Part shown: piece after piece, positions 1 through 32,993 of the stretch
Numbering within the stretch: the stretch's first letter is position 1
How the letters are laid out: every line of letters begins with the position of its first letter
DNA from: a virus
IMG/VR virus record: IMGVR_UViG_3300035181_000505
Span: 1-32,993 of that record
Reading direction: 5' to 3' (one strand)
DNA length: 32,993 nt
The notes under the pieces: model-generated
The model's input: only the letters and a program-made list of their open reading frames with translations
The model's database searches: none
Told to the model about the DNA's origin: nothing
Program-made: the position numbers and the translations under genes

Positions 1-1
1 T

Positions 2-97
2 CCCCAAGTAGCCCCCCCACCCCCTCAGCAGTCCTCAATGGATGAAGGCCAGATGAATGCGGTCCCACAGGGGGTTGACATGCCCCCTCAGATGTGA
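2..97 (+). CDS. C-terminal end of the upstream gene, probably portal protein (partial)
   Basis: An open frame enters from the left edge and stops at TGA 95-97. The 31 visible residues are rich in Pro, Gln and Met, as disordered C-terminal tails of podovirus portal proteins often are. The next substantial gene is the scaffold and then the coat protein, so a portal is expected here by P22/T7-type gene order. No portal domain is inside the window, so the name rests on position and composition only. Confidence 0.5.
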   Translation, partial: PQVAPPPPQQSSMDEGQMNAVPQGVDMPPQM

Positions 98-110
98 TAC
101 ACTCGCTCCC

Positions 111-212
111 ATGAACAAATTCCACGCCTTGAAGGACCTTAGCAAGGATTACGTGCACGTAGGAACAGCTTTACTTGTGGGCGATATCACAGGGCCGGAG
201 TTCACTCAATGA
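111..212 (+). CDS. Small 33-residue hypothetical protein
   Basis: ATG at 111 opens a 33-codon frame that ends in TGA 210-212, sharing ATGA with the scaffold start at 209. That coupling, together with tight packing between the upstream stop and the scaffold gene, argues for a translated leader gene. The product begins MNKFHALKDL and has a short hydrophobic middle. There is no clear Shine-Dalgarno sequence before its ATG. I do not recognise the protein. It may be a small head protein or mainly a coupling peptide for the scaffold. Confidence 0.45.
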   Translation: MNKFHALKDLSKDYVHVGTALLVGDITGPEFTQ

Positions 213-1132
213 GTGCTGAAGATACAGGTGCTTCAAGTGCCCCATCAGTAGCAACCCCTGCGGTCGAAGGACCAAAGGAGATATTCGTCGGTGGTCAGCA
301 GACCAACTTATCTAATGCCCCAAAAGACGATGTTACAGATGTAACGCCAAAAAGCGATTCGAAATCCACAACTGAAACCAAAACCACTAATTCGAACAGC
401 GATTCGGCTGATGGTGAGGACGGACAATCTCAACGTGATTCTAAGGGCCGTTTTAAAGGCGGAGTTCAAGATCGCATTGATGAATTGACCCGTTCTCGCC
501 GTGAGGCGGAACGTGAGGCAGCTTATTGGCGTGCCCGTGCTACTGGACCAGATTCGGCGCAACCTCCGGCCCAAACAGCCGCTAAATCTCAGCCACCCGA
601 GCCAAGTACGTTCAAGACTCAAGAGGAATATATCGACGTTCTGACTGACTATAAGTTGGAGCAGAAGCTTGCATCGAAAGACATCGAAGCGGCTCAGACA
701 AAGGTTATCGAAACTCGTGCCCGATCTTGGCAAGAGAAGTTGGTAGCTGCACGTACTGAGATTCCCGATTTTGATGCGGTCCTGAACAATGCGGACTTCC
801 AAGTAGCAAACCACATTACGGAAGCTCTATTTGAATCAGATCACGGCGCAAAGATTGCTCATCATCTTGCTCAAAACCCCGATGTTGTTGACAAGTTGAA
901 CGGAATGTCGCCTGCAAAGGCGGCTCTGGAATTGGGTAGGATTGAAGCTTCATTCGATAAAAAATCTCCTGAGTCAGTTGCTACGAATGCAGTGGAGCCT
1001 CGTATAACAAAAGCTCCGTCTCCGATCAAACCTGTTGGCGCTGGCCGTGCTACGACACCTTCTTTGGGCGATCTGCCTATGGAAGATTATGTCAAAGCTC
1101 GGAAAGCACAAGGGGCTGCTTGGGCACGGTAA
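209..1132 (+). CDS. Head scaffolding protein
   Basis: This 307-residue protein is hydrophilic and charged, with no transmembrane segment. Its first 90 residues are Ser/Thr/Asp-rich and probably disordered. They are followed by a helical stretch with the pattern GRFKGGVQDRIDELTRSRREAE (residues about 79-100, quoted here in part: RIDELTRSRREAE), which is common in scaffolds of short-tailed phages. The C-terminal part carries mixed-charge helices. Scaffolds guide coat subunits into procapsids and then leave or are recycled. The gene sits between the portal side and the coat gene, the usual scaffold place, and starts with an ATGA overlap on the small upstream frame. Sequence alone cannot show whether it is cut by a protease; no protease gene is seen nearby. 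Confidence 0.8.
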   Translation: MSAEDTGASSAPSVATPAVEGPKEIFVGGQQTNLSNAPKDDVTDVTPKSDSKSTTETKTTNSNSDSADGEDGQSQRDSKGRFKGGVQDRIDELTRSRREAEREAAYWRARATGPDSAQPPAQTAAKSQPPEPSTFKTQEEYIDVLTDYKLEQKLASKDIEAAQTKVIETRARSWQEKLVAARTEIPDFDAVLNNADFQVANHITEALFESDHGAKIAHHLAQNPDVVDKLNGMSPAKAALELGRIEASFDKKSPESVATNAVEPRITKAPSPIKPVGAGRATTPSLGDLPMEDYVKARKAQGAAWAR

Positions 1133-1153
1133 TCAAACCTCCAAGGAACCAAA

Positions 1154-2365
1154 ATGTCTAATGTATTAGCAACTACCAGCGTTGTCGCCAAAGAAGCGGT
1201 GGCAATTCTGGAAAACATGCTCTCTTTCTCGGGCATGGTCAATCGTGATTGGGAAGACGAATTCACCCAGAACATGGAACGTGGATACGCCCCCGGTCAA
1301 ACCATCAACATCAAGCGCCCTCCTCGTTATGTGTATCGTGACGGTCGTGTCGCGTCGCCTCAAGGCACTGTGGAATCCACCATTCCACTGACCTTGGCTC
1401 AAGGCGGCTGTGACTTGCAGTTCACTGCGAACGAACGTACTCTGTCCCTGACCAAGCTGGAAGATAAAATTCAAGCTGCTATGGCCACGGTAGCCAATGA
1501 AATCGATCGTCGCGGTCTGGACATAGCCCGTTTGACTTCGAACAATGTGATCGGTACTCCCGGCGTTGCGCCCAACACTCAACTATTGGCTTTGCAAGCC
1601 ATCACTGGTCTGAATCAACGCATGGATGAAATGGGTGCCCCTCGTGACAAACGTCGCGGCCTTATTTTATCTCCCGCGCTGAACGCTCCAATGGTTGTCG
1701 GTATGGCTGGTATGTTCAACAGCCAAACCATCCTCGACAAGCAGATGAAGCAGGGTATGATGGTTGACTCATTGGGCTTGATGTATGCCATGGACCAAAA
1801 CGTCCAGACTCATACCAACGGCACTGCTGTGGTAGGTACCAATACTGTCAACGGCGCTAGTCAGACAGGCGCAGCTATCACGGTTAATACTTTGAATGGT
1901 ACGATTACCCGTGGTACGAAGATCACTTTTGCTAACGTATTTGCGGTCAATCCGCAATCTCGTCAATCGACTGGTACTCTGCAACAATTCACTGTGACTG
2001 CCGATGCTGCTGCATCCGCTACTACTTTGAATATCAGCCCCGCGATTGTAGCTTCTGGTGCATTCCAGAACGTTACTATCAGCCCCGCAAATAGTGCCGT
2101 GATCACGATCTTTGGTACTGCTTCCGGTAGCTATTCTTTCAACCCCGCATTCCATAAGGATGCGTTCACATTGGCCATGGTCCCAATGTGGGCACCCAAG
2201 GGTGGTAAAGGTGTGGTTGATGTCTCTCAGACTGAGTACAAAGGTTTCCGTTTGAAAGTCACGGAATTCTATGACGGCATGGGTGACGTTTCGATCATGC
2301 GTATCGACGTGTTGTATGGTTGGGCTTCACCATACCCCGAACTCAGTTGCGGTTACGCGCTGTAA
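1154..2365 (+). CDS. Major capsid (coat) protein, P22 gp5 type
   Basis: The 403-residue product forms the icosahedral shell. It resembles the P22 coat family: an N-terminal helical region, then a long basic and beta-rich section (residues about 55-80, INIKRPPRYVYRDGR), and an inserted beta domain at about 220-320. The segment GTITRGTKITFANVFAVNP in that insert parallels the P22 I-domain motif with MKRGDKISFAGV. The C-terminus contains the VLYGWASPYPE segment, matching the P22 ALWYG region. A good ribosome site (AAGGA) lies 8 bases before ATG 1154. It directly follows the scaffold gene and is followed by a terminator-like hairpin, which suits very high expression of this gene. Confidence 0.92.
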   Translation: MSNVLATTSVVAKEAVAILENMLSFSGMVNRDWEDEFTQNMERGYAPGQTINIKRPPRYVYRDGRVASPQGTVESTIPLTLAQGGCDLQFTANERTLSLTKLEDKIQAAMATVANEIDRRGLDIARLTSNNVIGTPGVAPNTQLLALQAITGLNQRMDEMGAPRDKRRGLILSPALNAPMVVGMAGMFNSQTILDKQMKQGMMVDSLGLMYAMDQNVQTHTNGTAVVGTNTVNGASQTGAAITVNTLNGTITRGTKITFANVFAVNPQSRQSTGTLQQFTVTADAAASATTLNISPAIVASGAFQNVTISPANSAVITIFGTASGSYSFNPAFHKDAFTLAMVPMWAPKGGKGVVDVSQTEYKGFRLKVTEFYDGMGDVSIMRIDVLYGWASPYPELSCGYAL

Positions 2366-2370
2366 TAACC

Positions 2371-2400
2371 TCGGGGCTGTGACAGGACCCCGATTCTTTC
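2371..2400 (+). terminator. Terminator-like hairpin after the coat gene
   Basis: TCGGGG at 2371-2376 pairs perfectly with CCCCGA at 2388-2393, and the following bases TTCTTTC are pyrimidine-rich. The coat gene stops at 2365. The T tract is imperfect, so this may only be a partial terminator or an mRNA-stabilising 3' hairpin. Confidence 0.5.
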
Positions 2401-2420
2401 CTTTAACTTCTGGAAACATC

Positions 2421-2921
2421 ATGAAACAATTCTTTTCTCACCTCGTAGCAGTTGTACTGCTGTTTTTGGGTACCGTGGTCACCCGTGTTGCCCAGCCTAC
2501 TCCCCGTTGGGTATCGCAAGGTGGTTTCGTTCTGCTGTCGCGTCCATATGGCGGTTATGCTGCTGGTACGATTGTCGAATTGCCGAAATCCACTGAGGAC
2601 ACGTTGATTGCTGCCGGTCAAGCGGTTACTAGTTCTGGACCTCCAACCCCCGGTGCTGTGACTACTACATTATCAGGTGGTGCGTGTGCTGTTGCTGCTG
2701 CTGCTTCATCTGTAGTTATCACGAATCCGCTAGTCACTGCGCAAACGTTGATTTATGCGGCGATCGCACAAGCCGTTGCTGATACGACCGCGTTTAACGT
2801 GACTCGTGTGGTGGCCGCAAACGGTTCGTTCACGATTTTCTTGAATGCCGCAACCACTGCAGCCGTGACTGTTGATTGGGCGATTCTCGCTCCTTTCGGC
2901 ACTCTGTCTTCGCCTACCTAA
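2421..2921 (+). CDS. Hypothetical virion-region protein with N-terminal signal or membrane helix
   Basis: I chose ATG 2421 because it follows the post-coat hairpin; the longer frame from 2271 would run through the coat gene. The 166-residue product opens MKQFFSHLVAVVLLFLGTVV, a basic start plus about 16 hydrophobic residues, looking like a signal peptide or membrane anchor. The remainder is Ala/Thr/Val-rich, probably all beta, with few charged residues. Position between coat and tail genes suggests a head decoration or similar structural protein, but an N-terminal export signal is unusual for one. I do not recognise the family. Confidence 0.7.
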   Translation: MKQFFSHLVAVVLLFLGTVVTRVAQPTPRWVSQGGFVLLSRPYGGYAAGTIVELPKSTEDTLIAAGQAVTSSGPPTPGAVTTTLSGGACAVAAAASSVVITNPLVTAQTLIYAAIAQAVADTTAFNVTRVVAANGSFTIFLNAATTAAVTVDWAILAPFGTLSSPT

Positions 2922-2985
2922 TTTAAAGGTAATAAGTAGGAGGCTGGAGTAATTCGGCCCCCTTTATTGTACTTAGGAGAATTTC

Positions 2986-3132
2986 ATGTTCGAAATCCAA
3001 GAATACCCAAAGATGCTGTACCTCAACGGCGATGCGACCAAACAAAAAACGGTCAATTCTGTTGAAGAGGAAGAGGCGTCAGGTCCCGACTGGCTCGATG
3101 CCCCGGTGGACCCTGTCGCCGATACCGAGTAG
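2986..3132 (+). CDS. Small acidic hypothetical protein (48 aa)
   Basis: ATG 2986 has a strong ribosome site (TAGGAGA, 7 bases upstream). The 48-residue product is acidic, with a run EEEEA near residue 27 and C-terminal DPVADTE. It is too short for most gene callers. It lies between a head-region gene and a structured RNA element. I do not recognise it. Similar short acidic proteins occur in head regions of podoviruses, but function is unknown. Confidence 0.65.
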   Translation: MFEIQEYPKMLYLNGDATKQKTVNSVEEEEASGPDWLDAPVDPVADTE

Positions 3133-3135
3133 TAT

Positions 3136-3200
3136 CTCCGTGGCGCTCTGACTCTCGGTCCCCTGTATATATAGCCCGGACCCCCTAGAGCGCCTCGGAG
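3136..3200 (+). promoter_or_regulatory. Long intergenic stem-loop
   Basis: CTCCGTGGCGCTCT (3136-3149) and AGAGCGCCTCGGAG (3187-3200) are inverted repeats matching at 13 of 14 positions. Inside the loop, GGTCC (3157-3161) pairs with GGACC (3178-3182). No T run follows, so it does not look like an intrinsic terminator. An RNase III-type processing site or translation control of the gene at 3220 is possible. Confidence 0.6.
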
Positions 3201-3219
3201 AGCCTATCAGGAACACGAA

Positions 3220-4053
3220 ATGCAAAAATTCTCTCAAGATATACAAGGTGTGTTCCGGGGGAATCTTACCCCTTTAGTCGGTGCGACGTGCAGTGTATAT
3301 AATGCAGGTACATCGGTACTGGCTACCATTTACAGTGATAACGGGGTCACACTTTCACCTAATCCGTTCACTACCTCTAACACCGGAAATGCTGCGTTTT
3401 ACGCTGCCGATGGTCGTTATGATATGACTGTGACTTCGCCCGGATATACGACGGTTACTTATTCTGACTTCATTCTTGAAGATACACGAGATAGTCTGAC
3501 TTACACAGACACAGGCATTATTGCCTCATTCAGCAGTACGACAGCGGGTTACAACCAGTTAGTATTGCAGAACAAATCAGCTGCTACCAATGCCAGTACT
3601 AACTTAAATGTCAGTAATAATGTCGCATCGTCGGTTGCCGGATTTGTTGAGCTTGGTATTAATTCGAGCGCGTTCGCTGGTTCTGGGTCTTTTGGCCAGC
3701 CCAATTATGGTTACATCGCAGTTGCATCATCTGACCTAGTAGTCGGTACTTATAGCGCAGCAAATATTCGGTTTGTAGTGAATAGCGGTATCACAGACGC
3801 CATGCGTATTGCGATATCTGGAAGGGTCATAATCGCCCCTGACACTGCTGTTCCTGCGGGTGGTACGGCAGGATTAGGATTGACGATGTCCAGCACTGCT
3901 GATTTGGGTATATTTTTTGGGTCAGGTCTTCCGACTCTTGCAGCCGCTAAAGGTTCACTGTACTTGAGGACAGACGGTTCAAGCACCACTACTCGGATGT
4001 ACATTAATACGAATGGTGCGTCCACATGGACTAACGTGGTCACAACAGCATGA
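3220..4053 (+). CDS. Short tail fibre or spike-like protein with shared N-terminal anchor domain
   Basis: The 277-residue product starts with a beta domain (about 1-90) patterned PLVGATCSVYNAGTSVL, then Asn-Pro, then Gly-Asn-Ala-x-Phe. The same pattern occurs at the N-terminus of the large fibre at 12132. The rest is Ser/Thr/Ala/Gly-rich with no charged helices, as in beta-solenoid or trimeric fibre shafts, ending with a Trp-containing strand. I infer a virion-attached fibre or spike-adaptor. AGGA precedes the ATG and its end overlaps the gp4-like gene by ATGA. A catalytic site for sugar cleavage is not visible. Confidence 0.65.
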   Translation: MQKFSQDIQGVFRGNLTPLVGATCSVYNAGTSVLATIYSDNGVTLSPNPFTTSNTGNAAFYAADGRYDMTVTSPGYTTVTYSDFILEDTRDSLTYTDTGIIASFSSTTAGYNQLVLQNKSAATNASTNLNVSNNVASSVAGFVELGINSSAFAGSGSFGQPNYGYIAVASSDLVVGTYSAANIRFVVNSGITDAMRIAISGRVIIAPDTAVPAGGTAGLGLTMSSTADLGIFFGSGLPTLAAAKGSLYLRTDGSSTTTRMYINTNGASTWTNVVTTA

Positions 4054-4787
4054 CAATCATACTCGCAAGCAGTTCAGATACGATCACCGCTTTGGAGTTG
4101 ATTACCCGCTCCATGCGGTTGATCAATGCTATTGCGGCAGGTGAGGAACCAGAACCCGAAGATGCGAATGATGCATTACAAACTCTGAATGAAATGGTTG
4201 ATGGCTGGTCTACACAGTCGTTGGCGGTATATGCTACGAACAATGACCAGTTCACCACAACCCCCGGTAAAGCTACATATACATACGGGATAGGTGGTGA
4301 GATCGACGCTCAACGTCCGGTGTTTGTTAATGATGCCTATTGTATCCGTAATGGTGTAACTACATACGTTCGGACCATCGATATTACTGAGTATAACATC
4401 ATCCCTCTTAAGGGGACTTCTCAACCTCTGGTGGAACGGTTGATGTTTATCAACTTATATCCTTTGGCAGAAGTAACTCTATGGCCCGTCCCCTCTGAAT
4501 CTGTCACAATTGGCATCACCGCTGGTCGAGTAATGACCCGTGTGGAAGGCTTGCAGACTAAAATCATATTACCTCCCGGCTACCTCCGAGCGTTGCGATA
4601 CAATCTAGCAGTAGACTTATGGCCAGAATATTCAAACAAGCTTACCGATATCACGCAAATCCGTCAAATCGCGAACAAGTCGCTCGGCAATATTAAAGTC
4701 ACAAATGTTGACAACGCCGAAATGGATTATTCCAGCGTTCCCATGGTGGAAACTGGACGTAGCTGGGATTGGAGGACTAGTTCATGA
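4050..4787 (+). CDS. Head-tail connector / tail accessory protein, P22 gp4-like
   Basis: This 245-residue protein begins with helical sequence in which ITRSMRLINAIAAGE is followed by DANDALQTLNEMVDGW. That matches the gp4-type pattern of a short N-terminal helix pair carrying an LxxMxxxW element. The middle is beta-rich (LWPVPSESVTIGI) and a helical segment near 175-200 (LPPGYLRALRYNLAVDLWPE) is typical of podovirus tail adaptors. gp4-like proteins bind under the portal ring and close the packaged head. The ATGA overlaps on both sides and the gp10-like gene next door support the call. The name is by family resemblance; it is longer than P22 gp4. Confidence 0.75.
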   Translation: MTIILASSSDTITALELITRSMRLINAIAAGEEPEPEDANDALQTLNEMVDGWSTQSLAVYATNNDQFTTTPGKATYTYGIGGEIDAQRPVFVNDAYCIRNGVTTYVRTIDITEYNIIPLKGTSQPLVERLMFINLYPLAEVTLWPVPSESVTIGITAGRVMTRVEGLQTKIILPPGYLRALRYNLAVDLWPEYSNKLTDITQIRQIANKSLGNIKVTNVDNAEMDYSSVPMVETGRSWDWRTSS

Positions 4788-6208
4788 CTGAATTGGTCGG
4801 ATTTATTGGTAGTTCACATGTTGATCGGTCTTTACCGTTCGATGCACAGCGCTGTATCAATCTGTTTCCATCAGTGGCGGCCAGTGGCACTGCCAAATCT
4901 GCTGCCAAACTGGTGTCTTGTCCCGGATTGAAGCTTTGGGCGAATAAATCCAGTGAGAACCAGCAAGGTGTTCGTGGGATTTTGGTATTTGATGATAATT
5001 CCATGTTCGTGGTCATGTCAACCAAAGTTTATCGGTATGACGTCGGTGGTACAGCAATATTGATTGGTACTGTACCATTTGGTACTGGCCCGGTGGCTAT
5101 GGAAACCAATGGGATCACTATTTTCGCCAGTGCAGGTTCTATCGCTTGGGTCATCAACCCAGCGGCCAATACTCTCACCACTTACACTGATATTTCTTTC
5201 ACTGGTGCTACTGGTATTGGATTTATTAATGGTCAGTATGTGTTCAATCAGCCCGGCACATCCAAGTTCTGGGTTATGGATGCTTATTCCACAATTTTGA
5301 ATCCTCTAAATTTCGCTACTGCTGAGGGTTCCCCGGATGGTTTGGTCACGCTGGTGGTTAATCATCAAGAAGTTTGGTTGTTTGGTCAGTCTACTATTGA
5401 AGTGTGGACCGGTGATGGTACAGCTGGATTCGGTTACAGTCGTGTGCCCGGTGTGTTTATCGAGCAGGGCTGTGTGGCCCCCTATAGTGCTACGAAAATC
5501 GTCGATTCGATCTTCTGGCTCTCGTCCAATAGAAATGGTGAGGGGCTAGTATTCCGCACTATGGGATACGGAATCAAGCAAATCAGTAATTCGTCATTAG
5601 AACAAGCGATCGCAAAATATGCAGTCATTTCTGATGCAGTTGCATATACTTACCAGCAAGAAGGTCATTTCTTTTATGTTTTATCCTTCCCGACTCAAGG
5701 TGTCACGTGGGTTTACGACACCGTTACAGACACATGGCACCAAAGGGCATGGAAAAAAGAAAATGGTCAGTTCGATCGTCATCGGGGAAATTGTCATGGC
5801 TTCTTTAACCGGAAAAACATTGTCGGTGATTGGCAAAATGGTAAGTTATATGTGCTGGATACCACCACGTTCGATGATGACGGAACGCCGTTAGTTCGGC
5901 TTCGTTCTTCGCCTTACATTGCAGCACAAAACACCCGAATTCCTCACATGTCCATTCAATTCGACATGGAAGTGGGTATTGGCCTGCAAGAAGGTCAGGG
6001 GTCTGATCCTATGGCTATGCTTCGCTGGTCAGATGATGGTGGCAAGACTTGGAGCAATCAGCGGTCACGGAAGATCGGTAAGACCGGTAAGTATGAGAGT
6101 CGTGTGCGGTTCACCCGCCTAGGTCAATCCCGGACCCGTGTTTACGAGCTGTCAATATCGGACCCTATCTCGGTCACGATTTATGCGGCGAATATGAATG
6201 TCGAATAA
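4784..6208 (+). CDS. Packaged-DNA stabilisation / tail hub protein, P22 gp10-like
   Basis: The 474-residue product resembles P22 gp10 along its length. Landmarks are an N-terminal CINLFPSVAASG segment with PGLKLW, the YVFNQPGTSKFWVMDA region, SPDGLVTLVVNHQEVWLFG followed by STIEVWTG, and the late WSDDGGKTWSNQRSR segment. Many short beta strands are consistent with a beta-propeller fold. gp10 caps the gp4 ring, holds DNA in the head and carries the needle and tailspikes. It starts with an ATGA overlap on the gp4-like gene. No separate tail needle (gp26-like) gene was recognised. Confidence 0.85.
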   Translation: MTELVGFIGSSHVDRSLPFDAQRCINLFPSVAASGTAKSAAKLVSCPGLKLWANKSSENQQGVRGILVFDDNSMFVVMSTKVYRYDVGGTAILIGTVPFGTGPVAMETNGITIFASAGSIAWVINPAANTLTTYTDISFTGATGIGFINGQYVFNQPGTSKFWVMDAYSTILNPLNFATAEGSPDGLVTLVVNHQEVWLFGQSTIEVWTGDGTAGFGYSRVPGVFIEQGCVAPYSATKIVDSIFWLSSNRNGEGLVFRTMGYGIKQISNSSLEQAIAKYAVISDAVAYTYQQEGHFFYVLSFPTQGVTWVYDTVTDTWHQRAWKKENGQFDRHRGNCHGFFNRKNIVGDWQNGKLYVLDTTTFDDDGTPLVRLRSSPYIAAQNTRIPHMSIQFDMEVGIGLQEGQGSDPMAMLRWSDDGGKTWSNQRSRKIGKTGKYESRVRFTRLGQSRTRVYELSISDPISVTIYAANMNVE

Positions 6209-6455
6209 TACCAACCTTAACATTTCTGCCAACACCCCTGCTCTAGATGGTGTTGATAACATCGATTCGCGCTTTGCTCGAAGTTGGTATGGTTTTTTTG
6301 TAACACTTGCTCAGAAAGTCAGGATACTGGATGGCGGTGAGTCGACTTCGGCCACGGCGGGGGTTGCGTCTGCATTACCTGTTACACCTGCTGGGTACCT
6401 GACAATCATTGACAGTACAGGGGCAGATAAAAAAGTTCCGTACTACAACCCATGA
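6198..6455 (+). CDS. Small tail-region hypothetical protein (85 aa)
   Basis: The frame overlaps the end of the gp10-like gene by 11 bases and the next gene by ATGA, so it is almost surely translated. The product has an Asn/Ser-rich start, a conserved-looking aromatic stretch (SWYGFFVTLAQKV, about 30-42) and a C-terminal beta stretch GYLTIIDSTGADKKVPYY. Small proteins of this type occur beside the gp10 gene in short-tailed phages, probably in the virion. I cannot assign a function; a needle-linked or fibre-linked role is only inference. Confidence 0.7.
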   Translation: MSNNTNLNISANTPALDGVDNIDSRFARSWYGFFVTLAQKVRILDGGESTSATAGVASALPVTPAGYLTIIDSTGADKKVPYYNP

Positions 6456-7021
6456 AAAATTTTCAACGTCTCACAACCGGGATGGACGTCAAACCATTAA
6501 TGTTAGCTGTCGCTCGTCGCCCAGAACTCTGGAAAGAGGACACATATTTACGTGATTATCCTCAGGGTCCGTTCAAGATGATTGAGTCAATCATGTTACG
6601 ATTCCCGGTCAAATCGGTATGTGAGACTGAGGCTGAATTGCAAGATCATCTGAGCAAGTATGACCAACACGAGAATGTTGACTATCCGGCATATAAGCTG
6701 CTCACTGAGGCTCGTCCGATAGTGATGAATTTGATGCACTATGTGGGTGGTGAACGTCTGGGTCGGGTCATGATTAACAAGATCGCTCCCGGTGGAATGA
6801 TTTTCCCTCACGCAGATACCCCCGAACATGCCGAATACTATAGTCGTTTTCATGTTGTTCTACAGAGCACACTTGGCTGTCGTTTTCGTGCAGGAGACGA
6901 AGTAGTGCATATGGGTACTGGCGAAGTATGGTGGTTCGATAACAAGCAAGAACATGAAGTGGTGAATGAGGGGACAGATGACCGAATTCACATGATAGTT
7001 GACATTAGGACATCCCGGTAA
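6452..7021 (+). CDS. Aspartyl/asparaginyl beta-hydroxylase-like 2-oxoglutarate/Fe(II) dioxygenase
   Basis: This 189-residue protein shows the double-stranded beta-helix signature of the Asp/Arg hydroxylase family. His120 and Asp122 form the HxD motif (IFPHADTP), His168 is the distal iron ligand (KQEHEVVNEG), and Arg178 is placed to bind the 2-oxoglutarate carboxylate. The family hydroxylates Asp, Asn or Arg in proteins, or small molecules, using oxygen. The substrate here is unknown. It overlaps its neighbours by ATGA and TAATG, so it is transcribed with tail genes and made late. It may modify a virion or host protein. The complete motif set suggests an active enzyme. Confidence 0.85.
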   Translation: MKNFQRLTTGMDVKPLMLAVARRPELWKEDTYLRDYPQGPFKMIESIMLRFPVKSVCETEAELQDHLSKYDQHENVDYPAYKLLTEARPIVMNLMHYVGGERLGRVMINKIAPGGMIFPHADTPEHAEYYSRFHVVLQSTLGCRFRAGDEVVHMGTGEVWWFDNKQEHEVVNEGTDDRIHMIVDIRTSR

Positions 7022-7476
7022 TGGATATTCAATTAGAAAGTTTTGAAGAGCGGTTAGAGGAGTTGCAGACTCTTCTGCCCCTCCATTACCGGGAATTGGC
7101 GCTAAACCAAGACAAGGTACCACTGTCTCCTCTTTACGATATTTATATTCAGCGTGAACGTCTGGGCCAGTTAATTTTTATGACAATGCGCCAAGATAGT
7201 GAACTGGTTGGGTACTTCATCGGGTTTATTGCTCCCGGCCTCCATTATAGTACGTGCCTCACTTGCACGATGGATATTTTTTTCATTCGGCCAGATATCC
7301 GAGGATCAGGTTTACCGGGACTTAAATTGTTCCGAGCCTTGGAAAAAGAATTAAAACAGCGGGGAGTACATCGCTGGTTCGTTGGGTCAAAAGCTAAAGC
7401 TGATGCCAGCGCGTTATTTGAGCGATTAGACTTTGAAAAAGTCGAAGTCTATTACTCTAAATGGATTGGGGATTGA
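7021..7476 (+). CDS. GNAT-family N-acetyltransferase
   Basis: The 151-residue protein has the GNAT layout: strands at about 62-70 (LVGYFIGFI) and 82-89, then the acetyl-CoA pyrophosphate loop RGSGLPG at 94-100, a following helix (KLFRALEKELKQRG) and a C-terminal ALFERLDFEK motif. It would transfer an acetyl group from acetyl-CoA to an amine on a protein or small molecule; the target is unknown. Its ATG shares bases with the stop of the hydroxylase gene, making a two-enzyme cassette set between tail and ejection genes. Sequence does not tell whether both act on the same target. Confidence 0.85.
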   Translation: MDIQLESFEERLEELQTLLPLHYRELALNQDKVPLSPLYDIYIQRERLGQLIFMTMRQDSELVGYFIGFIAPGLHYSTCLTCTMDIFFIRPDIRGSGLPGLKLFRALEKELKQRGVHRWFVGSKAKADASALFERLDFEKVEVYYSKWIGD

Positions 7477-7477
7477 T

Positions 7478-8911
7478 ATGGTAGCAGCAGCAGTAATTGG
7501 ATCAGCAGTAGTTGGTGGCATGGTGTCGAGCGCCTCCGCACGGCAAGCTACATCTGCTCAAACAGACGCAGCAAATAAGGCATCAGCGGCACAAATTACT
7601 GGTGCTCGTGAAGCAGGTGCAGCACTTGAAACAGCATCTACCACTGCTACCGGTCAGCAAAAGACAGGTTTAACTGCTGCAACCGCGATCAAAAACGCGG
7701 GTATCGATACCGCTCAAGAGCAGAACCGTACTGGAATCGTACGGGGAGCAGAAGCTCAGATCATTGAGGCTCAAGAGGCACAACGTACTCTTGATGCTGC
7801 TATTGCTACTGGCTCTCAACAACAGATTGACGCCGCGAAAGCAGCATTGGTAACGAAAACTGATTATGCTAATCAAGCGATTGCGGCTGCTCAAGCTGGT
7901 GCTGCTCAAGCTGGTCGAATAGCGGACAGTCATGCAGCAGATGCGAATTCCACAGTACGAGGATTGTTGGGCGAGACTCGTGCTGATCTTGACCCATATA
8001 TGACTGCTGGTAAGAATGCCACGCAAATGATGGATACAGGTAACCAACCCGGGGGAGAGTTCCATAACTTCACCAATACAGATTTCGTCAAGGACCCCGG
8101 CTATCAATTCCGGATGGACGAGGGGTTGGGTGGTGTCAGTAATAGCGCTGCCGCTCGAGGTGGGTTGTTATCTGGTAACACATTGAAAGCACTGACTCAG
8201 TACGGCCAGAATTATGCGTCTAATGAATTTGATAAGGCATATGGCCGTTATACCACTGACCAAAATAACCGCTTTTCGCGTTTGAGTAGCTTGGCTGATC
8301 GTGGACTCACAGCAACAGGCACTATGGCCAACGCCAATAACCAAGCCGGTCAAACGATGTCGAACAATACGATGCAAGCTGCGACTATCGGTGGAAATGC
8401 CGCTTCGAGTGCAGGTCAATTTGCTGGTGCTACCCTCAACAATCTCGGTACTTACGCCGGTGATACGGGTAAGGAAATCGGTAATATCCAAGGCACCGCT
8501 ACTCTAAATACTGGCAAAACTCGGGCCGATACTTTGAATGGTATCGGTACTGTGGCCAATAATACATATAGGGATGTAGCTTCGAATGAAGTAGCTGGTA
8601 CAAATGCTCATACTGCCGCAAATGCTGATTACGCCAGCAACTCAGCCAATATCGATGCTAACAGCACCTTGGCGATCGGCAACGCTCGGGCGGCTGCGGC
8701 TACTGGTGTAGGCACGGCTACTGCTACTGGTGCACTCAACATAGGTAACGCCGCAGCCGCAGGTGCTACCACGCAAGGTCAGATTTTCAACAATGCTCTC
8801 GGTAAAGCAACTAATGCCTTTACCAGCTTCCAAGCTCTTAATGGTCCGGGAGCCGGGACCACACCATATATTGATGCCAATGGCCAAATGGTATACCCCA
8901 AGAAGACTTAA
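7478..8911 (+). CDS. Internal virion / DNA ejection protein, P22 gp7-like position
   Basis: I start at ATG 7478, just after the GNAT stop; the longer frame at 7433 would overlap that gene. The 477-residue product begins with a hydrophobic Ala/Val/Gly segment (AAAVIGSAVVGGMV), then long Ala/Gln/Thr helices. A characteristic block near 175-265 includes DPYMTAGKNA, KDPGYQFRMDEGLGGV, SAAARGGLLSG and ALTQYGQNYASNEF. That block is widely found in podovirus DNA-transfer proteins. The C-terminal half is Asn/Ala/Thr-rich repeats. Such proteins leave the head with the DNA and help it cross the envelope. It is the first of three such genes. Confidence 0.8.
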   Translation: MVAAAVIGSAVVGGMVSSASARQATSAQTDAANKASAAQITGAREAGAALETASTTATGQQKTGLTAATAIKNAGIDTAQEQNRTGIVRGAEAQIIEAQEAQRTLDAAIATGSQQQIDAAKAALVTKTDYANQAIAAAQAGAAQAGRIADSHAADANSTVRGLLGETRADLDPYMTAGKNATQMMDTGNQPGGEFHNFTNTDFVKDPGYQFRMDEGLGGVSNSAAARGGLLSGNTLKALTQYGQNYASNEFDKAYGRYTTDQNNRFSRLSSLADRGLTATGTMANANNQAGQTMSNNTMQAATIGGNAASSAGQFAGATLNNLGTYAGDTGKEIGNIQGTATLNTGKTRADTLNGIGTVANNTYRDVASNEVAGTNAHTAANADYASNSANIDANSTLAIGNARAAAATGVGTATATGALNIGNAAAAGATTQGQIFNNALGKATNAFTSFQALNGPGAGTTPYIDANGQMVYPKKT

Positions 8912-8920
8912 GGACTGAAC

Positions 8921-10372
8921 ATGCCCGAACTCGATCCACGATTAATTCTTGCTAATGGGCAAGATACTATGGGCCTGAACAGTGTTGGTCAGGTCTACGA
9001 CGACGCCTCTAAGATTCAATTGCATCGTGAGACAATGCAAAAAGCTCAGCAAGCGAATGCCGATCAGGTAGCCACACGTGAAGCATATCGTCGTGCAACC
9101 AAAGCAGATGGTAGCATCGATCAAGGTATTTTACTTTCATCGTTGGCACAGTTGAATGCCGGTAGTGTCATCCCTAGCATTCAAAAAGCAAACCTCGAGA
9201 CTCGTAAAACTCAAGGTGAAATTGACTACAAAGATGCTGAAACCAAGGCCAAAGTAACCGACACACTCTACAATGGATTAAAGCAAGCGGACAATTCTAT
9301 CGCTTCTCTGCTGGCGAAATCAGATGTTAATGAACTGGATGTGTACGGGGAAGTCGGTCGGCTTGTGAAAATAGGAGCATTTGACGCGCAAGCGCAGCAT
9401 GTAGGTAAATCTCCTGACGATTTTGCCAGAGACATGCTTTCTACTTTGCCTGTCGGAAATCCAGAGGCTCTGCGCAACTGGCTCACACAGGCCGGTGCTC
9501 GGACCATGGATGCCACGAAACGTATTGAAATGTCAGTACCGAAATATGATGAACAGAATCGTGGTGGCACGATTAACCAAGGCACGGTCAATCAATGGAT
9601 CGGTCAACGTACAGAGGGTGCGGGTCCTGCGAATAATATCGTGCCAACTGCAGACCCAAATGCGGTTCTCAAATCCAAGACTGATTATGGTATTGCCGGT
9701 ATTGTTGATAATCGGGCACGTGAAACAAATGATATCAACCGTGAAGCGTCTCAAACCCAAATTGTTGATGGTCCGAATGGTCCGAATCTTGTCAATAAGT
9801 CCACGGGTCTTGCTCGGCCTGTGGCTACGACTGATGGTTCGCCTCTTCTAAACAAGGATTCGGTTATTGCCAAGAACGCTCGATTAGCTGATACTCTAAC
9901 CGGACAAATTGGGCAAGCCCGTACATTGCTGAAAAAAGCTACGGGGTCAGGCGCGGGAAAGATGATAGACACGGCTGGTAACTTCGTCGGTTTGTCCACT
10001 GATGGCGCAGATGCTGCTGCTCAATTGGAAACTTTGAGCGGATGGATGACATCCAACGTTCCCCGTTTCGAAGGACCACAGTCTGATAAGGACACGGGCA
10101 CATACCAAATCATGGCGGCTCGTGTTGGTGACCGTTCAGTTCCCGTATCCCAACGTTCGGCTGCTTTAGATATAGTTGAGCAACTCATGGCTAAATATAG
10201 TGGGAAGCCCGGCACAGCCCCTGCGGGTATGGTAGTACCGGCACCCCCGCCAGCGGGGTCGGGACCCATGCTGGCGCGGCCTCAGCGGGGCGGTAGCTAT
10301 CAGGGTAGGACTCCTATCGGATCGCGCCCCGGACAGCAGCCTCCGAGCATTGATTCTTTCTTCAAGTCATAA
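8921..10372 (+). CDS. Internal virion / DNA ejection protein, P22 gp20-like position
   Basis: The 483-residue protein is mostly helical and polar, rich in Gln, Lys, Asp and Ala, with no transmembrane helix. Its N-terminal 110 residues look coiled (QLHRETMQKAQQANADQVAT). The C-terminal 60 residues are Pro/Gly-rich and basic (RGGSYQGRTPIGSRPGQQ), likely disordered. Position in the middle of three ejection-type genes suggests a gp20-like role in forming the trans-envelope DNA channel. The family match is by architecture and order, not by an unmistakable motif. ATG follows an AGGA ribosome site. Confidence 0.7.
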   Translation: MPELDPRLILANGQDTMGLNSVGQVYDDASKIQLHRETMQKAQQANADQVATREAYRRATKADGSIDQGILLSSLAQLNAGSVIPSIQKANLETRKTQGEIDYKDAETKAKVTDTLYNGLKQADNSIASLLAKSDVNELDVYGEVGRLVKIGAFDAQAQHVGKSPDDFARDMLSTLPVGNPEALRNWLTQAGARTMDATKRIEMSVPKYDEQNRGGTINQGTVNQWIGQRTEGAGPANNIVPTADPNAVLKSKTDYGIAGIVDNRARETNDINREASQTQIVDGPNGPNLVNKSTGLARPVATTDGSPLLNKDSVIAKNARLADTLTGQIGQARTLLKKATGSGAGKMIDTAGNFVGLSTDGADAAAQLETLSGWMTSNVPRFEGPQSDKDTGTYQIMAARVGDRSVPVSQRSAALDIVEQLMAKYSGKPGTAPAGMVVPAPPPAGSGPMLARPQRGGSYQGRTPIGSRPGQQPPSIDSFFKS

Positions 10373-10373
10373 C

Positions 10374-12128
10374 ATGCCAAACATCCAATTTGATGTCGAA
10401 GGTGCTCGTCAGCATTATAGTGACGACCAAATCGCGGATGCGCTCGCTCAAAAGGCAAACTTTGACGCAATAGGTGCTCGGTCGGCTGGTTACAAAAGTA
10501 TCGACATCATTAACCGGTTGGTTGCCCCTAAACAAACGTCATCCCCTACCCCGGTTCTTCAAGATAACATCGGTAAGATGGACGATAATGGCGCAATTGA
10601 CGCGGCAGTTGTTGGTGCCGGTCGAACGGTAGATCGTATTGGTAAAGGCATGAAACAGCTGTGGTATGGTATCACCAATAATGACAAAGCCGCTGCTGAC
10701 TTGAAGATGGAAGCGGACGAGGATAACAAGCAGTATGCTAAGTTACAAGAACAACATCCGGTCACCACAGCTATCGGAGAATCTCTACCTTCGATGGCCA
10801 TACCTATCGGCGCACCTGCTACTACCCTCGCGACTGCTGGCCGGATGGTTGCTGCATCTGCAATACCTGCTGCTTTGGAGTATGGAAGCACGGAAGAACG
10901 GACCAAAAATGCCACCGGCGCTGCAACGGGAGCAGTGGTCGGTGGTGTATTGGTACCTAAGGCGGCTGGTGCTGCATATCAAGCTGGAAAGAACACACTT
11001 CGTTCAATGGTTGGCGACGTGACCCCAGAGGCGATTGCTTTAGCCCAAAAAGCAGAGGCGGCAGGAATCAAAGTCAATGCTGCTCAACTCGGGGACAGCA
11101 AATTCCTCAAGACATTGGCGTCAGCCTTGGAGCAGATGCCCTTCACTGGTGCAGCCCAAACAGCTTCCAAGCAACGAGGCGACTTCACTCGTGCCGTGTC
11201 CAAGACATTTGGCGATGACGTCGATAAGATCACTCCGGAAGTTTATGCCCGGAACCGTACTCGTCTCGGCCAATCATTCGATGACTTGTCGATGCGTAAC
11301 ACACTGAATCTGGACCGCACCACATTAGATCGTCTAGACAATACACTCAATGAGGCACGGCAATTTGGTGATGACGGAACCATTCGTGCCGTTGAAAATC
11401 TCTATAATCGCGTTATTCGTCAATCAGAGGCGACAGCTAAAGAGGTACCATCAGCCTTTGAGGGAATTCCGGCTCACAGGACATTTGTTGAAATCCCCGG
11501 TGCGGCTTATTCGTCGATGGATAAATCCATGGGCGAAATCATCAAAGCTGGTGGTGAAAAAGGCAATTACGTTAAACAGATGCAGCTGGCACTTCGCGAA
11601 GCGATGGATCGTTCAATCAGTCCTGCCGATAAAGAGACGTGGAATCAGACTCGCACTCAATATAAAAATTTGAAAGCGATTCGGGACGTTGTATCTCGTG
11701 ATGCCGCTGACGGTAACGTACCCCCAACAACGCTGATGAATGCTTTGAACAGTACAGAGGCGGGCAAGGAGGCAATGGCCATGGGGAACCGCGGTGGATT
11801 AGGTGATTTGGGACGTATCGGACGCCAATTCGTCCGGGACCAAGTACCGAACTCTGGTACTGCTCAACGTGCAATCGCCATGGGTCTGATTGGTGGTGGT
11901 GGATATGCTTTCGGGGCAGAACCTTCACAGATCGCTGGAATGATGGCCGGAGGCGCGACTGCTGGCCGTGTACTGAATAAAGTGTTGAATAATCCAAATG
12001 TCGTCGCTTCTCTCGGCAAACAAGGCATGACAGTAGCGGACCTTGTTAAATTACCGCCGCCTACCATCGCTCGAATCCTTGGTGGCATCACTGGTGTAAC
12101 AATCGCTGAATCTAAAAACGGGAATTAA
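10374..12128 (+). CDS. Internal virion / DNA ejection protein, P22 gp16-like position
   Basis: I start at ATG 10374, two bases past the previous stop; a TTG frame at 10350 lies inside the upstream gene. The 584-residue product opens MPNIQFDVEGARQHYSDD, an N-terminal form (F-D-V-x-G-A-R, then an acidic helix) common in large podovirus ejection proteins. A hydrophobic, membrane-active-looking stretch lies near 125-180, where GESLPSMAIPIGAPATTLAT is followed by AAIPA-type sequence. A second lies near the C-terminus (IAMGLIGGGGYAFG, AGMMAGGATAG). It probably inserts into or crosses the inner membrane during DNA entry. No lytic transglycosylase motif was recognised. Confidence 0.75.
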   Translation: MPNIQFDVEGARQHYSDDQIADALAQKANFDAIGARSAGYKSIDIINRLVAPKQTSSPTPVLQDNIGKMDDNGAIDAAVVGAGRTVDRIGKGMKQLWYGITNNDKAAADLKMEADEDNKQYAKLQEQHPVTTAIGESLPSMAIPIGAPATTLATAGRMVAASAIPAALEYGSTEERTKNATGAATGAVVGGVLVPKAAGAAYQAGKNTLRSMVGDVTPEAIALAQKAEAAGIKVNAAQLGDSKFLKTLASALEQMPFTGAAQTASKQRGDFTRAVSKTFGDDVDKITPEVYARNRTRLGQSFDDLSMRNTLNLDRTTLDRLDNTLNEARQFGDDGTIRAVENLYNRVIRQSEATAKEVPSAFEGIPAHRTFVEIPGAAYSSMDKSMGEIIKAGGEKGNYVKQMQLALREAMDRSISPADKETWNQTRTQYKNLKAIRDVVSRDAADGNVPPTTLMNALNSTEAGKEAMAMGNRGGLGDLGRIGRQFVRDQVPNSGTAQRAIAMGLIGGGGYAFGAEPSQIAGMMAGGATAGRVLNKVLNNPNVVASLGKQGMTVADLVKLPPPTIARILGGITGVTIAESKNGN

Positions 12129-12131
12129 AAT

Positions 12132-14585
12132 ATGGCAAGCATTCTACCTACTGGTAAACAGGTTTATCTTGATAACGCTGGTGTACCACTCGTTGGGGGT
12201 AAAGTATATACTTATGCCGCAGGTACATCCACACTAAAAGCGACATATCAAGATCAGGCGGGTTTGATCCCTAATGCGAATCCAGTTGTTTTGAACACTC
12301 GCGGTGAAGCATTGATTTTTTGGTCAGGTGCTTATAAGATCGTTCTCAAGGATTCACTAGACAACATTATTTGGTCTGTGGACAACGTGGTCGAAGGGGG
12401 GGATGCTAGTATCATTACAGGTTCTACCGGCTCTTTGGCTCTTCCTACCGGAACTACTGCTCAACGGGATGTCAGTCCTAGTCCCGGATATCTACGGTTC
12501 AATAACGAACTAGTACAACTTGAATGCTACTATCCTTCTGGGTGGAAAGGTATCCAAGAAATGTTGGTATCAGGAACCAACATCAAAACTGTGGGTGGTG
12601 TGACCTTGTTGGGGGCTGGGGATATCCCAACTCCTGATACAGTTCGTATAGATGTCGCGTCCACTGGAACCGTTGACTTGACTGTTGCAGGACCTGTAGC
12701 AACACGCAACATTAATATTACTGGCGTCACTACGATCACTGGATTTATAATCACAACAGGTAAGTTATACTTCGTTCGTTTTGCAGGTGCGTTGACTTTG
12801 ACTGATTCGGCGAACCTCGTCACACAACGTGGAGCTAATATTATCACGGGAGCGGGTGATACTTGTATATTGCGGGCCACTGCCGCGAATACGGTCGAAA
12901 TCTTGAATTACACCGTTGCGATCGGTAATTCATTTATTTCTGGCCAAGGCGGCCAAACCATCACTGGCAATATCACTCTCACAGCCTTCAGCAGCGCAGC
13001 GATCACCGTCACCCCTACTGCTCCCGGTTCATATGTGACCCTTCCTGATGCGACAACTTGCTCTACTGCGGACAACCTCTTTTCCGTCTATAACGCAGGC
13101 GACTACGACTACGGCGTAAAAGACTCCGCAGGCACACAGCTAGGCTGGGTACGCGCACGTACAGGAGCAATGATTGGACTGTCCGACAAATCCACAGCAG
13201 CGGGTATCTGGGCTTACTACGGACTTGAGAAAACAGGCATCACAGCCTCTTACATCAACCCCACGCTGGCGAACATGGGTAACACCATTCGGCGTATTGC
13301 GCTGGATGCAACCCGCACTTGCTTCCTGTTTGGCGGTACGGACTGCTATGCGATTGTGTATGACGCATCGACGCAGACGTGGGGCAGTGCTACGTTGGTG
13401 AGGGCATCAATTGCGAGTGGTGCATTCTTGGGTGTGTTGAGTGCGACAAATCAGGTGTTGGTTTGTTCCAATGATTCCACCACTGGAATGTCCACAGTTA
13501 CCCTGACCATCAGCGGTACTACGGTAACGGTGAATGCACCCATAAGTACAACCTTAGCGGGCAACTGGTCGTCATACGGACAGCTCATTCCGGTAAGCAC
13601 TTCATGGGTACTGAGCTATGGACGAGCCACGAACATCAGCGGCATCCGCGCCATATCCGTTGCAGGAACTGTTCCTACTGTTGGCGCTGAAACTGCTGTG
13701 GCTTCTAGTTTTGCGATTGGCGTAACACTGTTTGCATCTGGCGCTGTAGTGCGGACGCTCGGCTGGAATGGATCGACAACCATCAATTGCATCCCTTATA
13801 CGCTTTCGGCAGGTACTACCCTCACTGTTGGTACACAGGCAACAGCGGTGGCAACGTCGGCGCCCTTCCGCGCCTTCCTCAACGGCAACGGCAACATCGT
13901 CTGCCACTACATCAACACCACGCACTTCGCCACTGTATTTAAGCTGACGGGTACGGTGGAGGCGGCGAGTAGTGTGAGTTTGGGGACTGCTCCAACAAGC
14001 GTTATCACTCAGGCAGATTACGTGCAGGTAACAGCAAGTAAAACGCTGTTTGGTTATCACGCTGGCAGCACAACTTTTTACGCTAACTTGTTAACAGATA
14101 CAGCTGGCACGGCAACAGCAGGTACTGAATTTTCCCTAAATGGATTTTCTGCGGCTATCAACAGCCTCGCGGGACTTGTTTCCTCTGGAAACTCTGCTCG
14201 TATTTTATATGGGAATAACACGCAGCAAATACAAGCAACTTTCGACTGTTCAGGGGCATCCCCTACGTTGTCAAGCACGGTTTTAACCTTCTTTTCTTCT
14301 TTAATAGTAGCGTCAGTCACAGCGTCTGATGTCTATGGCATACGAGCACCAAGGTTGCAGTTTGCCGGAGCAACCGTAACTAACATACCCTCAAACAGTA
14401 CCGAGACACTTGCTACTGTAACTACGGCCAATTCAATAAGAGCTGTAGTTCCAATGATGATAGGTATATCCGCTGCATCTGGATCACCCAAGGGAGTCGT
14501 CGGCGCTGCAAATGAGTCTATCTTGGCAAATACAGTCAGCGGTACTAATGGATTCACCATCAACCGCATCGAGGCCGCAGCATGA
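12132..14585 (+). CDS. Large tail fibre / receptor-binding protein
   Basis: The 817-residue protein starts with an anchor domain (1-90: PLVGGKVYTYAAGTSTL, then a D-x-x-G, Asn-Pro and G-E-A-x-x-F pattern) shared with the fibre-like protein at 3220. Residues about 95-140 include a strand-turn region ending in PSGWKGI. Then come fibre beta repeats, and after about 330 repeated 45-60 residue modules rich in Thr/Ser/Gly with Trp and Tyr, suggesting a propeller or trimeric beta structure. Codons shift toward C- and G-ending forms from about 12950, which hints that the receptor-binding part came from elsewhere. No glycan-cleaving catalytic site is apparent. Confidence 0.8.
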   Translation: MASILPTGKQVYLDNAGVPLVGGKVYTYAAGTSTLKATYQDQAGLIPNANPVVLNTRGEALIFWSGAYKIVLKDSLDNIIWSVDNVVEGGDASIITGSTGSLALPTGTTAQRDVSPSPGYLRFNNELVQLECYYPSGWKGIQEMLVSGTNIKTVGGVTLLGAGDIPTPDTVRIDVASTGTVDLTVAGPVATRNINITGVTTITGFIITTGKLYFVRFAGALTLTDSANLVTQRGANIITGAGDTCILRATAANTVEILNYTVAIGNSFISGQGGQTITGNITLTAFSSAAITVTPTAPGSYVTLPDATTCSTADNLFSVYNAGDYDYGVKDSAGTQLGWVRARTGAMIGLSDKSTAAGIWAYYGLEKTGITASYINPTLANMGNTIRRIALDATRTCFLFGGTDCYAIVYDASTQTWGSATLVRASIASGAFLGVLSATNQVLVCSNDSTTGMSTVTLTISGTTVTVNAPISTTLAGNWSSYGQLIPVSTSWVLSYGRATNISGIRAISVAGTVPTVGAETAVASSFAIGVTLFASGAVVRTLGWNGSTTINCIPYTLSAGTTLTVGTQATAVATSAPFRAFLNGNGNIVCHYINTTHFATVFKLTGTVEAASSVSLGTAPTSVITQADYVQVTASKTLFGYHAGSTTFYANLLTDTAGTATAGTEFSLNGFSAAINSLAGLVSSGNSARILYGNNTQQIQATFDCSGASPTLSSTVLTFFSSLIVASVTASDVYGIRAPRLQFAGATVTNIPSNSTETLATVTTANSIRAVVPMMIGISAASGSPKGVVGAANESILANTVSGTNGFTINRIEAAA

Positions 14586-14998
14586 AAGCCCTAATCACAG
14601 AAACAGGGCAGTACGGCCCTTTCACATCCATCAATCAAACCGCAGACCGTTGGGTGTGCGATGGTGCAGAGTTTCAATTTAGTGTGATTGGTGACGCGAC
14701 GATTGGGGAGTGGGTTGCACCACCACCAGCACTCCCGACAGTGGACGAGTACACAAACGCTCTTACCTCTATGTTGGACAAAGAGGCGCAGAGTCATATG
14801 TATGATGACCGTATATCTTGTGCTTTACGTGCTGGTTATCCCGGTCCATTTCATGCTGAGGGTGTAGCGTTTGCGATGTGGATGGATGGATGCAACGCAC
14901 AAGCCTACACACTCATGGCACAGGTTCAGGCGAGTACTGCTCCACAACCTACGATGGAACAGTTTATGGCGATCTTCCCCAAGATGGTATGGCCATGA
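14582..14998 (+). CDS. Tail fibre assembly-like protein
   Basis: This 138-residue protein overlaps the fibre stop by ATGA and overlaps the next gene by ATGA. Its N-terminal 45 residues form strands; the centre has an LPTVDEYTNALTSMLDKEA helix and the RAGYPGPFHAEGVAFAMWMD segment, a pattern I associate with small proteins encoded immediately after phage fibre genes. Such proteins often help fold or attach fibres, or form a fibre tip. The assembly role is inferred from position. Fibre and partner genes are commonly exchanged together, and this gene could have moved with the fibre. Confidence 0.6.
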   Translation: MKALITETGQYGPFTSINQTADRWVCDGAEFQFSVIGDATIGEWVAPPPALPTVDEYTNALTSMLDKEAQSHMYDDRISCALRAGYPGPFHAEGVAFAMWMDGCNAQAYTLMAQVQASTAPQPTMEQFMAIFPKMVWP

Positions 14999-15219
14999 CA
15001 TTTCATTTGAAACAGGCGGCGATCGCCATTGACCAGTTGGGAAATACCCTAGCTGGTGGATGGGCAGATGAAACTTGGAGTGCTAGATGTTGGCGGGAAG
15101 ATCGGAAGGGATGGATTCGTGCGTTAGAAATCTTGGGGAAAGACCACTGCTTCGAAAGTTATATAGGTGAACAGTTGCGGCTACAGTCACCCCCTGAGGA
15201 GCGGCCAAATGTCAAATGA
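14995..15219 (+). CDS. Conserved small phage protein (74 aa), function unknown
   Basis: ATG 14995 shares ATGA with the previous stop, which is why I prefer it to the longer frame from 14878. The product carries the block IDQLGNTLAGGWADETWSAR (residues about 12-31). I know this type of block (DQ-x-x-NT-x-x-GGW-x-DET-x-SAR) from many phage lysis and tail-end regions. Residues with Trp, Cys and Arg follow in a compact helix pair. The biochemical role of the family is not known to me. It precedes the membrane and lysis genes and is probably co-expressed with them. Confidence 0.7.
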   Translation: MTFHLKQAAIAIDQLGNTLAGGWADETWSARCWREDRKGWIRALEILGKDHCFESYIGEQLRLQSPPEERPNVK

Positions 15220-15436
15220 CGAAAATGAACGCCATATGAGTGACATACAATTAACAGTCAAAGAACTAGCGATCGCAGAGAAGGCGGCTGATATAGCCGT
15301 TAAAAAAATTACCGACAACTTCTACAAGGATGTAGGAAAAACAGTAGTGAGTCGCTTCTTCATCATCATTGGTCTAGTTTTTGTTGCATTCGCAGCAGGT
15401 AAAGGCTGGATTCGTGCGGGAGACATTTTCAAATGA
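15209..15436 (+). CDS. Small single-span membrane protein, possible holin-related
   Basis: ATG 15209 has a GAGGAG ribosome site; an alternative start is ATG 15236. The 75-residue protein has a charged helical N-terminal half (VKELAIAEKAADIAVKKI) and one hydrophobic segment near the C-terminus (FFIIIGLVFVAFAAG), giving a single predicted membrane span and a short cytoplasmic or periplasmic tail. It overlaps the peptidase gene at 15433 by ATGA. Position suggests a lysis role, such as a holin, pinholin or antiholin working with the 3-TM holin gene at 15850. Sequence alone cannot separate these. Confidence 0.65.
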   Translation: MSNDENERHMSDIQLTVKELAIAEKAADIAVKKITDNFYKDVGKTVVSRFFIIIGLVFVAFAAGKGWIRAGDIFK

Positions 15437-15840
15437 TCACTTCGCAGCAATACTTCGGCCCGTGGATGTTTCATCCGGACGCAACTCCGGAGCGGATGAT
15501 TAATGCTAACGAATTATTGCTGCAAGTCGAGCGTTTGACTAACCGGCTTGAATTGCAAGGTACCACGTTCCGGACAAACCCGAAAACCAAAACTTGGGTG
15601 AGTGGGACGACTTTTGGTGGATTCCGCCCGCAGGACTGTCCGCAAGGGACACCCGGTAGTAGCCATAAGCAGGGACAGGGTGTGGACATCTACGACCCTC
15701 TAGATGAAATTGACGGCGCGATTACGGATGACTTGCTGGAAGAGTTAGATTTATATCGCGAACATCCAGATGCTACCCCCGGTTGGTGTCATTTGACGAC
15801 CCGACCCCCATCTAGCAAGAAAAGAACTTTCCTACCTTAA
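15433..15840 (+). CDS. Peptidase M15-type endolysin (zinc D-Ala/L-Ala-D-Glu peptidase fold)
   Basis: The 135-residue protein shows the M15 metal site: Ser-Ser-His78 in SSHKQGQGVDI, Asp85, and His120 in the GWCHL motif, with GGFRP at 62-66 as the substrate-side loop. Enzymes of this fold cut peptide bonds in peptidoglycan and act as endolysins in phages. There is no signal peptide, so release needs a holin; candidates lie on both sides (15209 and 15850). The size fits the single-domain members. Residue assignment is by motif pattern; a non-lytic structural role is less likely given the neighbours. Confidence 0.75.
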   Translation: MITSQQYFGPWMFHPDATPERMINANELLLQVERLTNRLELQGTTFRTNPKTKTWVSGTTFGGFRPQDCPQGTPGSSHKQGQGVDIYDPLDEIDGAITDDLLEELDLYREHPDATPGWCHLTTRPPSSKKRTFLP

Positions 15841-15849
15841 GGAGTTATC

Positions 15850-16269
15850 ATGGACCCGATCACCATAAGCAGTATTTTCGGAATCGGCAGTAAGCTGGTC
15901 GATAAGTTGTTCCCCGACCCCACCGAAAAGGCAAAGGCTCAGCTTGAGCTAATCAGGCTCCAACAGGCAGGAGAATTGGACGAAGTGAAAGTCCAGTTGT
16001 CAGCGATCATCGCAGAAGCCAATAGTTCTGATCCTTGGACAAGTCGCGCCCGGCCCACCTTCATGTATGTGGTATATATCCTTTTGCTTTGGTCAATTCC
16101 CATGGGTTTGATGGCGGCGTTCAATCCGGAATTTGCTGCTGCTTTCACTATCGGGTTTAAGGCTTGGATGGGGTCAATCCCAGAACCCGTACTTACACTT
16201 TTTGGTGTAGTGATGACCGGGTATACAGCGGGTCGCAGTTGGGAAAAGGTGCGGGGAGTGGCCAAATAA
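15850..16269 (+). CDS. Holin, 3-TM family
   Basis: The 139-residue protein starts with an amphipathic region (KLVDKLFPDPTEKAKAQLEL), then DPWTSRARPTFMYVVYILLL and further hydrophobic stretches at about 95-110 and 118-130, ending GRSWEKVRGVAK. This order (a PWT-x-R-x-RP motif before two or three spans) is typical of the 3TM holin family also seen in gene transfer agents. Holins make inner-membrane lesions that release the endolysin. TAAGGAG lies upstream of the ATG. It follows the peptidase gene directly. Confidence 0.85.
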   Translation: MDPITISSIFGIGSKLVDKLFPDPTEKAKAQLELIRLQQAGELDEVKVQLSAIIAEANSSDPWTSRARPTFMYVVYILLLWSIPMGLMAAFNPEFAAAFTIGFKAWMGSIPEPVLTLFGVVMTGYTAGRSWEKVRGVAK

Positions 16270-16763
16270 TGCCTATCCGCCTCAGCGATCTGCTGGATAA
16301 GCTTCCAGATGTACCCGAACCAGTTAAAGAGTATTCTGGTTGGAATAAATTCATGGAGTTGAACGACAAGGCATCGAAAGCATCTGGAGACGCATTTCCC
16401 GGCCAAGATTGGGACAATACTCAACGAAATGCGGCCCGCCATTCGATATGGATGGGGTTGATCGCTAACCAATTGGGCGGGGGTCCGATCGCCCGTACCG
16501 CCGCTAAGGGACTCGGCTACGCTAACGAAGCGATCGGTTTGGTCAATGGTCAAAACACGACTAGGGAGGGCGCTATTGATATGCGCCATGACCTGAATAA
16601 TAATGCTGTGGGCCTTAACACGCTAGCTGATCTAAACGCTCAAGGCCCGGTATCTGAACAACAAATTATCGACGCACTGATTCAAAAAGCGAAGCAAAGC
16701 CAGCGCGTGTCCGCTCCAAGCGTTTTAGCGCCAGATGTCGGCGTTCTGACAAGGGGCCAGTAA
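16269..16763 (+). CDS. Hypothetical protein with a His/Asn motif (DUF6973-like)
   Basis: ATG 16269 overlaps the holin stop (TAATG). The 164-residue product has a polar N-terminus, then Asn54-Ala-Ala-Arg57-His58 in RNAARHSIWMG, Asn86-Glu87 in GYANEAIG, and Asp108 with Asn110-112 in DLNNNAVG. This spaced RH...NE...D-x-NN arrangement resembles the DUF6973-type domain found in some toxins and phage proteins; I am not certain of the match. The motif looks like a catalytic or metal site. The last 98 bases of the gene run antisense to the minus-strand gene ending at 16666. A lysis accessory or host-targeting role is possible but unproven. Confidence 0.65.
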   Translation: MPIRLSDLLDKLPDVPEPVKEYSGWNKFMELNDKASKASGDAFPGQDWDNTQRNAARHSIWMGLIANQLGGGPIARTAAKGLGYANEAIGLVNGQNTTREGAIDMRHDLNNNAVGLNTLADLNAQGPVSEQQIIDALIQKAKQSQRVSAPSVLAPDVGVLTRGQ

Positions 16764-17184
16764 AAAAGGTCAGACCCCAAATCAGCCCGATAAAACAAAT
16801 CAGACTGACCCACCCCATTTGATCGATATAGAAGGGGTTCCCAATATACGGCCATAGGGGATTCATATCAGCGTGAACAAGGGAATCTACGAACACATGG
16901 GTTCCTACTCCCCATGCGAAACCTTCATTGATGCGGGCGGCTCGGGGGTCGCGTTCCCGATACACCGCCTTCGTCCAGACCCAACAGAACCAAGACATGA
17001 AGAATGCGATTAGGTAGTTATGAGTAACTTCATGTAATTCGCCCGGTAATTCGAACAAAATCTTCGCGATCGGTTCAATATCGATCAGGCAGTTCGCCCA
17101 AACAAAGGCCGGAACGGAAAACTTGTCGCCTCTAATCACTTTCAGAGGGGTCGCAAGGCCAAAATGTAATGGGGTGATGGGCAT
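16666..17184 (-). CDS. YdjM-type membrane-bound metal-dependent hydrolase
   Basis: The 172-residue protein has the family's His/Asp pattern: His7 in the PLHFG start, Asp35, His51 and His55 (HEVTHN), then GTHVFVDSLVHAD with His96, Asp100, His104 and Asp106, followed by NPLWPYIGNPF. Hydrophobic segments at about 57-72 and 124-142 suggest an inner-membrane protein. The YdjM family is annotated as putative metal hydrolases with unknown substrate. It is the last gene of the minus-strand block and has its own consensus promoter (17206-17234) and an AGGAG ribosome site. Its end overlaps the plus-strand gene by 98 bases. Confidence 0.8.
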   Translation of the reverse strand: MPITPLHFGLATPLKVIRGDKFSVPAFVWANCLIDIEPIAKILFELPGELHEVTHNYLIAFFMSWFCWVWTKAVYRERDPRAARINEGFAWGVGTHVFVDSLVHADMNPLWPYIGNPFYIDQMGWVSLICFIGLIWGLTFFTGPLSERRHLALKRLERTRAGFASLFESVRR

Positions 17185-17205
17185 ATCTATCTCCTATAAA
17201 ACTCT

Positions 17206-17234
17206 ATTATATCAGATAGTGGCGTCTTTGTCAA
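17206..17234 (-). promoter_or_regulatory. Perfect-consensus sigma-70 promoter
   Basis: Read on the minus strand, TTGACA (17234-17229), 17 bases, then TATAAT (17211-17206) followed by AGAG. Both hexamers and the spacing are exact consensus. It overlaps the 3' end of the PrimPol gene and would start a transcript about 15 bases before the AGGAG ribosome site of the YdjM-like gene (ATG 17184). Confidence 0.85.
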
Positions 17235-19791
17235 TCTCTATTCCTGCCGACTTCGGGAACTTGATGGACTTCCGTGCCTGATCGATGGACGACCATAAGT
17301 GCGGCAGCGCCTCCCGGCTCAGATCGTTTGCGTAAGTGGAACCCATCCACTTTTGGGATGGGCGGGTCTTCTTGAAACCGATGCCCCGGAGTATCTTCTG
17401 GAGTCGCATGACGTCCTGTTGGGTCTGTCGGGAGGTATCTATCTGGAGCAGTACCCCGAGAATCGTGTGCATCGCGCCCAACCGCACGTTAAAGTCCTCG
17501 GTAGGCTGGCCATTGATAAACCGGGGGACTGCGAAGAATAATTCGTTCGCGTAGCTGTCTGGGTCGGTGAGGGCATTGCGGATTTTGAGGAACCATGGCT
17601 CGGTATTCTCAATAGACATCTGGCGGTCGGCTTGTTCTTCCGCCACCATTTCGGTGGGAACCGTGTACCAATCTTCTCCACCTTCAAATGCCTCAACTGC
17701 CTCAGCCCATAGCTGGTCCCGGTCCTGTTTGAGTAGTGACGTCTTAACCAGCCCACTCTCACCTACGTGGCATGGCCAGAAGCGTCGTGCGCCCGTCAAA
17801 TCAGCGATATATGCCTGACCTACTTCATTCGTAGTGCCTGCAAAGACGCAAGTACGGGGGTAGGATTTGGCGTCACGTTCGTAACTCAAGCGGACGTCAT
17901 CAACGGTAGTAGTCAGAACCGCTTTCAAGGCTTCCATATCACCTTTTCGGACAGTCGCCAACTCTGACATTTCAACAATTAGTTTACCCGAAATCACGGC
18001 TACCATGTCCTTGTGCATTGTGCCGGTCCCAGTCATACCCCCGGAATACTCAGAGTAGAATTGCCCACCGAGCGCCCGGAGAGCCTGTGACTTGCCGATT
18101 CCTTGGATACCTTCGAAGATTAGCATGTGGTCAGCTTGGCATCCGGGTTCCATCGCCCGAGCCACGGCACTGATCAGCCATTTGCGACCAATAGCACGAG
18201 TATAAGCGGTGTCCTTCGTGCCCATGTAATGTGGCAACCACTCGTCCAAACGTTTGACACCATCCCAACGCATTTCCTTTAAGTGGACCCGGAGCGGGTT
18301 GACCCGGAATTCCTCGGCTAGATATTTAATCACAGCGGCAACGTGGAATTGCTTGACCCACGAATCGCCCATCGTGTGGAATTTTACCATCAGGTTGATT
18401 TCGTCAACGTCTGATACCCTCGGGCAATCAATGTCACCAATCTTCCCGGCACGGATACGGTGGTCGAAATCTGCAATCCAGAACATAGGGCAACTGCCCT
18501 CTTCCTGCATCGCTCGGGTCTGGTTGATCAGCCCGACCAAGTTACCCTTCTCATTGTTCTCGCCAATCGTCGCCTTCTGGAATCGGGCGCGTTCGGCCTT
18601 GATTAGGTCTTCCAGCAGCAGGACCCGGAGCCGGACTGCTTCTTTCTTGAGTCGCTTGATGATACCGCCCAACTGCTTACCAGTAGCACAGGCGGATTGC
18701 ACCAATTCAGCATCCATATCGGCTTGGTCGCCATCGCACCACGCTTTCAGTCGGTCATAGACTGTTTCCGGGTCTTTATATGTCGGGTCGATTTTCTCGC
18801 GAAATTCCTTCCAACGATACGCAGAACAACTGTCATGCAGACAACGATATACGGGGCGGTTATTAACCAGACCCACCATGGGAGATTGATGATTTTCATT
18901 GAATGGGCACTTTGAAATGATCCACTTCTGACCCTCGTTGCCGAACATCGGACGGGGACCGCTTGTAATGGTCTGCCCGCGATCGGCTAGCCATTTCACT
19001 ATGTCGGTGATATATTCCCCGGTCATGTCCCGGTATTCTTCACTCTTGGCATCCCGGAGTGGGCGGGCCACATTATCAATTTGCTCCCGTGTCAATAACT
19101 TTAACTCAGCGGGAATCTTTGTAATCATCGCTACTCGGTGCGGGCGCTCGTCAGTACTACTACCCTTGGCGCTTATCGTGCCGTACACCTTCCAAACCCG
19201 GCTCGAGTTGAACACGGTGACGTCTACTTTAACCCGGTCATCTGAGAAAATGGACGAGAGCATCTTCAAAGCACACTCGAAGTCGATTCGGGAAGCGTCA
19301 TCAGCGGGTTCGTCGACCTTATACATCACGTGGACGCCATTCCCGGAATCGGCCCGCACGGGTTCCGGCCAACCAATAGAAGTCAGCCAATCAGTAACAA
19401 CCTCTGCTTTGTCACGGGCTTCCAGCAATTCAGCATCTGAAGAGGATATCCCTGCAGGGCGTACCGGGTCGAAGTCCATTAGGAACCATTTACGGCGGAT
19501 GACATCGCTATCAGATGATGTCAAGAATGTACCGTATTCGAACCGATTCTGGCACCGGGCCAGCAAATCCGGGTTGATCGGGTTGACGGTGACGTAAATA
19601 GCTTGGTGCTTGCCGTTTTCCTTGGCTATCAGTGCGGCGGCGATGGCGGTGTCATTAAAGTATCCGCTAATAGTCCCCGCTTTGGTCTTGGGAATGCGTA
19701 CCTCGAATACGCCCCCCGGCTCTTGGATAAGGTCTAATGCGGCTTTTACCAGCATAGCTGGCTTTGTCTCTCTGTATTCTTCGAAATTCAT
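17212..19791 (-). CDS. PrimPol-helicase fusion (AEP primase, zinc motif, VapE-type AAA+ helicase)
   Basis: This 859-residue protein combines three parts. Residues about 1-210 form an archaeo-eukaryotic primase-like domain, with Asp106 and Asp108 (FLMDFDP), SGNGVH at 149-154 and Asp190. A zinc ribbon follows with Cys295, His301, Cys317 and Cys322. From about 500 comes a VapE/D5-type ATPase: WDGVKRL, Walker A GIQGIGKS (561-568), Walker B LIVEMSE (604-610), sensor AGTTNE (651-656) and the TGARRFWP arginine motif. It would prime and unwind phage DNA at the fork. Its ATG overlaps the nuclease stop (ATGA). It ends just before the promoter of the YdjM-like gene. Confidence 0.88.
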   Translation of the reverse strand: MNFEEYRETKPAMLVKAALDLIQEPGGVFEVRIPKTKAGTISGYFNDTAIAAALIAKENGKHQAIYVTVNPINPDLLARCQNRFEYGTFLTSSDSDVIRRKWFLMDFDPVRPAGISSSDAELLEARDKAEVVTDWLTSIGWPEPVRADSGNGVHVMYKVDEPADDASRIDFECALKMLSSIFSDDRVKVDVTVFNSSRVWKVYGTISAKGSSTDERPHRVAMITKIPAELKLLTREQIDNVARPLRDAKSEEYRDMTGEYITDIVKWLADRGQTITSGPRPMFGNEGQKWIISKCPFNENHQSPMVGLVNNRPVYRCLHDSCSAYRWKEFREKIDPTYKDPETVYDRLKAWCDGDQADMDAELVQSACATGKQLGGIIKRLKKEAVRLRVLLLEDLIKAERARFQKATIGENNEKGNLVGLINQTRAMQEEGSCPMFWIADFDHRIRAGKIGDIDCPRVSDVDEINLMVKFHTMGDSWVKQFHVAAVIKYLAEEFRVNPLRVHLKEMRWDGVKRLDEWLPHYMGTKDTAYTRAIGRKWLISAVARAMEPGCQADHMLIFEGIQGIGKSQALRALGGQFYSEYSGGMTGTGTMHKDMVAVISGKLIVEMSELATVRKGDMEALKAVLTTTVDDVRLSYERDAKSYPRTCVFAGTTNEVGQAYIADLTGARRFWPCHVGESGLVKTSLLKQDRDQLWAEAVEAFEGGEDWYTVPTEMVAEEQADRQMSIENTEPWFLKIRNALTDPDSYANELFFAVPRFINGQPTEDFNVRLGAMHTILGVLLQIDTSRQTQQDVMRLQKILRGIGFKKTRPSQKWMGSTYANDLSREALPHLWSSIDQARKSIKFPKSAGIEIDKDATI

Positions 19792-20219
19792 ATTGCAGTT
19801 TCTTTTCTGAGATAAGGGGGTAGCTGTTCAGCGATCAACTGGCGTTGGAATTGGATGTCACTCAGCGCTGAAATATCTGCATAGCAGGTTGCGTCGGGAA
19901 TTTCCTTATGATAACGACCGGGGATAACGAAGACCCGCTCGACGATACAGATCATGAAATGAATGGGCATGAAAGGCGCCCATCTGCGAATATACTGATG
20001 TTGGGATGCTTCCACCCCGATCTTGTTCCGGGGGTTGATATCCTTATCGATAGCCTTGATTTCCAACCACCCAACTCGAAAACCATCAGCAGGTATCACG
20101 TAATGCAAATCCGGGACCCCCGGTGAAACTTGGCGGTCCTCATGCCAAGTCATCATCCAGTGGTCCCGCATACGGGGTTCCAGATAATCCCGGAACTTCT
20201 GTTCAGGGAGCCTTGCCAC
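19788..20219 (-). CDS. VRR-NUC type PD-(D/E)XK nuclease
   Basis: The 143-residue protein carries a compact nuclease site: Gly34-x-Pro36-Asp37 (GVPDLHY) and Glu53-x-Lys55 in WLEIKA, with a QHQYIRRW helix near 72. VRR-NUC enzymes are structure-specific nucleases or Holliday-junction resolvases. In phages they cleave replication or recombination intermediates. It overlaps the 3' end of datZ by 17 bases and the PrimPol start by ATGA, so it is made with the Z module. How it discriminates 2-aminoadenine DNA from host DNA, if it does, is not visible. Confidence 0.82.
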   Translation of the reverse strand: MARLPEQKFRDYLEPRMRDHWMMTWHEDRQVSPGVPDLHYVIPADGFRVGWLEIKAIDKDINPRNKIGVEASQHQYIRRWAPFMPIHFMICIVERVFVIPGRYHKEIPDATCYADISALSDIQFQRQLIAEQLPPYLRKETAI

Positions 20220-20772
20220 CGTTTGCCTCGTAAGCGTAGAACATCAAATTGTCATGGATGTGGAAGTGTATATTATCTGACCATTCGAACTCTTTGATAG
20301 CCCAATTGATCTTCTTGATATACTGCTCTTCGAGTCCCTCCTGTGCATGGCGGGCAGTCAGGTCGACACCATGCAGGCGGATAAACCGGATACCGTCTGC
20401 AAGGTCACATAGTTTGATCAATGCGATAGTGGCGGGCGATGCAGGAATAGATAGTTCTTTCGGGGTCACTATTTCCTCCAGATCATCCAAGCTATCGATA
20501 TGTCGCTTAGTGTGTGTCGGGACGTCGCCGGTAAACGCTTCCGGGATATCATGCACCAGTGCAGCAGCACCAACAACGGTATGTGTGTCAAACGTGTTGA
20601 CGGGAGCAGTCTTCGCAATAGTCATCGCTAGCAGCGCGACATTTGCGGAGTGCTCAGCCAATGTTTGCTGACGCGTCGTGTCAATCATATGCCAGCGTTT
20701 CACGGCGTGGAGCCGCATTACTGTTTCTAAGGCGTGGCGCTCCTGCCCGTAAGCGAGAAATTCACTCAACAT
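20203..20772 (-). CDS. datZ: DatZ, HD-domain dATP triphosphohydrolase
   Basis: The 189-residue product has the HD-domain metal site: His41 (TLAEHSANVALLA), His74-Asp75 (AALVHDIPEAFTGDV) and Asp126 in LCDLADGIRF, with Arg26-Trp27-His28 near the N-terminus, as in YfbR/DatZ proteins. DatZ removes the triphosphate from dATP, giving deoxyadenosine, so adenine is kept out of phage DNA while dZTP is spared. In known Z-phages it sits with purZ and mazZ. Here it overlaps mazZ by 11 bases and the nuclease by 17. A 5'-deoxynucleotidase role like host YfbR would be the alternative, but the context makes DatZ far more likely. Confidence 0.9.
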   Translation of the reverse strand: MLSEFLAYGQERHALETVMRLHAVKRWHMIDTTRQQTLAEHSANVALLAMTIAKTAPVNTFDTHTVVGAAALVHDIPEAFTGDVPTHTKRHIDSLDDLEEIVTPKELSIPASPATIALIKLCDLADGIRFIRLHGVDLTARHAQEGLEEQYIKKINWAIKEFEWSDNIHFHIHDNLMFYAYEANGGKAP

Positions 20773-21040
20773 GACTTGCTACCCCCAGATCGTTGATTGT
20801 CCATTTACGTTGATTATTGATCGCCATTTTACGGCGTATGGCTCCTTCGATGTCGAACATCTGCTTGGAGCCATAATCCAACAGCATGATCATGACGTCA
20901 GCATATTCCTCTTCGGACTGCGCCTCGACCAGTTCCCCGATTTCAGAGAACAACTTCATGAACATACTGGAGGGGGTGCGATTCGGGAATAGCTTATCGG
21001 CATGGACCTGAACTTCATAGGCAAAATTATCGATGCTCAT
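20762..21040 (-). CDS. mazZ: MazZ, MazG-like dGTP pyrophosphohydrolase
   Basis: The 92-residue all-helical protein shows the MazG metal-binding pattern Glu33-x-x-Glu36 in LFSEIGELVEA and Glu45-x-x-Asp48 in EEYADVMIMLLD. It belongs to the short MazG-like (DUF550-type) group. In the Z pathway MazZ converts dGTP to dGMP and pyrophosphate, supplying the substrate of PurZ and lowering competing dNTPs. Its ATG shares ATGA with the purZ stop and its end overlaps datZ, so the three are tightly coupled. The assignment to MazZ rather than a general house-cleaning MazG rests mainly on this context. Confidence 0.87.
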   Translation of the reverse strand: MSIDNFAYEVQVHADKLFPNRTPSSMFMKLFSEIGELVEAQSEEEYADVMIMLLDYGSKQMFDIEGAIRRKMAINNQRKWTINDLGVASHVE

Positions 21041-22107
21041 TTCAGTCCTCTAACTTCCCGGCGTGGGATCACGTTACTGTCATCCGGCCCGTAACCAAAC
21101 CACTGAACTTTGGGTGGATTAAAGTATCCCTTACCACCTTCTTCAATCAGCCGCAACACAGTATCGAAATCAGCAGGGTCCTGCAGGTAGTTAACGAAAT
21201 TGAGGAACACCCGAGTATCCCAATAGCCGCCACAATGGAACATCGCCTCTTCCATCTGTTTGCGGGAGAATGAGAATATACGGCGTTTCAGCTTGGTCAC
21301 TGTCGTGAGTTCCGGGGCGACGCCGGGGAATCCATCCCAATCGAGTTCAACCTGATCAGGATAGCAGGGACCGGATGACCCGTCACGATTGTTCACTCGG
21401 ATAGGGAAAGTACGGCACGCGCCAACAACCTTGACATAACTGGCCCAACGATATGGGAGTCCACAATCAGCAGCGATCTGCCAAGGAGTAACATCACGAC
21501 TTGTCGTGTAGGGATATTGTCCGTGATACATTGAGAGGCTGAATCCTTGAGCACCTTCAATGAGAACGTTTTCGGCTTGTTCGAGTGCGGCACGGTAGTC
21601 GTCCTCAGATACGACATATTTCCCAAGTGGTTCAAGCCAGAATCGTTCCTTGGCGATGTTTGGACCATCTGGATGACGTTGAATGCGCTCGATCGCAGCA
21701 GCCCCACAACCCTTGGTGGTAGACCCAATCTTGGTCATACCCCAATCTACTTCTTGCTTGGCGTGGTAATTCTCAACCACTGCCGCTTGGGGGTGAATCA
21801 TAATTCGCTTGTCTTTGAGCCGTCCGTGATTCTGAGCAATCTCATTCAAAAGTGTGTCGTGGTGGATAAGTGCGCCCGGCCCGATCAAAATATTCTTCAC
21901 TGTGTCCGAAGACACCGCCCCGGTGGGCAATTGCTGTGTCATCACGTGCATTTCACGCTCTTTGTCAATGTAGGTGTGCCCCGCATTGGTGGCGAACGAA
22001 CAAACTACGGTATCATAATTCTCCCGCTTGGCTAGATATCCGGCGATCAGTCCTTTCCCTGTGCTTCCATACTGGAAGTCCATAACCATGTCGACTTTAT
22101 GGGTCAT
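21037..22107 (-). CDS. purZ: PurZ, 2-aminoadenylosuccinate synthetase
   Basis: I choose ATG 22107 because it follows AAGGA at proper distance and the dpoZ stop; ATG 22128 would lie inside dpoZ. The 356-residue enzyme is an adenylosuccinate synthetase homologue with P-loop FQYGSTGKG (11-19). The PurA catalytic Asp of GDEGKGK is Ser15 here. NAGHT (41-45), EGAQG (184-188), YPYTTSRDVTPW (198-209) and TVTKLKRR (269-276) follow in PurA order. PurZ couples dGMP and aspartate, using ATP or GTP energy, to make the dSMP precursor; host PurB then yields dZMP. It is flanked by dpoZ and mazZ with 1-4 base junctions. This is not host PurA. Confidence 0.96.
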   Translation of the reverse strand: MTHKVDMVMDFQYGSTGKGLIAGYLAKRENYDTVVCSFATNAGHTYIDKEREMHVMTQQLPTGAVSSDTVKNILIGPGALIHHDTLLNEIAQNHGRLKDKRIMIHPQAAVVENYHAKQEVDWGMTKIGSTTKGCGAAAIERIQRHPDGPNIAKERFWLEPLGKYVVSEDDYRAALEQAENVLIEGAQGFSLSMYHGQYPYTTSRDVTPWQIAADCGLPYRWASYVKVVGACRTFPIRVNNRDGSSGPCYPDQVELDWDGFPGVAPELTTVTKLKRRIFSFSRKQMEEAMFHCGGYWDTRVFLNFVNYLQDPADFDTVLRLIEEGGKGYFNPPKVQWFGYGPDDSNVIPRREVRGLK

Positions 22108-22108
22108 A

Positions 22109-23941
22109 TTAGTCCTTACTTGCTTCATACCAATTACTACCGAATTTAGCGGAGGCGGTTATTGGTACCCGCATCCGCACTACACTACTCTCGGAATTGA
22201 AATCAGTGTAAACCTTAACTAATCGCTGCTTGACTTCTTCATCCGGGAGCATCGAGATACCGGCTTCGTCGTGACAAGACATCATCAGTCTCGCTGGAAG
22301 CCCGCCCGCCCGAATTTCGTCATCAATAGCGATTAGTCCTAACTTGTGGAGGTCGGCGGCATATGCTTGGTACAGCAGACCCGCTGCCTTATGCGCCCCC
22401 ATGCCCCTCGGGAACCTCAGTCTCCTGCCCATGGCTGTTTTGACAAACCCTGTCTCCTTCGCAATGACCTCGGCTTGCTTCATAAATACCTTGACACCGG
22501 GCAGCGTCTTGTGGTACATATCGAATATATCGGTCGCTTCTTGTCCCGGCACGTACGCCATCTTGCCCTTGTACTCCTTGATGGTATAGGGCATGTTCAT
22601 CATGAATGCCAACTTACCAGCCCCGGCCCCAAAGGATAATCCCAGATTGATCTGCTTCGTGTTTGGAGCACCGGCATGGGTGGCATTACGAGGGATACCC
22701 GTCATATCACTGACGATCTGGTGGTAATCCATGCTCGGGTTATCATTATATGCCTGAATCACATCAGGGATGTTTTGAAGGTGAGCACCGCAACGGAAGT
22801 CTACCTGTGAGTAATCGGCACAAAGCCATTCTTCCCCGGCATCGGGTAGGAACATGGCTCGGAGGATTGCAGCATTAGCTTTGTCACGTTTTGTAATCTG
22901 CTGTAACGCCGGGTCTGTAGATGATAAACGTCCGGTGACAGTCCCCGCATCTGCATCGTTACGTGTTTGATTGAAGGAGGTATGTACGTACCCATCCCCA
23001 TCAGCACTTCCAATAACATGACCTCGGATGAAGGTGTCCCGTAACTTGATGGTCTTGCGAAGAGCCTGTATTTTCTTAGCCAATGGATGCTTGATTTCCC
23101 GCATGACGTTTTGGTCAAGCGACGGGCCTTTGCCCCCTTTGGTAGGTCCAACCAACGTACCATCGATGAGACGCCATTGGAATTTGCTGATCGGCTCTGG
23201 CTTGAAGAAAGCCCGGACTTGCGGTGTACTGTTGACATTGAATTTACCTCCTGCAATTTCGTTGATTTCGGACTGTAACTGCTCTTCCTTGACATCTAGA
23301 TCGGGGATTGCTGCGTGGGCGGCTTCCAGATCGACCCGGACTCCGCCCCAAGACATATCGGCCAAGACAGGGAGCAGACGCATTTCAAGGTCAAGCACCC
23401 GTTCCAACTTTTGTTCGGTGATCTGGATAGCTTGGGTGCGATAAATAGCAAGGGCATCAGAAGCGTCAGAGGCACCGTACGGGGCCACTATAGCTGCAGG
23501 GACCTCTCCTAGTCTCCGGAGTACCTCGGTGGTACTGCTCCACCCCATCGCCGCCCGGATAGCCTCCAGATGCTCTAGCTTCTGGGACACGACCCCCCGA
23601 TAACCCGCAATAGAGGCCAAGTCATAGGTCAGGTGGTGTTCGTCAATGAGGCACTCGGCAACCATGGTACAATACCATTGGACGGAGCGTGGGTCTATTT
23701 TGAAGTGTCTCGTGCACTGGTAGTCAAATTGAGCGTTCTGCGCCACGACCGAGCGGTTACGTAGAGTATCCCGGAGCCAATCAGCAACACGAGGAGTCTC
23801 ACGAACATCCCAATACCAACTGCTATTCCCGTGAGCAACAGCAATACCAAATACACCAAAATCTGGTGACCAATACTGAAGACCTGTCGTTTCATAATCC
23901 AGTCCTATTGTTTCACCAGCGGGTATATTTGGGAATGTCAT
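22109..23941 (-). CDS. dpoZ: DpoZ, family A DNA polymerase with 3'-5' exonuclease
   Basis: The 610-residue enzyme starts at ATG 23941; the longer frame would read through a terminator. Exonuclease motifs are Asp15/Glu17 (LDYETTG), Asn69/Asp73 and Tyr155-x3-Asp159. Polymerase motifs are TGRLSSTDPALQQI (336-349), motif A DYSQVDFR (376-383), motif B around Lys429 (KQINLGLSFG) and motif C HDE (557-559). No 5'-3' exonuclease domain. DpoZ enzymes co-occur with PurZ and prefer dZTP over dATP. Motif B departs from family A: Ala425 where Arg is usual, Leu433 for Phe and Phe437 for Tyr. There is no ribosome site before the ATG. Confidence 0.92.
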   Translation of the reverse strand: MTFPNIPAGETIGLDYETTGLQYWSPDFGVFGIAVAHGNSSWYWDVRETPRVADWLRDTLRNRSVVAQNAQFDYQCTRHFKIDPRSVQWYCTMVAECLIDEHHLTYDLASIAGYRGVVSQKLEHLEAIRAAMGWSSTTEVLRRLGEVPAAIVAPYGASDASDALAIYRTQAIQITEQKLERVLDLEMRLLPVLADMSWGGVRVDLEAAHAAIPDLDVKEEQLQSEINEIAGGKFNVNSTPQVRAFFKPEPISKFQWRLIDGTLVGPTKGGKGPSLDQNVMREIKHPLAKKIQALRKTIKLRDTFIRGHVIGSADGDGYVHTSFNQTRNDADAGTVTGRLSSTDPALQQITKRDKANAAILRAMFLPDAGEEWLCADYSQVDFRCGAHLQNIPDVIQAYNDNPSMDYHQIVSDMTGIPRNATHAGAPNTKQINLGLSFGAGAGKLAFMMNMPYTIKEYKGKMAYVPGQEATDIFDMYHKTLPGVKVFMKQAEVIAKETGFVKTAMGRRLRFPRGMGAHKAAGLLYQAYAADLHKLGLIAIDDEIRAGGLPARLMMSCHDEAGISMLPDEEVKQRLVKVYTDFNSESSVVRMRVPITASAKFGSNWYEASKD

Positions 23942-23959
23942 TGTACTATTAAAACTATT

Positions 23960-23986
23960 AAAAAAGACCGGGGGGATAACCCCCGG
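23960..23986 (-). terminator. Strong intrinsic terminator just before dpoZ
   Basis: On the minus strand CCGGGGG, loop TTAT, CCCCCCGG (23986-23968) is followed by TC and six T (23965-23960). This is a textbook rho-independent terminator, only 18 bases before the dpoZ ATG. Confidence 0.85.
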
Positions 23987-23990
23987 CCAT

Positions 23991-24029
23991 AAAATCCCCG
24001 GCTGGCAACTGCAAAGAAGCGCACCGGGG
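23991..24029 (-). terminator. Second, weaker hairpin upstream of the dpoZ terminator
   Basis: CCCCGG (24029-24024) pairs with CCGGGG (24001-23996), loop 22 bases, followed by ATTTT on the minus strand. It lies between the stop of the ssDNA-binding candidate (24046) and the strong terminator, making a tandem pair. Confidence 0.55.
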
Positions 24030-24045
24030 CAGGGAGACAACTGGT

Positions 24046-24831
24046 TTAAATTTCGCCGCGATCAGAGCCGCCAGCGTCGGCGGCAGGGGCCGCACTTGCG
24101 TGGTCAGCTACGACCATACCGGCACGGAAGGACTCATAGAGGCGCTCGGCTTCTTTGTAGACCTTTTCCGGTGGGAATCCTGCGGGTTGGACCACGAAGT
24201 TCTTAAACTTCTGGCCTTTCTTGTTCTCGTCGGTAAACGAGGACAACTTATAAACACGGGCGAAGCGATCACCGCCAGCGATCTGAATCATGGCATTCCA
24301 TTTGCGGCTGACCTTGCTCTTGGTCTTGGCCATAGAAATCACGATCTGTTCGCAAACGCCATCGGGGGTGATACGCAGACCATAATGGACGGGGGTGTCC
24401 ACCACTTCCACGATGTTGCCACCTTTGGAGGTAGTGCCAGCCAATTGCGGGTCATTACCAATCACGAGGTCGCGCTTCTCATTGGCCTGTTCCAGAGTGG
24501 GGAACGAACCGTGGAAACCACCACCGCTGTCCTGATCTTGCCACACGAGGTATTCCAACTGGAAATATACCGGGACAAAGTAGGCAACGTCGCCAATGAC
24601 CTCTTGAGTCACGCTGTTAAATAGCTGTCCGTCGCGGGCATCGGGGTCGAGTTCCTTGATGGGGCTGAGTGCCTGAACAATTTCCAGACGGGGGAGGACC
24701 ATATCGGAAGATTTAACTTCCTCAGAGCCACGGGCTGTGTCCTGCTTGATATAGCTTGGGACTACTGATTGCGCAAAGGCCAAATCGGATGATTGTGCGA
24801 CTGCGACTTCTGTCTTCTTACTGGTAGCCAT
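24046..24831 (-). CDS. Putative ssDNA-binding protein
   Basis: I start at ATG 24831, preceded by AGAGGAAA; the longer frame from 24876 runs through a terminator. The 261-residue protein is beta-rich with MVLPRLEIVQALSP near the start and PVYFQLEYLVWQ in the middle. It has a Lys-rich centre (KTKSKVSRKWNAM) and an acidic flexible tail ending GGSDRGEI. This layout, and the place before the DNA polymerase, matches phage proteins thought to bind single-stranded DNA. No classical OB signature is unmistakable, so the function is inferred. Hairpin terminators on both sides suggest separate dosage control. Confidence 0.6.
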   Translation of the reverse strand: MATSKKTEVAVAQSSDLAFAQSVVPSYIKQDTARGSEEVKSSDMVLPRLEIVQALSPIKELDPDARDGQLFNSVTQEVIGDVAYFVPVYFQLEYLVWQDQDSGGGFHGSFPTLEQANEKRDLVIGNDPQLAGTTSKGGNIVEVVDTPVHYGLRITPDGVCEQIVISMAKTKSKVSRKWNAMIQIAGGDRFARVYKLSSFTDENKKGQKFKNFVVQPAGFPPEKVYKEAERLYESFRAGMVVADHASAAPAADAGGSDRGEI

Positions 24832-24856
24832 TTGAGATTTCCTCTGGTGCTGGTTG

Positions 24857-24892
24857 AAAAAGGTCCCGCTGTGCACCGTACAGGTAGGGACC
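24857..24892 (-). terminator. Intrinsic terminator before the ssDNA-binding gene
   Basis: GGTCCC (24892-24887) and GGGACC (24867-24862) form a six-base stem, with CTGT/ACAG able to pair in the loop, and five T follow (24861-24857). It lies between the genes at 24980 and 24831, leaving 25 bases before ATG 24831. Confidence 0.7.
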
Positions 24893-24979
24893 GGGGAGAA
24901 AATGGGTGAGGAGCATTACTGCGACAACTCGAATCGGTACTCTTCATCGAATCCGCTGGTTACACTGCTCCTCATAAAT

Positions 24980-25384
24980 TTAGACTTTAACGATGCTGGC
25001 GCGGATAAACGGGGTCACTGACAGGAATTCGGGAGCCTCGACGCCATCAACGATCATGCGGCGGACGAGGGCTTTCATGGACGAAGCGTTATAGGACTCA
25101 CTGATCATTTCATCGTACCCACAATCGCGCAGCCATTGCATAGCCGCATCTTTTTGCCCGGCTTTGGTTGAACAGTACAAGTCCGACGCTAATTGTATCC
25201 GGCCCAAACCCTCGAATGTCGCATTCTTGACTTCGAGAGCATCCATCAACTCGGGAATACGCTTGAGGCGCAGATCGTCGAGTTCCTGATTGATACCTTT
25301 CAGGGTTTCCTCGATCGCTTCTTTGCGCTCTTGGGTTTCTTTCATCTGGGACACTAGTCCCTTAAGATCACTCAGATCAGGCAT
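24980..25384 (-). CDS. Coiled-coil hypothetical protein
   Basis: The 134-residue protein has an N-terminal coiled coil (about 8-45: SQMKETQERKEAIEETLKGI and following). Next comes an ELMDALEVKNATFEGLGRIQ block and a WLRDCGYDEMI segment with MKALVRRM. This layout, a charged helix followed by a small mixed domain, is common among unassigned phage proteins encoded near recombination or replication genes, but I cannot give it a function. ATG follows AATAGGA. Its gene is followed by an intrinsic terminator-like hairpin before the ssDNA-binding gene. Confidence 0.7.
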   Translation of the reverse strand: MPDLSDLKGLVSQMKETQERKEAIEETLKGINQELDDLRLKRIPELMDALEVKNATFEGLGRIQLASDLYCSTKAGQKDAAMQWLRDCGYDEMISESYNASSMKALVRRMIVDGVEAPEFLSVTPFIRASIVKV

Positions 25385-25396
25385 ACTATATTCCTA

Positions 25397-25738
25397 TTAA
25401 ACGTTAGCGGTTGCGATGTCCAGTACACGGTAGCGATTATCTTCACGACGCCACACAAGATACCGGGGAACTTTCCGTGCCAATCCCAACGCATGACCAG
25501 TTGCGAAGATCGCTGTTGGCTGGCCAGTTGTGATGATAAAGTCACGGCTCTCGTCGTATTCCTCGACGAAACGGGCTACGTTCCCAGACCAAACGGACTG
25601 AACGGACGAATTGGGATGCAGCGGCATATCGCTGCGGGTGATGAATCGGATATCTCCATATATTATTGCGGGAGAGTAGTCCATGGCGTTGCCTTGAGAG
25701 ACTTGCTCTTTAACTACCCATACTATCGGCTTAATCAT
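25397..25738 (-). CDS. Hypothetical protein (113 aa), first gene after promoter
   Basis: The 113-residue product has a beta start (PIVWVVKEQVSQG), a helical centre (VARFVEEYDESRDFIITTG) and the segment ATGHALGLARKVPRYLVWRR, ending in a beta strand (YRVLDIATANV). I do not recognise a family. It is 13 bases upstream of the coiled-coil gene and directly downstream of a good sigma-70 promoter, so it leads the replication operon. The ribosome site is GATAGGA. Confidence 0.65.
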   Translation of the reverse strand: MIKPIVWVVKEQVSQGNAMDYSPAIIYGDIRFITRSDMPLHPNSSVQSVWSGNVARFVEEYDESRDFIITTGQPTAIFATGHALGLARKVPRYLVWRREDNRYRVLDIATANV

Positions 25739-25769
25739 CTTTAAATCCTATCATCTATCGTGTACCCCG

Positions 25770-25798
25770 AGTATACCACGCCGGGGCGATCGTGTCTA
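25770..25798 (-). promoter_or_regulatory. Sigma-70 promoter for the 25738-24980 genes
   Basis: On the minus strand TAGACA (25798-25793), 17 bases, TATACT (25775-25770). Five of six bases match in each hexamer. It lies in the only gap between the helicase stop (25803) and ATG 25738. CCCCG/CGGGG arms flank the -10 box and could form a hairpin. Confidence 0.7.
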
Positions 25799-25802
25799 GT
25801 AT

Positions 25803-27536
25803 CTATTCACCTACAAGGGAGATATCCTTCCCTGCTTTTAGACGGGTCATGATATATTCCTCTATTCCCATCTTTTCAGCGATGGCTGCGATTATCGCTT
25901 CATCGATGGTCTTTTCCATCACCATGTCGACTATTGTAACGGTCCGATGTTGGCCGATTCGGTGGGCACGGTCTTCACTTTGCGCACGATCAATATATGC
26001 ATTAGTCCCGGAATAGTAGACCATGGTGTCGTCCATTCCGGATATAAGAGTAAGTCCAAGACCTGCCGTAGCTGGATTGCCCACGAAGAATCGAAGGGAT
26101 GGGTCGTTGCAATATCGATCTTCAATTCTTGAGCGTTCTTCTTTGTCAGTTGCTCCATAGTACAACGCCACACTATCAGGGCCATACTTTTCGGACAGCT
26201 TTGTTGCGATATATTCGAGTTCATGAACAAACGTGCTCCATACAATGAATTTACTGCCATCGAAGTGGTCAGCAATCAGGTCAAAAAATGAATCCATCTT
26301 GGGATTCGACTTCAGCGGTTCCAACGTTACTTTTTCAGTCAGGGGGTCCTGCCGGGGCAACCATCCACCCACGATCTGACGCCACCTAAGGACACGCTCA
26401 AGTACGTTATCTACCTTGATAAGCGGGGCGTTCGGGTCATCACTCATTCCCTTCTTGATCATCTTCAAAAGCGCTTTCTGCTCAGGGGTCGCCGTGACAT
26501 AACGCTGTTTTATCATTTTAGGCGGCAGATTAAGGACGCCCTTACCTACTTCGACTGTATATGGCTCAATCAGGGTCATCAATTCTTCGACATTCTTGAA
26601 CCCGATAATCTGCTTGCCCTCGTAACCGCCCATTTCTATATAGCGCGTCTTGAACGACCACCAATCTCCGGCACCGATGATGTTGGGGTCTAGAAATTCA
26701 TATTGTGCGAATAGGTCTTGAAGACCGATCGCAATGGGTGTTCCGTTGAGTATGATTCGATACGCGGAAGCATCGCGAAATTCAATCGTGCGCTTCGTTC
26801 GGAGAGCCGTGGGGTTCTTAATGCGTGAGGATTCATCGCAGATGACCATGACATTGCGATGGGGGAAGAAACCACAAACACTATCGAATAAGGATTCTGA
26901 GACACCAAGACCTTCCACTGATACCGCGAGGACTTGAAGCTTCCCGGATTTCCGGTCGTTATAGAAGTCCTGCAACCACCCGGCTTTGGTTTCATGAGAT
27001 TTGAACTCATATTCAACGGTGGCGTACTTGAGCAACTCTTTCCGCCACGTAGCTCGAAGGGTAGAGGGGCAAACAATGACAACTGAATCGATCTGCCCGC
27101 CAAGGTACCGAGCGCAAGCCAAATGGATCGCAGCAAATGTTTTGCCTGTCCCCATCTTCGCGAACCATGCGGCAGCAGGAAGGTTCCAAACTTTGTCGAG
27201 CATGCGGCGTTGATGGTCCATAGGGTCGTAGGGCGTTGCGGACTTTTTGAAGTCATATAGATGGTACGGGAAGGGCTGATATATAGGCCCGCTCGTGAGC
27301 GCCTCATAATTCCTGATAGCTTCGGATGCTTCTGGTGAAAGAACATATTCGATAATGTGTTTGGATTGATTCAGGTGTTGGATGTTGCCACGAGTTAACG
27401 GCATCTGCCAAGTCTTGGACTTTGGTTCAAATCGGCGGGCTGGGAAATTGCGCATGGCATCCGCCAGAAAGAACGGGGCGACCATCTGTAATCTTTTTGT
27501 TTTCGGCAGGTAACCTACTTTGACTTGATTATTCAC
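25803..27536 (-). CDS. SNF2-type superfamily 2 helicase
   Basis: The 577-residue protein has all SF2/SNF2 motifs: DHQRRMLDK (107-115), Walker A MGTGKT (128-133), DESSRIKN (234-241), NGTP (264-267), then DPNIIG-W-x-F in the second lobe. Late motifs are STFVHELE, GNPATAGLGL and QSEDRAHRIGQ with Arg fingers. Such enzymes use ATP to move on double-stranded DNA, remodel proteins on it or help replication start. It starts with GTG 27536, which overlaps the previous stop (GTGA) and has GGAGG upstream. Similar helicases sit beside polymerase and primase genes in many podoviruses. Confidence 0.9.
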   Translation of the reverse strand: MNNQVKVGYLPKTKRLQMVAPFFLADAMRNFPARRFEPKSKTWQMPLTRGNIQHLNQSKHIIEYVLSPEASEAIRNYEALTSGPIYQPFPYHLYDFKKSATPYDPMDHQRRMLDKVWNLPAAAWFAKMGTGKTFAAIHLACARYLGGQIDSVVIVCPSTLRATWRKELLKYATVEYEFKSHETKAGWLQDFYNDRKSGKLQVLAVSVEGLGVSESLFDSVCGFFPHRNVMVICDESSRIKNPTALRTKRTIEFRDASAYRIILNGTPIAIGLQDLFAQYEFLDPNIIGAGDWWSFKTRYIEMGGYEGKQIIGFKNVEELMTLIEPYTVEVGKGVLNLPPKMIKQRYVTATPEQKALLKMIKKGMSDDPNAPLIKVDNVLERVLRWRQIVGGWLPRQDPLTEKVTLEPLKSNPKMDSFFDLIADHFDGSKFIVWSTFVHELEYIATKLSEKYGPDSVALYYGATDKEERSRIEDRYCNDPSLRFFVGNPATAGLGLTLISGMDDTMVYYSGTNAYIDRAQSEDRAHRIGQHRTVTIVDMVMEKTIDEAIIAAIAEKMGIEEYIMTRLKAGKDISLVGE

Positions 27537-28489
27537 TTTTTGGCCCCTCCTTCTGCCTGCTCTGCGGTGGCGGTGGCGATGGTGAGACTATTCTTTTCGC
27601 AAATGTCTGCAATGTAGGCAATGGTACCACCAGCATTGGCTATTCGTGTACATGAGTCCGCTACATCGTCTGAATCACACAGTTCGGATGCGTATTGACA
27701 TAGCCAGTCAGTTATTGCAATCTGAGCTTTCTTGCATGCATGCAGCAGCGCGACATTTACTGGTTGCCGGGGTGTTGCATACGGAACAACTGACACGTCA
27801 ATCCAGCGACGGTCGCCGAATGTCGTAAAGTACAGGCTGCATGACTTCCGGCCATGGGGCTTCTCAGACCAATCGACAACGGCTTTGTGCAGTTGCTTCA
27901 CGCCGTCTTTGAACAGCAGCCCGCTACCCTGCGCAATCAGCCGCAGCAGTTGGTCATGGTTGTCACGCGCTTGCTCAGTCCACGGCACCAACAGCAAGTC
28001 CAGATCACGGGTAAAGCTGCCGTGCATCACGCATGCGTAGCCGTACTGCCAAGCGACAATTCGTGCTTGCGTATAAACACGGGCGTAGTCGGGGTCAATG
28101 ATTCCGTAAGGCTGACCTTCCGCCCCCCGCCCTTCCGGTTGCTGCGTGTACCCATTCGCCTGATTCATCAGATTTGAAAACTGGCATGTATCGTACGGTT
28201 GCTGTGCTGGCTGTGCTGGCTGTGCTGGCTGTGCTGGCTGTGCTGGCTGTGCCTTGGTGAGTTGGGATCGCAGAATAGCAGTTTCGGCAGACTCACTTTG
28301 CTCGTAAATCAATCTAACTTCTGACTCGGCTTGTTTAGCAGCTTTAACCTCCGACTCCAGTTCCTTCACACGGTCTGCCTGTGCTGCGAGTGCATCTGCC
28401 GAGTTACCCATTAGGTTTACAACGGCTAGAGTTCCGTCTAGCCAATCGACTTGGTTGCGTAACCGTTCTATCAATTCTTCAACCTTCAT
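27533..28489 (-). CDS. Nucleotidyltransferase-like protein with Ala-Gln-Pro repeat linker
   Basis: The start at 28489 has AGGAG at good spacing. The 318-residue product has an N-terminal coiled coil (about 1-78), then an Ala-Gln-Pro repeat (81-97) linking to a C-terminal domain. That domain contains HGSFTRDLDLLLVPW (156-170): Gly157-Ser158 and Asp162/Asp164 fit the polymerase-beta-type nucleotidyltransferase motif, and Asp231 (WIDVSVV) can be the third metal ligand. What it transfers, and to what, is unknown. The stop overlaps the helicase start by GTGA. The repeat is encoded by a 9-bp minisatellite and could vary between relatives. Confidence 0.7.
   Translation of the reverse strand: MKVEELIERLRNQVDWLDGTLAVVNLMGNSADALAAQADRVKELESEVKAAKQAESEVRLIYEQSESAETAILRSQLTKAQPAQPAQPAQPAQPAQQPYDTCQFSNLMNQANGYTQQPEGRGAEGQPYGIIDPDYARVYTQARIVAWQYGYACVMHGSFTRDLDLLLVPWTEQARDNHDQLLRLIAQGSGLLFKDGVKQLHKAVVDWSEKPHGRKSCSLYFTTFGDRRWIDVSVVPYATPRQPVNVALLHACKKAQIAITDWLCQYASELCDSDDVADSCTRIANAGGTIAYIADICEKNSLTIATATAEQAEGGAKK
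28201..28253 (-). repeat. 9-bp tandem repeat encoding Ala-Gln-Pro
   Basis: The plus-strand unit GCTGTGCTG occurs five times perfectly at 28201-28245, plus a partial sixth copy. On the minus strand it gives repeated CAG-CCA-GCA type codons and an Ala-Gln-Pro linker. Perfect copies suggest recent slippage. Confidence 0.95.
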
Positions 28490-28739
28490 TTGAATCTCCT
28501 TGTATTGCGTAGAGTGGTGCAAAGCGGTCATATCCTGCACCCTCTGTCAGAGTAAACATTCGCGCGTTTTGCAATTGGCTTACGTTGGCGACAACACCAA
28601 CACCCTGCGCGTTGTCGAGGATGGAGAGGGCTGTATCAATCTCGGCTGATGGAAAATCCATGCGCAGCAACACTTGCTTATAGGCGTCCCGCAACTTGGC
28701 AACATCAGAGGCGGGGATGATGTAGTGGGTGGAGGTCAT
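28479..28739 (-). CDS. Hypothetical protein (86 aa)
   Basis: The 86-residue product is a helix-rich small protein (ASDVAKLRDAYKQVLLRMDF; SAEIDTALSILDNAQGVG). It overlaps the previous gene by ATGA and the nucleotidyltransferase start by 11 bases. The overlap also carries the ribosome site of that gene, so translation is probably coupled. I do not recognise the family. Confidence 0.7.
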   Translation of the reverse strand: MTSTHYIIPASDVAKLRDAYKQVLLRMDFPSAEIDTALSILDNAQGVGVVANVSQLQNARMFTLTEGAGYDRFAPLYAIQGDSNEG

Positions 28740-28945
28740 ATCACCACCTTGCCTTCGTTCAATGCCTCTGCTCGCGCGTCAGCGAATGCCTTTGTCCTAC
28801 AATCATCAACAACGTGGTATTCAGACAAACTACCCGCTGCGCGTTTCGCGACCACGAACCGGCCCTCGTGGGGGACAACAATAAATTTGTCGGTGGAATG
28901 GGCGATCATTCCGGGACGGGCGGGAAATCGGATTATATTACTCAT
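28736..28945 (-). CDS. Hypothetical protein (69 aa)
   Basis: The 69-residue product starts MSNIIRFPARPGMIAHSTD, followed by a small beta sheet (FIVVPHEGRFVVAKR) and a C-terminal helix (AFADARAEALNEG). It overlaps both neighbours by 4-8 bases. The arrangement suits a small DNA- or protein-binding accessory factor, but that is only a guess and no family is recognised. Confidence 0.7.
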   Translation of the reverse strand: MSNIIRFPARPGMIAHSTDKFIVVPHEGRFVVAKRAAGSLSEYHVVDDCRTKAFADARAEALNEGKVVI

Positions 28946-29078
28946 TATTCATTTCCTCCAAAGCTTGGTTATCTCGATCTTCGTCTGAGCGATCTTCAGC
29001 GCGATTCCAATCCAAGGCATCCGCTTCATCACTCGTGAGATCATCGTTTGCAATGCGGCGGCGAATCGAATGATCCAT
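28938..29078 (-). CDS. Small acidic hypothetical protein (46 aa)
   Basis: ATG 29078 has TTGGAG seven bases upstream. The 46-residue product is strongly charged, with acidic clusters (DDLTSDEADALDW; EDRSDEDRDN). It overlaps the next gene by 8 bases, which supports translation. Another frame, 28949-29131, lies almost wholly over it; probably one of the two predominates. Function unknown. Confidence 0.6.
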   Translation of the reverse strand: MDHSIRRRIANDDLTSDEADALDWNRAEDRSDEDRDNQALEEMNNE

Positions 29079-29131
29079 GTTGACTCCAATAAAAGGTAAA
29101 TGGTACAGCAAAACCAGAACAGCCAGATCAC
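28949..29131 (-). CDS. Possible overlapping small membrane protein (60 aa, GTG start)
   Basis: GTG 29131 sits in GTGA with the stop of the 29493 gene, as in translational coupling. The 60-residue product has an N-terminal membrane-type helix (IWLFWFCCTIYLLL) and a basic C-terminal half. It overlaps the 46-residue acidic frame in another frame, and there is no ribosome site. It may be a true overlapping gene or an accidental open frame. Confidence 0.3.
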   Translation of the reverse strand: MIWLFWFCCTIYLLLESTWIIRFAAALQTMISRVMKRMPWIGIALKIAQTKIEITKLWRK

Positions 29132-29493
29132 GATGGAGTCTTCGGCATGACCGTCGCGTCGGTGAACTTGACGACGTTGACGAAACCGCCCGTGTCGATT
29201 GATGTGTAACCATCATTCGGCCATGTACCAAGATGGGGGACGAACTGACCAACAAGGTCTGAATACCACATCAGCGGGTCCTTACACCCATGGATATAAA
29301 GGTGCGTCTGGGGATTAGCCCTCGTCTTGCCGGGAATCTCGATCTTCATGGTTTTCCGGGGGGCGCTCTCGGGGGCCGGAGCCATATCAGGTCGGGGTAG
29401 GGGCGTCGAGCGCAGCGGTGGTACCACGGTGGTACCCGGAGGAGCTATCGCGACAGCTATCGCTACGCGTAGTCTGGTCATCCAGTTAATCAT
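29128..29493 (-). CDS. Hypothetical protein with N-terminal hydrophobic segment (121 aa)
   Basis: I choose ATG 29493, preceded by TATAGGA; the longer frame starts before it with no ribosome site. The product starts MINWMTRLRVAIAVAIAPPG, a short hydrophobic stretch that could be a signal peptide or membrane anchor, followed by a Pro-rich linker and a C-terminal domain with HLYIHGCKDPLMWYSD. It may be exported or membrane-bound, but the family is unknown. It has its own promoter and a structured leader. Confidence 0.6.
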   Translation of the reverse strand: MINWMTRLRVAIAVAIAPPGTTVVPPLRSTPLPRPDMAPAPESAPRKTMKIEIPGKTRANPQTHLYIHGCKDPLMWYSDLVGQFVPHLGTWPNDGYTSIDTGGFVNVVKFTDATVMPKTPS

Positions 29494-29520
29494 CTTGAAT
29501 CCTATAAGGGCTATTGGGGT

Positions 29521-29591
29521 GCTGGTTCTTTTTAAGGTGGGAGCCAGCAAGACCACCGCTACGTTTAATACCGGACGGTAGCCGTGTCCGG
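29521..29591 (-). promoter_or_regulatory. Structured mRNA leader (two hairpins)
   Basis: After the promoter at 29599-29627, the minus-strand leader can form CCGGAC...GTCCGG (29591-29571) and GCTGG...CCAGC (29547-29521). The leader before ATG 29493 is about 100 bases, unusually long for this genome. It may control translation or read-through. Confidence 0.45.
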
Positions 29592-29598
29592 AAATCCG

Positions 29599-29627
29599 AT
29601 TCTATCAGAGGTCGGGGGCCGTGTCCA
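29599..29627 (-). promoter_or_regulatory. Sigma-70 promoter for the 29493 gene block
   Basis: On the minus strand TGGACA (29627-29622), 17 bases, TAGAAT (29604-29599), each one base off consensus. It lies in the gap after the stop of the Ala/Lys-rich protein (29640). A GC-rich hairpin, GGGGGC...GCCCCC (29633-29614), spans the -35 box. Confidence 0.65.
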
Positions 29628-29639
29628 GCCCCCCTTCCA

Positions 29640-30383
29640 TCAGGCTTCAGCTGTTTCAGCTGTTTCAGCTTCGGGCTTGGTGGCTTTCGCTGCCTTCTTC
29701 ACAGCGGCTGCTTCTTCGCGGGCGGCTTTGGCATCTGCCTTGGCTTGTGCCTTGGCGCGGATAACTTCCGTACCATCGATGTCCAGCGTAGCAATGGCTT
29801 CCTTGACTGAATCCATGGTTAGTGTGCCTTTCTTGAGAGCGCCACGCATGCGATTGCGGAAGTTCATCGATTGCTGGCCGATGTTCAGCTTGGTATAGGG
29901 GTTCTCTTCCATACCCAACACGAACTTGGCCAGTTGAATCACGCCGTTGGGACCAACGCCATCCAGAGCGATCGCCAATTCATCATTGCTGCGCAATTGG
30001 CCTGTGGTGCCCTTGACGTATGCACCTGACTTCACACGGTCGGCCAATACCAACATGGAGCCAACATACTTCTTACCATCAGCTTGTAGTACAGCAATAC
30101 GCTCAGCCCGCTCAGCAGCTTTGGCTTCGGCAGCTTGTTTACGGGCAGCGACTTTTTCGGAGTTCGCGGCATCCTTGGCCAGCTTTGCAGCAGCTTTGGC
30201 TTCGGCTTTTGCTTTCGCGGCGGCTTCTGCGGCTTCTTTCTTTGCGGCACCTGCGATGTCGGTGCCTGTGGAACCGTCTGCGTTCTTTGCGTCTGCTGTC
30301 TGTGTGCCGGCGAGGAATTTCGCGGTGTTTTCGGCTTGGGTTTCGTCGGTAGTCTTCTTCGTGGTCTTTGGTGCTTTTGCCAT
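29640..30383 (-). CDS. Ala/Lys-rich protein, paralogue A of a two-member family
   Basis: The 247-residue product has a long basic Ala/Lys/Glu-rich N-terminal region (1-100, AAAKAKAEAKAAAKLAKDA-type), a compact core (about 104-200) with GAYVKGTTGQ and NPYTKLNIGQQSMNFRNRMR, then an Ala/Lys-rich tail. The core aligns without gaps to that of the 32142 protein at a constant offset of 40 residues. The basic tails resemble histone H1-type or HU-like DNA-coating sequences, so an early DNA-binding or nucleoid-shaping role is possible. The gene starts after AAAGGAG and follows a strong promoter. Confidence 0.75.
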   Translation of the reverse strand: MAKAPKTTKKTTDETQAENTAKFLAGTQTADAKNADGSTGTDIAGAAKKEAAEAAAKAKAEAKAAAKLAKDAANSEKVAARKQAAEAKAAERAERIAVLQADGKKYVGSMLVLADRVKSGAYVKGTTGQLRSNDELAIALDGVGPNGVIQLAKFVLGMEENPYTKLNIGQQSMNFRNRMRGALKKGTLTMDSVKEAIATLDIDGTEVIRAKAQAKADAKAAREEAAAVKKAAKATKPEAETAETAEA

Positions 30384-30396
30384 GGTAGGCTCCTTT

Positions 30397-30414
30397 AAAA
30401 ATGCCCCGTAGGGC
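30397..30414 (-). promoter_or_regulatory. Small UACG-tetraloop hairpin and T run in the leader
   Basis: The minus strand reads GCCC, TACG, GGGC, then A and five T (30414-30397). UNCG loops are very stable. The stem is only four pairs, so this could be an attenuator or a protected 5' leader rather than a full terminator. It lies between promoter and ribosome site. Confidence 0.4.
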
Positions 30415-30436
30415 GGTTGAGTAACTTAGAATCTCT

Positions 30437-30465
30437 ATTGTAGCATAGGGGAGGGGGGTTGTCAA
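30437..30465 (-). promoter_or_regulatory. Near-consensus sigma-70 promoter for the Ala/Lys-rich gene
   Basis: TTGACA (30465-30460), 17 bases, TACAAT (30442-30437) followed by AGAG on the minus strand. The -35 is exact and the -10 differs at one base. It sits in the gap between the gene ending at 30492 and ATG 30383. Confidence 0.78.
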
Positions 30466-30491
30466 CCTCCCTCTCGGGACACATTCACACA

Positions 30492-30743
30492 CTATTCATC
30501 TTGTGGTGTCGGTGCGTACGCTAATATAGCGCCCGGAATGTTAGCTGAAAACTGGATGTTGAAATTCGTATTGTTCGGTCCGGCTTGTGGTGGTCGCATG
30601 TTCCTAAATTGGTTCACTCCGGCCCGTGGAGCCTTCCAGTTGAAATCATTGTACATCGACTTCGGGGTTCCATCCTCCCATATAGGGCGGATGATTAGGT
30701 TCACTGCGTCGATGTCGACGCCTCGGGGCTTTTTGGGGTTCAT
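30492..30743 (-). CDS. Hypothetical protein (83 aa)
   Basis: The 83-residue product begins NPKKPRGVDIDAVNLIIRP and is rich in Asn, Pro, Arg and aromatic residues (FNWKAPRAGVNQFRN), with no transmembrane helix. It is downstream of the 31036 gene, whose stop overlaps its start. No family is recognised. Composition suggests a small, partly disordered binding protein. Confidence 0.65.
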   Translation of the reverse strand: MNPKKPRGVDIDAVNLIIRPIWEDGTPKSMYNDFNWKAPRAGVNQFRNMRPPQAGPNNTNFNIQFSANIPGAILAYAPTPQDE

Positions 30744-31036
30744 AAATCTTGTCCTTTCATGAAGACGTTAAGGTAGTAGACATTGCGCACTCGTCCGTCC
30801 GGACATCCGAACGATCGGTATTGGCGTAGTTGCCCGGTGAGGGTACAGCCCCGGCAATCGAGGTCCGGACGGGACTTCCGTACGATTTTCATCAGGCGAT
30901 TGCGGTCTGTGAGGGCTTGTATCCGCGCTTCTTTTTCAGACATTCCTTGATCTTCGTACTCCAGCAGGTCCCACCGATATTGGCCGGGGAAGACTTCTGT
31001 TGGCGTTTTTATGGTCGTGAACGGGTCGGACTTCAT
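30740..31036 (-). CDS. Hypothetical protein with Cys residues (98 aa)
   Basis: The 98-residue product has a helical centre with MSEKEARIQALTDRNRLMKI, then Cys residues (RPDLDCRGCTLTG and SFGCPDGRV), which could bind zinc. It overlaps both neighbours by 4 bases. I do not recognise the family. A small zinc-ribbon-like binding protein is possible. Confidence 0.65.
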   Translation of the reverse strand: MKSDPFTTIKTPTEVFPGQYRWDLLEYEDQGMSEKEARIQALTDRNRLMKIVRKSRPDLDCRGCTLTGQLRQYRSFGCPDGRVRNVYYLNVFMKGQDL

Positions 31037-31242
31037 GCAACCACCGAAAAGTGAAAATGGACCATATGTTGTAGAGCATCCGTACCGATGAAAACGGGGA
31101 AGAATCGGCCTTCCGCATTCCGAGCGATGAAGTAGCGCAGGTGATTCGCGCCCTCATAGCCGAATTTCTTTTCTACCGCCTTGATTGCATTCGCCTCTGT
31201 AGCGTATGTGACCGATGAATCGAGTGTGATTAGTTTCGCCAT
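31033..31242 (-). CDS. Hypothetical protein (69 aa)
   Basis: I choose ATG 31242, with a GGGAGGA ribosome site and next to the upstream stop (31244), over a longer frame at 31287. The 69-residue product has a helix (EANAIKAVEKKFGYEGANHL) and strands with FIARNAEGRFFPVFIG. The pattern resembles small phage inhibitor-type folds, but no family is clear. Confidence 0.7.
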   Translation of the reverse strand: MAKLITLDSSVTYATEANAIKAVEKKFGYEGANHLRYFIARNAEGRFFPVFIGTDALQHMVHFHFSVVA

Positions 31243-31243
31243 T

Positions 31244-31531
31244 TCAGTATCCTCCCTCTGTAGTGTTGCCATCCTTATCGACGCCAATCGCTGTGTGCTC
31301 CAGCAGGACGATAATTCCGGTGACGTGGTCTGTCCTGATTTCGATAATTGCGTCTTCCGGGCGGATGGTGCCTGTCTCGATTAGCACTGCTTCAAGCGCT
31401 ATGTCTAGTTCGGCCATGTCTCCGTCTGTCGCCCCGCTGTTAATAGCGTGATTCCAATCGTAGACCACCTTCGCCAGCTTCGTGCGGCGCTCTGCCGCCA
31501 CACTCTTGGGGTGTTGTGTCTTTACTACCAT
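31244..31531 (-). CDS. Hypothetical protein (95 aa)
   Basis: ATG 31531 has AGGAG upstream; a GTG frame at 31549 is just within the leader. The 95-residue product has an N-terminal basic region (VVKTQHPKSVAAERR), a helix-rich middle (VVYDWNHAINSGATDGD) and beta strands in the C-terminal half. I do not recognise it. Its leader box is nearly identical to that of the 32142 gene. Confidence 0.65.
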   Translation of the reverse strand: MVVKTQHPKSVAAERRTKLAKVVYDWNHAINSGATDGDMAELDIALEAVLIETGTIRPEDAIIEIRTDHVTGIIVLLEHTAIGVDKDGNTTEGGY

Positions 31532-31539
31532 GTCTGTTC

Positions 31540-31554
31540 TCCTATTCACTATGT
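31540..31554 (-). promoter_or_regulatory. Conserved leader box before ATG 31531
   Basis: The 15-base minus-strand sequence ACATAGTGAATAGGA lies 8 bases before ATG 31531. It matches the box before ATG 32142 at 14 of 15 bases. It contains the ribosome site AGGA and could be shared translation or transcription control. Confidence 0.55.
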
Positions 31555-31611
31555 CAGGCTTGCGAAATGCTCCCGCGATCAGCCCCCTGTCACGGGGCGA
31601 TCACTGAGGCA

Positions 31612-32142
31612 TTAGGCTGGCATCACTTCGATTTCGGGATGTGCTGTCGTGATCGTGGTCTGGACGTCTTCCACTGCCTCACGCACCACGCCGAATCCGA
31701 ATTCTCCACGCATCAAGGCTCCGCGCAGTTTGTTCCGGAGATTCATGCTCTGCTGGCCGATGTTCAGGTGTAGGTAGGGATTGCCGGGGAGGTTCAGTGC
31801 GATGATGCATGCCCGAATCACGAGAGCCGGGGTGATGGTTCCCAGCAGGATGGCTAATGTGTCGCCACAGGATGGCTGGCCATTGATCGCTTTCTTGTAG
31901 GCTCCGCGCTTCGCTGCTTCCCGTAATGCTAACATGGGTCCGAAATATTTCTGCTTGGTCGGATTCGCTGCCTCTTCCGCCATCGCTGCTGCCTCTGCTG
32001 CCAGATTCGCGGCTTCCTCGGCTTGGGCTTCTGCTGCCTCCCGCTCGATCTGCTCAGCAGATGGCATCTTCACGATCACTGCCTCTGGAGCGGCTGTCTT
32101 GGAGGCGCGTGGTGCGCGTGGAGTCTTAGCTGTCTTGGTCAT
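31612..32142 (-). CDS. Ala-rich protein, paralogue B; probably first gene of the minus-strand block
   Basis: The 176-residue product has a basic and then Ala/Glu-rich N-terminal part (1-62), followed by the same core as paralogue A: KYFGPM at 65-70, RGAYKK at 79-84, NPYLHLNIGQQSMNLRNKLR at 121-140 and REAVEDV. It lacks the C-terminal Ala/Lys tail. The first residues (TKTAKTPRAPRASK) look like a DNA- or RNA-binding tail. It is the gene nearest the control region, so it may be expressed first after entry. Function is not established. Confidence 0.75.
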   Translation of the reverse strand: MTKTAKTPRAPRASKTAAPEAVIVKMPSAEQIEREAAEAQAEEAANLAAEAAAMAEEAANPTKQKYFGPMLALREAAKRGAYKKAINGQPSCGDTLAILLGTITPALVIRACIIALNLPGNPYLHLNIGQQSMNLRNKLRGALMRGEFGFGVVREAVEDVQTTITTAHPEIEVMPA

Positions 32143-32149
32143 GATATCG

Positions 32150-32164
32150 TCCTATTTACTATGT
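32150..32164 (-). promoter_or_regulatory. Conserved leader box before ATG 32142
   Basis: ACATAGTAAATAGGA lies 7 bases before the ATG and differs from the box at 31540-31554 at one base. Confidence 0.55.
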
Positions 32165-32206
32165 TATGGCATTATCGCCGGGGGGCCTCTTTCGTCTCTG
32201 GGTTCT

Positions 32207-32236
32207 ATTGTATCACCCTGTCAATCCCCCTGTAAT
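32207..32236 (-). promoter_or_regulatory. Possible first early promoter
   Basis: TACAAT (32212-32207) followed by AGAA resembles the proven-looking -10 boxes at 17206 and 30437. A weak -35 ATTACA (32236-32231) stands 18 bases upstream. The leader to ATG 32142 would be about 60 bases. Confidence 0.4.
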
Positions 32237-32295
32237 TACCGCTCGTCGGCTAAGAGATACCGCTCGTCGGCTAAGAGATACCGCTCGTCGGCTAA
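32237..32295. repeat. Three tandem 21-bp direct repeats
   Basis: The unit contains CCGCTCGTCGGCTAA and repeats at 32237, 32258 and 32279. The first two copies are perfect, the third stops after the shared core. The repeats abut the possible promoter, suggesting a regulator or replication-initiator binding array. Confidence 0.9.
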
Positions 32296-32407
32296 ACGGG
32301 ATGGTCTCGGGGGTACTACCGTCTGGCAAGAAACGTGCCATGTCAAGGAAGGGATCTCGGAGGGCCGAAGTTAAACACAAGAAGTTTGGGCTATTGATAT
32401 ACCGGAC

Positions 32408-32578
32408 ATGTCACTCAAGAGGCTTCCAGATACCAAGGAGACATGCACTATCTCGGTGCACGGGAAGGGTGGCACGAATCTTGCTAGACGACCGATCAAT
32501 ATAGACGAAGACCCTCGGGTCCGGGTCGCAGACGGGCGGTTCACAAGACGGACACTTCGGTCGGAGGGAGACGAGTAA
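32408..32578 (+). CDS. Possible small plus-strand gene or decayed gene (56 aa)
   Basis: The frame from ATG 32408 gives a protein-like, charged product (MSLKRLPDTKETCT...RVADGRFTRRTL...). The frame stays open 11 codons upstream (reading EVWAIDIPD), with no start codon there, hinting at a truncated or frameshifted gene. There is no clear ribosome site. Its location in the control region and plus orientation make a small gene leading toward the late genes possible. Confidence 0.35.
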   Translation: MSLKRLPDTKETCTISVHGKGGTNLARRPINIDEDPRVRVADGRFTRRTLRSEGDE

Positions 32579-32611
32579 GTGCATGGGACCACTCTAGGGT
32601 ACAGATCGCAG

Positions 32612-32623
32612 ACGACAAGTCGT
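32612..32623. repeat. Short palindrome
   Basis: ACGAC, AA, GTCGT forms a perfect inverted repeat, an operator-like site. Confidence 0.6.
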
Positions 32624-32647
32624 AACACGACCATTGAGTCTACTTAT

Positions 32648-32662
32648 GCACCAAAGTGGTGC
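32648..32662. repeat. Hairpin-forming inverted repeat
   Basis: GCACCA and TGGTGC form a perfect six-base stem with AAG loop. Confidence 0.6.
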
Positions 32663-32686
32663 GACCCCCTCTGGGTTCCGGGGACC

Positions 32687-32837
32687 CCCCTCCATATCCC
32701 CCTCCTCAGGCTCTCCGGGTCGGCGCTCTATACCCCTCTACCCCTCCATATCTCTCAGCGGAGACGTCGTACCTGAGGAATCTGGACTGACCGAGCGGTC
32801 AGTGACGATGACGGGGGACCGCATGACCCCTCCATAT
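32687..32837. repeat. Three CCCCTCCATAT copies
   Basis: Identical 11-base copies lie at 32687-32697, 32741-32751 and 32827-32837. The spacing of 54 and 86 bases is irregular, unlike the CAACGT array nearby. Confidence 0.7.
32786..32803. promoter_or_regulatory. 18-bp operator-like palindrome
   Basis: ACTGACCG, AG, CGGTCAGT is a perfect inverted repeat with eight-base arms, a typical size for a dimeric repressor or activator site. Confidence 0.6.
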
Positions 32838-32879
32838 AGGAGTGGTATAGAGGGGGGGAGGGGGGGTATGGTGCCGGAA

Positions 32880-32993
32880 CAACGTATCAGAAGCCGACGT
32901 GGAGGCCGCGCAACGTGGTGTCGGAACAACGTCAGGCAGGTGCAACGTGGTGTCTCCGCAACGTCGCGTGGAACCAACGTTGGTTACACGCGA
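32880..32993. repeat. CAACGT array with 16-bp period (iterons)
   Basis: CAACGT starts at 32880, 32911, 32927, 32943, 32959 and 32975, and the variant CGACGT at 32895. Starts are 15, 16, 16, 16, 16 and 16 bases apart with variable 10-base spacers. The next expected site at 32991 begins CGA, so the array probably goes on past the edge. Confidence 0.9.

Follow-up and report, generated by a model that had tools for sequence, protein, structure and literature searches.

Does an uncultured phage with a P22-type head carry a complete module for the synthesis of DNA with 2-aminoadenine (Z) in place of adenine? The question is raised by record IMGVR_UViG_3300035181_000505 (positions 1 to 32,993), from an uncultured virus of bacteria. 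The whole record, 32,993 nucleotides, is the window analyzed here. It is linear and probably a fragment of a larger genome, and no near-identical DNA was found in the phage collection. A sequence-only reading had proposed four overlapping genes, DpoZ-PurZ-MazZ-DatZ, at 20203-23941. These genes are found at exactly these coordinates, all on the minus strand, within a larger replication block:

25803..27536, minus strand: SNF2-type helicase (PF00176)
24046..24831, minus strand: Pam3 gp34-like gene (PF23977, 201 bits; same place in phiVC8 and ZP6; alternative GTG start at 24876)
22109..23941, minus strand: dpoZ, family A DNA polymerase with a 3'-5' exonuclease domain, phiVC8-like (NF038380; PDB 7pbk; signature residues; tree)
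21037..22128, minus strand: purZ, succino-2-amino-deoxyadenylate synthetase (NF038379; PDB 6fko/6fm1/7odx; Ser22 and dGMP pocket; tree)
20762..21040, minus strand: mazZ, MazZ-1 type (d)GTP pyrophosphohydrolase (PDB 7ody, E 7e-11; residues; profile scores)
20203..20772, minus strand: datZ, HD-domain dATP triphosphohydrolase (PHROG 7076, E 4e-23; PDB 6zpa, E 1e-14; metal and phosphate residues)
19788..20219, minus strand: nuclease with a resolvase-like fold, same operon (counterpart at the equivalent place in phiVC8 and ZP6)
17212..19791, minus strand: primase-helicase (PF05272, 228 bits; fold match; S-2L PrimPol match)

The DpoZ/PurZ, PurZ/MazZ and MazZ/DatZ overlaps are 20, 4 and 11 nt. Next come the nuclease, which overlaps DatZ by 17 nt, and the primase-helicase, which overlaps the nuclease by 4 nt. 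Among solved structures, the best matches are phiVC8 and S-2L PurZ, S-2L DatZ, S-2L MazZ and phiVC8 DpoZ. The four proposed enzyme identities thus hold in family, residue and solved-structure sequence tests, and those of PurZ and DpoZ in trees as well.

PurZ passes NCBIfam NF038379 by a narrow margin (306.1 bits for a cut-off of 300). Its residues are more telling. Ser22 replaces the catalytic Asp13 of PurA, and the residues of the dGMP pocket are those of S-2L PurZ. In the PurZ tree, a node with 97/98 support groups the window with all PurZ rows, without the four PurZ0 sequences and E. coli PurA, although long branches are present. Tree and residues together rule out a PurZ0/Wayne-like affiliation. 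Both the PurZ tree and the DpoZ tree assign the window to a single uncultured IMG/VR clade of 10 members (100/100), and a serine is found at the Ser22 position in all aligned clade members. A search of bacterial genomes found none that encodes a close relative of this PurZ.

DpoZ is recognized by NCBIfam NF038380 with 863 bits (cut-off 500) and matches PDB 7pbk with an E-value of 2e-98. The signature of phiVC8-like DpoZ is L455, F459 and G548 together with insertions 1-3 (PMC8599892); the same group is called DpoZ-2 in PMC12884076. The window protein carries the corresponding L433, F437 and G521, plus R418. Insertions 1 and 2 are present. Insertion 3 is shorter than in phiVC8, and it is short in the whole clade. 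The combination of L433/F437/G521 with insertions 1-2 is missing in four non-Z phage PolA and in E. coli PolA. A glutamate occupies the position of phiVC8 Ser583, which is not clade-specific (PMC8599892). In the tree the clade lies on the side of the known DpoZ, on a long branch, and is joined to the tested DpoZ enzymes at only 81/80. All of the best 40 listed phage matches of DpoZ come from phages that are also listed for PurZ. A TTG start at 24040 was rejected because the frame would cross a terminator hairpin described below and because homologues begin at the ATG position.

In MazZ, residues E33, E36, E45, D48, I51, D55 and R78 correspond to E35, E38, E50, D53, I56, D60 and R83 of S-2L MazZ. 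With small home-made profiles, the protein scores 70.5 bits with MazZ-1 and 8.6 bits with MazZ-2. By sequence it is therefore assigned to the S-2L type (MazZ-1), and these scores rule out the phiVC8 type (MazZ-2). DatZ keeps the metal- and phosphate-binding residues (R26, H41, H74, D75, E78, K89, K120, D123) that are strictly conserved in the family, where W20, I22 and P79 are conserved or conservatively changed (PMC8065100). W27 and M29 occupy the W20 and I22 positions; the methionine is also found in ZP6 and Burkholderia phage Bm1. The P79 position is a histidine, a non-conservative change that is shared with Bm1 and with all clade members except L011. The sequence-only reading had credited each enzyme with its diagnostic residues. 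This is essentially the case, apart from these DatZ positions (His for Pro79, Met for Ile22) and the glutamate at phiVC8 Ser583 in DpoZ.

The genes run in the order gp34-like gene, DpoZ, PurZ, MazZ, DatZ, nuclease toward the structural genes, and Vibrio phage phiVC8 (Enhodamvirus) and Alteromonas phage ZP6 (Mareflavirus) share this arrangement. Both are likewise podoviruses with the DpoZ-PurZ-MazZ-DatZ-nuclease order, a module convergent with the structural genes, and the SNF2-type helicase and gp34-like gene upstream. The SNF2-type helicase is also syntenic in Acinetobacter phage SH-Ab 15497, Salmonella phage PMBT28 and the clade. The differences concern several genes. phiVC8 and ZP6 have MazZ-2, whereas the window has MazZ-1. 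Their primase (PF09250 Prim-Pol/PriCT_2) lies between DpoZ and PurZ, whereas a VapE-type primase follows the nuclease in the window. Identity of the window proteins is about 43% and 37% with phiVC8 and ZP6 PurZ, respectively, and about 36% for DpoZ. SH-Ab 15497, PMBT28 and Bm1 also have DpoZ, PurZ, a MazZ-1 (DUF550-type) domain and DatZ, with similar residues, but in SH-Ab 15497 and PMBT28 the order of genes around the module differs and the MazZ proteins are longer. In cyanophage S-2L, PurZ, MazZ-1 and DatZ are likewise adjacent and in the same order, and the primase has a VapE-type helicase half. However, S-2L has no DpoZ match and is reported to use its PrimPol, located elsewhere on the other strand.

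The primase-helicase had been described as a PrimPol in the operon. Its C-terminal half is clearly a VapE-type helicase and is 32% identical to the helicase part of S-2L PrimPol. The N-terminal half is probably an AEP/Prim-Pol domain; the support is moderate, from a low-confidence fold match to AEP primases/Prim-Pols.

Because order and content of the module match phiVC8 and ZP6, the position of the primase apart, the pathway can be read from the work on phiVC8, SH-Ab 15497 and S-2L (PMC8342488, PMC8065100, PMC8599892, PMC12884076). MazZ would convert (d)GTP to (d)GMP, and PurZ would condense dGMP with aspartate to give succino-2-amino-dAMP. Host PurB and nucleotide kinases, known from the literature, would complete dZTP. 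DatZ would convert dATP to dA, removing A from the supply, and DpoZ, with its proofreading domain, would favor Z opposite T. The resulting virion DNA would contain Z for A and be shielded from many host nucleases. The analysis shows gene identity, residues, order, phylogeny and, on many contigs, the joint presence with a P22-type head; for the lineage of the window, we infer these catalytic activities, the host steps and Z in virion DNA from homology.

The enzymes could be active and still leave both A and Z in virion DNA, through leaky dATP removal or polymerase choice. The histidine at the base-contacting Pro79 position and the methionine at Ile22 in DatZ, the short insertion 3 and the long branch of DpoZ would fit such a mixed genome, and in E. 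coli the S-2L cluster led to the replacement of a significant share of adenine, not of all (PMC8342488). However, Bm1 also has the histidine, ZP6 and Bm1 have the methionine, and the clade keeps all four genes together. We regard a mixed genome as unlikely.

The structural side of the window is encoded on the plus strand:

209..1132, plus strand: head scaffolding protein (PHROG 8865, E 4e-53)
1154..2365, plus strand: P22-type coat protein (PF11651, 110 bits, cut-off 24; 71% to Rhodoferax phage P26218)
4784..6208, plus strand: P22 gp10-type packaged-DNA stabilization/head closure protein (PF11134, 59 bits; PHROG 578, E 1e-124)
7433..8911, plus strand: DNA ejection protein (PHROG 598, E 1e-24)
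10374..12128, plus strand: DNA ejection protein (PHROG 26400, E 4e-74)

The phage had been called P22-like. Coat, gp10 and ejection proteins agree with this; portal and terminase are missing from the window contig, whose head genes start with that for the scaffold and which gives no match to the P22 portal. The P22 portal family is nevertheless recognized on six related Z-contigs, with 503-595 bits. A P22 coat occurs with PurZ and DpoZ on nine contigs of the clade, which come from different metagenomes and include the window, and these six portal-bearing contigs are among them. The four module genes stay together throughout the clade, and the gene order of the replication block is preserved. 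The window by itself is one metagenome contig, and a cultured example was not found, so that the link between head and module might be thought to be an assembly chimera. Given the nine contigs and the conserved order, the probability of such an artifact is practically negligible.

None of the eight cultured Z-phages tested has a P22 coat. It is missing from SH-Ab 15497, PMBT28, Bm1 and S-2L, and phiVC8 and ZP6 have neither P22 coat nor P22 portal, unlike the lineage of the window. We found no cultured member of a P22-headed Z lineage. A literature search covering few subscription papers gave no relevant report of a P22-like Z-phage. The closest known heads are those of Rhodoferax phage P26218, whose coat is the closest cultured relative of the window coat, and Podoviridae isolate ctfPj964, with coat identities of 71% and 69% and 45% for gp10; the portal of P26218 is of the P22 type. 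By analogy with P26218 alone, freshwater Burkholderiales are candidate hosts of the lineage. Both phages are without PurZ; the genes annotated in its stead are HD genes and those for a thymidylate synthase or a 'pyrimidine hmase'.

The lack of PurZ in the phages with the nearest heads may be taken to favor remnant genes, or genes kept for another purpose: PurZ would be an ordinary PurA, DatZ and MazZ general nucleotide-pool enzymes, and the DNA normal. Moreover, homology alone does not prove activity. However, the frames are open, the catalytic residues are intact, Ser replaces the Asp of PurA, DpoZ bears its signatures, and the genes are conserved in at least 10 contigs, which makes this explanation very unlikely. 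We favor, with a probability of about 90%, the explanation that an uncultured lineage of P22-headed podoviruses carries the full module for ZTGC-DNA synthesis of the PurZ kind (phiVC8/SH-Ab/S-2L).

The pathway itself was already known. What is new is the carrier, and both points had also been made in the sequence-only reading. The S-2L type of MazZ, the sharing of the arrangement by a whole uncultured clade and the RNA element described below go beyond that reading. At least seven groups of Z-phages are distinguished in PMC12884076. Phages with a predicted 2-aminoadenine genome now include a P22-headed lineage, which may belong to one of these groups or form a further one. Among cultured phages, the one with the nearest head lacks PurZ, which suggests that the Z-module moved between capsid types. 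The DpoZ, MazZ-1 and DatZ proteins of the clade also differ in sequence from every characterized counterpart.

Upstream of dpoZ, the window contains a further conserved feature:

23958..24044, minus strand: conserved double-hairpin RNA element (UCUCCC stretch, hairpin 1, terminator hairpin with U-run)
23996-24029, minus strand: hairpin 1, whose loop ends in UUUGCAGUUGCC
23966-23988, minus strand: terminator hairpin with U-run

The element is located between the Pam3 gp34-like gene, whose product may have an ssDNA-binding-like role, and dpoZ. It is a covarying double hairpin with the loop end YGCAGUUGCC and a terminator. Covariation was counted on arms of hairpin 1 aligned by hand, because MAFFT misaligned the 5' arm. 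Among 2.9 million viral contigs, a stem of at least 7 bp was found at 17 sites, and 16 of these lie directly 5' of a family A polymerase gene. The polymerases concerned include those of phages without PurZ. The motif was not found before the polA genes of P26218 or ctfPj964, and the stretches read in phiVC8 and ZP6 contain no GCAGTTGCC element. Sites with weaker stems (<7 bp) were discarded as instances, as none of the 12 precedes polA; one sequence with a 6-bp stem and a terminator occurs among them in three copies, of which one lies just 3' of a polA. A bacterial origin was also rejected: the bacterial and archaeal genome collection gave 11 pattern matches, none before polA.

Two known systems resemble the element. 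The Burkholderia double-hairpin sRNAs RF02278 and RF02837 share with it two hairpins, a CU-rich stretch and a terminator (PMC5688073). The Rfam matches to them have E-values of 7.5e-4 and 0.018 and stay under the gathering scores (21.2 bits versus 50 and 23.5 versus 49.5), and no Rfam family reaches its threshold. The RNA operator of T4 gene 43 likewise lies ahead of a phage DNA polymerase gene and is a hairpin whose loop is conserved (PMC3014915). That operator overlaps the ribosome-binding site, whereas the element of the window does not and is followed by a terminator. With a terminator between hairpin 1 and the start codon, and no Shine-Dalgarno sequence evident by eye, the element does not fit a translational operator of this type.

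The conserved RNA makes it possible to ask by experiment how the expression of the polymerase is set against that of the upstream gene in such phages. We give even odds to the following proposal. The element would be an undescribed phage RNA, made of a covarying hairpin whose loop ends in YGCAGUUGCC and an intrinsic terminator, and associated with the family A polymerase genes of phages that are only distantly related (Z-phages and phages with 5-hydroxymethyl-dU kinase genes). It could act as an attenuator, keeping polymerase levels under those of the presumed ssDNA-binding protein, and/or be the source of a small RNA derived from the upstream transcript.

The window is a linear virus contig of 32,993 bases, probably a fragment. 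The Z-module, its neighbouring genes and an RNA element are found on its minus strand:

23958-24044, minus strand, RNA element, directly before dpoZ and after the gp34-like gene
22109-23941, minus strand, dpoZ, family A DNA polymerase (DpoZ)
21037-22128, minus strand, purZ
20762-21040, minus strand, mazZ
20203-20772, minus strand, datZ
19788-20219, minus strand, nuclease gene
17212-19791, minus strand, primase-helicase gene

From dpoZ to the primase gene, each gene overlaps its successor by 4 to 20 nt. Re-derived gene positions agree with those of the sequence-only reading for the genes in 20203-23941, and its calls of DpoZ, PurZ, MazZ and DatZ were confirmed by profile and solved-structure matches. 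DpoZ scores 863 bits with the curated DpoZ model (cut-off 500), PurZ scores 306 bits with the curated PurZ model (cut-off 300) and DatZ matches the PHROG dATP triphosphohydrolase family. For each of the four proteins, the top solved-structure match is a characterised Z-pathway enzyme (phiVC8 and S-2L PurZ, S-2L DatZ, S-2L MazZ, phiVC8 DpoZ).

Residue determinants of Z enzymes (PMC8342488, PMC8065100, PMC8599892) were checked on alignments with the reference phages. PurZ has Ser22 at the position of E. coli PurA Asp13 and retains the dGMP-pocket residues of S-2L. Thr is found at the variable Cys204 position; the Gln308 position carries Asn, as in phiVC8. In DatZ, every residue that binds metal or phosphate is retained, as is the Trp that excludes a 2'-OH; Met stands at the Ile22 position (also in ZP6 and Bm1) and His at the Pro79 position (also in Bm1). 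The MazZ residues are of the S-2L type, Ile51 and Asp55 near the guanine among them, and the protein scores 70.5 bits with the MazZ-1 profile versus 8.6 with MazZ-2, both profiles being small. DpoZ contains L433, F437, G521 and the conserved Arg418. Of its insertions, 1 and 2 are present and 3 is shorter. The four non-Z phage PolA and the E. coli PolA aligned lack this combination of residues and insertions.

The Z-module is genuine, and the function read from it is well supported. We infer every enzymatic step in the window virus by homology with characterised relatives. MazZ would provide dGMP, from which PurZ would produce succino-2-amino-dAMP. Host enzymes would complete dZTP, DatZ would remove dATP and DpoZ would build ZTGC-DNA.

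The PurZ tree sets the window apart from PurZ0 and places it within PurZ, in a clade of 10 members that it forms with nine uncultured contigs (support 100/100). The DpoZ tree recovers the identical clade (100/100); the node joining it to known phiVC8-like DpoZ reaches only 81/80. Because of these placements, the clade appears to form a separate lineage on a long branch, of the PurZ/DpoZ-2 kind that PMC12884076 describes. The order gp34-like, DpoZ, PurZ, MazZ, DatZ, nuclease, primase is kept on the clade contigs spanning that stretch. phiVC8 and ZP6 have this order, except that a different, PF09250-type primase lies between DpoZ and PurZ.

The nuclease family aligns with the phiVC8 gene at the equivalent place (hhalign probability 84), and its predicted fold (pLDDT 82) resembles Holliday-junction resolvases, with a best Foldseek E of 0.002. 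The primase gene had been called a PrimPol. Its VapE-type helicase half is clear and shares 32% identity with the helicase portion of S-2L PrimPol. The PrimPol part is likely but not proven, since most Foldseek matches of the poorly modeled N-terminal half (pLDDT 60) are to AEP primases and Prim-Pols, with a best E of 0.004. At the extreme end of this gene, 17234-17206 (minus strand) is a 12/12 match to the sigma-70 consensus (TTGACA-17-TATAAT with TG), directed at a YdjM-like gene (16666-17184). Other promoter-like matches in that region are at chance level.

This kind of Z-module is already known; its P22-type carriers set the present example apart. The window plus strand encodes, among others, a scaffold protein, a P22-family coat, a P22 gp10-type closure protein and ejection proteins. 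The P22 coat occurs on nine Z-contigs (the window and eight others), on the same contigs as PurZ and DpoZ, and six of them carry a P22 portal (503-595 bits). It was not found in phiVC8, ZP6, S-2L, Ochrobactrum phage OH, SH-Ab 15497, PMBT28, Bm1 or BUCT555. Among cultured phages, Rhodoferax phage P26218 has the closest coat (71%); a search for PurZ in it found none. L048 (12241-12780) and L049 (22615-23175), whose heads are the nearest relatives of the window's, have an HD-domain gene beside a gene annotated as thymidylate synthase or pyrimidine hydroxymethylase. A different base modification may therefore accompany this type of capsid. The tail region of the window (6452-7476, plus strand) encodes an aspartyl/asparaginyl beta-hydroxylase-like protein and a GNAT acetyltransferase; ZP6, OH and BUCT555 likewise have an annotated acetyltransferase among their structural genes. 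Near the right contig end, 32237-32295 is a perfect 21-nt tandem repeat, TACCGCTCGTCGGCTAAGAGA, in 2.8 copies.

The RNA element is a thread beyond the known Z pathway. It contains a UCUCCC stretch and a 7-bp hairpin with a loop ending UUUGCAGUUGCC, the 3' arm of which is preceded by an unpaired A. A 9-bp intrinsic terminator with U6 and then the dpoZ ATG follow; no Shine-Dalgarno sequence is evident before this ATG. RNA folding recovered both hairpins (z = -2.9). GCAGUUGCC precedes dpoZ in the clade contigs inspected and is absent from the corresponding stretch of viral contig L015 and from the reference Z-phages. Among eight distinct sequences, related ones included and arms aligned by hand, the three inner stem pairs are each paired in 8/8, with four or five pair types. 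This level was reached by 0 single-column shuffles and by 4/20,000 whole-arm permutations. No Rfam family reaches its threshold, and the closest families are double-hairpin sRNAs of Burkholderia (PMC5688073).

The element is most likely an attenuator between polA and the upstream gp34-like gene, whose ssDNA-binding role is itself putative, and it possibly also releases a small RNA. A known positional analogue is the T4 gene 43 operator (PMC3014915); unlike that operator, the element here includes a terminator and does not overlap the ribosome-binding site.

When 2.9 million viral contigs were scanned with a strict pattern, 12 sites matched, each immediately preceding a family A polymerase gene. 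A relaxed scan found 17 sites whose stem has 7 bp or more; 16 of these lie directly before polA, and ten of the 16 were already in the strict set. The polymerases concerned are partly related to each other, and the 16 sites are therefore not 16 independent events. The scans selected CCCC...GGGG stems, so that sites with other stems are unseen. Among the weaker stems, some of them copies of one sequence, 0/12 sites precede polA; one copy that was read (viral contig L148; 6-bp stem and terminator) lies just 3' of polA. In the collection of bacterial and archaeal genomes the pattern matched 11 times, never before polA. On the minus strand of L114, a 10-bp hairpin that has TTTGCAGTTGCC in its loop sits between two genes, about 4990 from the L114 start; the 1.5 kb downstream of it gave no polA match. 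The conserved double-hairpin element seen in the window, with a loop ending YGCAGUUGCC and a terminator, also stands before distantly related phage polA genes in L065, L070, L146 and L147. A 5-hmdU DNA kinase-type protein is encoded by the carriers without PurZ: the two from the strict scan, L129 (G026) and L131 (G028), and G030 from the relaxed one. In L129 and L131 there is, in addition, a gene for a thymidylate-synthase-like protein. These proteins suggest thymine-modified DNA in the carriers that lack PurZ.

Follow-up and report, generated by a model that had tools for sequence, protein, structure and literature searches.

Ser15 in a predicted phage PurZ and the surrounding Z-cluster genes of an uncultivated podovirus-like phage

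An open reading frame (ORF) on a 32,993-base IMG/VR fragment, here called the window, encodes a protein resembling adenylosuccinate synthetase (PurA) but with a serine in place of the catalytic aspartate. This raises the question of whether the gene encodes PurZ, the phage enzyme of 2-aminoadenine (Z) synthesis, and how far the serine accounts for its choice of substrate. Our answer, which we hold with a probability of about 94%, is that the locus probably encodes a functional PurZ; the phage, uncultivated and podovirus-like, would carry a complete Z-cluster and replace A by Z in its DNA. The sequence, the family to which it belongs, its fold, the conserved residues, and the synteny are documented below, whereas we infer the enzyme activities and Z-DNA itself from homology.

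The purZ gene and its family

A preliminary description of the locus had placed the gene at 21037-22107, which is correct, but had left the strand unstated: The gene lies on the minus strand, with its ATG at 22107 and a TGA ending at 21037.

21037..22107, minus strand: purZ, succino-amino-deoxyadenylate synthase, 356 aa (NF038379, phrog_1211, PDB 6fko, Foldseek, Ser15 alignment)
22063..22065, minus strand: Ser15 codon AGC, in the GSTGKG loop (sequence; invariant in 37/37 phage sequences)

The encoded protein begins MTHKVDMVMDFQYGSTGKGL. We prefer the start at 22107 because an AAGGA motif lies around 6 bases upstream and because relatives of the protein start at the equivalent site, with M[A/T/P]H. 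A longer ORF from an ATG at 22128 was rejected, as it begins inside the end of dpoZ, has a poorer ribosome site, and is unmatched by relatives.

The identification as PurZ made in the preliminary description was borne out by family models, best structural matches, and fold. NCBIfam model NF038379 (PurZ) scores the ORF at 306.1 bits, above its cut-off of 300 by a margin of only 6 bits, and the protein matches phrog_1211 of PHROG, annotated as 2-aminooxy adenylosuccinate synthetase. By contrast, PurA equivalog models score far under their own cut-offs (115.6 against 395.55 for the TIGR00184 purA model), and a TIGR00184 search of the window gave partial, sub-cut-off matches only. The best PDB sequence matches are the PurZ proteins of phiVC8 (6fko; 254 bits, E=1.4e-74) and cyanophage S-2L (213 bits). 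Structure prediction, which had been proposed as a check, gave an AlphaFold model (pLDDT 82.9, weak at residues 191-202) that folds closest not to PurA but to PurZ, with 7odx and 6fko as the top Foldseek matches (TMq 0.86-0.88, against 0.69-0.77 for PurA). In a maximum-likelihood tree, the window protein groups with PurZ in a clade of 27 rows (99/98) from which PurZ0 and cellular PurA are separate, and is nested in a ten-row environmental clade (100/100). The ORF therefore belongs to the well-characterised PurZ family and is an ordinary member of it.

Among the reference isolates that we aligned, the PurZ of Acinetobacter phage SH-Ab 15497 shows the highest identity to the window protein (46%). 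The phiVC8 enzyme (NC_027118 p27; 44%) shares its fold, GSTGKG loop, and pocket residues, and that of S-2L (PDB 7odx; 40%) has an equivalent serine, Ser23, and the dGMP pocket. Actinophage PurZ0 (phages Wayne and Ghobes) likewise carries Ser in place of Asp13 but differs by its GSEAKG loop, an Asp at the nucleotide-donor position, an identity of only 29-31%, and other partner genes.

Ser15 and the dGMP pocket

The loop of the window protein reads DFQYGSTGKGL, and translation and alignment confirm what had been proposed for it: Ser15 replaces the catalytic aspartate of PurA, aligning with Asp14 of the E. coli enzyme when Met1 is counted (Asp13 in the literature). Serine stands at this position in 33/33 PurZ and 4/4 PurZ0 sequences of our alignment, compared to Asp in E. 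coli PurA. Since this residue is invariant across all 37 phage sequences and contig L002 encodes a protein 100% identical to the window PurZ, chance or sequencing error behind Ser15 can be excluded. A published survey reports Ser in 147/147 (100%) phage PurZ/PurZ0 sequences and 99% conservation of Asp13 within the PurA group; in four PurZ-like sequences from archaea it found Ser or Gly (PMC12884076). The aligned and the surveyed sequences thus support the earlier reading of the exchange as a known PurZ change; Ser15 is a fixed, published PurZ signature and nothing unusual among PurZ proteins. That the other PurA landmarks remain, as had also been claimed, holds for NAGHT (residues 41-45) and EGAQG (184-188), which are intact, but only in part for the Thr/Arg motif, which reads TTVTKLKRR at 268-276 compared to GATTGRRRR in E. 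coli PurA and keeps the last two Arg alone. This motif had moreover been called C-terminal, but it lies about three quarters along the 356-aa protein.

We mapped the residues of the protein onto 7odx and 6fm1, with residue roles taken from the study of the S-2L PurZ structure (PMC8342488). Residues that form the dGMP pocket and the ATP site in S-2L correspond to Y13, G14, S15, N41, A42, T130, Q187, V238, R144, N303, F304, N306, and P341; S15, N41, A42, T130, R144, Q187, and V238 are conserved as the dGMP pocket with its deoxyribose-gating Val. In the S-2L structure, Y21-S23 adjoin the guanine 2-amino group, and S23 is the equivalent of Ser15 in the window. The S23 hydroxyl lies 3.7 Å from the 2-amino group, beyond hydrogen-bond range, though its polarity may contribute (PMC8342488). 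The same study assigns deoxy selectivity to V241, the adjacent A242-W250 insertion, and a displaced R303 equivalent whose contact is lost; the window protein has V238 as the V241 equivalent and part of the insertion. The earlier proposal that loss of the Asp admits the 2-amino group is therefore plausible but oversimplified in view of this 3.7 Å gap, V241, the insertion, and the displaced Arg, and Ser15 would account for the substrate choice of PurZ in part.

At the nucleotide-donor position, the window protein has N306, as in phiVC8, rather than the Asp of PurA and PurZ0, and its donor is therefore likely to be ATP or dATP. The text of PMC12884076 gives ATP as the preferred donor for PurZ0 and GTP for PurZ, seemingly the opposite of what its own introduction and the S-2L paper say.

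The Z-cluster and competing explanations

The purZ gene lies within a run of genes on the same strand:

22109..23941, minus strand: dpoZ, family A DNA polymerase with 3'-5' exonuclease, 610 aa (NF038380; exonuclease and clade residues)
20762..21040, minus strand: mazZ, MazZ-1 (S-2L) type MazG-like (d)GTP pyrophosphohydrolase, 92 aa (S-2L MazZ alignment)
20203..20772, minus strand: datZ, HD-domain dATP triphosphohydrolase, 189 aa (phrog_7076, E=3.9e-23; S-2L DatZ residues)
19788..20219, minus strand: small nuclease/helicase-annotated gene of the same run (phrog_2165)
17212..19791, minus strand: VapE-type primase-helicase, replication module (Pfam PF05272, 228 bits)

DpoZ scores 862.9 bits on NF038380 (cut-off 500) and shares with phiVC8, by alignment, the D/E/D of the exonuclease and the L, F, and G of the DpoZ clade (clade residue positions from PMC8599892); its start was set at the Met that aligns with relatives, within a longer ORF call that begins with TTG at 24040. 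Aligned to its S-2L counterpart, MazZ conserves E33, E36, E45, D48, I51, D55, K71, N75, and W80 and retains the MazZ-1 signature (E35, E38, E50, D53, I56, and D60 of S-2L MazZ); it has no Pfam match above cut-off, with PF04447 (dATP-dGTP_PPHyd) matching weakly below it. DatZ keeps all metal and phosphate ligands of the S-2L enzyme (R19, H34, H66, D67, E70, D75, K81, K116, and D119; residues from PMC8065100) as well as W20, while at its residues 29 and 87 the base-contacting I22 and P79 of S-2L are replaced by Met and His, the same pair as in Bm1. Proteins of the Pam3 gp34-like (PF23977) and gp33-like (PF23984) families are encoded near dpoZ at 24046-24876 and 24980-25384 and are kept near dpoZ in related contigs and in phiVC8.

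With datZ and mazZ adjacent to purZ and a DpoZ polymerase present, the window holds the components of a Z-cluster. The purZ and mazZ genes overlap by ATGA, and the overlaps of a few bases among purZ, mazZ, and datZ suggest that the three are transcribed together. Related environmental contigs (L002-L012) show the same order, DpoZ-PurZ-MazZ-DatZ, as far as each of them extends, and purZ-datZ synteny is also seen in phiVC8, ZP6, and S-2L. The phiVC8 module resembles that of the window in having purZ, a small gene, and then datZ, together with dpoZ, but there dpoZ and purZ are separated by the primase gene, whereas in the window purZ directly follows dpoZ. A helicase- or nuclease-annotated gene is likewise placed after datZ in phiVC8 and ZP6. 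S-2L shares the purZ-mazZ-datZ order and the MazZ-1 type with the window but uses PrimPol without DpoZ (PMC8065100), and SH-Ab 15497 has a similar DpoZ but a far longer gene after purZ (1158 bp) than the window's mazZ. The MazZ-1 type (S-2L, Bm1, BUCT555) differs from the small gene that phiVC8 and ZP6 have in this position, which in phiVC8 is of a MazZ-2-like sequence type. Because its small gene is of the former type, unlike the phiVC8/ZP6 counterpart, the window cluster combines parts known from different groups of Z-phages.

By analogy to the characterised systems, MazZ would convert (d)GTP to (d)GMP, and PurZ would join dGMP and aspartate, using ATP or dATP, to form N6-succino-2-amino-dAMP (dSMP), with Ser15, which takes the place of the PurA Asp in this as in every phage PurZ, predicted to sit beside the guanine 2-amino group. 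Host enzymes would then turn dSMP into dZTP while DatZ removes dATP, and DpoZ, with its expected preference for dZTP, would polymerise Z instead of A.

Three other explanations deserve consideration. The Pfam Adenylsucc_synt match (98 bits) and a fold common to PurA and PurZ would also fit a phage PurA that uses IMP, in which the catalytic Asp has simply been lost, and which raises or spoils the supply of adenine; yet an aspartate that is 99% conserved in PurA (PMC12884076), PurA models far under their cut-offs where the PurZ model passes, the grouping with PurZ in the tree, and the dpoZ, mazZ, and datZ neighbours make this very improbable. We consider it just as improbable that the gene encodes the more PurA-like PurZ0 of actinophages: PurZ0 does carry Ser at this position, but the GSTGKG loop (GSEAKG in PurZ0), N306 instead of Asp, the placement in the tree, and partners DatZ and MazZ rather than DutZ or DmtZ (PMC12884076) all point to PurZ.

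Loss of a residue termed essential in PurA could finally be taken as a loss-of-function change in a decaying or inactive gene. This is equally improbable for an intact frame with conserved pocket residues, given that the serine is invariant in 37/37 homologues including those of phiVC8 and S-2L, whose enzymes are active in vitro. We therefore regard a functional PurZ as by far the best reading of the locus.

Virion genes and environmental relatives

The virion module of the window (209-6208 and 7433-14585) encodes proteins that match those of Rhodoferax phage P26218 and ctfPj964 (coat 70-71%); with the coat protein of P26218, a freshwater phage, identity is 71%. Neither of these two phages has purZ; in its stead, both encode a homologue of thymidylate synthase and an HD protein, along with a sub-threshold 5-hmdU-kinase-like match. 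We suggest tentatively, at slightly less than even odds, that the Z-cluster sits in a podovirus lineage, uncultivated and probably from freshwater, which has its virion genes in common with the purZ-less P26218 and ctfPj964; a pyrimidine-modification cassette would then have given way to a purine-replacement one within a single capsid lineage. Where PurZ relatives also have a coat match, the coat is 31-70% identical to that of the window and PurZ 61-69% in the same contigs, so that the capsid varies more than PurZ; a freshwater betaproteobacterial host is for this reason only a guess.

Scanning GTDB genomes with our alignment of PurZ sequences gave nine matches, none of them a close match that would assign a host to the window phage. 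Five of the nine are true PurA with GDEGKG, one (L050) ends before the loop, and three are PurZ-like contigs of metagenome bins (MAGs) with the GSTGKG loop. The latter (L046, L042, and L043) come from Gottesmanbacteria, Verrucomicrobia, and Gammaproteobacteria MAGs, have DpoZ- and DatZ-like genes nearby, and are probably phage contigs within these bins.

The locus adds to the PurZ family a clade with which none of the aligned cultivated members shares more than 46% identity, and to the known Z-DNA phages a full DpoZ-PurZ-MazZ-DatZ set. Its capsid, common to phages without purZ, could help to date the exchange of modules between different base-modification strategies.
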